From assembly GCF_023217965.1 (NCBI RefSeq), contig NZ_JALPSC010000001.1, positions 1,116,001 through 1,180,000 on the forward strand: DNA of 64,000 nt, in the 5' to 3' direction. This DNA is from Prevotella sp. E13-27. Lineage in GTDB: Bacteria; Bacteroidota; Bacteroidia; Bacteroidales; Bacteroidaceae. Made by a program: the position numbers and the translations under genes. Shown here piece by piece: positions 1-64,000 of the stretch (position 1 is the stretch's first letter; each line of letters begins with the position of its first letter). Below the pieces are notes generated by a model. The model saw only the letters and a list, made by a program, of their open reading frames with translations. It was not told the origin of the DNA and made no database searches.

Positions 1-1
1 T

Positions 2-154
2 GACAAGGTTGCTCTCGTTGGCTTCGGTACATTCGCTGTTAACGAGCGTCCAGCTCGTGAGGGTATCAACCCATCAACAAAGCAGAAGATCAATATCGCT
101 GCTAAGAAGGTTGCTAAGTTCAAGGCAGGTGCTGAGCTGAACGCTGCTCTCTAA
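2..154 (+). CDS. HU-family DNA-binding protein, C-terminal fragment
   Basis: The first 50 codons in frame 2 give the C-terminal half of a bacterial HU/IHF-type nucleoid protein. Visible are the GFGTF strand, the arginine-rich beta-arm ([16 protein letters not shown]) that wraps into the DNA minor groove, and the closing [11 protein letters not shown] helix, then TAA. The N-terminal helical dimerisation half lies outside the window. A stem-loop terminator follows 28 bases later, so this is the last gene of its transcript. The family is clear; which HU paralogue it is cannot be told. Confidence 0.9.
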
Positions 155-182
155 AATCTTCTAACTTAAGAAAAAATAAAAG

Positions 183-215
183 CACTCCTTCATCCGAGGG
201 AGTGTTTTTATTTTG
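183..215 (+). terminator. Rho-independent terminator of the HU gene
   Basis: CACTCC (183-188) pairs with GGAGTG (199-204) around a 10-base loop, and a T-rich run follows directly. It sits 28 bases after the HU stop codon. Confidence 0.8.
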
Positions 216-240
216 TGTATCTATTAAATACAACTATTAT

Positions 241-370
241 GCAAGTGTTGTGCCGCGAGCGGTCTTGATGACCGCTGGCGCCATTTCTTGCTTTGCAAGT
301 GTTGTGCCGCGAGCGGTCTTGACGACCGCTGGCGCCATTTCTTGCTTTGCAAGTGTTGTGCCGCGAGCGG
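241..370. repeat. 54-bp tandem repeat ending in the tRNA-Leu 3' end
   Basis: Two near-identical 54-bp units (241-294 and 295-348, differing at one base) are followed by a third, partial copy (349-370) that merges into the tRNA-Leu gene. Each unit begins with the tRNA's 3' acceptor/T-stem sequence and its flank (GCAAGTGTTGTGCCGCGAGC). It then carries a hairpin, AGCGGTC-loop-GACCGCT, where the tRNA would continue. Read on the minus strand the copies lie directly downstream of the tRNA, so they may act as repeated 3' processing or termination hairpins. They may equally be scars of replication slippage or integration at the tRNA 3' end. No recombinase gene is nearby. Confidence 0.85.
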
Positions 371-443
371 GACTCGAACCCGCACAACCGTTTCGGGTCA
401 AGGGATTTTAAGTCCCTCGTGTCTACCATTCCACCATCGCGGC
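359..443 (-). tRNA. tRNA-Leu (anticodon UAA)
   Basis: On the minus strand the sequence folds as a class II tRNA. The acceptor GCCGCGA (443-437) pairs with TCGCGGC (366-360), with discriminator A at 359. The D arm contains GGAATGGTAGACAC. The anticodon stem AGGGA/TCCCT encloses the loop CTTAAAA with anticodon TAA. A long variable arm and the T arm CGGGTTCGAGTCCCG follow. The long variable arm and the UAA anticodon identify leucine. CCA is not encoded. It has its own promoter at 501-532. Confidence 0.95.
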
Positions 444-500
444 CACTCAGTCTTCCGGGTAGCGCGGCCTAAAAAAGGCACAGCGGCACAAAGACGGCTG

Positions 501-532
501 CAAAGGTAATACAAAAAAATGAGAAATGCAAA
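501..532 (-). promoter_or_regulatory. Bacteroidetes-type promoter of tRNA-Leu
   Basis: On the minus strand a -33 TTTG (529-532) is separated by exactly 20 bases from a -7 TACCTTTG (501-508), matching TTTG-N19-21-TAnnTTTG. It fires toward the tRNA 58 bases away. The remaining 444-608 stretch shows nothing else except a short TCTCCACTCT-type repeat near 571. Confidence 0.75.
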
Positions 533-608
533 ATAGAACAGATTTTTTTTCATTTCTAATTTTTTCATTTCTCCACTCTGAGCGAAGCGGCGTTGTTGCT
601 TGGAACAA

Positions 609-1184
609 TCAGTTCCCTACGCTAAGCCTCACTTCGTCAAGGCTTACTTTGTATCGCAGAAGAGCGTCTCCGCCATTTCCCTCAACAATGGCACCTGTCT
701 CAAGCTCATAGACACGTTTGCAGTTGCTGCATTCCACTCGTTGGCGGTTAGTGGCGACCCATGTCAGTGGGAAATAGCCAGTGCAGTTAGGACAGATGCG
801 GTCGTAGGCAACGGGTCCGTTGAAGTTAGTGCAGCCTATGATGAGGCCTATCTCGTTGTTGGCACCAAGCACGTAGGGCACGTTGCTCTCCACCTGTGTC
901 TCTATGCGGTTGCGCTCCAGAGGGGTCTTGCCGTCATTGCTCTGCACGCAGATGTAGCGGAACACTACTCCACGCTCGGGATCGTTCTCCATCTTCTGAT
1001 ACACATAGACGTAGTTGCCCGGACTGCGATAGGCAGAGAACACGAGGCTTGTGGGGTGCATCTGATAGTAGAAATAGAAACGGCACGGATAGCGGTGGCT
1101 GACGACATCGTCTTCCTTACAGCTCGTGGTAAGCATCGTCATCAACAGAGCCACTAACGACAGCAGACAAACGACTCTCTTCAT
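609..1184 (-). CDS. Lipoprotein with Rieske-like four-cysteine domain
   Basis: 191 residues. A type II signal peptide with lipobox LTTSC (Cys22) marks an exported lipoprotein. The C-terminal third has two Cys-x2-Cys pairs (CPNC and CSNC, about 20 residues apart) followed by KRVYELETGAIVEG. This resembles the iron-sulfur-binding part of Rieske proteins, but the two histidine ligands are replaced by cysteines, so a zinc-ribbon-like site is at least as likely. The start codon overlaps the argH stop by 4 bases, so the two genes are translationally coupled. The function is unknown and no redox role can be claimed. Confidence 0.8.
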   Translation of the reverse strand: MKRVVCLLSLVALLMTMLTTSCKEDDVVSHRYPCRFYFYYQMHPTSLVFSAYRSPGNYVYVYQKMENDPERGVVFRYICVQSNDGKTPLERNRIETQVESNVPYVLGANNEIGLIIGCTNFNGPVAYDRICPNCTGYFPLTWVATNRQRVECSNCKRVYELETGAIVEGNGGDALLRYKVSLDEVRLSVGN

Positions 1185-2512
1185 GCAAGCAGCGATTTCT
1201 CTGCAGCCTCGGCACGTTCGAAGCCAAAGCCGTTCAGGACCTGTGTCATCTGCTGACAGATGCGGTCGTTACACAGGTTACCGATAGAGCCTTCGTGAGT
1301 GTGGTGGATATTCTTGTTGGGGGTGAAGTTGCCTGCCTCTATGTCCAGCCCCACCTTCTTGTAAGCATCGCGGAAAGGCATGCCCTCAGCAGCCAGGCGG
1401 TTCACCTCTTCTACCGAGAACATTGGGTCGTAGCGCGTGTCATCGAGTATATGGTCGTTCACCTCTATCTTATTAATAATATAAGCGGTCATGTGCAGGC
1501 AGTCGCGCAGCTCGTCGAAAGCGGGAAGGAAGACCTCCTTGATGATCTGCAGGTCACGGAAATAGCCCACGGGCAGGTTGTTCATCATCATCGTTATCTG
1601 ATAGGGTAGCGACTGCAGCTTGTTAGACTTCGAGCGGATGAGCTCAAACACATCTGGGTTCTTCTTGTGAGGCATGATGCTCGAGCCGGTGGTGCACTCC
1701 TTTGGCAGTTTCACGAATCCGAAGTTCTGCGAGTTGAACATGCAGGCGTCAAAGGCGAGCTTAGCCATGGTGCCGGCTATCGATGCCAGTGCAAAGGCCA
1801 CGTTGCGCTCGGTCTTGCCGCGTCCCATCTGGGCATATACCACGTTATAGTCCATGGAGTCGAAGCCCAGCAGGTCGGTGGTCATCTGACGGTTAAGAGG
1901 GAACGAGCTGCCATAGCCTGCTGCCGAACCCAGTGGGTTGCGGTTGGTCATCTTATAGGCTGCCTGAAGGAAGAGCATATCGTCGGCAAGACTCTCTGCA
2001 TAGGCGCCGAACCACAGTCCGAAGCTTGAAGGCATGGCTACCTGCAGGTGGGTGTAGCCGGGCATGAGCACCTCTTTATACTGGTTGCTCTTGGCTATGA
2101 GCTGGTCGAAGAGGTCTTTCACATCGTCGGCCACTAGTCGCAGCTGATGGCGTGTGAAGAGCTTCAGATCTACTAGCACCTGGTCGTTGCGTGAGCGGCC
2201 CGAATGAATCTTCTTACCCATATCGCCGAGCTTACGGGTGAGCATCAGCTCCACCTGTGAGTGTACATCCTCGATGCCGTCTTCGATTATGAACTCGCCC
2301 TTCTGTGTCAGGGCGTAGATATTCTTCAGCTCCGACAGCAGCTGTGGCAGTTCGTCCTTGCCCAGCAGGCCAATGCTCTCAAGCATGGTTATATGTGCCA
2401 TCGACCCCAGCACGTCGTATGGTGCCAAGTAAAGGTCCATCTCGCGGTCACGACCAACGGTGAAGCGGTCTATCTCCGCATTTACCTCGTAGTTTTTTTC
2501 CCAGAGTTTCAT
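1181..2512 (-). CDS. argH: Argininosuccinate lyase
   Basis: 443 residues, close to the usual 450-470. It splits argininosuccinate into arginine and fumarate, the last step of arginine synthesis, in the cytoplasm. The fumarase/aspartase-superfamily signature GSSIMPHKKNPD is intact, as are the HSGRSRNDQ substrate-binding segment and the MPGYTHLQ motif with its catalytic histidine. The start MKLWEKNYEVN follows directly on a minisatellite (2515-2656), with no recognisable TAnnTTTG box between. The next gene overlaps by 4 bases. Confidence 0.97.
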   Translation of the reverse strand: MKLWEKNYEVNAEIDRFTVGRDREMDLYLAPYDVLGSMAHITMLESIGLLGKDELPQLLSELKNIYALTQKGEFIIEDGIEDVHSQVELMLTRKLGDMGKKIHSGRSRNDQVLVDLKLFTRHQLRLVADDVKDLFDQLIAKSNQYKEVLMPGYTHLQVAMPSSFGLWFGAYAESLADDMLFLQAAYKMTNRNPLGSAAGYGSSFPLNRQMTTDLLGFDSMDYNVVYAQMGRGKTERNVAFALASIAGTMAKLAFDACMFNSQNFGFVKLPKECTTGSSIMPHKKNPDVFELIRSKSNKLQSLPYQITMMMNNLPVGYFRDLQIIKEVFLPAFDELRDCLHMTAYIINKIEVNDHILDDTRYDPMFSVEEVNRLAAEGMPFRDAYKKVGLDIEAGNFTPNKNIHHTHEGSIGNLCNDRICQQMTQVLNGFGFERAEAAEKSLLA

Positions 2513-2514
2513 AT

Positions 2515-2656
2515 TTTGACTTTAGAATTTTTTGACTTCAGACTTCAGATTTTTTACTTTAGACTACAGGGTTTTGACTTTAGACTTCAGACTATAGATT
2601 TTTGACTTTAGACTTCAGACTATAGATTTTTGACTTTAGACTATAGACTTTAGACA
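2515..2656. repeat. Minisatellite between argH and the membrane-protein gene
   Basis: Degenerate tandem copies of a roughly 27-bp unit (TTTTGACTTTAGACTTCAGA followed by CTATAGA) fill the whole intergenic stretch. The stop codon of the flanking membrane-protein gene (TAA, 2650-2652) lies inside the last copy. The CTATAG core recurs in the second array at 3593-3760, so the two genes between are bracketed by related repeats. Confidence 0.85.
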
Positions 2657-3141
2657 GCATTCGTAGCTCTTGTGTTATAGCTATTAAGTTTTTCATTTAG
2701 CAAATCGTAAATTTCTTTTGGTTTTGTGTCAAGACTTGTTGTGTCAAGCACGTCATGCTCTTCCAACGCATTTTCTTTTACTTTTATAGTTATAAATGTG
2801 CTATTTTCTATGCTTCCTTTCCACTCGGTAAATGAAAATTTCTTTATATCACTAAAATAAAAAATTTTGTCTTCTCTTAATACGGCTCCATTTCTATAGC
2901 TGAAAAATTCGTCAGTTATCGTTATATAGGGTATACCGCAAAGCCTTTCGGCCAGTTCAACAAAATGGCATACAAACATATAAAAAAAGAAAATCTCAAT
3001 GCACGACAAGAAAATAAATGCTAATGGATGTGATTCGAAACTCCAGCTAATCAACCCAATTGGTAAAGGAACCGATACCAATAGCCATATCATCGCATAT
3101 AGCAAGTATTTCCACAAACTGTGCTTTATGTAAATAGTCAT
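2650..3141 (-). CDS. Small membrane protein, STM3941/PH-like
   Basis: 163 residues. Two hydrophobic segments near the N terminus (about residues 12-32 and 42-62) make it an inner-membrane protein. The cytoplasmic part, with ITITDEFFSYRNG and IFYFSDIKKFSFTEW, resembles the PH-like domain of small STM3941-type membrane proteins of unknown role. It is markedly more AT-rich than argH or pyrE, which fits horizontal origin. Its stop codon is inside the neighbouring minisatellite. I do not recognise a specific function. Confidence 0.7.
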   Translation of the reverse strand: MTIYIKHSLWKYLLYAMIWLLVSVPLPIGLISWSFESHPLAFIFLSCIEIFFFYMFVCHFVELAERLCGIPYITITDEFFSYRNGAVLREDKIFYFSDIKKFSFTEWKGSIENSTFITIKVKENALEEHDVLDTTSLDTKPKEIYDLLNEKLNSYNTRATNAV

Positions 3142-3185
3142 CTATATTGTTTTTGTTAAGCAAGAAACAAGTCTCAAGAAAGATG

Positions 3186-3566
3186 TTACTGTTTTCTTTT
3201 GTAAAGGCGAGTCCTGTGTCTGATTTCTATTTTTTCTGAACCGAAGTTGATGAGAATGCCGTCGTCAATGCCTGTAGCGGTGAGGTAGTTGACTAGCTGC
3301 ACTTCGTTTATAGGCACAAGTGCATTTGTGGCTTTGAGCTCGATAATAACTTTCCTGTTAGCAATGATATCTGCTTTATAAGAGCCGACGACATGTTCCT
3401 TATAGTACACATTAAAGGGAACTTCGGTTTCAACCTCTATACCACAATCCCGAAGCTCTATGAACATAGCGTTCTTATAGACTTTTTCCTCGAAACCAGG
3501 TGTCAGTTGACCTCTAACCCTCTTTGCGCATTCTATAATTGTCTCTATCAGCTCCTTAGTATCCAT
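3186..3566 (-). CDS. GxxExxY family protein
   Basis: 126 residues. It has the defining motif GFEEKVY and a core reading YKADIIANRKVIIELKA, in which the D, E and K residues match the PDDEXK-type nuclease layout of this family. The family is widespread in Bacteroidetes and its biological role is not established. It lies 44 bases upstream of the membrane-protein gene in the same direction, inside the repeat-bracketed islet, so the two are probably co-transcribed. Confidence 0.88.
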   Translation of the reverse strand: MDTKELIETIIECAKRVRGQLTPGFEEKVYKNAMFIELRDCGIEVETEVPFNVYYKEHVVGSYKADIIANRKVIIELKATNALVPINEVQLVNYLTATGIDDGILINFGSEKIEIRHRTRLYKRKQ

Positions 3567-3592
3567 TCTTATACTCTATTATTTAGGTTCAT

Positions 3593-3760
3593 CTATAGTC
3601 TACAGTCTGTAGTCATAAATCTATAGTCTACAGTCTTCGTCTATAGTCTACAGTCTGTAGTCATAAATCTATAGTCTACAGTCTTCGTCTATAGTCTACA
3701 GTCTGTAGTCATAAATCTATAGTCTACAGTCTTCGTCTATAGTCAAAGCCTATAGTCGAT
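3593..3760. repeat. 48-bp tandem repeat, three copies plus partial
   Basis: Three perfect 48-bp units (3593-3640, 3641-3688, 3689-3736) built from CTATAGTCTACAGTCTGTAG and related sub-repeats, then partial copies. The stop codon TAG of the SRPBCC gene (3750-3752) is part of a CTATAG core at the array's edge. Identical copies imply recent expansion. There are no unique spacers, so this is not CRISPR. Confidence 0.93.
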
Positions 3761-4166
3761 AAGGAATCATCGCCAGCGCGTCGGCAATCTTCTCGACGCC
3801 GTCCTGAAGAGGACCAGAGACCATGCCCTTGAGCATGAAGGGGATGTCGGCATCTACGGTTACCTTCATCTTTGAAGACTCTGCAGTCACTGGAAGAACC
3901 TGAATCCACAGATGGAAAGGCATGGGAGAGTCAACACTCTCGAACTTAACGCATTTCGGTTCCTCGCGGTCACAGATGCGGATGGTGATCTTGCCTATGG
4001 GAGGCACGCTTACCGACACCGTGTCCTTGTCGAACGAGAAGTCCTGGAGCTTGTCTTCGGGCACGCGGTCGCGTACCTTCTCCAGATTTGTCAGGTCACT
4101 AAGATTATTATATACCGCCTCCTGAGGATACGGCACCTGCTTTATCGTACTTTCAAATTTTGCCAT
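3750..4166 (-). CDS. SRPBCC-family protein
   Basis: 138 residues, cytoplasmic. The start MAKFESTIKQVPYPQEAVYNNLSDLTNLEKV is typical of small START/SRPBCC (polyketide-cyclase-like) proteins of Bacteroidetes. It is followed by the beta-strand pattern and a C-terminal long helix (LQDGVEKIADALAMIPY). The family binds hydrophobic ligands, but none is known here. It begins 3 bases after pyrE ends, so it is the second gene of that operon. Confidence 0.85.
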   Translation of the reverse strand: MAKFESTIKQVPYPQEAVYNNLSDLTNLEKVRDRVPEDKLQDFSFDKDTVSVSVPPIGKITIRICDREEPKCVKFESVDSPMPFHLWIQVLPVTAESSKMKVTVDADIPFMLKGMVSGPLQDGVEKIADALAMIPYRL

Positions 4167-4169
4167 TGT

Positions 4170-4802
4170 CTATACCCCCCATTCACTCGGATTCTTTCTC
4201 CACTCAGCCAGCACGGCCTTGTCTTCTTCCTTGATATATCCTGTCTCGGCAGCCTGCTCTACTACAGCGTTGTAGTCAGAGAGTGTCACCAAACGTACGC
4301 CTGCCTCGCGGAATGCCTCCTCGGCAACAGGGAAGCCGTAGGTGAACGATGCCACCATGCCGATGACCTCCACGCCATATTCGCGCAGTGCGGCAACAGC
4401 CTTCAGCGAAGAGCCGCCAGTAGAGATGAGGTCTTCTACTACGATAACCTTGGCACCCTTCTTCAGCTCACCTTCCACCTGGTTGCCCATGCCGTGATCT
4501 TTCGGCTTCGGACGCACATAGCAGTAGGGCAGTCCGAGCTGGTCTGCCACAAGGGCACCTTGTGCTATGGCACCTGTTGCGACTCCTGCCACAGCCTCGG
4601 CCTCGGGGAACTCGCTCTGGATGATGTGACACAGCTCCAGTTTCACGAACGAGCGCACGTCGGTATAGCCCAGTGTCTTGCGGTTGTCAGTATAGATAGG
4701 TGATTTCCATCCACTTGCCCATGTGAAGGGCTCGTTTGGCTGAAGTTTGATGGCCTTCACGTCCATCAGTTTCTGTGCGAAAAGCTTCTTAATAGAGTTC
4801 AT
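4170..4802 (-). CDS. pyrE: Orotate phosphoribosyltransferase
   Basis: 210 residues from MNSIKKLFAQ. It makes OMP from orotate and PRPP in pyrimidine synthesis. The PRPP-binding loop VIVVEDLISTGGSS and the catalytic-loop region YVRPKPKDHGMGNQVEG are present. I chose the ATG at 4802, not the upstream in-frame ATG at 4850, because the -7 box at 4832-4839 would lie inside the longer version. It forms an operon with the SRPBCC gene. Confidence 0.95.
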   Translation of the reverse strand: MNSIKKLFAQKLMDVKAIKLQPNEPFTWASGWKSPIYTDNRKTLGYTDVRSFVKLELCHIIQSEFPEAEAVAGVATGAIAQGALVADQLGLPYCYVRPKPKDHGMGNQVEGELKKGAKVIVVEDLISTGGSSLKAVAALREYGVEVIGMVASFTYGFPVAEEAFREAGVRLVTLSDYNAVVEQAAETGYIKEEDKAVLAEWRKNPSEWGV

Positions 4803-4831
4803 GTGTAAATTATAATTGTTAAAACTGCGTG

Positions 4832-4862
4832 CAAAGGTAGTGCAAACCAACCGAAAGGCAAA
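4832..4862 (-). promoter_or_regulatory. Promoter of pyrE
   Basis: -33 TTTG (4859-4862), 19-base spacer, -7 TACCTTTG (4832-4839) on the minus strand. The -7 box lies about 30 bases upstream of the chosen pyrE start. Confidence 0.75.
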
Positions 4863-4877
4863 ATTTTTTTTGCTTTT

Positions 4878-5342
4878 TCAGTCATTTTCAAAGCCATCGG
4901 TATCCATGCACTGGCGAATGATGTCAAAAGTAAAGCCGCGGCCGGCAGCCCACTGCATCAGCTTCATGCGACGCTCATAGTCGGAACGGCCTTTCACGCT
5001 CTTCTCTTTCTGTCGGAGCAGTGGTCGCAGTGCGTTGATGTAGTCCTCGTCATCAACATCGTCGAGCACTGCCTTGACAATGTCGCCATCCACATGTTTC
5101 AGCCATAGCGCCTGTTCTATCTTCCTGCGTCCCCACTGGTTGTAGGCTATCTTGTCGTGTACGAAGGCACGCGTGTAGCGTTCGTCATCTATATAGCGAC
5201 CCTTTATGAGGCGCTCCATTACGGCTGCCTGTGTCTCCTCGTCCACCTCCCAGCGCTTCATCTTTTCCGTCATGTCGTGCTGACAGTGTTCACCGCGTGC
5301 ACATAAGGCGGAGAGTCGTTGAAAAACAATATCTTCAATCAT
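4878..5342 (-). CDS. recX: RecX-family regulatory protein
   Basis: 154 residues, within the family range. It has the RecX three-helix repeats, with IKGRYIDDERYTRAFVHDK and WGRRKIEQALWLKHV as the characteristic stretches. RecX caps and limits RecA filaments. It starts 27 bases after prmC and is probably in that transcript. Confidence 0.9.
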   Translation of the reverse strand: MIEDIVFQRLSALCARGEHCQHDMTEKMKRWEVDEETQAAVMERLIKGRYIDDERYTRAFVHDKIAYNQWGRRKIEQALWLKHVDGDIVKAVLDDVDDEDYINALRPLLRQKEKSVKGRSDYERRMKLMQWAAGRGFTFDIIRQCMDTDGFEND

Positions 5343-5369
5343 AGTAATTCGTTATTATTGCAGCTTCCA

Positions 5370-6242
5370 TCATCTCTTCACAGCCTTCATCATTCTTGGC
5401 TTGCCGAACTGGTCGTTACGCAGTTCCACATCGGTGAACCCTATGTCGCGAAGCATCTGTCTTGTCTCTTCGGCATAGAGGGCATTAAGCTCGAAGAAGA
5501 GTTTTCCTCCAGGCATCAGGGCACTACAAGCATATTGCGCTATCGCCCTGTAGAACAGTAGCGGGTCGTCATCGGGCACGAAGAGCGCCAACGATGGCTC
5601 GTGGTCTAACACGTTGCGCTCCATGTCTTTTGCCTCCTTATTACATATATAAGGTGGATTGCTTACGATGATATGAAGACCCAACTCAGGCAGACCCACC
5701 CCCGACCCCTCCCTGTGAAGGAGGGGAGGATTAAGCGCATCCACCTTCTCGAACGACACGCTAACATTAGTGCGTTTGGCATTCTCAGCAGCTATGCGCA
5801 GGGCATCGTCGGAGATGTCCCATGCCGTCACCTCTGCCTCAGGCAGTTCTGCTGCCAGCGTACAGGCAATACATCCGCTGCCGGTGCCGATGTCGAGAAC
5901 ACGCAGTGGCTTTTTACGACTCTTGTCGTCAGCTTTTTCCGCTTCACTCTCCACTATCCATTGACAGAGTTCGTAGGTCTCGGGTCTCGGTATCAGCACT
6001 CCTGGCTCCACATGGAAGGTTCTGCCGCCAAACTCCGCTTCGCCCAGCACATATTGTACCGGTTCTGCCGCCAGCAGGCGCTGCTGCAACACCAGCATCT
6101 CTGTTTCATCCCCCGTTTTTCCGCAAACCACATCCGTCATTGACAGTCCGAAGCGTATCTCCATCACCAAACGTGCAACAGCCTTCGCCTCGCCCGTCTC
6201 ATATATTGCCGTCAATGGTTCCCAGAATTCTTTGAAGGTCAT
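5370..6242 (-). CDS. prmC: Peptide chain release factor methyltransferase
   Basis: 290 residues from MTFKEFWEPLTAIY. It methylates the GGQ glutamine of release factors RF1/RF2. The SAM-binding motif VLDIGTGSGCIA and the catalytic NPPYI motif (SNPPYICNKEA) are present. An earlier in-frame ATG at 6299 would add a basic, unconserved stretch and overlap the promoter. Odd feature: between the SAM fold and the NPPY motif there is an extra stretch, NPPLLHREGSGVGLPELG. It is encoded by a GC-rich palindromic repeat (5694-5731) and is not expected in the family. Confidence 0.94.
   Translation of the reverse strand: MTFKEFWEPLTAIYETGEAKAVARLVMEIRFGLSMTDVVCGKTGDETEMLVLQQRLLAAEPVQYVLGEAEFGGRTFHVEPGVLIPRPETYELCQWIVESEAEKADDKSRKKPLRVLDIGTGSGCIACTLAAELPEAEVTAWDISDDALRIAAENAKRTNVSVSFEKVDALNPPLLHREGSGVGLPELGLHIIVSNPPYICNKEAKDMERNVLDHEPSLALFVPDDDPLLFYRAIAQYACSALMPGGKLFFELNALYAEETRQMLRDIGFTDVELRNDQFGKPRMMKAVKR
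5694..5731. repeat. GC-rich palindromic element inside prmC
   Basis: CCCCTCC (5706-5712) pairs with GGAGGGG (5720-5726), flanked by a C-run (CCCACCCCCGA). Related elements lie in frame in the genes at 16359-19325 and 23702-26575. The element is in frame and adds about 15-18 residues to PrmC. Confidence 0.8.
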
Positions 6243-6296
6243 CTTTCTTTTTTTTCGAAACCTCGAAATCTCGAGAAAATGATATTTTTTCTCTTG

Positions 6297-6328
6297 CAAA
6301 GATAAATATTATACCCCAAAAAAGCAAA
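6297..6328 (-). promoter_or_regulatory. Promoter of prmC-recX
   Basis: Minus strand: -33 TTTG (6325-6328), 20-base spacer, -7 TATCTTTG (6297-6304). It lies about 55 bases upstream of the chosen prmC start. Confidence 0.75.
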
Positions 6329-6395
6329 GGGAAATGCAAAAAAGAACCTATAAAGAACAAATAATTCAAAAATTTGGTCAAAAAATTACATTTCG

Positions 6396-6428
6396 ATTGT
6401 CCTGTTTTTCTTTTTTTATGTACCTTTG
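6396..6428 (+). promoter_or_regulatory. Promoter of the AraC-type gene
   Basis: -7 TACCTTTG at 6421-6428 with ATTG at 6396-6399 (21-base spacing) as a slightly imperfect -33 element. The start codon is 44 bases downstream. Confidence 0.65.
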
Positions 6429-6472
6429 CAGTTGAAAAACTGCTTGTTTAACTTTGAATTTAACTAACTAAT

Positions 6473-7348
6473 ATGGATAGATCAATAGTAGAGACAAACT
6501 TTGAAAAAGTGAAAGGATGGAACAGCTGCATCCCTCTTGGTGATGACATGCTGATGATAGATAATTTGACAGGTGTACCGTTCCCCACAGATGCTCGTCG
6601 CATGAATTTTATTCTGATGTGCCTGTGTACACGAGGCTCTGTTAGTTTCACGCTTGATGAGAATCCACTGAAGCTGACCGCACACCACCTGTTTGTAGTG
6701 TCAGAGCGTCATGTGCTTGATAAATATGAAGCCACTCCCGACTTCGAGGGTCTCTGCCTCATGGTTTCACTACCTTTTTATAATGAGATAATCCGTAGTG
6801 TGAGCGACATATCAGCTTTGTTCCTCTTTGCTCACAACCACCCAATCTTCAATCTCTCTGAGCATGATGAGAAGATTTTCAGTGACTACTATCAGCTGGT
6901 GAAGAAGAAGATTGTTAATACTGAAAGCCATTTCCGTCGTGACCTTGTGCGCACTCTTATGCTTGCTATGTTCTACGACCTTGGCGATGTAATCTATCGT
7001 TTCAAACAAGTAAAGAAGGTTCGTGTCACTCGTGGTGATATCATCTTTACTCAATTCATAAAGCTCGTTGAGGATAACTGCAAGAGGGAGCGTCGCGTAA
7101 GCTGGTATGCCCAGCAGATAGGCATCACTCCGAAATATCTCTCTGAGATGGTTAAGCAGGTGAGCTGTAAGACTCCTAACGAATGGATTGACAACTATGT
7201 GACACTTGAGCTTCGTGTCATTCTTAAGAACACAACACGCAACATAAAGGAAATTGCCAAGGAGATGAACTTCCCCAACCAGTCGTTCCTCGGCAAGTAC
7301 TTCAAGGAGCATGTCGGCATGAGTCCTTCGCGTTATCGCAAGTCATAA
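6473..7348 (+). CDS. AraC-family transcriptional regulator
   Basis: 291 residues, cytoplasmic. The N-terminal part (about 1-150) has the cupin-like pattern of Bacteroidetes AraC regulators (FILMCLCTRGSVSFTLDENP). The C-terminal 100 residues are a two-helix-turn-helix AraC domain (WYAQQIGITPKYLSEMVKQV, then IKEIAKEMNFPNQSFLGKYFKEHVGMSPSRYR). It is a single gene with its own promoter, divergent from prmC and convergent with the C10 protease gene. The ligand is unknown, and nothing links it directly to the arabinan region. Confidence 0.92.
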   Translation: MDRSIVETNFEKVKGWNSCIPLGDDMLMIDNLTGVPFPTDARRMNFILMCLCTRGSVSFTLDENPLKLTAHHLFVVSERHVLDKYEATPDFEGLCLMVSLPFYNEIIRSVSDISALFLFAHNHPIFNLSEHDEKIFSDYYQLVKKKIVNTESHFRRDLVRTLMLAMFYDLGDVIYRFKQVKKVRVTRGDIIFTQFIKLVEDNCKRERRVSWYAQQIGITPKYLSEMVKQVSCKTPNEWIDNYVTLELRVILKNTTRNIKEIAKEMNFPNQSFLGKYFKEHVGMSPSRYRKS

Positions 7349-7358
7349 GCCGCAATTT

Positions 7359-7440
7359 AGTTTAGTCTAAACACCACCACAGTTTAGTCTAAACACCAGC
7401 AGAGTTTAATAAGAATAACAGGTATAGTTTAATAAGAACA
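7359..7440. repeat. Direct repeats downstream of the AraC gene
   Basis: Two 22-bp copies containing the palindrome TTTAGTCTAAA (7359-7380, 7381-7402) are followed by two copies of AGTTTAATAAGAA. They lie between convergent stop codons. No clear terminator hairpin with a T-run is seen, so the palindromes may serve as one. The GTCTAAA core resembles the half-site found at 19375-19405 and 29905-29935. Confidence 0.75.
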
Positions 7441-7449
7441 GCAAAAGCC

Positions 7450-9585
7450 TTAATACCGGGTGATGCTGCGGAGTATGGGTGAGCATTTGTCGCACGCTAC
7501 TCCTTTTGTTTGCATTTTAGCGGGGGCAAGGACTTTTTCCAATGAGGTGCAGTTGAGGAAAGCCTTCTTGCCGAGAGTCTCCGTCTTTTGTGGTATTGTT
7601 ATTTTCTTCAGGGAGATGCATCGCATGAAAGCATAGTCGCCAATCTCTGTTGTGGATTGTGGAAGAATGATGCTGTGGAGTGATGAACAGCGAGCGAACA
7701 TGTTTTCTCCGATGACATTCTTCTGGCTTGTGTAGTGAGTCCAGTAGCTGTTATCGTTGGAACGTGTATAGAAGCGGCCTTCCTGTTTGTCGCCAATGTC
7801 TCTTTTGAAGCCTTTCCATTCCTTCTCGGTCATTGTGGCGAAGCTGTATTTAACGGTTTTGCTCTTGCCGGAATTGTCGGTCTCCCAGTGAGTCCATACG
7901 CCTGTGGCACGCTCGGTGAGATATGGCTCTTTATCGTTGACAATGGTGGCCTCCTTTAGATTCAGGTGTTTTAGTGAGCCGCCGTCCCAGTCTGCTGCTG
8001 ATGCCTCTTCGTCAAAGGCGCCTGCCATCCTGCGGAGCAGTCTTATGTCGGCACTGTTCAGTGGACCGCTGATGGTGAGCTGCGTTATGCTGCGTTGTCC
8101 CTCTGCGGTAAGCAGTTGTGCGAGTGTGCCGGCTTTTTGGAGTGTCACCTCGCGTTTTATCTCTCCTTTCTGTGGGATGATGTCGGCAACGAGATATTTC
8201 ACGAGTAATAGATTCTTGTTGGCAGGCTTGTCATAGTTGCCGAGCTTCATGCGGTAGTAGCCGTTGAAGTTGCCGAACCATCCAAGGTTATAGTGGAGAA
8301 AGTCGTCCTTATATCCGTCGCATACGAAGACATGGCCATCGTTTGATACGAGGCATGGCTGATGGTTGTCAAGATTGCGGTAAATGACAGCCGCGATGTC
8401 TTCCTCGGAGCATCCTCTCTCATAGAATGTGGCGCGTCCGGAATAGCCGAGGTTGTTGCACAGCACTGGCTTAACGTTCCCCAGGTTTGCCGATGTGCTT
8501 CCTTCACGGAATGTTGCATCAATGGCGAGCCCGAGCATCACGAGCGTCTTTGACAGGTTGGCTATGTCGGCTGTGCTGTCCCTGTTGTTATAGCTGTCCT
8601 TGAAGGTTTCCCATTGTGGCTTGAAGGTGGTGTAGTCAACGTTATAGACCTTGTCGCTGTTGGTCTGATAGTACACGTTTGACTGTCCTGTCTCTGGCCA
8701 GCGGTGATAGTCGAGCACCAATGCCAGTGCCAATGGCACACAGCCAACGAGTGTTTTCTTGTTGTCGTATGTAGGGCTCATCATGTTGTAAGGCCCGAGC
8801 TGACCCCATCGTCTGTTTCTGAGCAGAGGCTCCACGGCATGGTGTTTGGGCTCATAGACCTTTTTTGTTGACGACGCGAAGTTCTTTGGTGTGTTCTTCA
8901 GCGCTTCTATCTGCTGACGGAAGTGCAGTATGATGCTGTTGTAGTTGCGGTCTGTGCCATTGATTGAGATGGCGTTGTCAGTGCCGTATGCCATCACTGG
9001 CTGTCCTATGAGCGGCCATATCTGTTTTCTGCCGATGATGCAGAACGCTTGGTTACGCTTGTCGGCAAACAGCAGGAAGTCTTTATCGGCATTGTCCATA
9101 GTGAGACAAAGCGAGTCGGGGTTCTTGCCTTCTTTCAGCAGCCACTGGTGGGCAGCCATCATCTCTTCGCCATAGTCGGCATTGGGAACGATGTTGACGG
9201 TTTTTCTCTCTGATGTGTAGATGGAGTCGCCCACCTGTATTGACATGCCTGGCAGTTCCTGTTCTCCGCTGAGCGATGTGACGTAGGTCACCTTTGTGTT
9301 CAGCTGCATGAACGGTTTGCTTCTAATGGTGACATAATCGACATCCTTTATCTGGAAGCCCTTGCCTTGCCGCGGCCTGTGTCCTCCCTTCCATGAGTTG
9401 GCTGAAAGGGTATAGACAACGGTAAACGGCTCGCCCTGACGTGCTGTGCCGTTTACCGTTGTTGTGAAACTCTCTACTTTTGGTTTTACCCTTACCACAC
9501 CTGCACTCCCACCTGTTTGTGCCATCGTCTCTATAGTGAATGAGAATATGGCAGCGAGCAGGATGGTGAGGTGTAGTCTTCTCAT
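7450..9585 (-). CDS. Secreted C10 (streptopain-type) cysteine protease with leucine-rich repeats
   Basis: 711 residues from MRRLHLTILLAAIFSF; the longer open frame upstream (to 9804) lies inside the kinase gene and is not coding. Layout: signal peptide (1-22), a beta-rich N-terminal domain (about 30-135), a Spi-like propeptide region (about 145-200), then the C10 domain. Its catalytic Cys282 is in VGCVPLALALVLDYHRWP and His418 in NDGHVFVCDGY. BspA-type leucine-rich repeats follow at the C terminus (two clear copies around SLHSIILPQSTTEIGDYAF). Both catalytic residues are intact. It is exported. It starts 5 bases after the kinase-like gene ends, so the two are one operon. Confidence 0.9.
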   Translation of the reverse strand: MRRLHLTILLAAIFSFTIETMAQTGGSAGVVRVKPKVESFTTTVNGTARQGEPFTVVYTLSANSWKGGHRPRQGKGFQIKDVDYVTIRSKPFMQLNTKVTYVTSLSGEQELPGMSIQVGDSIYTSERKTVNIVPNADYGEEMMAAHQWLLKEGKNPDSLCLTMDNADKDFLLFADKRNQAFCIIGRKQIWPLIGQPVMAYGTDNAISINGTDRNYNSIILHFRQQIEALKNTPKNFASSTKKVYEPKHHAVEPLLRNRRWGQLGPYNMMSPTYDNKKTLVGCVPLALALVLDYHRWPETGQSNVYYQTNSDKVYNVDYTTFKPQWETFKDSYNNRDSTADIANLSKTLVMLGLAIDATFREGSTSANLGNVKPVLCNNLGYSGRATFYERGCSEEDIAAVIYRNLDNHQPCLVSNDGHVFVCDGYKDDFLHYNLGWFGNFNGYYRMKLGNYDKPANKNLLLVKYLVADIIPQKGEIKREVTLQKAGTLAQLLTAEGQRSITQLTISGPLNSADIRLLRRMAGAFDEEASAADWDGGSLKHLNLKEATIVNDKEPYLTERATGVWTHWETDNSGKSKTVKYSFATMTEKEWKGFKRDIGDKQEGRFYTRSNDNSYWTHYTSQKNVIGENMFARCSSLHSIILPQSTTEIGDYAFMRCISLKKITIPQKTETLGKKAFLNCTSLEKVLAPAKMQTKGVACDKCSPILRSITRY

Positions 9586-9590
9586 ATCTA

Positions 9591-10994
9591 CTATCCGTGT
9601 AGCTCGAGCACGAAACGTGTGCCCTTGGTGAACTGTGGGTCTATGTCGAGGTCGCCCTTCATCTTCAGTGCCATCTGTTTGCAGATGGGCAGTCCGAGGC
9701 CGTCGCCCTGTGTGAGGTCGCGAATCTCGAGGAATGGCTTGAACACATCCTCGCGCTTCTCCTCGGGTATGCCCTCTCCGTTGTCTGAAACGAGGAACTG
9801 GCATGTGTGAGGACCGCGCTTCTTGAAGTCGAGTGTTATGGTGCCTTCGTTGGGCGAATGCTCTGCAGCGTTCTGCAGGAGGTGGCGCAGGATATGACTT
9901 ACGTATTCCTTGTTGATGTTTGCGCTCATCTTTGGAGCGTTGACTACGAGTGATACGCTTGTGCTCACCTTTCCTCTTATCTCGTTCATTATCTCCTCGC
10001 AGAAAGGCTGGATAGACGTTTCTTCAAGCTCTACCTCCTCTTCGCTGTTCTCGAGATCGGAGAGAGTCTGTATGTGGGCTGCGAAGTCGAGCAGGGCCTG
10101 CACCTCTGGCTGCTTGTTGTCGAGCTTACGGAACGTGGGTTCGAGCTGTGCCGAGATGTTGCTTATGAACTTTGCCTTCAGCGCATTGCTGTCGTTGGCC
10201 AGACGTATGGTCTTCTTCTGCTTGCGAGTGAGCAGTATGAAGCGCAGCAAAATTACGGCACCTACGACCAGCACCACTGCCAGCACTAATGTAAGCAGGC
10301 ATAGTGCTACGATGATGGCTTTGCGTGTGGATAGCGACGAGTCTTTCTCTTCTATTGTCGTCTCGAGGTCGCTGATCTGCTGTTTCAGCTCTCCTGTGAC
10401 ATCGGCCAATTTCTGTGCGTGGGCAGAGTCTTTCCATGCAATGTAGTTGTCGTAGGACTGTGCCACGAGCTGTGCGTTGCCTGAGTTTCGTCCGCTCTTG
10501 ATAAGGGTCTTATAGACCTCTTCCACCTTGTCGTAGCTCTTCTTTGCCATCATGCGGTTGGCCATCTCGTGGAAGACAGCATTACCCTTGGTGGTTTCTC
10601 CGAAGGTGTAATGTAGGATGGCTTTGTTGTAGAGCAGGTCATCGATGATGTTGTCGTCGCCGCTATTATTGGCGTGTTTCTCCATGCGCTCCATCTGGTC
10701 GTTGGCCTGCTGGCTGCGGCGCATGCGCATATACATCTGCATGCGGAGCTTGGCTGTCTGGTAGTAGAGTGATGCCTTTTCCTTGTCGCTTGCACTAGAG
10801 GCAGCAACATTGTGGTCAGCATCGCGCAACATGTCGAAAGCGCCGTTATAGTTGTTGCCGATATAGGCCTGTTCGGCTGACTTGATGATTTTCTCAGTGC
10901 TCTGTCTTATAGCAGACTGAGTCTCAGCAGTCTGTGCCTTGACGACAAAAACTGTAAGAGTCAGTAAGAGAATCGTGATGGTCTTTTTAGTCAT
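9591..10994 (-). CDS. Membrane histidine-kinase-like protein without phosphoacceptor His
   Basis: 467 residues: signal peptide, a helical TPR-like periplasmic region (about 25-200), a coiled coil, one strong membrane segment (about 228-252), then a HisKA-like helix and a HATPase domain. The ATP-binding boxes are intact: N box HLLQNAAEHSP, G1 DNGEGIP, G2 GDGLGLPICK. At the H box the sequence reads ISNISAQLEPTF. The residue where family members carry the phosphorylated histidine is Ala282 (codon GCA, read directly). It probably cannot autophosphorylate in the normal way. No response regulator is adjacent; the C10 protease gene follows 5 bases later. Confidence 0.88.
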   Translation of the reverse strand: MTKKTITILLLTLTVFVVKAQTAETQSAIRQSTEKIIKSAEQAYIGNNYNGAFDMLRDADHNVAASSASDKEKASLYYQTAKLRMQMYMRMRRSQQANDQMERMEKHANNSGDDNIIDDLLYNKAILHYTFGETTKGNAVFHEMANRMMAKKSYDKVEEVYKTLIKSGRNSGNAQLVAQSYDNYIAWKDSAHAQKLADVTGELKQQISDLETTIEEKDSSLSTRKAIIVALCLLTLVLAVVLVVGAVILLRFILLTRKQKKTIRLANDSNALKAKFISNISAQLEPTFRKLDNKQPEVQALLDFAAHIQTLSDLENSEEEVELEETSIQPFCEEIMNEIRGKVSTSVSLVVNAPKMSANINKEYVSHILRHLLQNAAEHSPNEGTITLDFKKRGPHTCQFLVSDNGEGIPEEKREDVFKPFLEIRDLTQGDGLGLPICKQMALKMKGDLDIDPQFTKGTRFVLELHG

Positions 10995-11036
10995 TTTGCA
11001 TAGTCATATTTATTCAAAAAGTATTATTTTCGGTTG

Positions 11037-11067
11037 CAAAGATAATATTTTTTATTGAACCACCAAA
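11037..11067 (-). promoter_or_regulatory. Promoter of the kinase-like/C10 protease operon
   Basis: Minus strand: -33 TTTG (11064-11067), 19-base spacer, -7 TATCTTTG (11037-11044). It sits between the GH127 stop codon and the kinase start, so the two operons are separately transcribed. Confidence 0.75.
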
Positions 11068-11068
11068 T

Positions 11069-13522
11069 TTATTTTACACTCCATTCGAATAAACCGGCAG
11101 AATCATGGTCTGAAAGGGTCACTTCCAGGCGTAAAGCCTTAGTTTTCACCGGAGTGAAGTTGACAGTATTGGCAACACCGGCATGGGTGGTATATGCGTC
11201 AGCACCCTCTACGGCTTTCCACTGTCCGTCAGCAGTCTTGTAGAGCAGTCGCCATGACTTCGGCACATCACATCCGCCCCAAGGCTTGTCAGAGAACCAA
11301 TAGACTGTCGTTGTGCTCACCGTGCTCTCCTGTGGCAGCTCATAGGCTATCCACTCCGTTGAGGCTTTCTTTGGCCACCAGTGGGTGTAGGGAACAGAAC
11401 GGTCGTTCTCGCCCTTTGGCACCAGACGGTCGTTGACTGCTGACAGTGCTTGCATGCGTGTCGATGAGCTTACCTTGCTCTCTGATGCCAGTGTGGCAGG
11501 CTGTGCAGGTGTGGTTGCACTGAGATCCTGTGGCAGCCATACGCGCATCTTACCGCTGCCGCGATGACACCATGCGTAGTAGGGGATGAGGGTTAGGGTG
11601 CGATCCTGTGCAACGAGCTTTCCCTGTTTGTTGAAGTCGAGGGTCTGTGCATCGGTTTTCAGCGTGACTATAGACGTACCGGCTATTTCGGTCTTGCCCA
11701 ACTGGAACTGCGGTTCCTGGTTGACAAGTGCCGAGAATACATCAAACTGATTGTCGGGGTGCTCGGCGCAGTAGACCAGTGGTCCGCGCTCTATGGCCAC
11801 CATACCGCGGTCGGCCTCTACCTTGTTGTTTGCACGTACGGTGCGCGGCTCCATATCGAAATGAATCTGAATCTTGTCGCCCTTCTTCCACTTGCGTGAT
11901 ATAGTGTAGTAGCCGTCGGGTGAGAACTGAGAACTGAGAGTGGAGAACTGAGAGGTATGATTAGAACTAGTGACCGCATTTCCATTCACCGTCACGGTGT
12001 AGCCGAGGCGCTTGTTGTCAGTATAGCGATAGAGGTCGGATGGCACAGCTTGGTTCTTCAGCCAGCCGGGGATGCGGATTTTTAGGGCAAACTCGCCCGC
12101 CGTGCTTTTGTCAATAGTGATAGTAATGTCGCCGTCCCATGGGTAGTTGGTACTTTGGCTGAGCTGAACCTTCTTGCCACCTACCTTTAACGTAGAGCTG
12201 TTTGAGAGGAACAGGTTTACATAGACATTCTTGTCCTTCACTGCATAGACATAGCCTGGCAGTGAGGGGATGAATCGGCAGATGTTGCTTGGACAGCAGG
12301 CGCAGCCGAACCAAGCCTGACGTTGGTGCTGTCCCATCGACTCCAGTGGGTTGGGGTAGAAGAATCCATTGCCTTCGAGTGACACGCCGCTGATGAGGCC
12401 GTTGTAGAGTGTGCGCTCCAGCACATCGTAGTATTTCGACTCGCCATGGAGCAGGAACAGACGGTAGTTCACATAGACATTGCCAATGGCGGCACATGTC
12501 TCGCAATAAGCGCTCATGTTGGGCAGCTCATAGTTCTTGCCGAAGGCCTCACCATTACTTGTTGCACCAATGCCGCCAGTGATATACAGCTTCTTCGTTA
12601 CGATGTTGTTCCAGATATTGTCAATGGCTTTGACATAGTTCTTATCGCCTGTCAGCGCAGCCACGTCAGCCATGCCGGCATACATATAGGCAGCACGTAC
12701 GGCATGACCCACGGCCTCGTCCTGACTAACCACGGGCTTGTGGCTCTGTGAATACTCCTGCTTGATATTGGTCTTGCCACGGTAGTCGAGCAGGAACTTG
12801 CCGAAGTCCAGATATTTCTTCTCGCCAGTAGCCAGATAGAGGCGAGCCATAGCCATCTCAGCAATCTGATGACCGGGCACGACAGTCATCTGGCCTGCAT
12901 TGGGGCCTACCTCTTTCAGACACACGTCGGCATAGCGACAGGCAACGTCAAGGAACTTACGTTTGCCAGTAGCCTGCCAGTAGGCAACGGCACCCTCTAC
13001 CATGTGACCGAGATTATATAGCTCGTGAGAGAGGTCTTCCTCCTTCACCCAGCGGCGGTCGCCAGCCCAGTGGTGAGGGTCAGCAGGGTTCTGCGTACGT
13101 GCAGTGTACAGATAGCCATCGGGCTCCTGTGCCGAAGCAATGATGTCTATCACCGAGTCACAGTAGGCTTCGAGCTTCTTGTCGGGATAAGTCTGGAGAA
13201 TATAGGCAGCACCCTCAATGGTTTTATAGGGGTCTGTATCGTCAAAAGAAAAGCCCACACCATTAACCTTGAACACCTTTGACGGGTCTTTGAGATGGGC
13301 TGCAGCATTTTCAAAGTTCTTGTAACGTCCCTCGCTCTCGCACTTCGAGAAAGCCAGAGGCACGGTGGTGTTGCGACTTGCTTCCAGACGTTGTCCCCAG
13401 AACGTGCCAGGTGTTACCTTCACCTGTGTGAAAGGTACTGGAGTGATTGGATAGCCTGTTTGCGCTACGCTAAATGATAAATGATAAATGATGAATGAAG
13501 AAATAATAGCTATTTTTTTCAT
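11069..13522 (-). CDS. GH127-type beta-L-arabinofuranosidase
   Basis: About 817 residues from MKKIAIISSFIIYHLSFSVA (an in-frame ATG at 13549 would add 9 residues). Exported by signal peptide. The DUF1680/GH127 domain has the metal-cysteine site typical of the family: GCACCPSNICRF (Cys409/Cys410) plus YCETCAAIGNVYVNYR upstream with the conserved Glu and Cys. Family members cut beta-L-arabinofuranosyl ends, as on hydroxyproline-linked arabinans of plant glycoproteins. A discoidin-like module closes the protein (about 715-817). Its signal peptide is encoded by an ATGATAA-type simple repeat, and a GAGAACTGAGA repeat (11921-11954) is inserted in frame. Third gene of the 19325-11069 operon. Confidence 0.92.
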   Translation of the reverse strand: MKKIAIISSFIIYHLSFSVAQTGYPITPVPFTQVKVTPGTFWGQRLEASRNTTVPLAFSKCESEGRYKNFENAAAHLKDPSKVFKVNGVGFSFDDTDPYKTIEGAAYILQTYPDKKLEAYCDSVIDIIASAQEPDGYLYTARTQNPADPHHWAGDRRWVKEEDLSHELYNLGHMVEGAVAYWQATGKRKFLDVACRYADVCLKEVGPNAGQMTVVPGHQIAEMAMARLYLATGEKKYLDFGKFLLDYRGKTNIKQEYSQSHKPVVSQDEAVGHAVRAAYMYAGMADVAALTGDKNYVKAIDNIWNNIVTKKLYITGGIGATSNGEAFGKNYELPNMSAYCETCAAIGNVYVNYRLFLLHGESKYYDVLERTLYNGLISGVSLEGNGFFYPNPLESMGQHQRQAWFGCACCPSNICRFIPSLPGYVYAVKDKNVYVNLFLSNSSTLKVGGKKVQLSQSTNYPWDGDITITIDKSTAGEFALKIRIPGWLKNQAVPSDLYRYTDNKRLGYTVTVNGNAVTSSNHTSQFSTLSSQFSPDGYYTISRKWKKGDKIQIHFDMEPRTVRANNKVEADRGMVAIERGPLVYCAEHPDNQFDVFSALVNQEPQFQLGKTEIAGTSIVTLKTDAQTLDFNKQGKLVAQDRTLTLIPYYAWCHRGSGKMRVWLPQDLSATTPAQPATLASESKVSSSTRMQALSAVNDRLVPKGENDRSVPYTHWWPKKASTEWIAYELPQESTVSTTTVYWFSDKPWGGCDVPKSWRLLYKTADGQWKAVEGADAYTTHAGVANTVNFTPVKTKALRLEVTLSDHDSAGLFEWSVK
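11921..11954. repeat. AGAGTGGAGAACTGAG-type repeat inside GH127
   Basis: Three near-copies of GAGAACTGAGA within coding sequence, translated as TSQFSTLSSQFS between the valine-rich strand and GYYTISRKW. The reading frame is kept. Similar repeats occur in the genes at 23702 and 62409. Confidence 0.75.
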
Positions 13523-13578
13523 ATTGTTTTGGTTATTGGAGTTATTCATTAATGATTATTGTGAAGGAACCCTCGTTT

Positions 13579-16290
13579 CTATTCATGTACGATATTCCTT
13601 ATTGGTATATCTATTTCAGGGAAATATTCCTTGAGAAGATTGTACATCATTGGGTCGTAGGCCTTAAGTTTCTCGCGACGGTTCACATCGTTGTGAACAC
13701 CATTGGTCGGACTAACATATTTGTTACAGTTGAAAAAAGACTGTGTGCACTCGGCGAAATATTCATAGCGGTCGGTCAGTACATAAGTGCCTTTCCATAA
13801 GCCGTTGTCTTTGGCATGCTGCATGATGGCATCGAGCCTGCGGTCGAAGTCGGGCTCTACACCACGTATGCCAATGGTATGGATTAGGTGTGAGAACTCG
13901 TGAATAAGAATGTTCTCGCCCTCATATTTGTCGCCAGGGAGAGCCTGCAGGTTTTCCTCACCGCAGCTGGCTGACAGATCGTCCTCGGGTGCACCACCAA
14001 AGCCGCGTGCCCTTTTGTTCCAGTAAGCAATATGCTCTGGAGTATCGCAGATATTGGCAAACTCAGGCAGGTCGCATGTATTCTCTTTCTGTCCGATTAT
14101 CATTACATGACAGCCGCGATCCACCATGTGTTGCTTCACGTCAGGACGTTTCGCAAGCATGAGCAACATTATGTTGCAAGCCATGCTGATAGCCTCGTCG
14201 CTCACCTTGTCGGAAGCGGTGACATAGAGTCCATCGACCTCCGCATATTTCTTATAGAAATCTGGAATACCCTTGCCTTGGGGCACGGCGGTAACCTCGC
14301 TTTTGACAAGATAAGGTCGGAGCGTCATCAAGAAGCCGCCACCAGATGCCAGGTGAACAGGCATCTTACTATTGGCATCAACAAGACTCACCTTGCGGTG
14401 GTAGTCCTCAGCGTTATGGTTGGCATTGATGCCGTCACACAGCAGTGTGCAGGTATAGCGCTGTCCAGCAGGCAGGAAGTTGAGGGCAATGGTCACGTCG
14501 CGAGCATCCCAGTTGGTCTGTCCGCCAACATACCAAGTGTCGCCTTTGCGACGAGCTGTTACAATATATTTGCCCAGTTCGCCTTGAAGTATGCGTGTCT
14601 CATCCCATTCGTTGGGAATAGCAGCTATAAACGATGTATATTCTGGTTCTTGTTCATAGCTTGTCGGGGCATCGCAGAGCATGGTGAAAGGACTGTCGTG
14701 TACCACATAGCAGGCAGCCTGATGACAGCGTGTGCCCATTGATATAGGGTTTTGATAACACTCCACCCAGTTTTCCTTCGTGCCGTTGCGCATGGCACCT
14801 GGCGTGAAGTCAACACTGCCAGCCATCATACGTATGAAGGGGAAGGTAACGTCGTAGAGCGGCATGTCGGTCTCCTTCTTTGCCCAGCGACATTCCTCCA
14901 TGCCGAACACACCTTCGTAGTTCATGATGTTAGGATAGGTGCGGCTCATGCCGGTAGGAGCGAAATAGCCATGGTAGTCGAGCATCAGATGATTGTCGGC
15001 ACAGGCCTTTGCTATTCGCTCTGCCATCTCCACTGCCGTCTGGTCGTTACGGTCCAAGAAGTCCACCTTGAAGCCCTTGACTCCCATCTTGGCATATTTC
15101 TCACAGGCCTCCTGCAGGTGCTCGTCGAGCACGTTGAACACTGTCCATAGCACTATATCCACACCTTTCTCTTTGCCGTATTCAATGAGCTGTTGCAGGT
15201 CGATGTCCTTGATAGGGTTCATTATGTCGCCTTTGCTGGAGTTATACCAGCCCTCGTCGAGTACTACGTAGTGCAGATTGTTCTTGGCAGCAAAGTCAAT
15301 ATAATATTTGTAAGTGCGTGTATTGATGCCCGCTTTGAAATTTACGCCACGCAGGTTCCAGTCGTTCCACCAGTCCCATGCCACCTTACCCGGTTTCAGC
15401 CACGATGTGTCGCCAATCATGTTTGGAGTGGCCAGCGCATATACAAGGTTGTTCGTGGGCATCTCCGTGTCCTTCTCAGTTATGGCCATCACACGCCATG
15501 GATAGGTGCGCTGTCCTTCCGTTTTGGCAATGTAGTTCTCAGTCTCTGCCACATAGCTCATGCCGCGCCAGCGATAGTACTCCATCTTCTTGGGATAGAG
15601 AGGGAAGAAGGCTTTCAGAGTATTCTGATTTTTCTGAGTTTTCAGAAACATGCCTGGGTAGGATCTCAGGTCGCTTTCAAGGATGGTCACCTTCACATTG
15701 CCGCTCTGTACTGTTGTCGGTAGGAAAGCATATTTGTTCTGTGCCTTACTGAGTAGCGTCTCATCGTAGGTGTTCTGGAAAGCCATTGCGAATGGCTTTT
15801 TATCGTTGGTGGAGTAGGAAAGCCATGCCTTACTGTCTTCAGGGAAGCTGAACTCTGCTTTCTCGTCGGCTATGACGGTCCCTCCTTTCTCGGCAGTGCG
15901 GAAGCGGTATGCCACGCCATCGTTATAGGCGCGTACCTCCATAAGCAGTCTTCCTGCAAGTTCCACGTCGGCCTGACGGTATTCGGTGTCGAACTCAGCT
16001 TGTCTATAGAATGGACTCACTATGTGCTCTTTGATGGTTCTCGTGGTGTGCACACCGATGAGTTTAATGTCGCCAAGCTTACCGTCGTTGTCAAGGAACT
16101 TGCTGTCGCCATTGTTCAGCGCAGCTTTTACCGTCACAATCTCTTTCCCTTCGCGGCTCACGTATAGAGTAACTCCCTTATCAATTGTCACCGTTGTGCG
16201 ACCGTCGGGCGAGGTCAGCGTGTAGTCTTTTGCAGAAACAGTGCAGCTGAGAGCCATAATCATGGCAGCAAGGGTCAGTAGCTTTTTCAT
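13579..16290 (-). CDS. GH97 glycosidase fused to an HExxH metallopeptidase-like domain
   Basis: 903 residues, exported (signal peptide MKKLLTLAAMIMALSCTVSA). Residues about 22-660 are a GH97 enzyme: an N-terminal beta-sandwich (YTLTSPDGRTTVTI), a TIM barrel with VAWDWWNDWNLRGVNFK and GFKVDFLDRNDQ, and a C-terminal beta domain. Asp410 in KVDF fits the nucleophile of retaining GH97 enzymes (alpha-galactosidase type) rather than the inverting SusB type. Residues about 675-903 are not part of usual GH97 proteins. They hold HEFSH (His797-Glu798-His801) and a downstream EYFAE (Glu843/Glu847), the zincin layout with a glutamate third ligand. The substrate of this domain is unknown. Middle gene of a three-gene operon. 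Confidence 0.88.
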   Translation of the reverse strand: MKKLLTLAAMIMALSCTVSAKDYTLTSPDGRTTVTIDKGVTLYVSREGKEIVTVKAALNNGDSKFLDNDGKLGDIKLIGVHTTRTIKEHIVSPFYRQAEFDTEYRQADVELAGRLLMEVRAYNDGVAYRFRTAEKGGTVIADEKAEFSFPEDSKAWLSYSTNDKKPFAMAFQNTYDETLLSKAQNKYAFLPTTVQSGNVKVTILESDLRSYPGMFLKTQKNQNTLKAFFPLYPKKMEYYRWRGMSYVAETENYIAKTEGQRTYPWRVMAITEKDTEMPTNNLVYALATPNMIGDTSWLKPGKVAWDWWNDWNLRGVNFKAGINTRTYKYYIDFAAKNNLHYVVLDEGWYNSSKGDIMNPIKDIDLQQLIEYGKEKGVDIVLWTVFNVLDEHLQEACEKYAKMGVKGFKVDFLDRNDQTAVEMAERIAKACADNHLMLDYHGYFAPTGMSRTYPNIMNYEGVFGMEECRWAKKETDMPLYDVTFPFIRMMAGSVDFTPGAMRNGTKENWVECYQNPISMGTRCHQAACYVVHDSPFTMLCDAPTSYEQEPEYTSFIAAIPNEWDETRILQGELGKYIVTARRKGDTWYVGGQTNWDARDVTIALNFLPAGQRYTCTLLCDGINANHNAEDYHRKVSLVDANSKMPVHLASGGGFLMTLRPYLVKSEVTAVPQGKGIPDFYKKYAEVDGLYVTASDKVSDEAISMACNIMLLMLAKRPDVKQHMVDRGCHVMIIGQKENTCDLPEFANICDTPEHIAYWNKRARGFGGAPEDDLSASCGEENLQALPGDKYEGENILIHEFSHLIHTIGIRGVEPDFDRRLDAIMQHAKDNGLWKGTYVLTDRYEYFAECTQSFFNCNKYVSPTNGVHNDVNRREKLKAYDPMMYNLLKEYFPEIDIPIRNIVHE

Positions 16291-16358
16291 TTTGTTGTTT
16301 CTTTCGATGTTTCGATATTTCGTTTTATCGTTATAACGTTTTAACGATTAAACGATAA

Positions 16359-19325
16359 TTATTCTTTATTAGTCTCTTTCAATTGTCTCTCGGCCCTGTC
16401 AATCATGTCGAGTGTGCCGCTGCCGTTGCTGACATAGCGGATTACCATTCCAGCAAAGTCCACGGCCTCTGCTGTGGCTGCATTGCTGCGATAGTCGGGT
16501 TGCTTTTTTGTCTTGTCGAGCAGCTGCATCAGCTCTTGCATGTCCTCCAGTTCGGCGAGGTTGCCTGGACGCATATTGTTTATAACAGCATTCAGCTGAC
16601 CGGCAGTCTTGTCAATCTCTTCCTGTGAATACTCTCCTTCAGCAGCATTTAGCACCGTCTGTGCTTTGACGGTCTGCTCTAAAAGTCTGGCGAAACCATG
16701 TTTTGCCCATGGTGCATATTCAGGCACTTTAACTGTCATGGCGTTCCATGCCTTCTGCTCGTCACTGCGCTTTTTGGCTATGAGGAGTAACTCATACAAC
16801 TGTGAACGATCGATATTGGCGGCAGCACTTCCTAAAGCACTGATGGCTGCAGGGTCTGCAGGTATGTTCATGCGGAAGTAATGGGTGGTGTGTTCATCGC
16901 TGGCATAGTCGGGGAAGAACATGCGTCCGTTCCATTCCATTGTGTAGAGATTGGCATCATAGCCCTTGCCTTGTTTTGCTCCATTAAGTGTCACGTCGCT
17001 CAGGTCGGGTTTTACGTTGATGGTTGCCTCGTCCCAGTTGTTAATTCCTGTGGTGGCCATCACCAGTGGTCCATACATGAAAGCACCAGTCCACATCGGG
17101 GTGTATTCTGTTTTGCCATCAGGTTCATATGCAGGTGCAGTCTCCATCTTGTCGGGTCCGAAGTCCAAGTGTTTGGTAAATGGCATCACTACCTCGATGA
17201 CATCTTTATCTTTCCATTTGCGTGCAGGAATCTCCACGTAGCTTGACGGCTGATAGTGTTTGGCGATGCTTTTACCGTTTAGCTTCACGTCAAAGCCATC
17301 GGTAGCCCAATAAGGAACACGGAGCTTGACTATAATCTTGGAGTTCTGATTATTCTGAACAATCTTTATCTTGCTCTTCTCGGCCGGCCACTCGCACTCC
17401 TGTTTGATGGTCACACCCTGTGCAGCCCAATGAGCTGTTGTAGGCATATATAGAGTCACCCATAACGTTGGGGTCTCCCCTTCCTCGGAGGGGCTTGGGG
17501 AAGTAAAATAAGCTGCCTCCTGATATTTTACATGGTTTTCCACACCAGTGCCGCCACAGCAGGTAGCCTGCGGTGTCTCGTTGCCCCAAGGCTTTGAAGC
17601 GTTGAGTCCTACAGCATACTGATAGACCGTCTGATAGCGTCGGGGGTTCACCGAACCGACAATCTGGTTGTAGAGCACCCGTTCATAGTAGTCCATGTAG
17701 CGTGCATCATCGGGGTTGAAACCGTTAAGGTCTTTTGTCAGCTTCGCCAGGTTATAGGCACAGCAAGTCTCGTTGATGGTCGATTCCGGCGTGATGTGTC
17801 CGCCCCATGTGCTGACATTGTTTGCCATCGATGTAATCTGTGAATAAGGCTGACGGAACATCTCGCCGTTGCCCACACCACCCATGGCATAGCGGTAGCG
17901 ACCTTGAATCATTGTCCAGAAGTTCTCTGCGAGGTTGTAATAGTAGGGATTGTTGTTACCACGGAAAGCACGCAGAGCTCCCGTCACCATCGGTATGTGC
18001 TGGTTGGCATGTCGTGTGCGGATAGCATCTATATTTTTTGCCAAAGGGTCGAAGAAGGCTGGGCTGTCGAAGTAGGTGGCGGCCTCCAGCAGACGGGTGC
18101 GCTCTTCCTTCGTGCCAGTCATCTCCGACAGACGTGCCAGCGACTCAGCCATACCGCCCACTTCACCGGCAATGTACATGTTCCACATCTCATAACGGTT
18201 ACCCGGTTTCTCACGTCGTTCTCCCTGGTTTCCGTCGCTCTTTACGAATGTGCGGTAGTGCAGTCTGTTCCAAACCCACAGCCCCATGTCTTTAGCTATT
18301 AGCAGCGCCTTCTCTGCTGTAGCCTTATCATCGATATAAGTAGCAATGTCGATGAGGCCTGCCAGCTGCTTATGCACGGAATAATAAGGTGCCCACACCC
18401 AGTCTTCATTGTTATAGGCACGATACATCTCTATCAGTGCGCAGTGCTGTGCGGGTATAGCGTTAAGATAGCCGTAGCCATAGAGTTCCGGATGCTGCTT
18501 GTAGCGGTTGAAGTCTGCCCATGTGCCTTTCATCTGGCGTAGCTCCTCCTCTGGTGCGAAGTCACGAGCCTCCCAATAGCGACCCAGCTTGTCGTTCCAT
18601 ACGAAGGTCTTCTCCTGACAGTGGCGCAGTTCGTTCACCATCTCCGTGATGTTCCTTTTCAGGATATCTTTCTTCTTCTGGTCCTGACAGCTGGCGAAGG
18701 CAAATGCCATGGCACTCATGTAGTGACCTGAGCCGTGACCTTTCAGCTTCGTCGTGGGTGAGTCCCATCCGTCGGCCTCAGGATAGCCGTCGGTAGAGAA
18801 ACCATAGGTGTCGCGATAGTTATAGAGTTGCTGTTTCACCGGCAGGCTTATAAGCTGGTCGATGTCGAGGTCGCGGTTCCACGTCAGACGGTTATCGCCG
18901 TTCAGACTAACGCTGTTCAATGGCAGAGTCTCTGCCTTGGGCATGTTTGATGGCACCTTGAAGCTTCCGTTTGTTACAGTCACCTTTGCAGATACAGGGT
19001 AGCCATTAGGCGTGCTGTTGTCACCAATGATAAAACCGCGAACGTTATAGCTCTTGCCTACTGGATTCATCTCAGGGTTGGCCTCAGCCTGTTCGGTGGC
19101 TTCCCATGAGTTAACCCATTTCACCTGTCTGTATTCTCCCTTGCCGTCGTTGTATTCCACCCATAGCTGATAGGGCAGTCGGGGGGCATTACCCACAGGC
19201 ACCTCCACGTTCACCTTCTCCACACTCTTCACTGTGTGGTCATCTTTGGCCATAGCTGTGGCCATCAGTCCTGAGGTGAGAAAGGCGATAAGGATCAGTT
19301 TCTTCATAAGTGTAGTTATTTTCAT
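16359..19325 (-). CDS. DUF1680 glycosidase, GH146/GH127-type, with Big_4 domain
   Basis: 988 residues; ATG 19307 (MKKLILIAFLTSGLMATAMA) is an alternative start with a cleaner signal peptide. A group-4 Ig-like domain (about 35-125) precedes a large DUF1680 alpha-helical domain with NETCCAYNLAKLTKDL and ATCCGGTGVENHVKYQEA, the paired-cysteine motifs of the GH127/GH146 beta-L-arabinofuranosidases. C-terminal beta and helical regions follow. A palindromic GC-rich repeat (17472-17505) encodes the extra stretch SPSPSEEGETP just after the second cysteine motif. First gene of the operon with GH97 and GH127. The precise GH family needs a profile search. Confidence 0.87.
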   Translation of the reverse strand: MKITTLMKKLILIAFLTSGLMATAMAKDDHTVKSVEKVNVEVPVGNAPRLPYQLWVEYNDGKGEYRQVKWVNSWEATEQAEANPEMNPVGKSYNVRGFIIGDNSTPNGYPVSAKVTVTNGSFKVPSNMPKAETLPLNSVSLNGDNRLTWNRDLDIDQLISLPVKQQLYNYRDTYGFSTDGYPEADGWDSPTTKLKGHGSGHYMSAMAFAFASCQDQKKKDILKRNITEMVNELRHCQEKTFVWNDKLGRYWEARDFAPEEELRQMKGTWADFNRYKQHPELYGYGYLNAIPAQHCALIEMYRAYNNEDWVWAPYYSVHKQLAGLIDIATYIDDKATAEKALLIAKDMGLWVWNRLHYRTFVKSDGNQGERREKPGNRYEMWNMYIAGEVGGMAESLARLSEMTGTKEERTRLLEAATYFDSPAFFDPLAKNIDAIRTRHANQHIPMVTGALRAFRGNNNPYYYNLAENFWTMIQGRYRYAMGGVGNGEMFRQPYSQITSMANNVSTWGGHITPESTINETCCAYNLAKLTKDLNGFNPDDARYMDYYERVLYNQIVGSVNPRRYQTVYQYAVGLNASKPWGNETPQATCCGGTGVENHVKYQEAAYFTSPSPSEEGETPTLWVTLYMPTTAHWAAQGVTIKQECEWPAEKSKIKIVQNNQNSKIIVKLRVPYWATDGFDVKLNGKSIAKHYQPSSYVEIPARKWKDKDVIEVVMPFTKHLDFGPDKMETAPAYEPDGKTEYTPMWTGAFMYGPLVMATTGINNWDEATINVKPDLSDVTLNGAKQGKGYDANLYTMEWNGRMFFPDYASDEHTTHYFRMNIPADPAAISALGSAAANIDRSQLYELLLIAKKRSDEQKAWNAMTVKVPEYAPWAKHGFARLLEQTVKAQTVLNAAEGEYSQEEIDKTAGQLNAVINNMRPGNLAELEDMQELMQLLDKTKKQPDYRSNAATAEAVDFAGMVIRYVSNGSGTLDMIDRAERQLKETNKE
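17472..17505. repeat. GC-rich palindromic element inside the DUF1680 gene
   Basis: GGTCTCCCCTTCCTCGGAGG followed by GGCTTGGGGAAG, with CCCCT/AGGGG arms. It is the same pattern as at 5694-5731 (read on the other strand) and 25034-25067 (other strand), and is in frame within the host gene. Confidence 0.75.
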
Positions 19326-19339
19326 TTTTTTCTGTGTGC

Positions 19340-19347
19340 AAATGTAG
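19340..19347 (-). promoter_or_regulatory. -7 box of the GH146/GH97/GH127 operon
   Basis: TACATTTG on the minus strand, 14 bases from the start codon at 19325. No good -33 TTTG is found at the usual distance, as expected for an activator-dependent promoter. The two-part repeat at 19375-19405 is directly behind it. Confidence 0.55.
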
Positions 19348-19374
19348 TCATTATTTGGTGTTTTATATATAAGT

Positions 19375-19405
19375 ACCGTCTAAACAACTCGTAAAATCGT
19401 CTAAA
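19375..19405 (+). promoter_or_regulatory. Two-part direct repeat, candidate operator (copy 1)
   Basis: ACCGTCTAAA (19375-19384) and ATCGTCTAAA (19396-19405), 21 bases apart start to start, in the 191-bp region between the divergent GH146 and CotH operons. The same pair with the same period is at 29905-29935. A two-turn direct repeat is what AraC-type DNA-binding domains of hybrid two-component systems are expected to recognise. Confidence 0.65.
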
Positions 19406-19484
19406 TCGACACGTTTTTCACTATTTGTGGACGATATTTTCAAAAACTAAGACTTTCGTTTTATTCAATATGGTATAAAATATG

Positions 19485-19492
19485 TATTTTTG
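19485..19492 (+). promoter_or_regulatory. -7 box of the CotH/DUF6055/GH43 operon
   Basis: TATTTTTG, 24 bases before the CotH start. The -33 region (around 19461) is only T-rich with no clear TTTG, again fitting an activated promoter. Confidence 0.5.
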
Positions 19493-19516
19493 CAATCGAA
19501 ATAAAAATGCTACACC

Positions 19517-21433
19517 ATGCGTTGGGACTTTCTTTATCAATTAAAAACCTTTATCTTAGCCATTTGCATGGCACTTATTTCCGCTGTGCAATCTTTCTCT
19601 CAGGATTTCTCACGAATCTACACCCATCAGCAGGGCACCACATGGTGTCAGCCGCTGGTGACCACTAATACTGACAATATTACTGGTAGTAGTGACCGTA
19701 AGCAGTTGTTGTTCAATATGACTGACGGCATGACCGTTCCCTTCGATATTGCTTCTATTGACAGCGTCGTCTTTTCCGATGCCATTGCAGATGAGTTGGA
19801 GTCGAAGAACCATTACAAAGTATTCCAGCTGTTTGTCAATACCGCCGATGGCACCGACATCACATCGCGTGAAGAGTATAAGCAGTGCTATATGTCGCTT
19901 AATGCCGATGGAGCCTATGCCGACTTCTCTGCATCAGCCCAGATTCGTGGCCGTGGTAACAGTTCTTTTCTTTGGTATGATAAGAAGCCGTTGCGCCTGA
20001 AGCTCGACAGCAAGCACAAGATGCTGGGTGTGGCGAAGGCAAAGAATTGGGTGTTGCTGGCTAACTACCGTGATGTCACCGATCTTATGAACACGTTTGT
20101 CTTCGAGATGGGACGCGCCCTTGGACTGCCTTTCACTAACAACACGCGTTATGTAGAGCTGTTTGTCAATGGCGACTACCGAGGCATCTATCAGCTAACT
20201 GAGCAGATACAGCAGAACAAGAACCGTGTGGCTGTCAGCGATGAGCGCGGCATATTGCTATCGCTTGATGTTGACGACGGTCCCGGCGAGAATCCTAATT
20301 CTGACGACAATTTCTGGAGTGAGGTCTATCAGATGCCTTGCTGCGTGAAATATCCCGATGATGAGGCATTCACAGCAAACACCGTTGACAGCGTGCGCAC
20401 CGTCTTTGCCGAACTCGAACAAGCCATCAAGTCTAAGAACTACGCTGTGGTGGAACAGTTGCTCGACATTCCCTCGTTCATCAAGTATCTTCAGATTCAG
20501 GAGTTTATATATAATGTAGAGCTCTCCGCTCCCCGTTCCATATATCTCCATAAAGATGGCGACGGCAAGTGGGTGATGGGTCCGTTGTGGGACTTCGATG
20601 CCGGCTATGACTTCGACTGGAGCACGATGACCACAGGACATAACTATTTCTCTCGTTTCGACGAGACGGTCATGGGTAGTAATCCCTACAAGCGCAATGG
20701 CAACTACAACTATGTGCCACAGTTCTTTACCGACCTCTTCGGATGTAAAGAGTTTGTTGAGCAGTATAAGGCGCAGTGGGCAGCCTGCAAGGACACTATC
20801 GTTACTCATGCCTGGGCAGAGTGTATGAAGTATGTCGAAGAGATGCGCTCCTCTGGTGCTATAGACCGTGAGTTCAAACGCTGGCCAATTGCCGGTAAGA
20901 CGTTCGATACCGAGGTGGAGAAGATGCACGAGTGGCTGAAGAACCGTCTTGTCCACATGAACTATCTCATTGCTGCTATCCCTGAACCTGCTGATGTTGT
21001 TCCCACAACCAATGAGAAGCTATGCGGCACCATTAAGACCAGTGTTGATATGAACTGGTTCAGCGGCTTCTCTCAGGCAAATAAGGTGACGGTCAACAAG
21101 CAGCGAGTGGCTCATCTCATGGGTATCAATGCCAATCAGTTGCAGGATTCTGAACTGTCTATCGTACCGCTTAACAGCGACGGCTCCGAGGGGCAGAACC
21201 ATACCAACGGCACCTTTGGCGGATGGTTCGATGAAGACGGCAATCCCGGTTATTTCGTTGACGGCCATGTATATATTGAGGTGTTCGAAGATTTGTGGAA
21301 ATGGTCGTGCGGTCTCTATCAGTACAACTGCTACGACGACAGCCACACCGTTACTATGCAGTATCAGTATTCCTACGAAGGCACGCTGCTTAAGGTTAAC
21401 ATCGAAGTAAATGTAAACATTAAAATGCAATAA
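19517..21433 (+). CDS. CotH-kinase-family secreted protein with DUF4859 domain
   Basis: 638 residues with an N-terminal export signal (about 10-28). After a short beta region with the motif IASIDSVVFSD comes a CotH-like domain (about 105-480): IRGRGNSSFLWYDKKPLRLKL, LLANYRDVTDLMNTFVFEMG, YVELFVNGDYRGIYQLTEQI and GPLWDFDAGYDF. The C-terminal 125 residues look like a DUF4859 domain, also seen in the 27322-29772 protein. CotH proteins are atypical protein kinases in spore formers; in Bacteroidetes they occur with extracellular carbohydrate systems and their target is unknown. First of three genes; the next starts 2 bases after its stop. Confidence 0.88.
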   Translation: MRWDFLYQLKTFILAICMALISAVQSFSQDFSRIYTHQQGTTWCQPLVTTNTDNITGSSDRKQLLFNMTDGMTVPFDIASIDSVVFSDAIADELESKNHYKVFQLFVNTADGTDITSREEYKQCYMSLNADGAYADFSASAQIRGRGNSSFLWYDKKPLRLKLDSKHKMLGVAKAKNWVLLANYRDVTDLMNTFVFEMGRALGLPFTNNTRYVELFVNGDYRGIYQLTEQIQQNKNRVAVSDERGILLSLDVDDGPGENPNSDDNFWSEVYQMPCCVKYPDDEAFTANTVDSVRTVFAELEQAIKSKNYAVVEQLLDIPSFIKYLQIQEFIYNVELSAPRSIYLHKDGDGKWVMGPLWDFDAGYDFDWSTMTTGHNYFSRFDETVMGSNPYKRNGNYNYVPQFFTDLFGCKEFVEQYKAQWAACKDTIVTHAWAECMKYVEEMRSSGAIDREFKRWPIAGKTFDTEVEKMHEWLKNRLVHMNYLIAAIPEPADVVPTTNEKLCGTIKTSVDMNWFSGFSQANKVTVNKQRVAHLMGINANQLQDSELSIVPLNSDGSEGQNHTNGTFGGWFDEDGNPGYFVDGHVYIEVFEDLWKWSCGLYQYNCYDDSHTVTMQYQYSYEGTLLKVNIEVNVNIKMQ

Positions 21434-21435
21434 CA

Positions 21436-23625
21436 ATGAAAAAGCTATTTACCCTTGTGATGCTTCTCTGCTCATTTGCAGTGAGCACCTTTGCACAGAA
21501 GACCGTGTACATCCCCAACGAGTGGCGCAACCCATGGCCAAGCGACTCGCTGCTCTATGCTGAGAGCGACCCCGAAGGCAAGTACACCTGGTCGAAGACA
21601 CGCTCTATGGAGAGCGACAACGTCATCCTCTTCTGGGACAAGTACTACACCAAGAACCCAAAAGAACTGTCTAAGAGCGACTTCTACTATGTCGATATGG
21701 ACTATCTGCTGAGCCAGTGTGAAGAGTACTACCAGTTGGAGAGCACCCGACTGGGCTTCGTGGATCCTGAGACATCCAATGTGAAGAAATACAAGATCAT
21801 GGTGCTTATGAACCACACCCAAACGTGGACATGCTACGGTGGCGGCTACGACTTCATGGTGCCCGCGTTGTGGCTGAACCCTTCAACATGTAAGCCCGTA
21901 GGCTCTGCTGTTGCTCATGAGGTAGGCCACTCGTTCCACTATATGTGTTTCGCTGAGCATAGCGGTCACAAGGACTCTGACAGCGACAACACCGGCTTCC
22001 ACCTCTCTAATGGCAACGGACAGACCATTTGGGAGACAACAGCCAACTGGCAATCGCTCCATAGTTTCCCTCAGGAGTTCTTCGACATGAGTTATATGTC
22101 GTCGATTTACAACCGCAGCCATAACTACGCTTTCTCCCACGAGTGGCATCGCTATCAGGCTTTCCCGTTCCTCACCTATCTTTGTGAGAAATACAACGAC
22201 ATCACCACCGTGGCACAGGTGTGGAACACCCCTATGACGGGTCAGAGCCGTGGCAAGGGCTCCGACTTCAATCAGGCTCTGATGAAATGTAAGAATTTGT
22301 CTGTCAGCGACATCTACAAGCTCCACTTCGACTTCGCATGCCATGCCGTGACATGGGACATGGAGTTCTGCAAGCCCTATCGTCAGTCTTATCACATCGG
22401 TAACTATGTCTATCGTTGTGTGCTCAACGATAACGACGAATATCAAGTGGCACTGGCCAGCTGTCCACAGAGCACAGGCTATAATGTCATTCCTCTACAG
22501 ACACCTGCTGTTGGCACAGAGGTGAAGGTCAACCTCACCGGTCTGGCTCCCGGAGCTGAACTCCTTGACATCGACCCAGGCGAATATCTCAATGGCGAGT
22601 CAAACTATGTGAAGCTCGAAGCTGACGCAAACGGTAAGCGCTGCTATCAGACAGCTAAGGCTGGCAGCCCCGCATGGCGCGGCTTCCGCATGGGCTATGT
22701 TGCACTGATGGCCGACGGCACTACTCAGTATTTCTCTGAAGACAAGATCTATTGTCAGGGACGTGGTGTGAAGACCGAGTCTTATGCTATGACCGTTCCC
22801 GAGGGTGTGAGCCGTCTGTGGCTCGTCGTTGCTCCAGCCCTCACTAATTATATCACTCACCGCTGGGACGATAAGATTGCCGATGATGACATGTGGCCCT
22901 ACAGCTTCACACTTGAAGGCACCGACCTCGGCACTGATGCCACCATCTATGCCGCTCCAACGCTCGATGGTCGCGATGTAGCCGACATCACTTTTACCTA
23001 TGATGTCACCTTCCCTGCCGATGCCAGCAACTACAGCGGCACCACCTTCTCTGTCAACGGTCGTCCAGGAGCTGCTCTCGGCACCGCTTTCCAGTATGAC
23101 ATGTCCAAGCTCACCAGTAAGATGCAGGCGTGGGACGAGCGTGGACCTCAGACAGGAAAGATAATGTTCTATGCCCTTACCCCCAATGGCGAACTGGCAA
23201 GCAGCGGCTCTACCGCCAACGGCTATGGTCACTGGTTCAGTGCTGGCGGCAATGTCACTTCCTATGGCTCCGGCTATATCTTCTCAGAGTTCGTTCCTTC
23301 ACTACTTGCGTTTACCATCGGTCAGAAACCTGGCGCCTGCAGGACTGGTGACAAATACACCATCCGTCAGGCACTGCGCTATCAGTCGAAGCGAAACAAG
23401 TTCAACAACGCCACTTTCATCTTCAATGTCACCATTGGCGGTACTACCGGCTCGGCAACACTGCGTTCAATGGATTATACCGACCCGAGAATTCAGGGCG
23501 TCAGCACACTCTCAACAGCAGGCAACGGTGAGACTCCCACCATCTATAACATCAAGGGACAGCGTCTGATTGCTCCTCAGCAGGGGCTGAACATCATCAA
23601 TGGACAGAAATTTCTCGTAAGATAA
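21436..23625 (+). CDS. DUF6055 metalloprotease-like secreted protein (copy 1)
   Basis: 729 residues with signal peptide (MKKLFTLVMLLCSFAVSTFA). The N-terminal half is a DUF6055-type domain with AVAHEVGHSFHY (His161, Glu162, His165), a gluzincin-type HExGH site. A beta-rich region with a DUF4859-like part follows (about 510-690). A short type-IX-secretion-like tail closes it (IYNIKGQRLIAPQQGLNIIN). Two other members of this family lie at 46803 and 54723. Proteolysis is inferred from the motif only. Middle gene between CotH and GH43. Confidence 0.82.
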   Translation: MKKLFTLVMLLCSFAVSTFAQKTVYIPNEWRNPWPSDSLLYAESDPEGKYTWSKTRSMESDNVILFWDKYYTKNPKELSKSDFYYVDMDYLLSQCEEYYQLESTRLGFVDPETSNVKKYKIMVLMNHTQTWTCYGGGYDFMVPALWLNPSTCKPVGSAVAHEVGHSFHYMCFAEHSGHKDSDSDNTGFHLSNGNGQTIWETTANWQSLHSFPQEFFDMSYMSSIYNRSHNYAFSHEWHRYQAFPFLTYLCEKYNDITTVAQVWNTPMTGQSRGKGSDFNQALMKCKNLSVSDIYKLHFDFACHAVTWDMEFCKPYRQSYHIGNYVYRCVLNDNDEYQVALASCPQSTGYNVIPLQTPAVGTEVKVNLTGLAPGAELLDIDPGEYLNGESNYVKLEADANGKRCYQTAKAGSPAWRGFRMGYVALMADGTTQYFSEDKIYCQGRGVKTESYAMTVPEGVSRLWLVVAPALTNYITHRWDDKIADDDMWPYSFTLEGTDLGTDATIYAAPTLDGRDVADITFTYDVTFPADASNYSGTTFSVNGRPGAALGTAFQYDMSKLTSKMQAWDERGPQTGKIMFYALTPNGELASSGSTANGYGHWFSAGGNVTSYGSGYIFSEFVPSLLAFTIGQKPGACRTGDKYTIRQALRYQSKRNKFNNATFIFNVTIGGTTGSATLRSMDYTDPRIQGVSTLSTAGNGETPTIYNIKGQRLIAPQQGLNIINGQKFLVR

Positions 23626-23701
23626 GTTTATAGGTTAATAGATATCACGCCATTTTTATTAGAGAAAAGTTAGTAATAAGAATATCAAGGTAGTCTGTAT
23701 C

Positions 23702-26575
23702 ATGAGAAACCATTTTCTTTGTTCGCTGCTGTTATGTGCCGTTCTGTCAGTACAGATGCAGGCAGCTGATAACGATAGCCCGCGCTGGAATACTCCTGGT
23801 GCGGGCAATCCGTTTATACCCGGCTATTTCGCCGACCCGACAATCCGTAAGTTCACCGTCAACGACGCTAATGGTAAGCCTCGCGACGTATTTTTCCTAT
23901 ATGCTACTACTGACGGTACTGGCAACGGCTACGGACCGGCACAGGTATGGGCCTCCTACGACTTCCGTAACTGGCAGAACATAGTAATGAACTGGCCTGT
24001 GACGGAAGTGGTGTGGGCACCCGATGTAGTACAACAGCCTGACGGCTCCTTCCGTTACTACTACTGTCGTCCCTGCGAGGTTATAGTAGGCGAGAGCAAG
24101 TCGCCTATCGGACCTTGGCGCAACATCTTGGGTACAAAGCCCGATGCCGTGTTTGTGCCCGACCGCTTTGTCCACAACGCCATCACCCTTGACCCACAGT
24201 TGTTTCGCGACGATGACGGCCAAGAGTATCTCTACTTCTGCACTTGGGGCATCTACAAGGACTTCGGCTGTGGCGTTGCGAAGGTCAACGGCAAGACACT
24301 GGGTGAGAAGAAACTCATACTCAATACCGAGCTGAAGGACATCTTTGAGGCTCCATACGTATTCAAGCGTAACGGCATTTATTATTTTACTTATAGCAGC
24401 GGATCCTGTCACGATGACACCTACCGCGTACAGTATGCCACATCAAAGGTGGGACCGATGGGTCCCTTCGAATATAAGGGCTGCATACTCAAGACCAATG
24501 CCGACCAGACCGTCCATGGTCCCGGCCACCACAGCATCTTGAAGGAGGGTGACCGCTACTACATTGTCTATCACCGCCACAATCTCCCTCGCTCTGTACA
24601 TGGCTTCAACCGTCAGGTATGCATTGACGAGATGAAGTTCGATGCCGAAGGTAACATCCTACCGATTGAGCCAACCCATACTGGTCTTAGTTTAAACTCT
24701 CCACTAGAAAGGGACCTTTCTTTCGGTGCCAAGGTCACTGCCTCTTCTTATTACGACGAGTGGTTCAAACCCGAATATGCTGTCGATGACAACAATGCAA
24801 CGCTATGGAAAGCCCGCGGCACCAACTGGGGACAGGGCGGTCGTGGCGGTAAGCCCGAGTGGTTGCAGATAGACCTTGGCAAGAAGCATACATTTACCGA
24901 GATTTGGACTCAGTTTGAATATCCCACCTTCTTCTATCAGTATAAGATAGAGACCTCGCTCGATGATAAGCAGTGGACGCTCTTCTCCGACCGCACACAG
25001 AACACCACGCAGGGTTCGCCGATGATTGATTACCTCCCCCTAACCCCCTCCGAAGGAGTGGGGACTGGTAAGACAAAGAAGCGTAATGTGAAGGCCCGAT
25101 ATATCCGCATCACGATTACTGACACGCAGAAGAACGGTCATATTCCCGCCATTTGGAACGTAAGGGTATGGAAGGAGGCACCTGAGCTCCCTTATAGCGA
25201 GGAGACAGCTCGTGGCAACGCTTCTTATCCAGGTATGCACAAAAAAGATGTGGAGACCGAGGAGCGAATGAACGCCCATCGTGCCGCTTATCTGCTTAAC
25301 ATAAGTGATGCCGCTCGTCATGAGATGTCTCCTTTCGATGTGGACCATCTCACCACGCCTGCTGGCATCACCTTCCACGCAAACAAGTCACTTCGTGCCC
25401 GCATCAAGGACGGACGCTGGGCGCTGTTCTTCAATGGTTCGCAACATCTCAGCAGCGACCAGCCATTGTCGCGTCTCTATAGCTATAACGCGGCTTATAC
25501 CATCAGCCTCTGGGCATTGCAGACAGAGCCTGACGCTGTAGAGACCGTAGTCTCATTGTCATCGTCGCGTGCCGACCTTGCCACCACGGAGCTGCGTCTT
25601 GGCACCGATCCGCGCACAGGTCTTGTCAACCATAACGGCTCCTTCGAGAGCTATGGTGCGCCTGAGACTGTCAGAAGCGCTGTCGGTCAGTGGCACCATT
25701 GGTTGCTCACCTTCGATGGTTGGATGGAGCGCGTCTATCGTGATGGTGAGCTCGTTCACGAGCAGAACAACTTCATAATGGTTCGTCCCGAGGGCAGGAT
25801 AACCATCGGTGGCGATGCCGACGGAGCCAACCATTTTAAGGGCTATATAAGCGAAGTGCGCATACTGCCTCGTGCTACAACAGCCGAGGAAGCGAAAGAG
25901 AACTTCGAGCGTAGTAAGGACGCCTCACTGCCTTCGCTCGGCGATGACGACTTCGACGAGAGCGATCCTGACAGTCGCTTCACGCTCTCTCCCACGATGA
26001 AGAAGGTGTTTAGTCAGGATGAGGCTCGCCTCTCTGCCCAGACCGCCGACTTCAATAATGACCCGCTCCACAATGGCGCAACAATCCTCAAGGAGGTTGA
26101 GGGCGACTTCGTCCTCATGGCCCACCTCTCTGACATGGAGGGCCTCCAGACCCATAGCGTCAAAGGCTACAACGAAGCAGGCATCTTCTTAAGAGAAGAG
26201 TTGGCTACCGCTACAGATTCTGTTCAGGCATCCAATGCTGTAGCAAACTCTAAACTCTCCACTCTAAACTCTCCACTAATCCATCTCGGAGTCTTCCCTC
26301 TCTACAATTGTGGTAACATGCTAACGGTTCTATCTCCACAGGGCCGTCCGCAGTTCCCTAATTCCAAGGGCTACGACTTCGACCCAATACTGCAGTTTGA
26401 GCGACGCGGCAACCAACTCTTCGCCCGCACCAGTCGTGATGGCGTGAAGTGGACCAACATGCCCGGTTCGCCCATCGAGGTGAGCAGCAAGAAGCTGTCG
26501 CTCGGCATTTATCAGACCACCTATACTCCCACCACGTCGTGGGCCATACTCAAAGATATCGTTATCTATCAATAA
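23702..26575 (+). CDS. GH43 glycosidase with discoidin and LamG modules
   Basis: 957 residues, exported. The five-bladed GH43 domain (about 30-330) shows the three expected acids: Asp45 in FADPTI, Asp164 in LDPQLFRDDDG and Glu216 in IFEAPYVFKRNG. An F5/8 type C (discoidin) module (about 340-495) and a LamG/concanavalin-like module (about 545-735) follow, then a beta domain with the DUF1349-like end SLGIYQTTYTPTTSWAILKD. Substrates in GH43 are mostly alpha-L-arabinofuranosides or beta-xylosides; the locus favours arabinose. Two repeat insertions (25034-25067 and 26244-26278) are in frame within linkers. Last gene of its operon. Confidence 0.9.
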   Translation: MRNHFLCSLLLCAVLSVQMQAADNDSPRWNTPGAGNPFIPGYFADPTIRKFTVNDANGKPRDVFFLYATTDGTGNGYGPAQVWASYDFRNWQNIVMNWPVTEVVWAPDVVQQPDGSFRYYYCRPCEVIVGESKSPIGPWRNILGTKPDAVFVPDRFVHNAITLDPQLFRDDDGQEYLYFCTWGIYKDFGCGVAKVNGKTLGEKKLILNTELKDIFEAPYVFKRNGIYYFTYSSGSCHDDTYRVQYATSKVGPMGPFEYKGCILKTNADQTVHGPGHHSILKEGDRYYIVYHRHNLPRSVHGFNRQVCIDEMKFDAEGNILPIEPTHTGLSLNSPLERDLSFGAKVTASSYYDEWFKPEYAVDDNNATLWKARGTNWGQGGRGGKPEWLQIDLGKKHTFTEIWTQFEYPTFFYQYKIETSLDDKQWTLFSDRTQNTTQGSPMIDYLPLTPSEGVGTGKTKKRNVKARYIRITITDTQKNGHIPAIWNVRVWKEAPELPYSEETARGNASYPGMHKKDVETEERMNAHRAAYLLNISDAARHEMSPFDVDHLTTPAGITFHANKSLRARIKDGRWALFFNGSQHLSSDQPLSRLYSYNAAYTISLWALQTEPDAVETVVSLSSSRADLATTELRLGTDPRTGLVNHNGSFESYGAPETVRSAVGQWHHWLLTFDGWMERVYRDGELVHEQNNFIMVRPEGRITIGGDADGANHFKGYISEVRILPRATTAEEAKENFERSKDASLPSLGDDDFDESDPDSRFTLSPTMKKVFSQDEARLSAQTADFNNDPLHNGATILKEVEGDFVLMAHLSDMEGLQTHSVKGYNEAGIFLREELATATDSVQASNAVANSKLSTLNSPLIHLGVFPLYNCGNMLTVLSPQGRPQFPNSKGYDFDPILQFERRGNQLFARTSRDGVKWTNMPGSPIEVSSKKLSLGIYQTTYTPTTSWAILKDIVIYQ
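25034..25067. repeat. GC-rich palindromic element inside GH43
   Basis: CTCCCCCTAACCCCCTCCGA followed by AGGAGTGGGGACT, translated as LPLTPSEGVGTG in a loop of the discoidin module. The reverse complement aligns with the elements in prmC and in the 16359-19325 gene. Confidence 0.75.
26244..26278. repeat. ACTCTCCACTCTAA-type repeat inside GH43
   Basis: Two copies of CTCTAAACTCTCCACT in tandem, translated as SKLSTLNSPL in a linker. A single copy, AACTCTCCACT, occurs earlier in the same gene near 24698. Confidence 0.75.
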
Positions 26576-26856
26576 TTCAAGTTTCGGATGTAAACAACTT
26601 GTTGTCTGTCAAGTAATTCTTGATCAATAAAAAACACATCCGAAAGTTCAGTCAGATAAGTTTTCCACTAATTCCGTTACCCTTTCAGGTATCTAATCTC
26701 TTTAATGGCAAAAACATAAAAAATAATCTTAACGATAACTGTTTCAAGTTTTTGTCAAACAACAAACACTGGGAGGGATTACTGTTTAGACTGAATTGTA
26801 ACATAGTGGAAACAAAGTTGCGATGTGGTTTTGACTGTACTATCTTACAAAGTCGA

Positions 26857-26933
26857 CGACTTTGATGACCAAACTCGTCGACTTTGGTCACCAAACTCGT
26901 CGACTTTGGTCACCAAACTCGTCGAGTTTGGTT
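26857..26933. repeat. 22-bp tandem array with TTTGGTCACCAAA palindromes
   Basis: Three 22-bp units (26857-26878, 26879-26900, 26901-26922) and a partial fourth, each containing the palindrome TTTGGTCACCAAA (first copy slightly diverged) joined by CTCGTCGA. They lie in the 746-bp gap between convergent operons. The flanking 26576-26856 and 26934-27095 sequence is AT-rich, with only short unconvincing open frames and no other recognisable signal. Confidence 0.85.
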
Positions 26934-27095
26934 TTCAGCTTACTCAGAACTGGATTACAAAACTTCTAGTAGCGGATTACAAGATAGACAGAACTACTCA
27001 GCTTCGGAAGTTGAAATTACTCAACTTTCGCATATATAAAAATCTTTTCCGCACCAGTGAATTACTATTTTGTGTAACTACAAAAAATAGCCGCT

Positions 27096-27185
27096 CTATT
27101 GGAAAAAACTAAAAATCCAATAGGGAAATTATTTTTTCCCAATAGGGAAATTAAAATCGGGGTATTTTTCATGTCATTCCAATAG
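27096..27185. repeat. CCAATAGGGAAATTA repeats and inverted copies
   Basis: CTATTGG (27096-27102) pairs with CCAATAG (27117-27123). CCAATAGGGAAATTA recurs at 27139-27153 and CCAATAG again near 27179. These can form alternative hairpins next to the terminator. Function unclear. Confidence 0.65.
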
Positions 27186-27192
27186 AAAAAGG

Positions 27193-27238
27193 AAAAAGCC
27201 ATTTCCAAACTCATTTTCGAGTTAAGAAATGGCTTTTT
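27193..27238. terminator. Bidirectional terminator between convergent operons
   Basis: AAAAAGCCATTTC (27193-27205) is perfectly complementary to GAAATGGCTTTTT (27226-27238). The A-run/T-run ends make it a Rho-independent terminator in both directions, suited to the converging 23702-26575 and 27322-29772 genes. Confidence 0.9.
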
Positions 27239-27321
27239 CTTTGCTTTTAGAGGGTATTCAACTTACAGATTGAAAGTTGTTATGTTGTGAATTTGCATTT
27301 TAACACACCCTCGTGGGTCTT

Positions 27322-29772
27322 TTATTTCACCATCTTCTTTCCATCGATGATGTAGAGACCACGCTGAGCGTTTACTACGCGGCGACCCTGCAGGTCATAG
27401 ATTGCACCATCAGTTTTTGCAGTATTCACTGTAGCGATGCCAGTCTCATAGACCTGTGGTGAAACGAACTTCACAGCATATACATACTGGCGGTTGTTCA
27501 CCTCGAAGCAGAACTGAGCGTCAACGCTGAAGTCTTCAGCAACAGCATTGTTGGCACCAACATTGATGACTTGTTTTGTACCATCTTCATCAATATAGAT
27601 GTAGATGTCGCCATAGCCGTCGTAACCGCCGTCAAGACCGAAGGCGAGTCCGGTAGTGCAGTTCTGACCCTCGCCGTAAGCGCCGTCCTTCATGCCGCGG
27701 AGGTAGTAGTTGTCGCTGTTGAGCAGGTCGGCAACAGTGACAGGAGCAGCCTCGGTGCTGAGTGCAGTAGCAGCCTTTGAAAGGTCTATCTCGAAGCCAG
27801 CTTCATTGGTGCTTACAGGCAGAACGATGTTCTCTGTGCCAACTACTTCCTTCTGTTCGAGTGTCTCCACGAAGCTAATCTGGAACTTGAAGGTGATCAT
27901 CTTCTCAGTCTCTTCGTTCACGAGGAACAGTGTGCTCTTGAATACATCGCCCACGGCAGGCTGGCTAGGCATCTGACAACCACGGAACTTACCATCGGCA
28001 TATACGATTCCCATGTAGCAGCTGTTGCCCCATGTGGTGCGGAAGCCTTCCTTAGACAGCCAGAAGCCAGGCTTCGGGTCGCAGCTCCACTTCTTGGTGT
28101 ACTGACCTTCAACGGCAGCGATTGAATCGACGTTCAAACCATAAAGCACAGGGCTGGCCGTGCCGATGAGGGCCTCGAGGTCTTCGCCGCTGATGGTGCC
28201 GAGATCGTTCATCGTAAAGTTGTTGTCGAGCAGCTGCTGCAAAATGAAGTTACGTGTAGCAACGCTCTCGAAGTTGTATTCTTTCTTCTCAGCCTCTGCG
28301 ATAGTGATGTGGAGGTTGTACTGGTAGTAGTTCTGACCACCGATGAAATAGAGGGTGATGTTACCTTCGTCGCCCACCTTCAGGTGGTCAGGAAAATGGC
28401 CGAGGTTCAGTGTGCCATACTTGCTGGTCTCTGCAGGCTCAATGAAGAAGTCGGCATTGTCGCCCCATGAAGTCACATCGCCATTTCTTGTGAACCACCA
28501 GCCACCATTATTGGCTGTAGAGCTGGCGAAATTATCCTTGTCGTCAAGGGCAACGAGCTGGAGTGTAGAAGTTTCAACGCCTAACAGGGCGGCTATAGAA
28601 TCGACATTTACTGTGATAGCGTCAGAGGAGTAGTCTTCGCGTGGCTCCTGTTTCCATTCCTTTGTCTCCTCGCCTACCTTTGTGTAGTCGGCCATACCGT
28701 TACCGGCTTCCACTTCCTCGATGTTAACGTTAACCTTTAGCTTATAGGCTTTCTCGCCATAGAGGAAATAGAGGCTTGCAAAAAGCTTCTCGCCACCCTT
28801 CAGTGTACCGGGATACTGACCTAAGCTAGCTGTTAGTGTGTCGGTTGCTACGTCAAACTTAATACTTTCAATATAGAAGCAGTCATTATTGTTGTAACCT
28901 GTAGCAGATACTTCACCAGTTAGATCACCGTCTTCGTTCTTGATTTGGCGGAACCACCAGCTGGGAGCTTCGCCGGCAGTACTCTTGTTGGTCAGAGAGT
29001 CCTTCTTCAAACCAGCGTTGTCACCGTCAGTGATATACTGAGTGGTGTACAGAATGGCATCCAAATTCTCGGCATCGGTCAGCACTTCGGTGTTGGTGAT
29101 ACCCAGCAGGTTAGCCAGACCTTCGAGCTTCACAGCAATGATGTCTGGATCATAGCCGGTGCGAGGCTTCTGTGTGACGGTGAGCTCAGTCTCACCCACG
29201 AAGCTTGTCAGCTCGCTCTCCAAGATCGTCTTAGGAGCAAGAATCTCTACCTCGGGCTTAGCAATGACGTTGAGAGTCAGAGCGAATGTTGCCTCCTTGC
29301 TGTTGAACTTCAACTTCAGGGTAGCAGTAGCTGTTTCACCGCCCTGCATCTTCTCTGGCATCTGACCAACATAAAAAGCGAAGACATCGCCTTCCACATC
29401 AGGACTTGCAAAGAACTTTGCGTTGTCGCCCCAGCCAACAGGGTTACCTGTAGCGTCCATCCAGAAGCCGTGGTTGTCGGCCTCAGTAGCAGCAGTCCAA
29501 GCCACATCCTGGCCATCTACCACAGAATAGAGCAGAATGGGATCGGGGGTTTCAGCATTGATGTAAGCGCGGATGGCCGGAGCCAGCGTTGCGGTGTCAG
29601 TGCCAAGTGCCGTAGCTACTTCTGTTAAGTTGAACTCGTAGGCAATAGCCTCATAACCCTTTGTGGGATACTGCTCATGAGCCAGACTGAACTGTGCCTG
29701 TGCGCTCACGCCTGTAAACAGACATGCTGCCGCAACGAGCACTTTTCTTAAATAAGTAGAAAGTCTTAACAT
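27322..29772 (-). CDS. Secreted five-repeat DUF4859 protein with secretion tail
   Basis: 816 residues, exported (signal peptide ending about ACLFTGVSAQA). The chain is about five tandem domains of some 130-150 residues, each with the pattern of a V-D-S-I-A-A-L-type helix, a GWWF/GFW segment, a WGDNA/WGNS turn and a closing beta hairpin. These are best read as DUF4859 domains (about 35-175, 185-370, 375-500, 505-670, 675-790). The end IYDLQGRRVVNAQRGLYIID is a type-IX-like sorting tail. There are no catalytic motifs; it is probably a surface or released binding protein. Divergent from the main SusCD operon and next to the shared two-part repeat. Confidence 0.8.
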   Translation of the reverse strand: MLRLSTYLRKVLVAAACLFTGVSAQAQFSLAHEQYPTKGYEAIAYEFNLTEVATALGTDTATLAPAIRAYINAETPDPILLYSVVDGQDVAWTAATEADNHGFWMDATGNPVGWGDNAKFFASPDVEGDVFAFYVGQMPEKMQGGETATATLKLKFNSKEATFALTLNVIAKPEVEILAPKTILESELTSFVGETELTVTQKPRTGYDPDIIAVKLEGLANLLGITNTEVLTDAENLDAILYTTQYITDGDNAGLKKDSLTNKSTAGEAPSWWFRQIKNEDGDLTGEVSATGYNNNDCFYIESIKFDVATDTLTASLGQYPGTLKGGEKLFASLYFLYGEKAYKLKVNVNIEEVEAGNGMADYTKVGEETKEWKQEPREDYSSDAITVNVDSIAALLGVETSTLQLVALDDKDNFASSTANNGGWWFTRNGDVTSWGDNADFFIEPAETSKYGTLNLGHFPDHLKVGDEGNITLYFIGGQNYYQYNLHITIAEAEKKEYNFESVATRNFILQQLLDNNFTMNDLGTISGEDLEALIGTASPVLYGLNVDSIAAVEGQYTKKWSCDPKPGFWLSKEGFRTTWGNSCYMGIVYADGKFRGCQMPSQPAVGDVFKSTLFLVNEETEKMITFKFQISFVETLEQKEVVGTENIVLPVSTNEAGFEIDLSKAATALSTEAAPVTVADLLNSDNYYLRGMKDGAYGEGQNCTTGLAFGLDGGYDGYGDIYIYIDEDGTKQVINVGANNAVAEDFSVDAQFCFEVNNRQYVYAVKFVSPQVYETGIATVNTAKTDGAIYDLQGRRVVNAQRGLYIIDGKKMVK

Positions 29773-29849
29773 AAGAAAAATTAATTAGTTAGTGAATAAA
29801 ATAATTATAGGTTGTATTTAAAAATTTAGGTTGCGTTTTAAAACAGTGA

Positions 29850-29880
29850 CAAATGTAGGAAGATTATTTTTATCTTGCAA
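29850..29880 (-). promoter_or_regulatory. Promoter of the DUF4859 protein gene
   Basis: Minus strand: -33 TTG (29878-29880, context TCTTGC), 20-base spacer, -7 TACATTTG (29850-29857). About 78 bases of leader precede the ATG. Confidence 0.7.
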
Positions 29881-29904
29881 GAAAAACCACGTAAAACAGG
29901 CGCT

Positions 29905-29935
29905 TTTAGACGATTTTTTTATTCTTTTAGACGGT
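29905..29935 (-). promoter_or_regulatory. Two-part direct repeat, candidate operator (copy 2)
   Basis: Read on the minus strand: ACCGTCTAAA (29935-29926) and ATCGTCTAAA (29914-29905), 21-base period, identical in half-sites and spacing to copy 1 at 19375-19405, while the 11-base spacers differ. It lies between the divergent promoters of the DUF4859 gene and the SusCD operon, 54 bases from the latter's -33 element. Confidence 0.65.
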
Positions 29936-29989
29936 ATTTTTACGCGCGAAAAATATTTTAGAAAAAAACGAAAAAATTATTGAAAAATG

Positions 29990-30021
29990 TTTGTTTGAAC
30001 TCTTTTTTTAACCTAACTTTG
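29990..30021 (+). promoter_or_regulatory. Promoter of the main SusC/SusD operon
   Basis: -33 TTTG (29990-29993), 20-base spacer, -7 TAACTTTG (30014-30021). Transcription would start near 30028, giving a leader of about 185 bases that contains the small open frame at 30045-30140. Confidence 0.75.
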
Positions 30022-30044
30022 TTGCACAATAACTAATTGAAACC

Positions 30045-30140
30045 ATGACCCAATCTTTTTTCTCAGTATTTTGCATCGCCACAGCAATTGTCTTTGGAAT
30101 GGCAAATGAATCGAAAGCTCAGGAAGTGAAGAACCTGTAA
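30045..30140 (+). CDS. Possible 31-residue leader peptide
   Basis: An ATG 24 bases after the -7 box opens a frame coding 31 residues that look like a complete type I signal peptide (hydrophobic FFSVFCIATAIVFGMA, then a cleavage-like ESKAQ), with only EVKNL remaining before TAA. The frame continues open after the stop (LSATTVEIAFTC), so it may be the decayed start of an exported protein gene. Alternatives are a true leader peptide controlling the operon or chance. There is no further evidence. Confidence 0.35.
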   Translation: MTQSFFSVFCIATAIVFGMANESKAQEVKNL

Positions 30141-30213
30141 CTTTCTGCAACAACTGTAGAGATTGCTTTCACGTGTGTATGTATATAATAATAAAGATAA
30201 AAACAAGAGAATT

Positions 30214-32850
30214 ATGAGGAAAATTAAGCACTACGGCTTAGTGATCGCGCTTAGTCTTACTTTGGGAGAGGTGGGGACGCTCACTTCCTGCTCGGAGAAA
30301 GACGAGCTGATGGACGAACCGTCGTGGCTGGGTAACAGCATCTACGACTGGCTGAAAGATCAGGGCAACTACAGCTACACCATGCGGCTTATTGATGACC
30401 TGGGACAGAAGCAGGTGCTCAGTCAGACGGGTTCGAAGACCCTCTTCGTGGCCAACGACGATGTCTATAACCAGTTCTTCCAGCAGAACGACTGGAAAGT
30501 GAGCGGCTATGATCAGCTGACCGATGCTCAGAAGAAACTGCTCTTCAACAGCAGTATGGTTAATAACGCCTACCTCATTGAGCTGCTCAGCAGCGTCAGT
30601 GGTCCGAAGCCGTTGAAGGGACAGTGTATGCGCCGTCCGACGGCAGCCTCTGTCTTCGACTCGGTGTCAACGATGAAACCGGCTGAGATGCCGCAGACGA
30701 TTTTCTGGAAGGAGCTGCGTGATGCCGGACAGCCAATCATTCTGCTGCGTGACAACACCACGAAGCCAATGATTCACTTCCTGCCAGTGTTCATGCAGAA
30801 CAATAAGATTACAGATGAGGACTTGGCTATTCTCACCAATGGCGTGTCAACATCGGCAAGTGACTCATGGGTGAACGGCAAGAAACTGACAGATATCGAC
30901 ATCACATGTAAGAACGGCTATATACACAAGGTTGACGGACTGCCTACAGCAGCCGACAACATGGCGGAGATAGTGCACAAGCACCAAAATATGTCGCGCT
31001 TTGCATCGTTGATGGATCGCTTCTCGGCTCCTTACTATGACGATGGCGCCACAAAGGAATATAATGCGCTGAACAATACTCAGGAGAAGGTTTATACGCT
31101 GAAATATTTCTCGCAGACAAGCAACACAAAAGAATATCCTGGCTCGGAAGGTGGGGCACTGGACAAAGACCCCAGCGGACAGACCGTTGAGGCAACGCTG
31201 GCCTTCGACCCGGGCTGGAACCAGTATATGTACATTAATACAGCCGGTCGCGACCTCCACTATGACTGTGGCGCTCTGCTCGTTCCCTCGAACGACGCAC
31301 TTGACTACTGGTGGAATCACGACGGAAAGGCATTGCAGGACATGTATGGATCTTGGGAGAACGTGCCTATGAACGTGCTCGTGAAGCTGCTTGACATCAA
31401 CTTCATACGCTCATTCATTGAGACCGTGCCATCAAAGTTCAAGAACATCCTGGACAACACGAACAAGGTACCAATCGGCATCACCCGTAATCATGTGGAC
31501 TCATGCTTCATGGGATGCAACGGTGTGGTCTATCTGCTGAATCGCGTGTTCACACCATCGGCCTACTCCAGTGTGTCGTTTCCTGCACTGGTCAACGAGA
31601 ACACGATGAAGGTTATATCGAAAGCTATAGAGAAACTGGAGTTTGAACCATATCTTAACTCTATGGACTCTTATTATAGCTTCATAATCCCGTCTAACAC
31701 CGCACTGCTCACCTATGTGGACCCCTGCACCTATGGCAGCACAACGAGTGTGCTCTATGAATTCTTCTGGGATGAACAGAAGAAGGCACTCGGTGCACAC
31801 CGCTTCCTCTACGACCTGGCCACAGAGACAAAGGTGGAAGGTGACCTCGCCGATGCTTCTGACGAACAGGTGAGAAACCGTCTCAATGATATTCTTGATA
31901 ACCTGATCATCGTTGACTCACTGAAGCCAGAGCAGAAATACTACCGCACAAAGGGTGGCAGCACACTGAAGATTGAGAATGTGGATAAGGAAGGCACGAT
32001 GACCGTCAGCGCCGGACTGCAGATAGAACAGGGCAAGAGCGTCACAGTGAACACCATCTATGACATGACCAAGACAGGTAATGGTAAGAGCTATGTCGTT
32101 GACAATATGCCACTCGGCAGCCGCAAGTCACTCTATGCCATGTTGAAGGAACAGAGCGACACGCTGTTCTATCACTTTTATGCCAAGGGTGACAGCGCCA
32201 ACACGCTCACCAAAAGCATGCTCGGAAAGAGCAGAGGCTGTCTGGACTATAACTGCTCGCTCTTCGACCGCTATGACTATACTGCCTATATGCCTACAGA
32301 TGCCAGCATCAAGCCATACGTAGATGCTGGTCTGCTGCCCACATGGAACGACTTTTATAAGGTGAAGGCAGAGCTGGAGGCAATGGAAGGCTTCAACGCC
32401 TCTACTGCCAAGGGAAGGACAAAGCGCTTCAAGGTGCTTGACATCATCTCGAGTCGCATCATGAACTTCGTGAAGTACCACATACAGGATAACTCTATCT
32501 ATGTGGGCGGAAAGCCTGTCAGCGGTGTGAAGTATGAGACATCGGCTCTTAACCCTACTAACAAACGCTTCTTCAGCGTCACCGTCACGGCAGATGCTAC
32601 ACAACTCACCATTGAGGACCAGTTGGGCAACAAGAGTCATGTAATCACTAGTGGCAGTCACAACCTAATGGGACGTGAGTACTGGATTGACAATCCTGGT
32701 AGCGACGGCTACGGTGAGAATATCTATAATGCCAGCGACGTGGTGCTCCACACCGTCGATGCTCCACTGTTCTTCGAAGACCTCAATAAGAAAGGAACAT
32801 GGAGAGCCGAGGTGGATGCAAAGATTGCAGAGCTGAAGGATCAAAATTAA
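30214..32850 (+). CDS. Fasciclin-domain surface lipoprotein (1)
   Basis: 878 residues from MRKIKHYGLVIAL; the ATG at 30163 would put a charged stretch before the signal peptide. Lipobox LTSC with Cys26. Fasciclin-like repeats are recognisable: WLKDQGNYSYTMRLIDDLGQ with TLFVANDDVYNQFF near the start, a second set around NENTMKVISKAIEKLEF with SFIIPSNTALLTY, and a further one around SLYAMLKEQSDTLFYHFYAK with TAYMPTDASI. Such lipoproteins accompany SusCD pairs in Prevotella and are thought to bind glycan at the surface. First gene of the nine-gene operon; SusC follows after 21 bases. Confidence 0.85.
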   Translation: MRKIKHYGLVIALSLTLGEVGTLTSCSEKDELMDEPSWLGNSIYDWLKDQGNYSYTMRLIDDLGQKQVLSQTGSKTLFVANDDVYNQFFQQNDWKVSGYDQLTDAQKKLLFNSSMVNNAYLIELLSSVSGPKPLKGQCMRRPTAASVFDSVSTMKPAEMPQTIFWKELRDAGQPIILLRDNTTKPMIHFLPVFMQNNKITDEDLAILTNGVSTSASDSWVNGKKLTDIDITCKNGYIHKVDGLPTAADNMAEIVHKHQNMSRFASLMDRFSAPYYDDGATKEYNALNNTQEKVYTLKYFSQTSNTKEYPGSEGGALDKDPSGQTVEATLAFDPGWNQYMYINTAGRDLHYDCGALLVPSNDALDYWWNHDGKALQDMYGSWENVPMNVLVKLLDINFIRSFIETVPSKFKNILDNTNKVPIGITRNHVDSCFMGCNGVVYLLNRVFTPSAYSSVSFPALVNENTMKVISKAIEKLEFEPYLNSMDSYYSFIIPSNTALLTYVDPCTYGSTTSVLYEFFWDEQKKALGAHRFLYDLATETKVEGDLADASDEQVRNRLNDILDNLIIVDSLKPEQKYYRTKGGSTLKIENVDKEGTMTVSAGLQIEQGKSVTVNTIYDMTKTGNGKSYVVDNMPLGSRKSLYAMLKEQSDTLFYHFYAKGDSANTLTKSMLGKSRGCLDYNCSLFDRYDYTAYMPTDASIKPYVDAGLLPTWNDFYKVKAELEAMEGFNASTAKGRTKRFKVLDIISSRIMNFVKYHIQDNSIYVGGKPVSGVKYETSALNPTNKRFFSVTVTADATQLTIEDQLGNKSHVITSGSHNLMGREYWIDNPGSDGYGENIYNASDVVLHTVDAPLFFEDLNKKGTWRAEVDAKIAELKDQN

Positions 32851-32871
32851 TTGATGGGAAAGGAACGCAAT

Positions 32872-35800
32872 ATGAAGATAATGTCACGTTTACTGTTTAT
32901 CATTTTTGCATTGGCATTCAGCATAGGTGCATCTGCTCAGATAAAGAACGTCCACGGCTATGTGGGTGATAACTTTGGTGAGCTGATGGGTGCTTCCGTA
33001 TGTGAGGTGGATGCCAGCGGCCGTATCATAGAAGCTACCGTAACCGACATGAATGGTAACTTCTCCATGCAGATACGCAACCCGAAGAACAAGCTGCGCT
33101 TTAGCTATGTAGGCTGCAAGACGAAGACGCTACCAATTGATCGCGAGACCTATCGCATCAAGATGGAGTCGCAAACCACTCTGAAAGAGGTCACCGTGAC
33201 CTCAAAGAAGCGTCTGAACAGCGGCGGTCTTGCCATTCCTGATCGTGAGATATCATACGCCACACAGACCATAGACATGAAAGAGTTTGAGGGTCTGGGC
33301 GTAACTACTGTTGATGAAGCCCTGCAAGGACGTATCGCTGGTCTGGATATCATTGCTAACTCCGGTAACCTGGGTGCGGGAACAACCATGCGTCTGCGTG
33401 GTGCCTCGTCAATCTCAACGCTAACTAACTCTAACCCGCTCATCGTGGTCAACGGCAACACATGGAACGTAGATATGAATAACTTTGACGTCTCGAATGC
33501 CAACGACGAGCAGTTCGCACAGTTGCTGAACGTCAATCCTGAAGACATAGCCTCTATCACTGTGCTGAAGGATGCTGCTGCTACGGCCATCTATGGCTCG
33601 CAGGGTGCCAACGGTGTCATCGAGATTACTACAAAGCGCGGCTCACGCGGCAATCCGAAGATTACTTACTCACTGCGACTGACAGGCACCTATCAGCCTA
33701 AGGGTTACGAGATGCTCAGCGGTGACGACTATACCATGCTGCTCAAAGAGAGCTACTTCAACCCGCAGCAGAGTGATGCCGCATCGAACATACGTGAGCT
33801 GAATTACGACCCGACGTTCTCGGAGTATGAGCAGTATAACAACAACACAGACTGGGTGGATGCCGTGACGCAGTTCGGTCTGCGCCAGAACCACTACCTC
33901 TCTGTTACCGGTGGCGGTGAAAAGGCTACTTTCCGCATCTCTGGCGGCTATGACCACGAGACCGGCTCGGTCATCGAACAGAAGCAGGATCGCTTCTCAA
34001 CACGTGTGGCACTGGACTACTATGTCTCTGACCGTATCAAGATCTCTACGAACTTCGCGTTGACATATACTGACACGAAGCGTAACTATGACGACCTGCT
34101 GGCCATTGCCTATAAGAAGATGCCTAACATGGGCATCTACGAACAGTATCCTGTAGGCCACCCGATGCAGGGACAGGATACAAACAAATACTACACAATG
34201 CTGCAGTCGGGCAACTCTGTCTTCGATGGCGACCAGAAAGGCTATGTCAACCCTGTTGCCTCGGCTAAGCTGGCGAAGTTTGATGACCGCACCTACGACA
34301 TAACCCCTGAGTTGGAAATGGAATATAATCTGCTCGGCATGGATGATGAGCACACACGACTGAAATGGAACGGACGTGTCTATATGAACATCTTCAATGA
34401 GTATGTGGATAAGTTCTATCCGAAGGAGCTGAAGACAGTGTCATGGAACAACGGCGTCAACGATGCTCACACTGCCAGTACGAAGAGTGTGGCTTTCAAC
34501 ACGAAGCAGACGCTGACCTTCATACCCCATTTCAGCAATAGGGATCATTCACTCATGGCGATGGGACGTTTTGAACTGACCAGCGGCTCGAGCAACGGAC
34601 AGGGTACCGATGCCACGAAGCTGCCTTCAGGCGGCATCACCAACCCTGTGGGTGGCGGACGAGTGACGGGCATGAGCTCGAACTTCAGTGAGTGGCGCTC
34701 GATGTACTACACCTTCTCTACCCACTATGCATATAAGAGCCGTTACATGTTCGACTTCTCACTACGTGCTGACGGAACGACGAAGTTCGGTCCTGATCGT
34801 CAGTGGGGCTACTTCCCCGCTGTTTCGCTACGCTGGAACATCGTTGATGAGTCGTTCATGAAATGGGCAGATAAGTGGCTGTCGATGCTGTCTATCCGTC
34901 CATCATGGGGACGCGTGGGTAACCAGCCTAACCGTGACTACCTCTATGAGAGTATCTACAGCAGCGACACGAAATATATCAACATGGGTGCGATGAAGCC
35001 CGACAATATCCGTCTGACGAACCTCAGATGGGAGACAACCACCACATGGGACGTTGGTCTGGACCTCGGACTCTTCAATGACCGCATTAACCTGACAGCA
35101 GAGTGGTATCACTCTACACGCCGCGACATGCTCATGCCTGATGTGAGCATACCGTCAAGTGTCGGCTATTACACACTGGCTTATCGCAACGTAGGCTCGA
35201 TGCGTAACATCGGTTGGGAGTTGAACCTCAATACCGACAAACTTATTAAGAAAGGAAAGTTCTTTGCTGACGTGAACTTCACATTCGGCAACAACAGCAA
35301 CGAGATTATCGAACTGGACCAGACGGTGCTCAACTCACTGAACTCGGAGTTTCATTATGACAACCGTGAGGTGCTACAGCGTGTGCAGCTGCACAATCCG
35401 TTCGGTGCCATCTATGGCTTTCGCTTCAAAGGCGTTTACCAGTATCAGTTTGATACTTTCGTGAACATGACACCTGAGCAGCGCTTAGACTTCGTGAAGC
35501 AGGGACATACTGCTCCGTTCGTGCTCAGCGAGACAGGTGAGATAGTTGTTGACGAGGAGAACAAGCCCGTGCGTATGATGTATAACTACTCACATGACGG
35601 AACAGGTAAGAACTATGAGTTCCAGGGTGGTGACGCTATCTATGAGGACGTGAACCATGACGGACAGATTAACGCATTGGATATTGTCTATCTCGGCTCT
35701 TCACTGCCTAAGCTGACTGGTGGCTTCGGTGTTACTCTGAACTATGGTCGCTGGAAGCTGAACACACAGTTCAACTATCGCGTAGGTAACAAAATCCTGA

Positions 35801-36204
35801 ACATGGCACGTCTCGATACAGAGGCAATGACCTCTAACAACAACCAAAGCAAGACCGTGAACTGGCGCTGGCGTAAGGAAGGCAACGAGACAAGCATTCC
35901 TCGTGCTATGTATGGTGCTTCGACCAACTATAACTCCCTCGTCAGCGACCGTTATGTAGAAGATGGATCGTTCATCCGATTGAACTACATGCAGCTCAGC
36001 TATAACTTCGATCCGAAGATCATCAAGAGGGTGCTGGGCATCAACCGACTGAGCATGTATGCCAGTGCCAACAACCTCTTCGTCATCACGAAATACAAGG
36101 GAGTGGACCCGGAAGTAGGATATGGAGGCTATGGTGCTGCCGTTGACGGCGGACAGACACCGAGAGCCAAGTCCTATACGTTGGGTGTGACGGTGGACTT
36201 CTAA
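32872..36204 (+). CDS. SusC-family TonB-dependent transporter (1)
   Basis: 1110 residues. I chose the ATG at 32872 (MKIMSRLLFIIFALAFSIGASA) because GGAAAGGA lies 8-14 bases before it; the ATG at 32854 would add MGKERN. Layout: signal peptide, CarboxypepD_reg-like beta-sandwich (KNVHGYVGDNFGELMGASV, about 25-115), plug (about 130-260, with GIAGLD-type RIAGLDIIANSGNLGAGTTM and GSQGANGVIEITTK), then a 22-strand barrel ending in VTVDF. It imports oligosaccharides captured by the SusD that follows. Confidence 0.95.
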   Translation: MKIMSRLLFIIFALAFSIGASAQIKNVHGYVGDNFGELMGASVCEVDASGRIIEATVTDMNGNFSMQIRNPKNKLRFSYVGCKTKTLPIDRETYRIKMESQTTLKEVTVTSKKRLNSGGLAIPDREISYATQTIDMKEFEGLGVTTVDEALQGRIAGLDIIANSGNLGAGTTMRLRGASSISTLTNSNPLIVVNGNTWNVDMNNFDVSNANDEQFAQLLNVNPEDIASITVLKDAAATAIYGSQGANGVIEITTKRGSRGNPKITYSLRLTGTYQPKGYEMLSGDDYTMLLKESYFNPQQSDAASNIRELNYDPTFSEYEQYNNNTDWVDAVTQFGLRQNHYLSVTGGGEKATFRISGGYDHETGSVIEQKQDRFSTRVALDYYVSDRIKISTNFALTYTDTKRNYDDLLAIAYKKMPNMGIYEQYPVGHPMQGQDTNKYYTMLQSGNSVFDGDQKGYVNPVASAKLAKFDDRTYDITPELEMEYNLLGMDDEHTRLKWNGRVYMNIFNEYVDKFYPKELKTVSWNNGVNDAHTASTKSVAFNTKQTLTFIPHFSNRDHSLMAMGRFELTSGSSNGQGTDATKLPSGGITNPVGGGRVTGMSSNFSEWRSMYYTFSTHYAYKSRYMFDFSLRADGTTKFGPDRQWGYFPAVSLRWNIVDESFMKWADKWLSMLSIRPSWGRVGNQPNRDYLYESIYSSDTKYINMGAMKPDNIRLTNLRWETTTTWDVGLDLGLFNDRINLTAEWYHSTRRDMLMPDVSIPSSVGYYTLAYRNVGSMRNIGWELNLNTDKLIKKGKFFADVNFTFGNNSNEIIELDQTVLNSLNSEFHYDNREVLQRVQLHNPFGAIYGFRFKGVYQYQFDTFVNMTPEQRLDFVKQGHTAPFVLSETGEIVVDEENKPVRMMYNYSHDGTGKNYEFQGGDAIYEDVNHDGQINALDIVYLGSSLPKLTGGFGVTLNYGRWKLNTQFNYRVGNKILNMARLDTEAMTSNNNQSKTVNWRWRKEGNETSIPRAMYGASTNYNSLVSDRYVEDGSFIRLNYMQLSYNFDPKIIKRVLGINRLSMYASANNLFVITKYKGVDPEVGYGGYGAAVDGGQTPRAKSYTLGVTVDF

Positions 36205-36208
36205 TATA

Positions 36209-36246
36209 ATTGAGAATTGAGAATTGATAATTGAGAATTGAAAATT
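36209..36246. repeat. AATTGAGAATTGA spacer repeat before SusD
   Basis: Four to five copies of (A)ATTGAGA/ATTGAAAATT fill the gap between the SusC stop and the SusD ATG at 36247. The same repeat fills the gaps before the genes at 40127 and 45033. It may provide an unstructured ribosome-loading region. Confidence 0.85.
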
Positions 36247-38016
36247 ATGATTACCAAGATAAACAATAATATGAAAAGATTTTTGAAGTTGATGAAATGG
36301 CTCGTAGCAGTCTTATTCTTCACTCTTCATTCTTCACTCTTCACTTCCTGTAGTGACTTTCTGGAGATAGAGCCTCAGGAGCTCATCGTCCTTGACAAGT
36401 ACTGGGATGAAGAGGCCGATGTGGAGGCCGTCATCGCTGGTTGCTACTCAAAGATGCAGTCACAAGAAGTCATCTCACGTATGATGGTGTGGGGTGAGTT
36501 CCGTTCCGACAATATTGTTGGTGGTAAGAACTTTGAGAATGATGTTCAGATAGCAAACATCTTTAAGGAGAATATCAACGCTAGCAACACCTATGCAAAG
36601 TGGGGTGATTTCTATAACATCATAAACCGGTGCAACACCATTATTAAATATGCACCGCAGGTAGCAGAGAAAGATCCAGCCTACACACAGAGCAAGCTCA
36701 ATGCTCACGTCGCTGAGGCTGCAGCACTGCGCGACCTGATGTATTTCTACCTCATTCGTTCGTTCTGTAATGTGCCCTTTACGATGGAGGCCTATCTCGA
36801 TGATAATCAGGACCTGGAACTGGCTGCCACACCGTTTGATGAAGTGTTAAACAAACTCATTGCTGATCTGGAGGAGAAACAATCATGGGCAGTAAAACGC
36901 TATCCGACTTCACAGACTTACTATCAGCGTGGACGCATTACTCAGGATGCAATACATGCTATGCTTTGTGAGATGTATCTCTGGAAGAGAGACTATGCCA
37001 ATGCAGTGCGCTATGCAGACATGGTCATACAAGCAAAGAAGGATGAATATAAGAGTTCAAAGAAAAGTCTTGGCAGCTCAATGTCATTGTCGGGCAGCGA
37101 TAACCTTATCGATGGCTTTCCACTCATCAATGACATTGCCACGGTGGGTAACATGGCTGGCGCTTCTTTCACTGATATCTTTGGACTCAACAATAGCAGT
37201 GAGAGCATCTTTGAACTCATATACATGAAAGACGACGAGACGATGATGGCCAATGGTGCCGTGAGTAACTTCTATGGAAACGCCTCTACGTTCCCCGGAC
37301 TGGTGAAGCCTGCCGACTTCATCTGCACCGACATCAACGACGGTACATTCTCGGTGTTTCTTACTGAGGAAGACACCCGCTTCTATGAGAACTTCGGAAA
37401 GGTGGATGGACAGAACAATAACTATGGCATTGCCAAGTATGTGTTCTCCTCAGCTTCAATCAACCTGGGCAAAGCCACATTGGAGGGAGTACACACGACA
37501 GCCTATGCTGAAGGTAAGAACCGCTCAAATTGGATTATTTATCGTTTGACCGACATCATGCTTCTCAAGGCTGAGGCTCTCGTAGAACAAGCTGCCGATG
37601 GAGCCGTAATGGTAACAACTGACGGTGACCTGCTCTATGAAGCATTCAAGATTGTCAATGCAGTCAACAAACGTAGCAACTGCAGCAAGACGACGAAAGA
37701 CATTGACGCTACGAAATATACCACCAAGTCACTCATGCGCGAGCTGGTGCTTGGCGAGCGTCAGCGCGAACTGATGTTCGAAGGTAAGCGTTGGTACGAC
37801 TTGGTGCGCCGTTCTCAGCGCGAGGGTAACACTGGATTCCTCTCAGGCACAGCCTCACGAAAAGGCAATGGCGGTGGCTCGGGTGCTACCAGCAAGCTCT
37901 CCCGCATGGAAGCTATCTACTGGCCCTACCACATTGATGAACTGAAGGTGAACAGCAAACTAATTCAGAACCCTGCCTTCGGTAGCGGTGAGAATAGCTC
38001 GATAGTTAAAAATTAA
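36247..38016 (+). CDS. SusD-family glycan-binding lipoprotein (1)
   Basis: 589 residues from MITKINNNMKRF (a second ATG at 36271 is possible). Lipobox SLFTSC with Cys35. The RagB/SusD fold is shown by CSDFLEIEPQELI, DVEAVIAGCYSKMQS, TPR-like helices (HVAEAAALRDLMYFYLIRSF) and the C-terminal ELVLGERQRELMFEGKRWYDLVRR. It caps the SusC barrel made just upstream. The signal-peptide stretch (36313-36356) is nearly identical in DNA to those of the next two genes. Confidence 0.95.
   Translation: MITKINNNMKRFLKLMKWLVAVLFFTLHSSLFTSCSDFLEIEPQELIVLDKYWDEEADVEAVIAGCYSKMQSQEVISRMMVWGEFRSDNIVGGKNFENDVQIANIFKENINASNTYAKWGDFYNIINRCNTIIKYAPQVAEKDPAYTQSKLNAHVAEAAALRDLMYFYLIRSFCNVPFTMEAYLDDNQDLELAATPFDEVLNKLIADLEEKQSWAVKRYPTSQTYYQRGRITQDAIHAMLCEMYLWKRDYANAVRYADMVIQAKKDEYKSSKKSLGSSMSLSGSDNLIDGFPLINDIATVGNMAGASFTDIFGLNNSSESIFELIYMKDDETMMANGAVSNFYGNASTFPGLVKPADFICTDINDGTFSVFLTEEDTRFYENFGKVDGQNNNYGIAKYVFSSASINLGKATLEGVHTTAYAEGKNRSNWIIYRLTDIMLLKAEALVEQAADGAVMVTTDGDLLYEAFKIVNAVNKRSNCSKTTKDIDATKYTTKSLMRELVLGERQRELMFEGKRWYDLVRRSQREGNTGFLSGTASRKGNGGGSGATSKLSRMEAIYWPYHIDELKVNSKLIQNPAFGSGENSSIVKN
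36313..36356. repeat. Repeat-built signal-peptide cassette (copy 1)
   Basis: TTCACTCTTCATTCTTCACT and continuing, a 7- to 8-bp CACTCTT repeat that encodes FTLHSSLFTSCSD, the hydrophobic end and lipobox of this SusD. Copies 2 and 3 are at 38088-38132 and 40198-40242. Confidence 0.85.
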
Positions 38017-38045
38017 TAACCAGATATTTATCATTCGCAATTATT

Positions 38046-40103
38046 ATGATCAAGATAAGTAATACCGTGAAGTGGCTGTGCGCAGCCTTATTCTTCACTC
38101 TTCACTCTTCACTCTTTACTTCGTGTAGTGATGACCCAGATACATCGAACTATTACACTTTCAAGGGTCAGATGATGAGCGATTACCTAAAAAGCCACGA
38201 GAACTATAGCCAGTTTGCAGCTCTTGTGGAGCGTACAGGTATGAACAAACTGCTCTCAACCTATGGTGAGTTTACTTGTTTCGTTCCCACGAACGAGGCT
38301 ATGAACGCCTATCTTGTAAAGAAAGGACTCAACAGCTTCGACGAACTAAGCAAGGAGGACTGTGACACATTGGTCCGAACTCATTTAGTGAAAGATATGT
38401 ACACCACCTCTGACATGAACGACGGCGTGCTCTCTACTTCCAACATGAACCGTCGCTATATTGAGGTGAGTCATGGAATAGACCAAGACGGCAATGGTGT
38501 GGTTTTCCTCAACGGAACGTCACACATCATCTTTGAACTGCAGGACGACTCTGTTGAGAACGGTTTCGTGCAGCCCATCACGGAGGTGTTGGAGAGCTCT
38601 AATCGCATGATTCTAGATATTGTGGACATGAACCCTAATATCAAGCTCTTCGCACAGGCACTCCGTAGCTGCGGCTTTGATGAGAAACTCTATGCCTATC
38701 GCGATGAGTCATGGGACGTGGATCGTCTGAACTATCCACGCATCCGTTATGTGTCTCACGTCAACAAGGAGACTGCTACAGTGCCAGATGAGAAGCGCAC
38801 TGGTTTTACTCTTTTTATTCCTACTGACTCAGTACTGAGGGAGAAATATGGCATAACCACATTGCAGCAGCTCTACAATAAAGCTTGCGAGATTTACGAT
38901 ATGCAGTATCCTGAAGACAAGAGCCAGCCTTATCATTCGTTTGAGAATATCAAGAACGAGAAGAACCCGCTATACCGCTTCCTTGCTTATCACATCCTGA
39001 CTCGCGACGTAAAGGGTTGGAACTATCTCACACCTTATAACGATATAGGCATAGAGACTGAGGTGATGAATCCTGTTGACTGGTATGAAACCATGTTGCC
39101 CCACACGATGATGAAGTTCGAGCGACTCACCGTGCGTAAGTGGAGAGGACCGAGCACAGTAGGTCAGCGTTATGCAAACCGCCGTTGGGACGATGAGTTC
39201 CAGATTCCAGGAACATATATCTATCCGAAGGTAGAGAGCGACTATAAGAACGATGCCATCAACGGACGCTACTTCTACGTAGATGATATCCTCGCCTTTG
39301 ATGACCAGACACGCAACCAGGTATTCAACGGACTCATACGCATGGACTTCTCCACTATCTTCCCGGAACTGATGACTAACGACATACGTCTGAACTCGCG
39401 TAATAATGGTACGAAGTGTCCCAATAACGACCCCGAATACGATGAGACGGGTAAGTTTGGACGTAACTACTATTTTCCCAACGGCTATTTGGAAGGAGTG
39501 ACCCTCAACGAGGGAACGAAGTTCGTCTATCGCCGTCCCCACGACTGGTATGACAGCTATGAAGGTGATGAGATGAACCTCTTTGGCGACTTCGACATCA
39601 CATTCCGTGTTCCTCCTGTGCCATTCGACGGACAGTGGCAGATTCGTCTCGGTTTTGCTGCAGAGCCTTCTCGTGGTGTGGCACAGATATATCTCGATGA
39701 CAAACCGCAGGGCATCCCCATTGATATGACAAAGAACTTGAACCACTCATCGATCATCGGTGCTAACTGGGTCAGCGACTATCGTAACATGGATGTACTG
39801 ACGCTCTCAACAGACCAAAAGGAGTTGAAGAATAAAGGCTATTACCGTGGCGCTACCGGTGGCTACCATTATGAATATGGTGCAGGCAACACGAACCGCA
39901 TCTACTTTGCCAGCCAGCCCCACACTTATCGCATCGTGCTCTGTACGACAAACATGAATGCCGGTGAGGAACATTTCCTTCGTATCCGTAGCGTCTCGAC
40001 CAAGCAGGGTAACGACAATGAGTTTATGCTCGACTACCTCGAACTGGTGCCACGCAGTGTCTTCGGTGTTACTGATGAGGGCAGCATGGAGCCGATGTTG
40101 TAA
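38046..40103 (+). CDS. Fasciclin-domain surface lipoprotein (2)
   Basis: 685 residues. Lipobox SLFTSC (Cys27) from the shared repeat-built cassette. An N-terminal fasciclin domain (about 40-190) has YLKSHENYSQFAALVERTGM, GEFTCFVPTNEAM and a closing FVQPITEVL. A second fasciclin-like region (about 195-330) is followed by a large C-terminal beta-sandwich (about 450-685) with FDITFRVPPVPFDGQWQIRLG and LDYLELVP, resembling carbohydrate-binding sandwiches. Surface glycan-binding role inferred from context. The next gene follows after a 23-base repeat spacer. Confidence 0.85.
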   Translation: MIKISNTVKWLCAALFFTLHSSLFTSCSDDPDTSNYYTFKGQMMSDYLKSHENYSQFAALVERTGMNKLLSTYGEFTCFVPTNEAMNAYLVKKGLNSFDELSKEDCDTLVRTHLVKDMYTTSDMNDGVLSTSNMNRRYIEVSHGIDQDGNGVVFLNGTSHIIFELQDDSVENGFVQPITEVLESSNRMILDIVDMNPNIKLFAQALRSCGFDEKLYAYRDESWDVDRLNYPRIRYVSHVNKETATVPDEKRTGFTLFIPTDSVLREKYGITTLQQLYNKACEIYDMQYPEDKSQPYHSFENIKNEKNPLYRFLAYHILTRDVKGWNYLTPYNDIGIETEVMNPVDWYETMLPHTMMKFERLTVRKWRGPSTVGQRYANRRWDDEFQIPGTYIYPKVESDYKNDAINGRYFYVDDILAFDDQTRNQVFNGLIRMDFSTIFPELMTNDIRLNSRNNGTKCPNNDPEYDETGKFGRNYYFPNGYLEGVTLNEGTKFVYRRPHDWYDSYEGDEMNLFGDFDITFRVPPVPFDGQWQIRLGFAAEPSRGVAQIYLDDKPQGIPIDMTKNLNHSSIIGANWVSDYRNMDVLTLSTDQKELKNKGYYRGATGGYHYEYGAGNTNRIYFASQPHTYRIVLCTTNMNAGEEHFLRIRSVSTKQGNDNEFMLDYLELVPRSVFGVTDEGSMEPML
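38088..38132. repeat. Repeat-built signal-peptide cassette (copy 2)
   Basis: The same CACTCTT-type repeat encoding FFTLHSSLFTSCSD; the upstream AAGTGGCTGTGCGCAGCCTTA also matches copy 3 closely (AAGTGGCTGTCTACAGCCTTA). Confidence 0.85.
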
Positions 40104-40126
40104 TTGAAAATTGAAAATTGAAAATT
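40102..40126. repeat. AATTGAAAATTGAAA spacer repeat
   Basis: Three copies of AATTGAAA between the stop of the fasciclin gene (TAA at 40101-40103, overlapping the first copy) and the ATG at 40127. Confidence 0.85.
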
Positions 40127-41788
40127 ATGATTATCAATATAAACAATAATAATATGAAAAGAAGCCTGAAGAAGACAACGAAGTGGCTGTCTACAGCCTT
40201 ACTCTTCACTCTTCATTCTTCACTCTTCACTTCATGTAGTGACCAGTGGAACGACCACTACGAGAGCACATCACAGGCTGAGGCTAAAGGCTCGTTGTGG
40301 ACTGCCATCTCTGAGAATAGCAATCTGAGTAACTTTGCCCGTGTTGCCAAGGTATGCGGCTACGACCGCATTCTCAGCGGTAACCAGACCTATACGGTCT
40401 TCGCTCCTACGAATGCTCATTTCACCGATGCTGAGGCCGACGTCCTTGTCGACAGTTATAACGAACAGGTGGCTAAGGGCGTGGAAGACAAAAATAACAC
40501 TGTGGTGCTCCGTTTCTTGCAGAACCACATCGCCATGTATCGTCATCCTGTCTCATCGATGACCAACGACACCATCTCGATGATGAATCATAAATACATG
40601 CCGCTGACCTTTGACGGTATTTACGGAAAGCTCTTTACGATGAAGAACAGTCTCTGTGCCAACGGACTGCTGTTCACGATAGATGAGAAGCTTGACTATA
40701 TCGCTAACGTTTTTGAGAGCCTCGATATTGAAGAGGGGCTCGACAGCGTCTATGCTTTCCTCAACAGCCACAGCATCTATGAGTTCAGTGAGTCAGAGAG
40801 TGTGCCAGGTGAGATTATCGATGGCGTGACCCACTATCTCGACTCCGTCACACACCTGCGTAATGATCTTCTTGAGAGATTTGGCTACATCAGCTCAGAG
40901 GATAGCTCATATATCATGGTGGCACCAGTCAACAGCGAGTGGGAGCGTCTGGTAAACGAATACGCACCTTACTTCGTCTATGCTAAGAACATTGAAGGAG
41001 CTGACTCTATGGCTTATACCAACACACGTCTGGCCATCGTGGGCGGCTCTATATTCAGCCGCAACACAAACAAAGCGCTTCAGGATTCAGCTGTCTCTAC
41101 ACAAGCCTATTCATATCAGATACGTCAGATGATGGGTATGGATGAAAGCTACTACATCTTCCAAAAACCTTATGGAGAAGGTGGTATCTTTAATGGCACA
41201 AAAAACATCACTTGCAGTAACGGACAGACACTGAAGGCCACTTCTTTCGCCATCCCTAAAACAAAGACTTTCCTTCAGGCTGTGAGAGTGGAGGCTGAGA
41301 ACCACATTGATACTATCCTCAATGCCAACAGCATAGTAAGGACACCACAGGTGGTTTCAAACAATCCTTTCTATGGACAAGTGTCAGACAACTGCTTTAT
41401 TGTGGCACGTCCCGACAAAGATGATTCGAAGGTTATCCTGGGCTTCCGCGTGCCACGTCTGTTGGCAAGTGCAAAATATAACGTATATGCCGTCTTTGCA
41501 CCCGCTACGGCTGCTGACATACGCGATGTGGAAGAGACAACGAAACCATTGACAGTGGTCAGTGGCATCAGCCAGACCGACAAGAATGGTAAGATGGTTC
41601 AGGCACGACTGCGCAACCCCAAAACCGTTGATTGTACCAAGGTTGACACGCTGCTGTTGCAGAGTAATGTGACAATCAATACCTGTGGCTATGACCTCTC
41701 AACGCCTAATGTGCGACTTGACATACAGTCCAACACCCCCGGCGCTACGCTCCGCATCGACTGCATTAAGTTTGTTCCCACAGAGTAG
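40127..41788 (+). CDS. Fasciclin-domain surface lipoprotein (3)
   Basis: 553 residues from MIININNNNMKRSLKK (a later ATG at 40154 is possible). Lipobox SLFTSC (Cys37). A fasciclin domain (about 50-190) contains NLSNFARVAKVCGYDRILSG, YTVFAPTNAHFTDA and FTIDEKLDYIANVFESL. A second fasciclin-like region (SVYAFLNSHSIYEF, SYIMVAPVNSEW) and a C-terminal beta-sandwich (VFAPATAADIRDVEE, ATLRIDCIKFVP) follow. Shorter sister of the preceding gene and probably its duplicate. Confidence 0.83.
   Translation: MIININNNNMKRSLKKTTKWLSTALLFTLHSSLFTSCSDQWNDHYESTSQAEAKGSLWTAISENSNLSNFARVAKVCGYDRILSGNQTYTVFAPTNAHFTDAEADVLVDSYNEQVAKGVEDKNNTVVLRFLQNHIAMYRHPVSSMTNDTISMMNHKYMPLTFDGIYGKLFTMKNSLCANGLLFTIDEKLDYIANVFESLDIEEGLDSVYAFLNSHSIYEFSESESVPGEIIDGVTHYLDSVTHLRNDLLERFGYISSEDSSYIMVAPVNSEWERLVNEYAPYFVYAKNIEGADSMAYTNTRLAIVGGSIFSRNTNKALQDSAVSTQAYSYQIRQMMGMDESYYIFQKPYGEGGIFNGTKNITCSNGQTLKATSFAIPKTKTFLQAVRVEAENHIDTILNANSIVRTPQVVSNNPFYGQVSDNCFIVARPDKDDSKVILGFRVPRLLASAKYNVYAVFAPATAADIRDVEETTKPLTVVSGISQTDKNGKMVQARLRNPKTVDCTKVDTLLLQSNVTINTCGYDLSTPNVRLDIQSNTPGATLRIDCIKFVPTE
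40198..40242. repeat. Repeat-built signal-peptide cassette (copy 3)
   Basis: Third copy of the CACTCTTCATTCTT stretch encoding LLFTLHSSLFTSCSD. Confidence 0.85.
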
Positions 41789-41823
41789 TTACCTCAAACG
41801 ACTAATCCCCCAAATGACCAAAT

Positions 41824-44800
41824 ATGAATAAGTTAAGAAACATAATAGTATCTGTTGCCTTTCTCATGACGGGTCTGCTGTCAGCCTCTGCGCAAGACTT
41901 GCGCCAGGTGAAAGGTCGTGTCCTCGATGCAACAACAGGACTGCCTCTTAGCGGTGTTCTTGTAGGAGCATCAGAGAGACAAGACTATAGCACCATTACC
42001 GAGTCTGATGGCACATACACGCTGAAAGTGCCCACTATCGTCACTTCGTTGAAGTTTACCTTACCTGGTTACAATATGGTGAAAAGCGGATTGCCCCATG
42101 AAGACAGTTTGCGTGACATCATGCTCTATCCAGCGACCTTCAGTGACAACTATTCCACAGAGACTAATGTCAATGCCAAGGCTGAAGCCACAGGCTTCCA
42201 GTTCTCTAACTCTGTGGCTATAGAAGACGAAATCCAAAAACAGCTGGGGGCGCAGGTGCGAACCATCCCCCGAAGTGGTACGCCCGGCATCGGCAGCGTA
42301 ATGTTCATTGGTGGCATCAGCTCTATCAATGCCAATGCTCAGCCGCTCATCGTCATCGACGGTGTCATCTACGACCAGCAGTATGGTCGCACCATGCTCC
42401 ACGACGGTTTCTATAATGACATCCTTGCAAACATCTCGCCTACGGATATAGAGAAGGTTGAGGTGCTGCAGAACGGTACTGCCCTCTATGGTGCCAAAGG
42501 CGCTAATGGCGTTATACTCATCAACACTCGCCGCAATCACTCTATGGCTACACGCATTACTGCCAGCATTTCAGGTGGAGTGACTTTCGAGCCAAAGACC
42601 TTTGACGTGATGAATGCGTCGCAGTATCGCAGCTATGCCAGCGATTTGCTGCAGACCACTAACACTACACTCACCAAGTTCAAGTTCCTCGATGACTCAC
42701 CATCTAACTACTACTGGCCACAGTACAACAACAATACCAACTGGCGTGACCACGTTTATCGCACTGCCTTCACTCAGAACTACAGCATCAATATCGAGGG
42801 TGGTGACGAAGTCGCTGATTACAATCTTTCTCTTGGTTACATCGATCAGCAATCCACACTTGATAAGAACAAGATGAACCGCATCAACATTCGTTTCAAC
42901 TCCGATATCCATATAACCAAGAAGTTGGATATACGTTTCGATGCATCATTTGCTAACCAAACACGTAATCTGCGTAACGACGGCGCACCAGAGAACTATA
43001 CCGAAGGCACTCCCACATCAGCCGCCTTCCTCGCCTATGCCAAGTCACCTATCATCAGCCCATGGACGTTCTCCGCCGGCAAGATTCGTGAAGGCTTTGT
43101 CGATGTGTCAGATGAGACCTATCTTGATGAGGCACTCTCAGGCTATAGTAACTACAACTATAAACTCGCCAATCCACTCGCACTCAATCAGTACAGCGAT
43201 GCCGAAAACAAGAACCACTTCGAGAACTCCATGGTCAATCTCGCCATTCGTCCGAAGTTCCAGTTTAACTCCCATCTCTCACTCAGCGAGCACTTCAGTT
43301 ATAACCTCGTCAACACTAATGAGAAACTGTATATTCCCCACAATGGCGTACCCAGCTACTATGTGGCTAGTGTGAACAAAACTGTGCAGAACGAGGTGCG
43401 TTCCATGGCTGCTAAACAGAACTCCATCATGAGTGACACCCGTCTCGCCTGGAACAACCGCTATGATGCTCATAACATAAGACTCTTTGCAGGTGCTCGC
43501 TTCAACTGGGAAGACTACACACAGACAGCACAATTGGGCTATAACACCACTAATGACAAGATGCCTGCCATCAGCTCTTCGCTTGACAATGCCACACCTT
43601 CTGGCTATTCTAACAAGTGGAAGAATATTGCATGCTATCTGCACGCACAGTATGACTACATGCAGCGCTACTACCTGCAGCTGAATATGGCCGCTGAGAC
43701 CTCCTCACGTTTCGGCCGCGATGCTGACCACTCTGTGAAACTCTTCCAAGTGCCTTGGGGCATATTCCACGGCGCTCAGGCCTCATGGGTCGTTACCAAC
43801 GAACCATGCTTTGCCGCTGTAAATGGTATTGACTACCTCAAGTTGTCAGTCGGCTACGACGTGAGCGGTAACGACGATATCGATTACTTCGCTGCACGTA
43901 GCTACTTCGCCTCCCAGAACTTCATGCAAGACGTGTCAGGTCTGTCATTTGCCAACATTGGCAATACCCATCTGCAGTGGGAGACAACCACACGTTTCAA
44001 TGCCGGTCTCGAGGCCAACTTCCTCGCTAACCGCCTCAATGTGCGTCTGAACTATTTCCGCAGCAAGGTGGATAACATGCTCATGTATCAGCCTCTGCAC
44101 TTCACGACCGGTCTGAGAAACAACTGGTCTAACGACGGAGCAATGAAAAATGAAGGCTTCGACATCTCGTTCAATGCCAAACTGCTTGCCCTGAAAGACT
44201 TCCAGTGGGAGCTCGGCGCCAGCATGGGCCACTATAAGAATAAGGTCACTCAGCTGCCCGATGGAGACAAGGCCGTAGAGACCAGCGTCTATGGCGCAAC
44301 CATACGCACTGCCGTGGGACAGACAGCAAACCTCTTCTATGGCTATCGCACACAGGGAGTGTTCTCTACCAGTGAGGAAGCTGCCGCTGCCAACCTTTAT
44401 ACCATGGCTGCCGACGGCGTCACACGACAGTATTTCGCTGCCGGTGACGTTCACTTCACCGATATCAACCTTGATGGACAGATTTCTGATGCTGACCGTA
44501 TGGTTATTGGCGATCCTAATCCAGATATCTATGGTAACATATTTACCTCTCTGGCTTACAAGCGCTTCAAGCTCGACGTGCGCTTCAACTACTCGCTCGG
44601 CAATGATGTATATAACTACATGCGTCAGCAGATGGAGAGCGGCTCCCGCTTCATGAACCAGACAACAGCTATTACAAGCCGGTGGCAGACTGAAGGACAG
44701 CAGACCGACATACCACGTGTTACCTTCCAAGACCCCTTGGGCAACAGTCGCTTTAGCGACCGCTGGATAGAGAATGGCAGCTATCTCAAACTCAAGACAG

Positions 44801-45009
44801 TCACACTCTCATATACCTTGCCTATGAACACCCAGTTCATTCAGGGATTGCAGTTCTGGATTCAGTGCGACAATGTGTTCACACTGACGAAATACTTAGG
44901 CAGTGACCCTGAGTTTGCAATGACCAACAACATTATTGGTCAGGGCATCGATGTCGGTCGTCTGCCACAGAGCCGTACACTTGTGGCTGGTGTGAAGATT
45001 AATTTGTAA
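41824..45009 (+). CDS. SusC-family TonB-dependent transporter (2)
   Basis: 1061 residues. Signal peptide (MNKLRNIIVSVAFLMTGLLSASA), CarboxypepD_reg-like domain (LRQVKGRVLDATTGLPLSGV), plug (about 120-245, with GGISSINANAQPLIVIDGVI and ALYGAKGANGVILINT), then the beta barrel ending in LVAGVKINL. The plug is divergent from that of the first SusC, so the two pairs probably import different fragments. Followed by its own SusD. Confidence 0.95.
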   Translation: MNKLRNIIVSVAFLMTGLLSASAQDLRQVKGRVLDATTGLPLSGVLVGASERQDYSTITESDGTYTLKVPTIVTSLKFTLPGYNMVKSGLPHEDSLRDIMLYPATFSDNYSTETNVNAKAEATGFQFSNSVAIEDEIQKQLGAQVRTIPRSGTPGIGSVMFIGGISSINANAQPLIVIDGVIYDQQYGRTMLHDGFYNDILANISPTDIEKVEVLQNGTALYGAKGANGVILINTRRNHSMATRITASISGGVTFEPKTFDVMNASQYRSYASDLLQTTNTTLTKFKFLDDSPSNYYWPQYNNNTNWRDHVYRTAFTQNYSINIEGGDEVADYNLSLGYIDQQSTLDKNKMNRINIRFNSDIHITKKLDIRFDASFANQTRNLRNDGAPENYTEGTPTSAAFLAYAKSPIISPWTFSAGKIREGFVDVSDETYLDEALSGYSNYNYKLANPLALNQYSDAENKNHFENSMVNLAIRPKFQFNSHLSLSEHFSYNLVNTNEKLYIPHNGVPSYYVASVNKTVQNEVRSMAAKQNSIMSDTRLAWNNRYDAHNIRLFAGARFNWEDYTQTAQLGYNTTNDKMPAISSSLDNATPSGYSNKWKNIACYLHAQYDYMQRYYLQLNMAAETSSRFGRDADHSVKLFQVPWGIFHGAQASWVVTNEPCFAAVNGIDYLKLSVGYDVSGNDDIDYFAARSYFASQNFMQDVSGLSFANIGNTHLQWETTTRFNAGLEANFLANRLNVRLNYFRSKVDNMLMYQPLHFTTGLRNNWSNDGAMKNEGFDISFNAKLLALKDFQWELGASMGHYKNKVTQLPDGDKAVETSVYGATIRTAVGQTANLFYGYRTQGVFSTSEEAAAANLYTMAADGVTRQYFAAGDVHFTDINLDGQISDADRMVIGDPNPDIYGNIFTSLAYKRFKLDVRFNYSLGNDVYNYMRQQMESGSRFMNQTTAITSRWQTEGQQTDIPRVTFQDPLGNSRFSDRWIENGSYLKLKTVTLSYTLPMNTQFIQGLQFWIQCDNVFTLTKYLGSDPEFAMTNNIIGQGIDVGRLPQSRTLVAGVKINL

Positions 45010-45032
45010 TTTCGAATTGAAAATTGAAAAAT

Positions 45033-46787
45033 ATGATTACCAAGATAAACAACATTTTCAAAGGCTGTCTCGTAGGCTGTGCCCTTAGCTTAGTACTTAC
45101 CTCCTGTAGCGACTTCCTTTACGACGATTCCGATATCGTGGTTTATGCCGACCGCGATCACCTCACAAGTGATGGTGACACACTGTGGTCTGTCGCAGGC
45201 ATTATCAACAAGATGCAGGCAGTGGCCGACCGCACCATCCTTCTTGGTGAGCTGCGTGGTGACCTCGTCAGTGTGACAGCTAACACGGAGAATGATCTGC
45301 GCGACATCGCTTCGTTCACCACAAAGAGTGGCAACAAGTATAACTCACCCTCTGACTACTATGCGGTCATCAACAACTGCAACTACTTCATAGCCAAAGC
45401 CGACACAGCTTTGAAGAACAACCGAAATGAGCATATCTTCATGAAGGAATATGCAGCAGTGAAAGCCTTCCGTGCATGGACCTACCTGCAACTGGTGACT
45501 ATCTACGGACAGGTTCCACTCGTTACTGAGCCTATACTCTCTAAAGAACAGTCGGAACAAAACTTCCGTCAGTGTGGCATTCAGGAGATTTGTCAGTATT
45601 TCATTGATGACATTGCGCCTTATGCTGAGGTGGAGACACCGGACTACGGCACCATTCGCAACACCGAGTCACGTCTCTTCTTCTTCCCTGTCTATGTACT
45701 TCTTGGCGACCTGAACCTTTGGGCAGGCAACTATCGTGCTGCAGCTGAGAACTACTACAAGTATCTTACTAAGCGTAACGGACGCAACTCGGCATTCACC
45801 ACAGGTCTCAACAGCGTGCGCTTCCTGCAGAACGACAATCACTGGACTAGTACTTCCGACGCTTGGTCCTCACAGTTCTCTATGACAGCGGAGCAATATA
45901 CTGCTGCTTCGGAGATCATCACCATGATTCCAGGCGACTCTATCCCTTCTGAGGGTAACTATAGTCAGTTGCGTAATCTGTTCAACTCCAACGATGCAAA
46001 TGACTACAAAGAGAGCATTGTTGCTTCACAGACCCTCTATGACCTTTCAGCAGCACAGAAGTATTGTCACTACAGCTCTGGTGGAGAGTATGTCATCGCT
46101 CCCTCTAACCTTATAGAGAACCGCAATGGAGATTTGCGTCTTCAGGCTTGCTTCCAGATCAGAAATAACATGAACGTGAAGCTTCTCAATGGCAACACGG
46201 TGACTAGCATGGTGACAAACAGTAAATATATGTCACGCAATATCCATGTGTATCGTCGCGCGGTAGTCTATCTGCGTCTGGCTGAAGCTCTTAATCGTGC
46301 CGGTTTTCCACGCTTTGCGTTCCAGATTCTGAAGTCAGGTGTAAACAACACCGTAATAGCGAACGAAGTGCTGCCTTACTATCCTGCTGATGCTGTCTGG
46401 CTGTCAACCTTTGACTTCCGTGATGATCTTTATGTCCTTGAGACCAAAGATCACGCTTTAGGTGAGAATACAATGGGCGTCCACTCTCGCGGTTGCGGCT
46501 TCTCTACAGCCAACACTGAGTACGTCATGCCTACCGATGCTACACTCTCGGGACAAGCTCTCACCGACTATGAAATGGAGAAGGTGGAAGATCTCATCAT
46601 TGATGAGGAAGCACTTGAGCTGGCCTTCGAGGGCTACCGCTTCAGCGATCTTATGCGCGTGGCGCTACGTCGTGGCGATAATTCCTATCTCTCTGATCGC
46701 ATAGCGAAGCGTAGCGGTACTGTCGATGCAGCCTTGAAGTCACGCCTCGATGACAAGAGCAACTGGTATCTTCAGATTGAGAAATGA
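45033..46787 (+). CDS. SusD-family glycan-binding lipoprotein (2)
   Basis: 584 residues from MITKINNIFKGCL, the only ATG that gives a signal peptide; lipobox LVLTSC with Cys25. SusD features: CSDFLYDDSDIVVYADRDHL, EYAAVKAFRAWTYLQLVTIYGQVPLV, RAAAENYYKYL, and the C-terminal LIIDEEALELAFEGYRFSDLMRVALRRGD. The first bases ATGATTACCAAGATAAACAA are identical to the start of SusD 1 (36247), preceded by the same AATTGAAA repeat. Confidence 0.94.
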   Translation: MITKINNIFKGCLVGCALSLVLTSCSDFLYDDSDIVVYADRDHLTSDGDTLWSVAGIINKMQAVADRTILLGELRGDLVSVTANTENDLRDIASFTTKSGNKYNSPSDYYAVINNCNYFIAKADTALKNNRNEHIFMKEYAAVKAFRAWTYLQLVTIYGQVPLVTEPILSKEQSEQNFRQCGIQEICQYFIDDIAPYAEVETPDYGTIRNTESRLFFFPVYVLLGDLNLWAGNYRAAAENYYKYLTKRNGRNSAFTTGLNSVRFLQNDNHWTSTSDAWSSQFSMTAEQYTAASEIITMIPGDSIPSEGNYSQLRNLFNSNDANDYKESIVASQTLYDLSAAQKYCHYSSGGEYVIAPSNLIENRNGDLRLQACFQIRNNMNVKLLNGNTVTSMVTNSKYMSRNIHVYRRAVVYLRLAEALNRAGFPRFAFQILKSGVNNTVIANEVLPYYPADAVWLSTFDFRDDLYVLETKDHALGENTMGVHSRGCGFSTANTEYVMPTDATLSGQALTDYEMEKVEDLIIDEEALELAFEGYRFSDLMRVALRRGDNSYLSDRIAKRSGTVDAALKSRLDDKSNWYLQIEK

Positions 46788-46802
46788 GAGTAAAGAATTG
46801 AT

Positions 46803-48047
46803 ATGATACGATTTATTTTTTCTATAGTTCTTGGTATTTCTGTCTGTTCACTTTCTGCACAAAAGAAAATCTATATTCCTAAGGACCTGCAGAAGATGAA
46901 CATGGAGAGCGACACAGCTCAGTGGAGCTTCAAGCGCTCTGCCGAGACGCGCGACCTTGTGTTCTTCTGGGAGCGTGGTTTCGGTCATGACCTGCAAGAT
47001 GTTCCCCAACTGGAGGGTAAGCCGATGAACATTAATCTGTCTGTACTAATGGAGCGCCTACAGTCGTTCTATACATTTTTCCGCGACACTCTCGGCTTCG
47101 GCAATTCCAACAGTCATGCTGACCATTATAAGATGATGGTCATGCTGATGTATTCTCTCGACGGCACTGCCTATGGCGGCACCTACGATGACTTTATTGG
47201 CGGACTATGGGTCGCACCAAACCGCATCCAAGATAAGACAATGAACTGCATGGCTCATGAGCTGGGTCACTCTTTCCAACTGCAGATACCAGCCGACAAA
47301 GCCGGCGATGCATGGGGCGGTAGCGGCTTCTATGAGATGACATCGCAGTGGATGCTATGGCAGGTAAATCCATGGTGGTTGCGTGATGAGAACTATCATT
47401 TCGAGGCTTTCAAACGTCTCACACACAAGGCCTATCTCGCTATGGAGAATATATACCATTCGCCATATGTCATACAGTGGTGGAGCGATCTTCGTGGACG
47501 TAAGACCATAGCTGAGCTCTATCGTCAGGGACGTCGTGGCGATGATCCGGTAATCACGTATAAGCGCATGTTCAACTTGTCTCAGCAGCAGTTCTGCTAT
47601 GAGATGCTTCGCGGCTATCAGCATCTGGTAGATTTCGACTTCAAGCATGCCCGTAAGGAGACTCGTCCCTATGCTCAGACATGGTCCACACGCTTAGACA
47701 CTTTGTGTACTGGCTGGTTCGTTCCTAAGGACACGCTTGAAGACTATGGCTTCCACATCATCCCGCTCACAATAGGAAAAAAGATGCCTCGGCCGCGTGT
47801 TGTGACGACCGGTAAGACTGCCGAAAGCTCTGTGATGTGGGCGCTTGTAGGCATTGATAATAAGGGATGTCCCGTCTATGGGGAACCCGGGCAGAACCGC
47901 CTTGCAGATAAAGATCTGCAGAAGCTCTATCTCGTCGTGATGGGGGCTCCCAAGGAACACAGGCCACTTTACCAGCCTTTTAACGAGGAAGATAAGAGTG
48001 CTGGGGACGATGCTCCACGTCATTATCTCTACAGACTGAAATACTGA
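46803..48047 (+). CDS. DUF6055 metalloprotease-like secreted protein (copy 2)
   Basis: 414 residues with signal peptide (about 1-19). A compact DUF6055-type domain with AHELGHSFQLQ (His152, Glu153, His156) and the family's surrounding segments: RDLVFFWERGFG, KIYIPKDLQ, GGLWVAPNRIQDKTM and WVNPWW-type helices. No C-terminal sorting tail. It follows SusD 2 by 15 bases and ends 1 base before the sensor gene, so it is within the SusCD operon. Peptidase activity is inferred from HExGH only. Confidence 0.82.
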   Translation: MIRFIFSIVLGISVCSLSAQKKIYIPKDLQKMNMESDTAQWSFKRSAETRDLVFFWERGFGHDLQDVPQLEGKPMNINLSVLMERLQSFYTFFRDTLGFGNSNSHADHYKMMVMLMYSLDGTAYGGTYDDFIGGLWVAPNRIQDKTMNCMAHELGHSFQLQIPADKAGDAWGGSGFYEMTSQWMLWQVNPWWLRDENYHFEAFKRLTHKAYLAMENIYHSPYVIQWWSDLRGRKTIAELYRQGRRGDDPVITYKRMFNLSQQQFCYEMLRGYQHLVDFDFKHARKETRPYAQTWSTRLDTLCTGWFVPKDTLEDYGFHIIPLTIGKKMPRPRVVTTGKTAESSVMWALVGIDNKGCPVYGEPGQNRLADKDLQKLYLVVMGAPKEHRPLYQPFNEEDKSAGDDAPRHYLYRLKY

Positions 48048-48048
48048 A

Positions 48049-51000
48049 ATGCTGATGAAGAAAGTACTGATTTTTTTATGTTTGCTGTTAGTTACAGTCT
48101 CTGTAGCAGCCCGCGATGACTATCGCTACCGAAAACTGACCATGAGCGAGGGTCTGGCATCCAATACTGTTCGCAACATTGTGCAGGATGACTACGGCTA
48201 TCTGTGGTTCGGTACAGATAATGGCCTCTGCCGATATGACGGTCATCGCATCCAGACCTACCGTATCACAACAAATATAATTAATCAATATGTGTCATCG
48301 CTGGTCATCAGCGGTGACATACTCTTTGTTGGTACTGATGAAGGTGTGTTCAGTTTCTCGCTTAAGGACAGCCGCTTTGAGCGCCTCTCAGCTGATATCA
48401 TGTCAACAGTTACTCACCTTGCCATTGATCACGACCAGCAGCTCTGGGTGGCAACGGCCAACAATGGCGTTTATTGTCACTCGATGAAGACCGGACAGAC
48501 GCGTCACTATGCTCGTGCTGCAACAAATAATCATGTTGACTTTATCATGGCTGACAGTGAGAACCGTATATGGACTATCAGCAATGCCAATCCTATGTCA
48601 GTGCAACGGCTAAACCGTCTGCATGATGCTTTCGAAGCCGTAGCCTTACAGTCTGATGTGCCTTACAATGGTCTGTGTATGCTCGAGAGCCGTGATCGCC
48701 ACATCTATCTCGGTACATGGACTAATGGACTGATGCAGATGCATGCTGATGGTAGTCTGAAGCAGGTTATCAATCCGCAGCTCAGTGGTGAGGGCTTCCA
48801 CATTCATACGCTTTTCCAGTTTGCTGATGACCAGATCTATATTGGGTGCGACGACGGCCTCTTGTGCTACAATCCCATAACAGGCGAAACAGTAAACATG
48901 TTCCGTAAACAAGGCATTAGCGACCGCTTTGTCTATTCTATAGCCACTGACAAGGAACGAGGCCTATGGGTAGGCACGTTCTATGGCGGTGTGAACTATT
49001 TCTCGCCTGTTGGTGACCGCTTCATGTCCTACACTAAGCAGGATGGACTCTCTGGCAATGTCATCTCGCGTTTCTGTGAGGATGGTGAAGGAACGGTCTG
49101 GATGGCCAGTGACGACGGTGGTCTTATGCGTTTCCTGCCTGCCGAGAAGCGCTTTGTCAGTTATCCTCACCAAAAGGAGTTGTCTGCTCTCAATGTCCAT
49201 GCCCTCGCACTCAAAGGCAATCAGCTCTGGATAGGTACTTACTCTAGTGGTGTATATGTCTTGAACATCGCTACCGGACAGTTGCGCCACTATGGGCATG
49301 ACGGCAAACCGAACAGCATCAGTGATTACAGCTCCTATGCAATACATCACGACAGTCATGGCCGTACATGGATTGGTGGTATGCGTGTTTTCACGCTCTA
49401 TAGGCAAGATACTGACGACTTTAAAAAAGTAATAGATATAAACTCCATAATCATTGACATCGATGAAGATGCTGATGGATCGCTTTGGATGTCAACACAA
49501 GGCGAAGGCCTGTGGCACTATTCGCCCGACAAACATCAGCAGAAGGTCTATCATCACAGCGCAGACGACCCCCATTCACTGCCAGATGATCAGGTCAACT
49601 GTGCACTGATTGATGCCGCAGGCCGGTTGTGGGTGGGCACCATGAATGGGCTTTGCTATTATGATGTAACCCATGACAGCTTCGAAATAGTCGAGCTGGA
49701 CGATCAGCCAGTCAATGTGATGGGCATTGTCGAGCAGTCAGGCTCGTTATGGCTCTCTACTGAGCACGGACTGTTGCGCTATGAACCCAAAGAAACTAAA
49801 TTGGCTGTACACCATTTCACGCTTGGGGATGGGCTTGTCAGTGAACAGTTCATTCAGAACTCTTGTATGAAGGCAAGCGATGACCGTCTCTATTTCGGTG
49901 CTACTAACGGCTTCAACACATTCTACCCTTATAATATTAAGGTCAATAATTCTGAGACACCAGTATATATTACTTCCCTTGAGGTGCTCAACCGTCAGGA
50001 GCGAACGGTTGAAGGCTATCCGCTCGATCTTTCGTTCATCAGTAATATAGATTTCGACTATGCAGATGCGCGTATGCTCAGCTTCTCATTTGTGTCACTG
50101 AGCTACTGCTCACCAGGGAAGAATCACTATGCCTACAAACTTGAAGGCTTTGATACCGAATGGAACTATGTTGGCACACAGCATAAGGCAACCTATACCA
50201 ACCTTCCCGCTGGCACCTATACGCTGCGAGTAAAGGCAACGAATAACGATGGCGTATGGTCGTCTAAAGAGGCACAGCTGAAGATTACTGTCTATCCACC
50301 GTTGTGGTGGAGCTGGTGGGCGCGTCTGCTCTATCTGCTGATCATTGCTGCACTCATCTGGTATTACGTCCATATGCGCCTATTGCGTGCCGAGAACCGC
50401 CATCAGCGAGAACTGCAGAGAGTGAGAGAGCAGAATGAAAACGAGAGCCGTGAAGCACGCCTGAATTATTTCACCATGATTGCTCATGAGATCCGCACAC
50501 CAGTATCCCTCATAATTGCACCTCTCGAGAAACTTAAGAACAATCTTTCCACATCCATACAGGGCAGCGACAACAGCCTCTCACAGCTCGACATCATCGA
50601 CCGTAATGCACACCGCCTACTCGATCTCGTCAACCAGCTCCTCGACTTCCGTAAGGTGGAACAACAGAGCCTCATCATGCATTTTGCCTCACATAACGTC
50701 AGTTCGCTGATACACAGCGTCAGCGAACGTTTCGAACCTACGTTCGAACAAGGCGGAAAACAGTTTACCACCGTCTATCCACCAGAGCGCCTCTCAGCCA
50801 TTATTGATCGTGAGAGTATCATTAAGGTTATTAGCAATCTGCTCACCAATGCCAACAAATATTCAAAGTCTAAGGTAGAGCTACGATGTACCATAGACCC
50901 TGACGAGACACACTTCCGTATAGAGGTAACAGACGATGGTATAGGCATACGTCCTGAAGACCGCCAGCGAATTTTCGCACCGTTTTATCAGGCAGAGGGC

Positions 51001-52029
51001 AACAAACCTGGAACAGGAATCGGACTTAGCATAGTCAAACGCATTGTCGACCTCCATCACGGAACGATTGATGTTGATTCGGAGTTGGGTAAGGGCTCCA
51101 CCTTCCGAATTATGCTCCCCATTCAGCAAGAAGTGGATCTGACAGAAGAGAAAGTTGTGAACACTTTGCCGATTGGCGATACTGAGGTCTCTTCAGTCAA
51201 CACTGCCAATGACGCTGCTCTGCAATCAGCTGATGACGGACAGACCGACAAAGAGTCTGCCAGTGCTACTTCCTATATGCTCATCGTCGATGACAATGAA
51301 GACATGGTTAAGTTCCTCTACGACCATTTCAGCCATTATTACCGTGTGCTCACTGCCCTCGACGGTGTAGAAGCACTATCACTGCTCAGCAAGCATGAGA
51401 TAAGCATAATCGTTAGCGACTGGATGATGCCCCGCATGGATGGTCAGGAATTGTGCCGAAGAGTGCGCCTTAATCCACTCACCAGCCACATACCGTTCCT
51501 TATGCTAACAGCTAAGACAGACAATAAGTCGAAGATAGAAGGCATGAATATCGGGGCCGATGTGTATATAGAGAAACCGTTCTCTGTGGAATATCTTGAG
51601 GCATGCATTGCTAACATCTTGCTTATGCGCCGCCGACTCATGCAGAAGGTCAGCTCTGAACCATTGGAAGGTTTGGCTCAGATAGGTACCACACAGGTGG
51701 ACAGCGAGCTGCTGACGAAGATGAACGAGATTATTGAGGAGAACGTGGCAAACGCAAACCTCAATGTTAATTTCCTTGCTGAGCAACTTGGTATAAGTCG
51801 CAGCGGACTCTTCGCCAAGATAAAGTCGCTCACAGACATAACACCCAACGAGATGATTACTGTTGTACGTCTCAAGCGTGCCGCCATCCTCCTTCAGGAG
51901 GGAAAATACCTTGTGAGCGAGGTCGGTTACATGGTAGGCTTCTCCAGTCCGTCTTATTTCTCCAAGTGTTTCCAAAAACAGTTCGGCGTTAAGCCGGGAG
52001 ACTATGTGAAAAAGTCGTCTCTTGCTTAA
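48049..52029 (+). CDS. Hybrid two-component system regulator
   Basis: 1326 residues in one chain. Signal peptide, two seven-bladed reg_prop beta-propellers (about 25-650, repeats of the LWFGTDNGLCRYD type), Y_Y_Y domain (about 660-745), membrane segment (about 755-775), HisKA with phosphoacceptor His813 (MIAHEIRTP), HATPase (DDGIGI, GTGIGLSIVK), receiver domain (DDNED at 1081-1085, phosphoacceptor Asp1124 in VSDWMMPRMDG, Lys in YIEKPF), and an AraC-type HTH (about 1215-1320). All key residues are present. It senses a periplasmic oligosaccharide and activates its locus. Last gene of the operon. Its stop overlaps the convergent transporter stop. Confidence 0.97.
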   Translation: MLMKKVLIFLCLLLVTVSVAARDDYRYRKLTMSEGLASNTVRNIVQDDYGYLWFGTDNGLCRYDGHRIQTYRITTNIINQYVSSLVISGDILFVGTDEGVFSFSLKDSRFERLSADIMSTVTHLAIDHDQQLWVATANNGVYCHSMKTGQTRHYARAATNNHVDFIMADSENRIWTISNANPMSVQRLNRLHDAFEAVALQSDVPYNGLCMLESRDRHIYLGTWTNGLMQMHADGSLKQVINPQLSGEGFHIHTLFQFADDQIYIGCDDGLLCYNPITGETVNMFRKQGISDRFVYSIATDKERGLWVGTFYGGVNYFSPVGDRFMSYTKQDGLSGNVISRFCEDGEGTVWMASDDGGLMRFLPAEKRFVSYPHQKELSALNVHALALKGNQLWIGTYSSGVYVLNIATGQLRHYGHDGKPNSISDYSSYAIHHDSHGRTWIGGMRVFTLYRQDTDDFKKVIDINSIIIDIDEDADGSLWMSTQGEGLWHYSPDKHQQKVYHHSADDPHSLPDDQVNCALIDAAGRLWVGTMNGLCYYDVTHDSFEIVELDDQPVNVMGIVEQSGSLWLSTEHGLLRYEPKETKLAVHHFTLGDGLVSEQFIQNSCMKASDDRLYFGATNGFNTFYPYNIKVNNSETPVYITSLEVLNRQERTVEGYPLDLSFISNIDFDYADARMLSFSFVSLSYCSPGKNHYAYKLEGFDTEWNYVGTQHKATYTNLPAGTYTLRVKATNNDGVWSSKEAQLKITVYPPLWWSWWARLLYLLIIAALIWYYVHMRLLRAENRHQRELQRVREQNENESREARLNYFTMIAHEIRTPVSLIIAPLEKLKNNLSTSIQGSDNSLSQLDIIDRNAHRLLDLVNQLLDFRKVEQQSLIMHFASHNVSSLIHSVSERFEPTFEQGGKQFTTVYPPERLSAIIDRESIIKVISNLLTNANKYSKSKVELRCTIDPDETHFRIEVTDDGIGIRPEDRQRIFAPFYQAEGNKPGTGIGLSIVKRIVDLHHGTIDVDSELGKGSTFRIMLPIQQEVDLTEEKVVNTLPIGDTEVSSVNTANDAALQSADDGQTDKESASATSYMLIVDDNEDMVKFLYDHFSHYYRVLTALDGVEALSLLSKHEISIIVSDWMMPRMDGQELCRRVRLNPLTSHIPFLMLTAKTDNKSKIEGMNIGADVYIEKPFSVEYLEACIANILLMRRRLMQKVSSEPLEGLAQIGTTQVDSELLTKMNEIIEENVANANLNVNFLAEQLGISRSGLFAKIKSLTDITPNEMITVVRLKRAAILLQEGKYLVSEVGYMVGFSSPSYFSKCFQKQFGVKPGDYVKKSSLA

Positions 52030-53399
52030 ATGATGCCCAGCTGATGCAGGAATACCAGCACTATGCCGATAGGACATATGTAGCGCACGGTAAAGACAAA
52101 CAGCAAGAACAGATTGGCGTTAATCGAGCCTTGGTTGGTAAATTCCTCGAAGACAATCTTGCGGGGAATGAACCATCCTACGAAGATGCATGTCAACATG
52201 CCGCCAAGTGGAAGAAGAATGTTTGCCGTGAGCCGGTCGCAGAAGTCCATCAGCGACAGTCCCATAATCTTCAAACTATCCCATGCTCCAACAGACCATG
52301 CGCAGAACACGCTGATACATGATGCCGTGAGTGTGATGACAAAGGAAGCATTACGACGTTTCATGTGCATCTCCTCGGTGAAGAAGGCTGTGCCTATCTC
52401 GTGCATGGAGATGGTGCTGGTCAGTGCGGCAAAGACCAGAAGGGCATAGAACATGATGCTTACTACATACTCCACAACGGGTATCGCACCGAATGCCTGC
52501 TGGAAGACGTTTGGCAGGGTGATGAATATGAGTGAAGGACCACTGTCAGGGTTGATGCCTACCGATGCCGCTGCAGGGAAGATCATGAGTCCCGAGAGTA
52601 TGGCAATTAACGTGTCGAGCACTGAAATCTGGGCTGCGGAGCCGAGCAGATTGGTGTCGCGCTTGAAGTAGCTTGCATAGGTGCACAGACAGGCAGTGCC
52701 TAACGATAGTGAGAAGAATGCTTGTCCTAACGCTTCAAGGAAAACATGACTGTTTAGTTTTGAAAAGTCGGGCTTGAAAAGAAACTCCACACCTTTCCAA
52801 GCATTAGGTAGTGAACAAGAGGCGATGACAAGTATGACGAGCAATATGAGCAGTATGGGCATCAAGAATTTCGATGCTCGCTCAATGCCTTTCCTCACGC
52901 CGCGCACCACTACCATATGGGTGATGATGATGAAAGCTAATGCCCACATGACAGGTTTCACTGGATGGGAAGCAAATTGCTGGAAGTAGGTCTGGGCATA
53001 GTCTGCCGACCCTTGAACGTGACCCAACAATGAGGCATAAAGATACTGCAGACACCAACCAGCCACCACTGCATAGAAGCCGAGGATTATCGTGGCAGTG
53101 AAAATGCCGAGATAGCCAACAAAACGCCATGGACGTTCTCCTGAAAGATTATCGTAGGCGCGCGCAGCATTTGCTTGTGCGCGACGGCCTACGATGAATT
53201 CACTTATCATGCCTGGCAACCCAAGCAGGAGTATGCAGGCAATGTAAACCAAGAGGAAAGCGGCTCCGCCGTTCTCTCCCGTCATATAAGGGAAACGCCA
53301 CACATTGCCCAAGCCTACGGCTGAGCCTGCTGTGGCAAGTATGATGCCTATCTTACTGCCGAAGCCTGTGCGTTCGGCTTTTGTGTTGTTGTGTGTCAA
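52026..53399 (-). CDS. Sodium-dependent transporter, NSS/SNF family
   Basis: 457 residues, about 11-12 membrane segments, inner membrane. The N-terminal signature GSAVGLGNVWRFPYMTGENGG (split across the sodium and substrate site of LeuT-type transporters) is intact. Substrates in the family are amino acids, often hydrophobic ones. It lies 37 bases after the DUF2264 gene in the same direction, so it may be read through from the 60388-53437 operon. That would suit uptake of amino acids from degraded glycoprotein, but this is speculation. Its stop codon overlaps that of the convergent sensor gene. Confidence 0.93.
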   Translation of the reverse strand: MTHNNTKAERTGFGSKIGIILATAGSAVGLGNVWRFPYMTGENGGAAFLLVYIACILLLGLPGMISEFIVGRRAQANAARAYDNLSGERPWRFVGYLGIFTATIILGFYAVVAGWCLQYLYASLLGHVQGSADYAQTYFQQFASHPVKPVMWALAFIIITHMVVVRGVRKGIERASKFLMPILLILLVILVIASCSLPNAWKGVEFLFKPDFSKLNSHVFLEALGQAFFSLSLGTACLCTYASYFKRDTNLLGSAAQISVLDTLIAILSGLMIFPAAASVGINPDSGPSLIFITLPNVFQQAFGAIPVVEYVVSIMFYALLVFAALTSTISMHEIGTAFFTEEMHMKRRNASFVITLTASCISVFCAWSVGAWDSLKIMGLSLMDFCDRLTANILLPLGGMLTCIFVGWFIPRKIVFEEFTNQGSINANLFLLFVFTVRYICPIGIVLVFLHQLGII

Positions 53400-53436
53400 A
53401 GTCTATAGTTTTTGTTAATCGTTTTTCATTCCCAGC

Positions 53437-54726
53437 TCACCAACGGTCTTTTGTGGTGATGTCGTCACCCCAGCGGTGATCTTTGGGGAAGGGCTGACCT
53501 CCCCACGCCTTCACCTGTGTCCAGGGCTCAGCCTTGTCGGTCCAGAAGGGATGGTCGGCAGGCAGTCCGAGTGGCATCAGTGACAATGATGTCATGTATA
53601 GTGAGCCGTTGTTGGTGTACCAGTCGGCTGTCTCTGGCTGGTGTCCACAGAATCCAATGGTGAGGAAGCCGCCGTCGTTGTAGTTGTTCTGCTCGTCATA
53701 CATGCGGTGCATGACCTTTGTAAGAGCTGCACGCACCTGTCCGTTTGACAGGTCTTTTGGCAGTTTCTGATACCAAGCCATGAGTGCAAGTGGCTGCAAG
53801 GCTGCCATGCGATAAGGCGTAGAGCGTCCGATGACGGGGAAGGTGCCTTCAGGGGAGATGAATCGCTCGAGGATGATGGCGAACTTCTGTGCTCGCTTTA
53901 AGGCGCGCTGGTAATATTTGGGGTATTCGAGTCGTGTGTTGGCACGTGCGTCGAGCATGTTCTGCAGTGTTTCGAGATACATGGCATGGAACACGTAGCT
54001 GGAGTAGTAGTCGAAGGCGAAAACAGGTCCATCGGCATACCATCCGTCGCCTACGTACCACTCTTCTACCTTGCGCACGGTGGTCATGACGCGGTAGTCG
54101 TCATATTCATTGAGACCGGCGGCCTTGGCGATGAAGCTCTCTATGACTGAGGAGAAGAGGAACCAGTTGGTGTAAGGTGGCTCTATCTTGCGGAGCTTCT
54201 TAAACTCTGTCAGATAGCGCTGTTTAGTCACATTGTCGAGCGGCATCCATAGTGCATCGTAGGCGCGGATGAAGGACTCAGCGATATATGCTGCATCGAC
54301 GAGGTTCTGGCCTGAGGCTCCCCACACGAGGTAGTCGGGTGACTGGGGATCGACGCTATTCTTATAGGAGGCAAGTGCCCACTGTCGCAACTGTTGGCGC
54401 TTCTCCAACTCATCCTTGTCGGCAGCAGTGGCGTTCAAGGGCAATGTGTCGGGCAGAGCGAGCCAGGGAGCTATGCCTGCCATGAGTCGTCCGAAGGTCT
54501 CCATATAGACGACCTTACGGTTGCGGTTGTCGAAAGAGGGCGAGAACTCGGTCTTCATGTTTTTCTGAAGCTCGCCCTTAGCCATGTTCTCTAACACAGG
54601 CTGTGCCATCTTCCATGCCTGCTCGCACCAATACTGACGGTCGGTGGGCTGTGGCGCAGTTTTCTTCTTTGCTGAGAGAGGTAGCAAGAAGAATACTGTT
54701 GCAATAATGATTGTCAGTCTTTTCAT
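53437..54726 (-). CDS. DUF2264 family exported protein
   Basis: 429 residues with signal peptide (MKRLTIIIATVFFLLPLSA). The body is alpha-helical with FGRLMAGIAPWLALPD, DYLVWGASGQNLVDAAYIAESFIRA, NWFLFSSVIESF, YVGDGWYADGPVFAFDYYSSYVFHAMYL and VIGRSTPYRMAA, the hallmarks of DUF2264. This is an (alpha/alpha)-barrel fold shared with glycosidases and lyases. Members sit in plant-glycan loci and a glycosidase role is likely; the exact reaction cannot be read here. Its start overlaps the stop of the DUF6055 gene by 4 bases. Confidence 0.85.
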   Translation of the reverse strand: MKRLTIIIATVFFLLPLSAKKKTAPQPTDRQYWCEQAWKMAQPVLENMAKGELQKNMKTEFSPSFDNRNRKVVYMETFGRLMAGIAPWLALPDTLPLNATAADKDELEKRQQLRQWALASYKNSVDPQSPDYLVWGASGQNLVDAAYIAESFIRAYDALWMPLDNVTKQRYLTEFKKLRKIEPPYTNWFLFSSVIESFIAKAAGLNEYDDYRVMTTVRKVEEWYVGDGWYADGPVFAFDYYSSYVFHAMYLETLQNMLDARANTRLEYPKYYQRALKRAQKFAIILERFISPEGTFPVIGRSTPYRMAALQPLALMAWYQKLPKDLSNGQVRAALTKVMHRMYDEQNNYNDGGFLTIGFCGHQPETADWYTNNGSLYMTSLSLMPLGLPADHPFWTDKAEPWTQVKAWGGQPFPKDHRWGDDITTKDRW

Positions 54727-56309
54727 TTTGGATTAGTTTTTTCGAATTTCACTTGGTATGGCCACTGTTCGTCGTTCTGTGGCCAGTCTGTTGATGCTTT
54801 GCCTGATGTCCAGGGGTGAGACCAGTGCTCTGTAGGTGCTCCCATGACGACGAAGAAGAGGTTAGTGCAGTTTTCGGGAATGGTGAGCTCTGCCACACCT
54901 TCTTTGTCGGACTTCACCTCACCATAGGTGCGTGTGCCGTTGCTCTGCAGTGCTACGAAGGCGTAGCGCCATCCTGCCTTGTCTTTGTTTACATAGCGAT
55001 AGCCGGTGGCATCGGTGAGTCCGGTGAAGGTGGCTTTTACAGTGGTGCCGGCAACGGGCAGTGACATATTGGTGATGTGGTAGCCGTAGTTCTGGATGCA
55101 GGTTGCGGGCGAGGTGGTGTAGGTGCCTGACTGTCCGCTTACTGCCGAGATGTATTTCTTGTGCTGTCCGATGCGGTGCTTGGCGCGGTCGCGAACACCA
55201 TCTATATCCCATGTTGCCATGCGCATATAGCCTTCCATCAGTTCGTTGTTGAACTGCTCTTGTGAGAGGTTGTTGATGCGCTTATATACCTGTATGGGGT
55301 CTTCGTAGGGCTGTGACTCGCGCCACATCAGGCCGATGAATCTGCGTCCGTGGAGCATAGCCCACCAGTCGTGGATATAGCAGCAGGCATAGCGCCAGTC
55401 TTCGTGAAGGAGGTTGAGATAGTGTTTGGCAAGATGCTGCTCAAAATATTCGCCATCGGTAAACTGACGGTCGGGGAATATCTGGTATGCCTGCCAGTCG
55501 GCACAGCTCTCCCACCATCCGTTGTCGTTGCCTCCGCCCCAGCCCCATCGCCATCCGCGGTCGTAGTGGTTGTTAGCATCTGTACCGAGGTCGGCAGAAA
55601 CAAGATACTGGAAGGTGTGGCCTACCTCATGGGCGACGGTGTGGCCACCGCGTGCCGTGGCTGCCCAGGGGTTGAAATGACCTATGCCTGTAAAGCCCCA
55701 TGTGCCGTTGGCATCCTGTCCGTTGTCGCCGGCGGCATCGGCTCGCCAATCTGACTGATAGGGTATATACAGCTGAATTTTCAGTCGGTCAGTTGTTGAT
55801 GTTCCGGGAACGACGAACCCGAGGTCGGTGACATAGCAGTCCCAGCACTTCTCGGCTATTGCCAGCACGTCGTAGGCGTTGGCTATGCTGCCATTGTCGG
55901 GGTGCTTGATGTTTTTGGGGTCGTTACCGTAGCGCACATCCCAGAACACAGCGAAGTGCTCGCTCTCCACATGATGGGCGAAATTATAGCCTGTGGTTGC
56001 CTTGTCGTTTTGATAGTCTGTGCCGCTGTAGGTCTGAGGCTTCAGCAGATAGCGGTCTTTTGAGAACATGAGGTTCGCCTCGTCGTTGCTGAATAGTGTG
56101 GAGTAGGTGCGTGTTGATGCACTGCCGTTAGTATAGACCTTGAATGCCGATACTGTGACCTCTACGGAGTCGGAGCCTTTGATTGATATTGAGTTGAACG
56201 GCTTGAAGCGGTTGTCGTAGCTAACCCACAGCGTGTCGCTGCTCTGCGCCAAGGCACCGAGGACTGTCGTTTGAAGTAGTGAGAGAAGTAGTATTATTCT
56301 TGTTTTCAT
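54723..56309 (-). CDS. DUF6055 metalloprotease-like secreted protein (copy 3)
   Basis: 528 residues with signal peptide (about 1-22). HExGH site in TVAHEVGHTFQYL (His227, Glu228, His231), preceded by ESEHFAVFWDVRYGNDP and LKIQLYIPY, followed by WWESCADWQAYQ and NNLSQEQFNNELMEGYMRM as in copy 2 (NLSQQQFCYEMLRGY). A C-terminal beta region ends in LFFVVMGAPTEHW, matching VVMGAPKEHR of copy 2. No sorting tail. Coupled by a 4-base overlap to the DUF2264 gene and 8 bases from the gene upstream. Confidence 0.82.
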   Translation of the reverse strand: MKTRIILLLSLLQTTVLGALAQSSDTLWVSYDNRFKPFNSISIKGSDSVEVTVSAFKVYTNGSASTRTYSTLFSNDEANLMFSKDRYLLKPQTYSGTDYQNDKATTGYNFAHHVESEHFAVFWDVRYGNDPKNIKHPDNGSIANAYDVLAIAEKCWDCYVTDLGFVVPGTSTTDRLKIQLYIPYQSDWRADAAGDNGQDANGTWGFTGIGHFNPWAATARGGHTVAHEVGHTFQYLVSADLGTDANNHYDRGWRWGWGGGNDNGWWESCADWQAYQIFPDRQFTDGEYFEQHLAKHYLNLLHEDWRYACCYIHDWWAMLHGRRFIGLMWRESQPYEDPIQVYKRINNLSQEQFNNELMEGYMRMATWDIDGVRDRAKHRIGQHKKYISAVSGQSGTYTTSPATCIQNYGYHITNMSLPVAGTTVKATFTGLTDATGYRYVNKDKAGWRYAFVALQSNGTRTYGEVKSDKEGVAELTIPENCTNLFFVVMGAPTEHWSHPWTSGKASTDWPQNDEQWPYQVKFEKTNPK

Positions 56310-56317
56310 GATGCGTC

Positions 56318-57421
56318 CTATTTAACTATCTGTTTTCTTCCGTTAACAATATAGATACCTTTTCTCAGTGATGACAGTTGAGCAGCTGAGGCTACGCGAC
56401 GTCCGCGAAGGTCATAGACGCTGTCGTCGGCCTTGGGCTTACGGGCTATCAATGCGCTTATCCCAGATGTGTCGAGCATGTCGTCATCTACTCCGTCGAG
56501 ATAGAAGTGGAAGGTCGTCGTCATTTTGCTGAGATCTTGGAACCATGACACAAAGCCGTTGACAGCTGTTGAGTCAGTATGTTGCTCTACGAGTCCCTCG
56601 TTGTTGAAGAAGTAGCATCCAGGGGCTACGCGCTTGTTGAGGATATATGAGGTTGAGCGCTCGCTGTCGTCAAGACGGTTGAATGTGCCTGTTATATATA
56701 CATGGAAAGAACGGTCGGCGCTCCACAGATTTTGTGGTGAGGGCTTCTGCTTTGTTTCCATCGACGTCAGTGGCAGCATGTAAATAGGTCCGTATGCTCT
56801 GGTGGCATTCCATCCTGTACTTATGCGTTTGCTGGAATCAAAGTCCGGCTCGCGTGTGGGCATGATGATGTAGTGGCTTCCTGCAACGATGGCATCGCCA
56901 TTGGTGTTGAGGTCTATTGACTGTAGCTCTATGGCAGCCTCTTCGCCTTCGCGCATCTTGCTAACCTTTGCCAGTCGGGCATCGTCGCCGAAGCACTTGC
57001 GTACCTGTTTGCCTGTCATGCTGAATGGCACGCAGAGTGAGTTCCATTTGTTTGTGTTCAGTGTCTTCCTGAAGGCTAACAGACCATGGTTAACAGCATA
57101 TTTGCCGCTATACGACGTGCTGTCCTCGTCGAGCAGGTAATGAGGCATGCTCTGGAATCGCAGTGCTTTCACTTTACTAAGCATGAAGGTATCACCCTCT
57201 ACCACGATGCTGCCTTGGAGACGATGGATCATCGGTGTGTCGTAGCTGCTGACGAGATAATGGAATGTAGTACCGTCGGTAGTGCTTATGACCAGTTGCT
57301 TTCCGGTCAATATGAGTGCCTGACCCTGTGAGACGGCTTTTGCCGGGGCGTTGTCATGCTCGACGGCTGAAGCACCGAGTGTGCCAGCAATCATTGCAAA
57401 AACTATTAATAGTGTCTTCAT
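56318..57421 (-). CDS. Secreted protein of unknown function with sorting tail
   Basis: 367 residues, signal peptide (MKTLLIVFAMIAGTLGASA). A beta-rich start carries the pattern ISTTDGTTFHYLVSSYDTP ... SKVKALRF that also opens the CotH-like protein (LLFNMTDGMTVPFDIASIDS). A middle region includes NKWNSLCVPFSMTGKQV, typical of Prevotella surface proteins. The end VYDLRGRRVASAAQLSSLRK leads to GIYIVNGRKQIVK, a type-IX-like sorting tail. No enzyme motif seen. Between GH43 and DUF6055 in the operon. Confidence 0.72.
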   Translation of the reverse strand: MKTLLIVFAMIAGTLGASAVEHDNAPAKAVSQGQALILTGKQLVISTTDGTTFHYLVSSYDTPMIHRLQGSIVVEGDTFMLSKVKALRFQSMPHYLLDEDSTSYSGKYAVNHGLLAFRKTLNTNKWNSLCVPFSMTGKQVRKCFGDDARLAKVSKMREGEEAAIELQSIDLNTNGDAIVAGSHYIIMPTREPDFDSSKRISTGWNATRAYGPIYMLPLTSMETKQKPSPQNLWSADRSFHVYITGTFNRLDDSERSTSYILNKRVAPGCYFFNNEGLVEQHTDSTAVNGFVSWFQDLSKMTTTFHFYLDGVDDDMLDTSGISALIARKPKADDSVYDLRGRRVASAAQLSSLRKGIYIVNGRKQIVK

Positions 57422-57445
57422 AAGCAGTTGAAGGTAAAAGGGGTA

Positions 57446-60388
57446 TTATTTTATAATGAACTTTCTGCCATTGCAGACATATACGCCGCTCTTCAGTGAT
57501 GACATGCAGTCGGCCTTTGTGCCCATGCAGCGACCACTGAGGTCATAGACAGCATTGTTTGTGCAGTTAATGTCGTTGCCAGCAGTTGTCTCGGTGATGC
57601 CCGTGACATACTTGTTGAAGTCGAAGGCAAGGTTCGTCACATTATTGTAGAAAGCTGCAATATCGCTATATTTGAGTTCGCGTTCATAGACCACCACATC
57701 GTCGAAACGAGCGTTTGCTGAGCCCCAGAACGAGCCCTTGCCCAAGCAGATGGTGCTGCACTGGCTGATGTGCTTCTTTACGTCCTCGTATTTGAAGTCC
57801 TGGCGTCGGGTTATGTCGGCTCCGTCCTGCTGTCCGTTGGCAACATCATTAGTCTGAGTGCTCTGTCCGTCAACATAGATGCGTATGCCGGTAGTATCAT
57901 ATTGTCCGAACAGTATTATTACATGATGCCAGCGGTTGTTGCCAAGCTCTGTGCGAGTGATCTTTGTTGGGTGGTTTATGTCAATCCATGTACCGGCATT
58001 GTTGTTGTAACCGGTATAGAGGTTGCCTGTCAGATAGAGCGTTGCCTGAGTGTCAGGATTGTAGAATCCGCAGAGTGTTCCGTAGAGGTCGTCGGTGTTA
58101 AGGCGCTGTACCCAGAATGAAAGTGTAGCTCCTGTAGATGTGATATCCTTACCGTAGAGTGGGTTGGGAATCTCAACATAGCTCTCCTTGTTCTTGTCTG
58201 CAGCAGCCGTCTCCACCACATTCTCGTTTCGCAGCTGTAAATCGTCAGCCTTTACTGTGGGTAGAGTGCTGCTGGTAGATGCACGTTTCAGCTGAGCTTT
58301 CTCCTCACTTTTGAGTATGTTGGCATAGTCGCTATTGTCAAAGCTATAGTAAGCCAGCATTCCTGTCTCCCAGTCGCCTGCCGTGGATGGCTTCTTGGCT
58401 TTCAGGTTGGCATATTCCTTCTGCCAGAAGTAGTTGCCTGAAGAAACACGGTAGGTCAGATGGAACAGCGTGTTGTTTTCGGTGAACGCTTCTGGATTGA
58501 AGCGTCCGTATTCGCTGAATATCTCAGGCTCTGAAGACGTCCATTTACGCACAATGTTTGTAGTGAAGTCATCTTGAGCATAGAGGTCAACAGACGAAGA
58601 AATGGATTGTCCGGCACGTACTGGTTCTTTCTGGTTGTTCACCTGCCATGCAATTGAATATTTAGGGAGGTACTTATAGCCCCATATGTTCACACCGCTG
58701 TTTGCCATTACCGTAAATGCCGCAGCCTTAATAGTCTTTGTGTCGATCTGCTCCTCAATGAGTACGCCGTTATAATCGGTGCTGCCCAACCTGATAGTGA
58801 GATAGCTGGTGCCTTCGTCGAGTTTCCATGTGCCGGTATAAGCGCCAGTTATTCTGCCGTCGGCAGTAAAGGTGACCTTTACAGGTGTCACCTCTTCCAT
58901 ATTCTCATAGTTCATCTTGTACTTGTGTACGAGGATTTCGTATATGCCAGGTATGTCTTCTGTGGCAACAAGCTGTTTTGTGGCAATGTCGTTGTCGGTA
59001 GTCGTCTCGCCGTTATATTCGAACGGTGCTGCTACGAGCCATCCGTTCTTGTTGAGGAACACCTGATGTGTTCGCACGCTGTGGAATCCTGCCTGTGGAT
59101 TGCCATCGTTGAACTTGGTGTGGTAGATGAGATATGTGCGGCCGTCGTTGGCTGCGATGATTGAGTTATGTCCCTGAGCACACTCACCTGTGGTCATGAA
59201 TCCCCACTTTCCGTATGCGCCCATGATTTTCTCGCCACGTGTGTCAGTGCCAGCACCATAGTTCTTTACCCATGACGTGAAGATGGCCGAACGGCCGGAG
59301 GCATCCTTGTAAGGACCGTCGGGCTTCTCAGAACGGAACACACGCATCTCGTAGCCGCCGTCAGGTGCAAAGCCACCGTAGCTCATAAACAGGTAATAGT
59401 ACTGACCAATGTGCTCAATATATGAACCCTCGCCCGAAACGTATAGTCCACCAGCAATCTTCTTGCCGAAGTAGGGGTCTGCTGAAACGGTATTAGCCAC
59501 ATCTGTCGTGTTATCGATAGTAGCATAGTTCACATCATAGTCACGCAGTCCATTTTCTTTATTAAGCTTCAGCATCCATATGCCGCCGCTCCATGAGCCA
59601 TAGGCCATCCATAGTTCGCCTTCTTCGTCATAGAACACGCATGGATCGATGGCATGCGGCCAACGGTCGCCCCATTTCTGTCCGTTTGTGTTGCTGGGGC
59701 GGTTGTAACGCTTTGGAAGGGTTGATGTTTCACCCACCACAAGCTCGAGGTCTGTCTGGTGGAAGTCGATGGATGTGCTGCGGAATCCCGTGACGACCAC
59801 TGGTCCTTGATACTCGTATGGACCGGTAATCTGATCGGCAGTGAGCAGCACGATGCTTGACAGCCATGCTTCTCCATTCACGCTGAAGTACATGCACCAC
59901 TTCTGCATCGTCTCGTTCCAGATGATGTCAGGTGCCCACAGGTTGCCGGAGATGTCCCAGTTGGCAACTGATGCGTTCGACCATGCATAAGCGTTGAAAG
60001 CGGGGAAGGATACGTCAACGCCGCCCTTCTTGACCGTACTGACTGCAGGTGTGGAGAAAGCATTCTTACTGACGGCATTGGTGTTGGTGCCAGCCTTCCA
60101 GGGCACACCCACGTTCCATGTGTTGCCGGCCAGACCACTCTCTATGCCGAGCTCTACGGCAGTCCAATTCTGCATATCTTTGCTCTTCGCCACACCACGC
60201 ATGGTGCCGAAGATATAGTAGTAATCTGATGCTGAATCATATACAACAGAGGGGTCGTGGACGCTTACTCTGGTCTTTGAAACGTCCTTATACATCGCTT
60301 TGGCCTGAGCGGTGGTTACCTCATTCTCCTGGGCATTCATTCCAAGCAAAGGCATCAATGCTAATGCTAAAGTAAAAATCTTTTTCAT
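57446..60388 (-). CDS. GH43 endo-arabinanase-like enzyme with LamG module and sorting tail
   Basis: 980 residues, exported. The GH43 domain shows Asp45 in VHDPSVVYD, Asp in HAIDPCVFYDEEGELWMAYG, Glu in SGEGSYIEHIGQYYYLF and the GHNS segment (CAQGHNSIIA). The WSGGIWMLKLNK stretch is characteristic of the endo-1,5-alpha-L-arabinanase branch. A beta domain (about 480-680), a LamG-type module (about 685-900, with ATLSFWVQRLNTDDLYGTLC) and a type-IX-like tail (VYDLSGRCMG ... SGVYVCNGRKFIIK) follow. First gene of the operon running to 53437. Confidence 0.9.
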   Translation of the reverse strand: MKKIFTLALALMPLLGMNAQENEVTTAQAKAMYKDVSKTRVSVHDPSVVYDSASDYYYIFGTMRGVAKSKDMQNWTAVELGIESGLAGNTWNVGVPWKAGTNTNAVSKNAFSTPAVSTVKKGGVDVSFPAFNAYAWSNASVANWDISGNLWAPDIIWNETMQKWCMYFSVNGEAWLSSIVLLTADQITGPYEYQGPVVVTGFRSTSIDFHQTDLELVVGETSTLPKRYNRPSNTNGQKWGDRWPHAIDPCVFYDEEGELWMAYGSWSGGIWMLKLNKENGLRDYDVNYATIDNTTDVANTVSADPYFGKKIAGGLYVSGEGSYIEHIGQYYYLFMSYGGFAPDGGYEMRVFRSEKPDGPYKDASGRSAIFTSWVKNYGAGTDTRGEKIMGAYGKWGFMTTGECAQGHNSIIAANDGRTYLIYHTKFNDGNPQAGFHSVRTHQVFLNKNGWLVAAPFEYNGETTTDNDIATKQLVATEDIPGIYEILVHKYKMNYENMEEVTPVKVTFTADGRITGAYTGTWKLDEGTSYLTIRLGSTDYNGVLIEEQIDTKTIKAAAFTVMANSGVNIWGYKYLPKYSIAWQVNNQKEPVRAGQSISSSVDLYAQDDFTTNIVRKWTSSEPEIFSEYGRFNPEAFTENNTLFHLTYRVSSGNYFWQKEYANLKAKKPSTAGDWETGMLAYYSFDNSDYANILKSEEKAQLKRASTSSTLPTVKADDLQLRNENVVETAAADKNKESYVEIPNPLYGKDITSTGATLSFWVQRLNTDDLYGTLCGFYNPDTQATLYLTGNLYTGYNNNAGTWIDINHPTKITRTELGNNRWHHVIILFGQYDTTGIRIYVDGQSTQTNDVANGQQDGADITRRQDFKYEDVKKHISQCSTICLGKGSFWGSANARFDDVVVYERELKYSDIAAFYNNVTNLAFDFNKYVTGITETTAGNDINCTNNAVYDLSGRCMGTKADCMSSLKSGVYVCNGRKFIIK

Positions 60389-60435
60389 GCTTTTTGATTC
60401 TGTAATAATATGTAATTTAGTTATGGTTCTCGGTG

Positions 60436-60467
60436 CAAAGATATGGAAAAATATTCAAACAAGCCAA
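60436..60467 (-). promoter_or_regulatory. Promoter of the GH43/DUF6055/DUF2264 operon
   Basis: Minus strand: -33 TTG (60465-60467, context TTGG), 21-base spacer, -7 TATCTTTG (60436-60443). No ACCGTCTAAA/ATCGTCTAAA pair is found in 60389-60523. Confidence 0.65.
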
Positions 60468-60506
60468 TTTTCTTGCTTTTTTATGCCTTTTTATAATAAT
60501 AATGTC

Positions 60507-60514
60507 TATCTTTG
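60507..60514 (+). promoter_or_regulatory. -7 box upstream of the DUF2851 gene
   Basis: TATCTTTG ends only 9 bases before the ATG at 60524, so a transcript started at the usual distance would have almost no leader. No clear -33 TTTG at 19-21 bases. Confidence 0.45.
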
Positions 60515-60523
60515 TCGTCAACT

Positions 60524-61828
60524 ATGGAACAACTTCTGCATTACGTTTGGAAACACAAGCTGTGGCCACTGCATGCCCTGACCACTACCGACGACCGATT
60601 GGTAGAGGTTATAGACCCCGGCTTGTATAATCGTAGGAATGCCGGCCCCGACTTCTTCAATGCTAAGGTACGTATCGGCAGTACCCTTTGGGTAGGCAAT
60701 GTTGAGATACATACCAATGCCAGCGACTGGTATGCTCATGGTCATGACCGTGACAGCGCCTATGATAATGTGGTGCTACATGTCGTGGGCAATGCCGATG
60801 TCAACGTTAAGAACTCTCGTGGCGACTATCTGCCGCAGATAGTGCTTGAGGTGCCGTCAGCGGTTAAGGAACACTACGAAGAGCTGCTACATACAGACCA
60901 GTATCCGCCATGTTATAGCATCATTCCAAACCTCTCACGATTGCTTGTCCATTCCTGGATGGCAGCACTGCAGACCGAGCGTCTGGAGAAGAAGACCGAA
61001 GCGATACGCCAAAGGGCGGAGCGCGCTGGCGGTTCATGGGAAGATGCCTATTTCGTGACGCTTGCGCGTAACTATGGCTTCGGCATCAACAGCGATGCTT
61101 TCGAGGAGTGGGCTCAGCGTGTGCCGTTAAGCGCTGTGGGCAAACATCGTGACGACTTGTTCCAGATTGAAGCGATGTTCTTCGGACAGGCAGGACTTCT
61201 CAATCCTGATGCTATGAGTACTCAACATCGTGCTGATGCCCTTGCCGATGACTATTTCTGTCGTCTTCGCAATGAGTATCAGTATCTTGCACACAAGTTC
61301 TCTATGGAGCCTATGGATGCCAAGATGTGGCGTTTCCTACGCTTGCGTCCACAGAACTTCCCTTATATCCGCATATCGCAGTTGGCCAACCTCTACTATG
61401 AGCGGCGTAGTGGGTTGAGCAGCCTCATAGAATGTAAAACCATTGAGGACATACAGCAGTTGCTCGCCACACAGGTTACACCTTACTGGCAGACGCACTA
61501 TACCTTTGGTGCTGAGAGCCGTCACTCCGAGAAGCGCATGTCGGCAGCATCGCTCAATCTGATAATTATAAACACGGCCATCCCGATGCTCTTTGCCGTT
61601 GGACGTCATAGACAGAAAGAGGAACTCTGTGACCGTGCCTTTGACCTTTTGGAGCAGTTGAAGGCTGAGAACAACCACATTGTATCAACATGGCAGGAGT
61701 GTGGCTTGGAGGCACACTCTGCAGGCGATTCTCAGGCTCTTATCCAGCTTAAAAACGAGTATTGCGACCGCCGCGATTGTCTGCGTTGCCGCTTCGGCTA
61801 CGAGTATCTGTCTAGAGGTGAGAAGTAA
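60524..61828 (+). CDS. DUF2851 family protein
   Basis: 434 residues from MEQLLHYVWKHK, cytoplasmic, full length for the family. Characteristic segments: NAGPDFFNAKVRIG, WVGNVEIHTNASDWYAHGHD, YDNVVLHVV, and the C-terminal CDRRDCLRCRFGYEYL with three cysteines. The family is nearly confined to Bacteroidetes, is usually single copy, and its function is unknown. Its stop codon is the first part of the repeat at 61815-61880; coaD follows. Confidence 0.9.
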   Translation: MEQLLHYVWKHKLWPLHALTTTDDRLVEVIDPGLYNRRNAGPDFFNAKVRIGSTLWVGNVEIHTNASDWYAHGHDRDSAYDNVVLHVVGNADVNVKNSRGDYLPQIVLEVPSAVKEHYEELLHTDQYPPCYSIIPNLSRLLVHSWMAALQTERLEKKTEAIRQRAERAGGSWEDAYFVTLARNYGFGINSDAFEEWAQRVPLSAVGKHRDDLFQIEAMFFGQAGLLNPDAMSTQHRADALADDYFCRLRNEYQYLAHKFSMEPMDAKMWRFLRLRPQNFPYIRISQLANLYYERRSGLSSLIECKTIEDIQQLLATQVTPYWQTHYTFGAESRHSEKRMSAASLNLIIINTAIPMLFAVGRHRQKEELCDRAFDLLEQLKAENNHIVSTWQECGLEAHSAGDSQALIQLKNEYCDRRDCLRCRFGYEYLSRGEK

Positions 61829-61880
61829 GAGGTGAGAGGTAAGAGGTGAGAGGTAAGAGGTGAGAGGTAAGAAGTAAGAT
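61815..61880. repeat. 14-bp GAGGTGAGAGGTAA minisatellite
   Basis: Four to five copies of GAGGTGAGAGGTAA beginning within the last codons of the DUF2851 gene (its stop TAA is in the first copy) and ending 32 bases before coaD. The purine-rich copies contain repeated GAGG sequences that could mimic ribosome-binding sites. Confidence 0.85.
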
Positions 61881-61912
61881 AAATAAAAATGATAATATAA
61901 AAAGAGAAAACA

Positions 61913-62359
61913 ATGCGTACAGGAATTTTTGTAGGAAGCTTTAATCCGTTTACTATAGGTCATGACAGCATAGTCCGTAGGGCTCTGCCGCTTTTCGATA
62001 GATTGGTCATAGGTGTCGTTGGCGATAATGTCCAAAAACCCGACATGCTGCCTGCAGAGGAGCGCATGAAAGCTATTAAGGCTCTGTATGTCAACGAACC
62101 GGCTATAGAGGTGAAGCCTTATTTTGGTCTTGCCGTTGATTTCGCCCGTGCGGAAAACGCCCGTTTCATTGTTAAGGGCGTACGCTCTGCCAAGGATTTT
62201 GAGTACGAGCGGGAACAGGCTGAAATCAACCGTATGATAACAAACGGTGAGGTGGAGACCATCCTTCTATATGCTGAGCCTCAACTCTCAAGCATCTCCT
62301 CGTCAATGGTTCGTGAGTTGCAGCATTTCGGCATTGATGTGTCGAAGTTCCTTCCCTGA
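61913..62359 (+). CDS. coaD: Phosphopantetheine adenylyltransferase
   Basis: 148 residues, slightly short of the usual 155-160. It makes dephospho-CoA from phosphopantetheine and ATP. The nucleotidyltransferase motif GSFNPFTIGH (usually GSFDPxTxGH, here Asp to Asn) and the C-terminal ISSSMVREL motif are present, plus RFIVKGVRSAKDFEYE. Adenine-nucleotide site intact apart from the Asn. Follows the DUF2851 gene after the minisatellite. Confidence 0.94.
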   Translation: MRTGIFVGSFNPFTIGHDSIVRRALPLFDRLVIGVVGDNVQKPDMLPAEERMKAIKALYVNEPAIEVKPYFGLAVDFARAENARFIVKGVRSAKDFEYEREQAEINRMITNGEVETILLYAEPQLSSISSSMVRELQHFGIDVSKFLP

Positions 62360-62408
62360 CTCTAATTCAACAACAAATCATTTTAAATGAAAGGCTTTCG
62401 CACAAGTG

Positions 62409-64000
62409 TTAGTCGTGCATGATGAGGGCTGAGCGCGGCGCCACGGTGACCTTGTTGCCGGTGAACTGGTCCAGTCCGCGGTTGCGAAGGGTGATGATGC
62501 CGTTGGCACACGCCACGGTGTAGGCGGCATGGGGAACAGCGATTTGCTGTTCCTTTGTTGTGGAGTTGAGCACAACAATGATGTCGCGCCAACTGTCACG
62601 ACCAGCATAGTTCTTAAGCCTGAAAGCAACAACACCCTCGGGAGCGTCGAGGAACTCCAGATGCTTGCGCACAAGGTCGGCATTGCCGAGACGGAATGCT
62701 GGGTGCATGCGGCGCAGCTGTATGAGTCCCTGATAATACTGGAACACCTGTGGATAGCGCTGTTTGTTCTGCCAGTCGAACTGGTTGATGCTGTCGGGTG
62801 AGTTGTAAGAGTTGTGCACACCCTTCTTGTCGCGTAATAGCTCCTCACCGGCAAGGATGAACGGTACACCCTGAGAGGTGAACACGGCAGTCTGCGCCAG
62901 CAGGTCGAGACGAATGAGGTCGTCTTTTAATTGAGAATGGAGAATTCTTTCTGAGGAAAGCGTCCCATTGGGCCGAGCGGAGAGTTGAGAGGTGGGATTA
63001 CCTTTGTGATTCTCTTTGTCAATAATAGAGGTTTTTAGACGGTCCACGAGACACATGTCGTCGTGACAGCTGACATAGGCAATCATCTGTGTTGGCTCCA
63101 AGGCATAGGGTTTGTCGGAGTAGTTAACCTTAGAATAGTCTATCTGCGGATGGGCTATCATGCCTACGATGCCAGCCTTCAGACTCTCCGTCTCCTTGTT
63201 GTCATAAGAGCCGCCCAGCCATCCGCATTTAGTATCGTCGGAGAACGGACCGCGCAGAGCGTCGCGCATGTCATCGCAGAAGGCGGCAATGCCTGGCATC
63301 TGCGGGATGTTGGCCTTCATGGCAAGCAGCTCGTTTGGCATGGCGCATGCTCCTGCGCTCCAGCCCTCGCCATAGATGAAGATGGTGGGGTCTATGGCAT
63401 CGACAGCCTTGCGTATCTCGTTCATAGTCTGTATGTCGTGGATGCCCATGAGGTCGAAGCGGAACCCGTCGATATGATACTCGTTGATCCAGTATTTCAC
63501 GCTCTCAATCATGAACCGCCGCATCATAGGCCTCTCAGAAGCCGTCTCGTTGCCGCAGCCGGAGCCGTTGCTGTAGCCCGACGGAGAGCCGTCGGGAACG
63601 GTGGCACGCTCGGCCGAAGGACGCTTGCAAGGCAAGAACTCTCCACTCTCAGTTCTCCACTCTCCACTCTTCCTATAGTAGTAGTCAGGAAAAGTCCTTT
63701 GGAAGTTGGAACGGTCTATGTCGTAGGTGTGGTTATAGACCACGTCGAGGATGACGCGGATGCCAGCCTTGTGAAGAGCCTGAACCATCTGCTTGAACTC
63801 ACGTATGCGCACCTCGGGCTTATAGGGGTCGGTGGAGTAACTGCCCTCGGGCACGTTATAGTTCACTGGGTCATAGCCCCAGTTGAACTGCGGCTCGTTG
63901 AGGCGTGTCTCATCGACAGAGCCATAGTCATAGCTCGGAAGGATGTGGACGGCGTTTATGCCTAGCGCCTTCAGGTGGTTTATGGCCCACGGCTCGGTGA
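62409..64000 (-). CDS. pulA: Type I pullulanase (GH13), C-terminal part
   Basis: The open frame continues to the window edge (upstream residues read TEPWAINHLKALGINAVHIL, then DPVNYNVPEGSYSTDPY, the YNWGYDP-like landmark). It hydrolyses alpha-1,6 branches of pullulan and glycogen-like glucans. GH13 regions seen: VILDVVYNHT, GFRFDLMGIHD (nucleophile Asp), FIYGEGW (acid Glu), YVSCHDD (stabilising Asp region). Two stretches unusual for the family are encoded by repeats: KSGEWRTESGEFLPCKRPSA before NGSGCGNE, and HKGNPTSQLSARPNGTLSSE before LLAQTAVF. The N-terminal part is outside the window. Confidence 0.92.
   Translation of the reverse strand, partial: TEPWAINHLKALGINAVHILPSYDYGSVDETRLNEPQFNWGYDPVNYNVPEGSYSTDPYKPEVRIREFKQMVQALHKAGIRVILDVVYNHTYDIDRSNFQRTFPDYYYRKSGEWRTESGEFLPCKRPSAERATVPDGSPSGYSNGSGCGNETASERPMMRRFMIESVKYWINEYHIDGFRFDLMGIHDIQTMNEIRKAVDAIDPTIFIYGEGWSAGACAMPNELLAMKANIPQMPGIAAFCDDMRDALRGPFSDDTKCGWLGGSYDNKETESLKAGIVGMIAHPQIDYSKVNYSDKPYALEPTQMIAYVSCHDDMCLVDRLKTSIIDKENHKGNPTSQLSARPNGTLSSERILHSQLKDDLIRLDLLAQTAVFTSQGVPFILAGEELLRDKKGVHNSYNSPDSINQFDWQNKQRYPQVFQYYQGLIQLRRMHPAFRLGNADLVRKHLEFLDAPEGVVAFRLKNYAGRDSWRDIIVVLNSTTKEQQIAVPHAAYTVACANGIITLRNRGLDQFTGNKVTVAPRSALIMHD
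62925..62996. repeat. Repeat-derived insertion in pulA (1)
   Basis: TTGAGAATGGAGAATTC and GGAGAGTTGAGAGGTGG flank a GC-rich middle. In frame, encoding about 25 extra residues of the pullulanase. Confidence 0.65.
63600..63675. repeat. Repeat-derived insertion in pulA (2)
   Basis: AACTCTCCACTCTCAGTTCT with CCACTCTCCACTCTTCC, preceded by a GC-rich stretch containing CTCGGCCGAAGG. In frame, encoding the extra GEWRTESGEFLPCKRPSAER segment. Same sequence type as the repeats in the GH127 and GH43 genes. Confidence 0.65.

What the first reader, a model, noticed from the sequence alone, without database searches (positions are those of the whole stretch)
19375..29935. Shared 21-bp-period direct repeat upstream of four operons: probable binding site of the locus sensor
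ACCGTCTAAA-N11-ATCGTCTAAA occurs at 19375-19405 (plus) and 29905-29935 (minus) with identical half-sites and spacing but unrelated 11-base spacers. Both lie between divergent promoters, so together they could serve the GH146/GH97/GH127 operon, the CotH/DUF6055/GH43 operon, the DUF4859 gene and the nine-gene SusCD operon. AraC-type domains bind direct half-sites two helical turns apart. A sensor with such a domain (48049-52029) is the last gene of the SusCD operon. Conservation only at the half-sites is what selection for binding predicts.
Basis: partly seen in the sequence, partly recalled or inferred. Interest (0 to 1): 0.78.

Follow-up and report, generated by a model that had tools for sequence, protein, structure and literature searches.

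The report
Sugar-sensor binding sites with fixed spacing
Three short DNA sites in front of a gut bacterium's plant-sugar genes look like the docking places of the sugar sensor encoded beside them, and their fixed distance to the gene-start signal may be a rule shared by many such sensors.

Summary
Degenerate forms with the same 21-bp period recur upstream of homologous operons in relatives with an orthologous sensor: 36 of 51 genomes searched, against 10 of 50 congeners without one. The sensor at 48049-52029 is a hybrid two-component system (HTCS). HTCS motifs with about 21 bp between direct repeats are published for Bacteroides (PMC3878776, passages), so the kind is known.

Binding and induction are untested. 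Control of the DUF4859 gene is unresolved.

The parts
19375..19405 (-). Site A, read toward the GH146-like/GH97/GH127 operon: TTTAGACGAT-N11-TTTAGACGGT, ending 28 bp before TACATTTG
   Evidence: exact; PWM made without the window ranks it 2nd of 127,924 positions, 27.7 bits; distance
19426..19456 (+).
   Evidence: PWM rank 3rd of 127,924, 20.2 bits; next best 5.4; lowest leave-one-out training score 16.9; distance
29905..29935 (+). Site C, read toward the SusCD operon: TTTAGACGAT-N11-TTTAGACGGT, ending 78 bp before TAACTTTG; its other end is 47 bp from the DUF4859-side TACATTTG
   Evidence: exact; PWM rank 1st, 44.7 bits; distances
19339..19346 (-). -7 box TACATTTG of the GH146-like operon
   Evidence: sequence; found 28 bp from site A
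19485..19492 (+). -7 box TATTTTTG of the CotH operon
   Evidence: sequence; 28 bp from site B
29850..29857 (-). -7 box TACATTTG on the DUF4859 side
   Evidence: sequence
30014..30021 (+). -7 box TAACTTTG of the SusCD operon
   Evidence: sequence
48049..52029 (+). HTCS sensor-regulator, last of nine closely packed genes; proposed binder
   Evidence: Reg_prop, Y_Y_Y, HisKA, HATPase_c, Response_reg, HTH_18; SHIP motif at residue 1146
51688..52026 (+). HTH domain (residues 1214-1326)
   Evidence: 12 residues at least 95% conserved in 30 orthologs and under 40% in 26 paralogs
11069..19325 (-). GH146-like, GH97, GH127 genes: proposed target of site A
   Evidence: Pfam; PDB relatives
19517..26575 (+). 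CotH, DUF6055/DUF4859, GH43 genes: proposed target of site B
   Evidence: Pfam
30163..52029 (+). Nine-gene run with two SusC/SusD-like pairs and the sensor: proposed target of site C
   Evidence: Pfam; first SusC by NCBIfam
27322..29772 (-). DUF4859 gene: control by site C unresolved
   Evidence: Pfam; no 28-bp site for it in 8 loci

Best explanation
The repeats are operators of the HTCS encoded at 48049-52029. Shown by sequence: each site is two direct AraC-type half-sites 21 bp apart (consensus in relatives, read toward the gene: TTTRGACGATWTTTNYATNNT TTTRGACGATWGTGNCA), found with sensor orthologs and usually placed 28 bp from the -7 box. Inferred: oligosaccharide binding in the periplasm leads to phosphorelay to the receiver, the freed HTH domains bind as a head-to-tail dimer just upstream of the -33 region and recruit RNA polymerase. 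Site A drives GH146-like/GH97/GH127, site B CotH/DUF6055/GH43, site C SusCD from about five turns further upstream. The sensor is the last gene of the SusCD run, so positive autoregulation is predicted.
For: Only two exact copies in the genome. Motif in 36 of 51 sensor-bearing genomes against 10 of 50 without a 1e-200 match; 33 of 55 tabulated hits, in 27 of 51 genomes, lie within 36 kb of the sensor. With the 28-bp promoter included, 39 of 51 against 6 of 50. TnnnTTTG at exactly 28 bp in 30 of 38 non-redundant relatives' sites. Species-wide scan with gap free between 18 and 42: 28 of 37 hits at 28 bp, all 28 in records titled as Bacteroidales groups, 26 of 28 with homologues of window genes in the fetched stretch. 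HTH domain conserved in 30 orthologs. Site C at 78 bp in six loci and 68 bp in two, with a 10-bp insertion and a 10-bp gap on its two sides in G065. Other HTCS loci show a 21-bp repeat at the same register. Direct repeats averaging 21 bp are published for HTCSs (PMC3878776, passages).
Against: No binding or expression data. 15 of 51 sensor-bearing genomes have no match at two mismatches and 12 of 51 none with the full grammar. Of the 22 tabulated hits away from the sensor, 12 lie beside homologous enzyme genes, 5 do not and 5 were not examined. Across 60 other HTCS loci, similarity of the HTH domain does not predict similarity of the site (Spearman 0.03); the locus with the most similar domain by identities (L234) scored -14.5. 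Site B has a poor proximal half. Site C breaks the 28-bp rule. The PWM comes from sites found with the window's motif, so the ranks of A and C are partly by construction.
Confidence: 0.85

Rival explanations
1. The sites are bound by another regulator, in particular the stand-alone AraC-type protein at 6473-7348.
For: It has an HTH_18 domain and lies on the same side of the window as the GH127 operon.
Against: In 20 other genomes with the sensor, its best homologue is 42-57% identical in 18, never close to the sensor (nearest 95 kb, G118), and at most about 33% identical in G404 (100% complete) and G321 (93%), which keep the site.
Confidence: 0.05
2. One site serves both divergent promoters in each spacer.
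For: Site C keeps 47-48 bp (or 57-58 bp) to the DUF4859-side box as well as 78 bp (or 68 bp) to the SusCD box, and both boxes are conserved.
Against: In the GH146/CotH spacer and in L151, L154, L160 and L162 each promoter has its own site at 28 bp facing it.
Confidence: 0.35
3. The sites are remnants of the genome's 7-bp tandem arrays with no function.
For: AGTCTAAA-type arrays match the core at two mismatches.
Against: Sites A and C lack the 7-bp period, are the only exact matches, keep a fixed distance to promoters, and stay recognisable where the surrounding spacer averages 58% column identity.
Confidence: 0.01

Closest known systems
HTCS regulons of Bacteroides thetaiotaomicron (Ravcheev et al. 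2013, PMC3878776; passages)
   Same: AraC-type HTCS; direct repeats averaging 21 bp between tandem sites; regulon of glycan enzymes and SusC/SusD genes.
   Different: Other half-site sequences and another genus. The passages read give no distance to the promoter. I could not see the supplementary alignments.
BT0366 arabinan HTCS (PMC5061871; passages)
   Same: A receiver plus HTH fragment shifted the BT0365 promoter and another region of its locus in gel shift; predicted sites and -7 boxes are marked in a supplementary figure.
   Different: No fixed register is stated in the passages; substrate and half-sites may differ.
Inhibitory receiver-HTH arrangement of HTCSs, S/CHIP motif (PMC11253607; passages)
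   Same: The window sensor has SHIP at residue 1146, so DNA binding may need phosphorylation.
   Different: The interface was not modelled here; the D/K partner residues were not checked.
PDB 12aw, titled hybrid two-component system protein (listing only)
   Same: Best sequence match to the receiver-HTH part (E 1.2e-52, residues 14-264 of 267).
   Different: Structure not examined; whether it holds DNA is unknown to me.
Sigma-ABfr promoters, TAnnTTTG (PMC7366714; passages)
   Same: All four window promoters carry TAnnTTTG.
   Different: The passages describe no operator register.

Membership tests
HTCS regulator | Periplasmic sensor, histidine kinase, receiver and AraC-type HTH in one chain | tested here: met
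   Pfam matches
HTCS regulator | Gene beside susC/susD-like genes | tested here: met
HTCS operator | Direct repeat with about 21 bp between half-sites | tested here: met
   histogram (24 of 31 pairs at 21 bp, but 20 of its 33 loci had been picked by a 21-bp hit)
HTCS operator | Conserved upstream of target operons in genomes with the orthologous regulator | tested here: met
   36 of 51 against 10 of 50; the exact core alone fails, 0 of 59 relatives
HTCS operator | Bound by the phosphorylated regulator | not testable with these tools
   needs gel shift or footprint
HTCS operator | Glycan-induced transcription of the operons | not testable with these tools
   needs expression data
Sigma-ABfr promoter | TAnnTTTG at -7 | tested here: met
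Sigma-ABfr promoter | TTTG near -33 | tested here: inconclusive
   TTTGTTTG lies before the SusCD box; no conserved TTTG column between site and -7 box in the relatives' 28-bp promoters
Operator of the AraC protein 6473-7348 | Regulator present and linked where the site is conserved | tested here: not met

The most novel reading that the evidence does not exclude
HTCS regulators in general act through one rigid promoter grammar: a 21-bp-period direct repeat of any half-site sequence ending 28 bp upstream of TAnnTTTG, with permitted slides by whole helical turns. If so, the operator and regulon of an HTCS could be read from a genome without knowing its motif.
Probability: 0.6. Interest if true: 0.72.

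Novelty: new member of a known kind. Interest (0 to 1): 0.6.

Why it matters
HTCSs are called the most abundant regulators of polysaccharide loci in B. thetaiotaomicron (PMC6874557, passage), yet the 2013 study could not predict motifs for 20 of its HTCSs (PMC3878776, passage). A fixed register between operator and -7 box would give a blind way to find operators, say which strand and promoter each site serves, and point to a fixed contact between the HTCS dimer and RNA polymerase. The one-turn slide in the SusCD spacer is a natural experiment in favour of a face-of-helix constraint. Hallella multisaccharivorax DSM 17128 (L191; Prevotellaceae), a named strain rather than a metagenome assembly, carries the 28-bp form.

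Tried and rejected
Exact core in relatives: own genome only, 1 of 60.

I first took the 79-bp distances on the far side of many sites as one site serving both promoters. In several relatives a second site facing the other way, with its own 28-bp distance, explains them; this led to site B.

Idea that site similarity scales with HTH-domain similarity across other HTCSs: not seen (Spearman 0.03, n = 60). One locus, L233 (second by identities), had the top score, 26.1, the only one above the lowest training score of 16.9.

AraC 6473-7348 as binder: rejected. A 28-bp site at the SusCD or DUF4859 promoter in 8 loci: none, all scores negative. A site upstream of the right-arm GH43/DUF6055/DUF2264 operon: none among the 25 best PWM positions listed.

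Rows dropped: loci L124, L128, L133 and the window were left out of the PWM set (50 sites; 42 rows; 38 after near-duplicates). Of 41 G201 hits only the one on the sensor contig entered; the 40 others were left out as tandem-repeat-like, although not every one has a clear 7-bp period.

Biases: most loci behind the PWM and 20 of 33 behind the spacing histogram were picked by a motif hit with 21-bp spacing. The control genomes are those without a 1e-200 sensor match; some are incomplete.

Full report
Observation. The two copies are exact and at the stated coordinates. In the 3.96 Mb genome the core with spacing has two exact matches; 13 more carry two mismatches, 11 of them beginning AGTCTAAA as in the genome's 7-bp tandem arrays. 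Both sites lie between divergent genes, each side with a TAnnTTTG box.

Sensor. 48049-52029 has propeller repeats, Y_Y_Y, HisKA, HATPase_c, receiver and HTH_18. It is the last of nine closely packed genes with two SusC/SusD-like pairs. Of 398 genus genomes, own included, 71 have a match at 1e-200. Most of the matches listed there are 43-60% identical, but the set also holds more distant HTCSs near 33-37% and forms that end before the HTH.

Conservation with the sensor. The exact core is in none of 59 relatives. As AYCGTCYAAA-N11-AYCGTCYAAA with up to two mismatches it is in 36 of 51 genomes that I chose for a sensor ortholog (own included) and in 10 of 50 congeners without a 1e-200 match. Of 55 tabulated hits, 33 lie within 36 kb of the sensor on its contig, in 27 of 51 genomes. 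Of the other 22, 12 lie beside GH127, GH97, CotH, DUF6055 or similar genes on other, often short contigs, 5 do not, and 5 were not examined. Fifteen of the 51 have no match; I did not resolve why. With the promoter included (repeat, 28 bp, TnnnTTTG, up to three mismatches) the counts are 39 of 51 against 6 of 50; in the own genome this finds site A and three tandem-array matches, not B or C.

Anatomy. In 38 non-redundant sites from relatives, read toward the gene, the consensus is TTTRGACGATWTTTNYATNNT TTTRGACGATWGTGNCA; GA and AT are nearly invariant in both halves, and spacer and trailing bases are partly conserved. Each unit is thus about 17 bp, as expected for a two-helix AraC-type domain (inference). 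Distances between same-strand half-sites with at most one mismatch in 33 loci (631 kb) were 21 bp 24 times, 22 bp four, 20 bp two and 38 bp once, but 20 of these loci had been picked by a 21-bp hit. In the loci picked by the sensor alone (L075-L086, L091), near-matches at 21 bp appear in six and one also has a 22-bp one (L076).

Register to the promoter. TnnnTTTG starts exactly 28 bp after the site in 30 of 38; the stricter TAnnTTTG does so in 15 of 38. Of the other eight, five are the DUF4859/SusCD spacer (78 or 68 bp), one has 29 bp and two show no such box. A scan of the species genomes with the gap free between 18 and 42 bp returned 37 hits; 28 have 28 bp. Those 28 are all in records titled as Bacteroidales groups, and 26 of 28 have homologues of window genes in the fetched stretch. 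The other nine fall once each at 21, 25, 29, 30, 31, 35, 36, 38 and 40 bp; five are in Myxococcota, Lachnospiraceae, Bdellovibrionales, Methylophaga and Geminicoccaceae.

Third site. A PWM built without the window puts 29905-29935, 19375-19405 and 19426-19456 first, second and third of 127,924 positions (44.7, 27.7, 20.2 bits); the next is 5.4, and the lowest leave-one-out training score is 16.9. The first two ranks are partly by construction, because the training sites were found with the window's motif. Site B ends 28 bp before the CotH -7 box, as site A does for the GH146-like operon. L151, L154, L160 and L162 show pairs of sites facing each other, each 28 bp from its own promoter.

Site C. 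Its orientation points to SusCD, with the -7 box at 78 bp. Window, G009, G344, G409, G404 and G087 have 78 bp there and 47-48 bp on the DUF4859 side; G065 and G321 have 68 and 57-58 bp. In the alignment of six of these, G065 has a 10-bp insertion before the site and a 10-bp gap after it. The site moved by one helical turn relative to both promoters, which suggests that register matters but not for which promoter. No 28-bp site was found for either in eight loci.

The binder. In 30 orthologs 12 residues of the HTH domain are at least 95% conserved and under 40% in 26 paralogs. At 60 other HTCS loci, looking only at positions with a -7 box 27-29 bp away, one (L233) scores above 16.9; domain and site similarity do not correlate. 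The window's AraC gene has no linked homologue in 20 other sensor-bearing genomes and no close homologue in two that keep the site.

Generality. Without any motif, 162 TAnnTTTG promoters near 40 other HTCS genes were scored for self-identity over 18 periods and 70 offsets; period 21 with offset 28 was first of 1,260 cells. In 58 promoters from 20 further loci it was eighth of 1,260 (z 2.8), where the top cell was period 31, offset 0. Combined (220) it was first, and in none of 500 rotations did period-21 identity reach the observed value. Half-sites there differ, for example TTGAGACTAT, TGAACGATTT, TGTAACATTT. The second set is small and neighbouring cells are correlated.

What is known. Direct repeats averaging 21 bp are published for Bacteroides HTCSs (PMC3878776, passages), as are binding of HTCS fragments to PUL promoters (PMC5061871; PMC11253607; passages) and the -7 consensus (PMC7366714, passages). 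A fixed 28-bp register did not come up in my searches (eight papers opened as passages only); these cover openly licensed papers, and I saw no supplementary file.

Function. PDB relatives are alpha-galactosidase-type GH97, GH127 beta-L-arabinofuranosidases and entry 5opj (that 5opj is a GH146 enzyme is recalled). The substrate may be a plant glycan with beta-L-arabinofuranosyl and alpha-galactosyl groups, perhaps of extensin type; this is inference. That the genus is Prevotella is inferred from equal contig lengths of G020:C35 and a record titled Prevotella sp. RUG108.

Verdict. The map of who is served needs correction, and the promoter register is the part worth following.

Noticed in passing
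own genome G000:C1:1366704-1370246 (L017, L087): An HTCS-like paralog, 45% identical to the window sensor over residues 2-1197, ends after the receiver (open frame 1203 aa) with no HTH and no HTH gene next to it in the ORFs listed. Eight relatives have matches that also stop near residue 1195-1212 (G311, G086, G153, G090, G169, G179, G023, G370), three of their frames unusually long or with an inner stop. A sensor line without its DNA-binding output?
   Followed up: partly
window about 2537-2652 and 3602-3750: Arrays of AGTCTAAA/AGTCTATA 7-bp units between genes; similar arrays at other places of the genome and in G201 and G083.
   Followed up: no
window 52026-60388 (-): GH43, hypothetical, DUF6055, DUF2264 and SNF-type transporter genes beside the sensor, with no operator among the 25 best PWM positions. 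Possibly under other control although it shares DUF6055 with the regulon.
   Followed up: partly
window 48047-48049: The sensor follows the DUF6055 gene by one base and so is probably co-transcribed with SusCD; a paper passage says HTCS regulators are typically constitutive and not induced (PMC6874557).
   Followed up: no
L173:1677-1750: In an uncultured Bacteroidetes record a repeat with GACGATTTAACAT units at 21 bp lies 38 bp, one turn beyond 28, from TnnnTTTGC; may belong to another HTCS.
   Followed up: no
window 9591-10994 and 7450-9804 (-): An ORF with only a HATPase_c match overlaps the start of a C10-peptidase ORF with BspA-type repeats.
   Followed up: no
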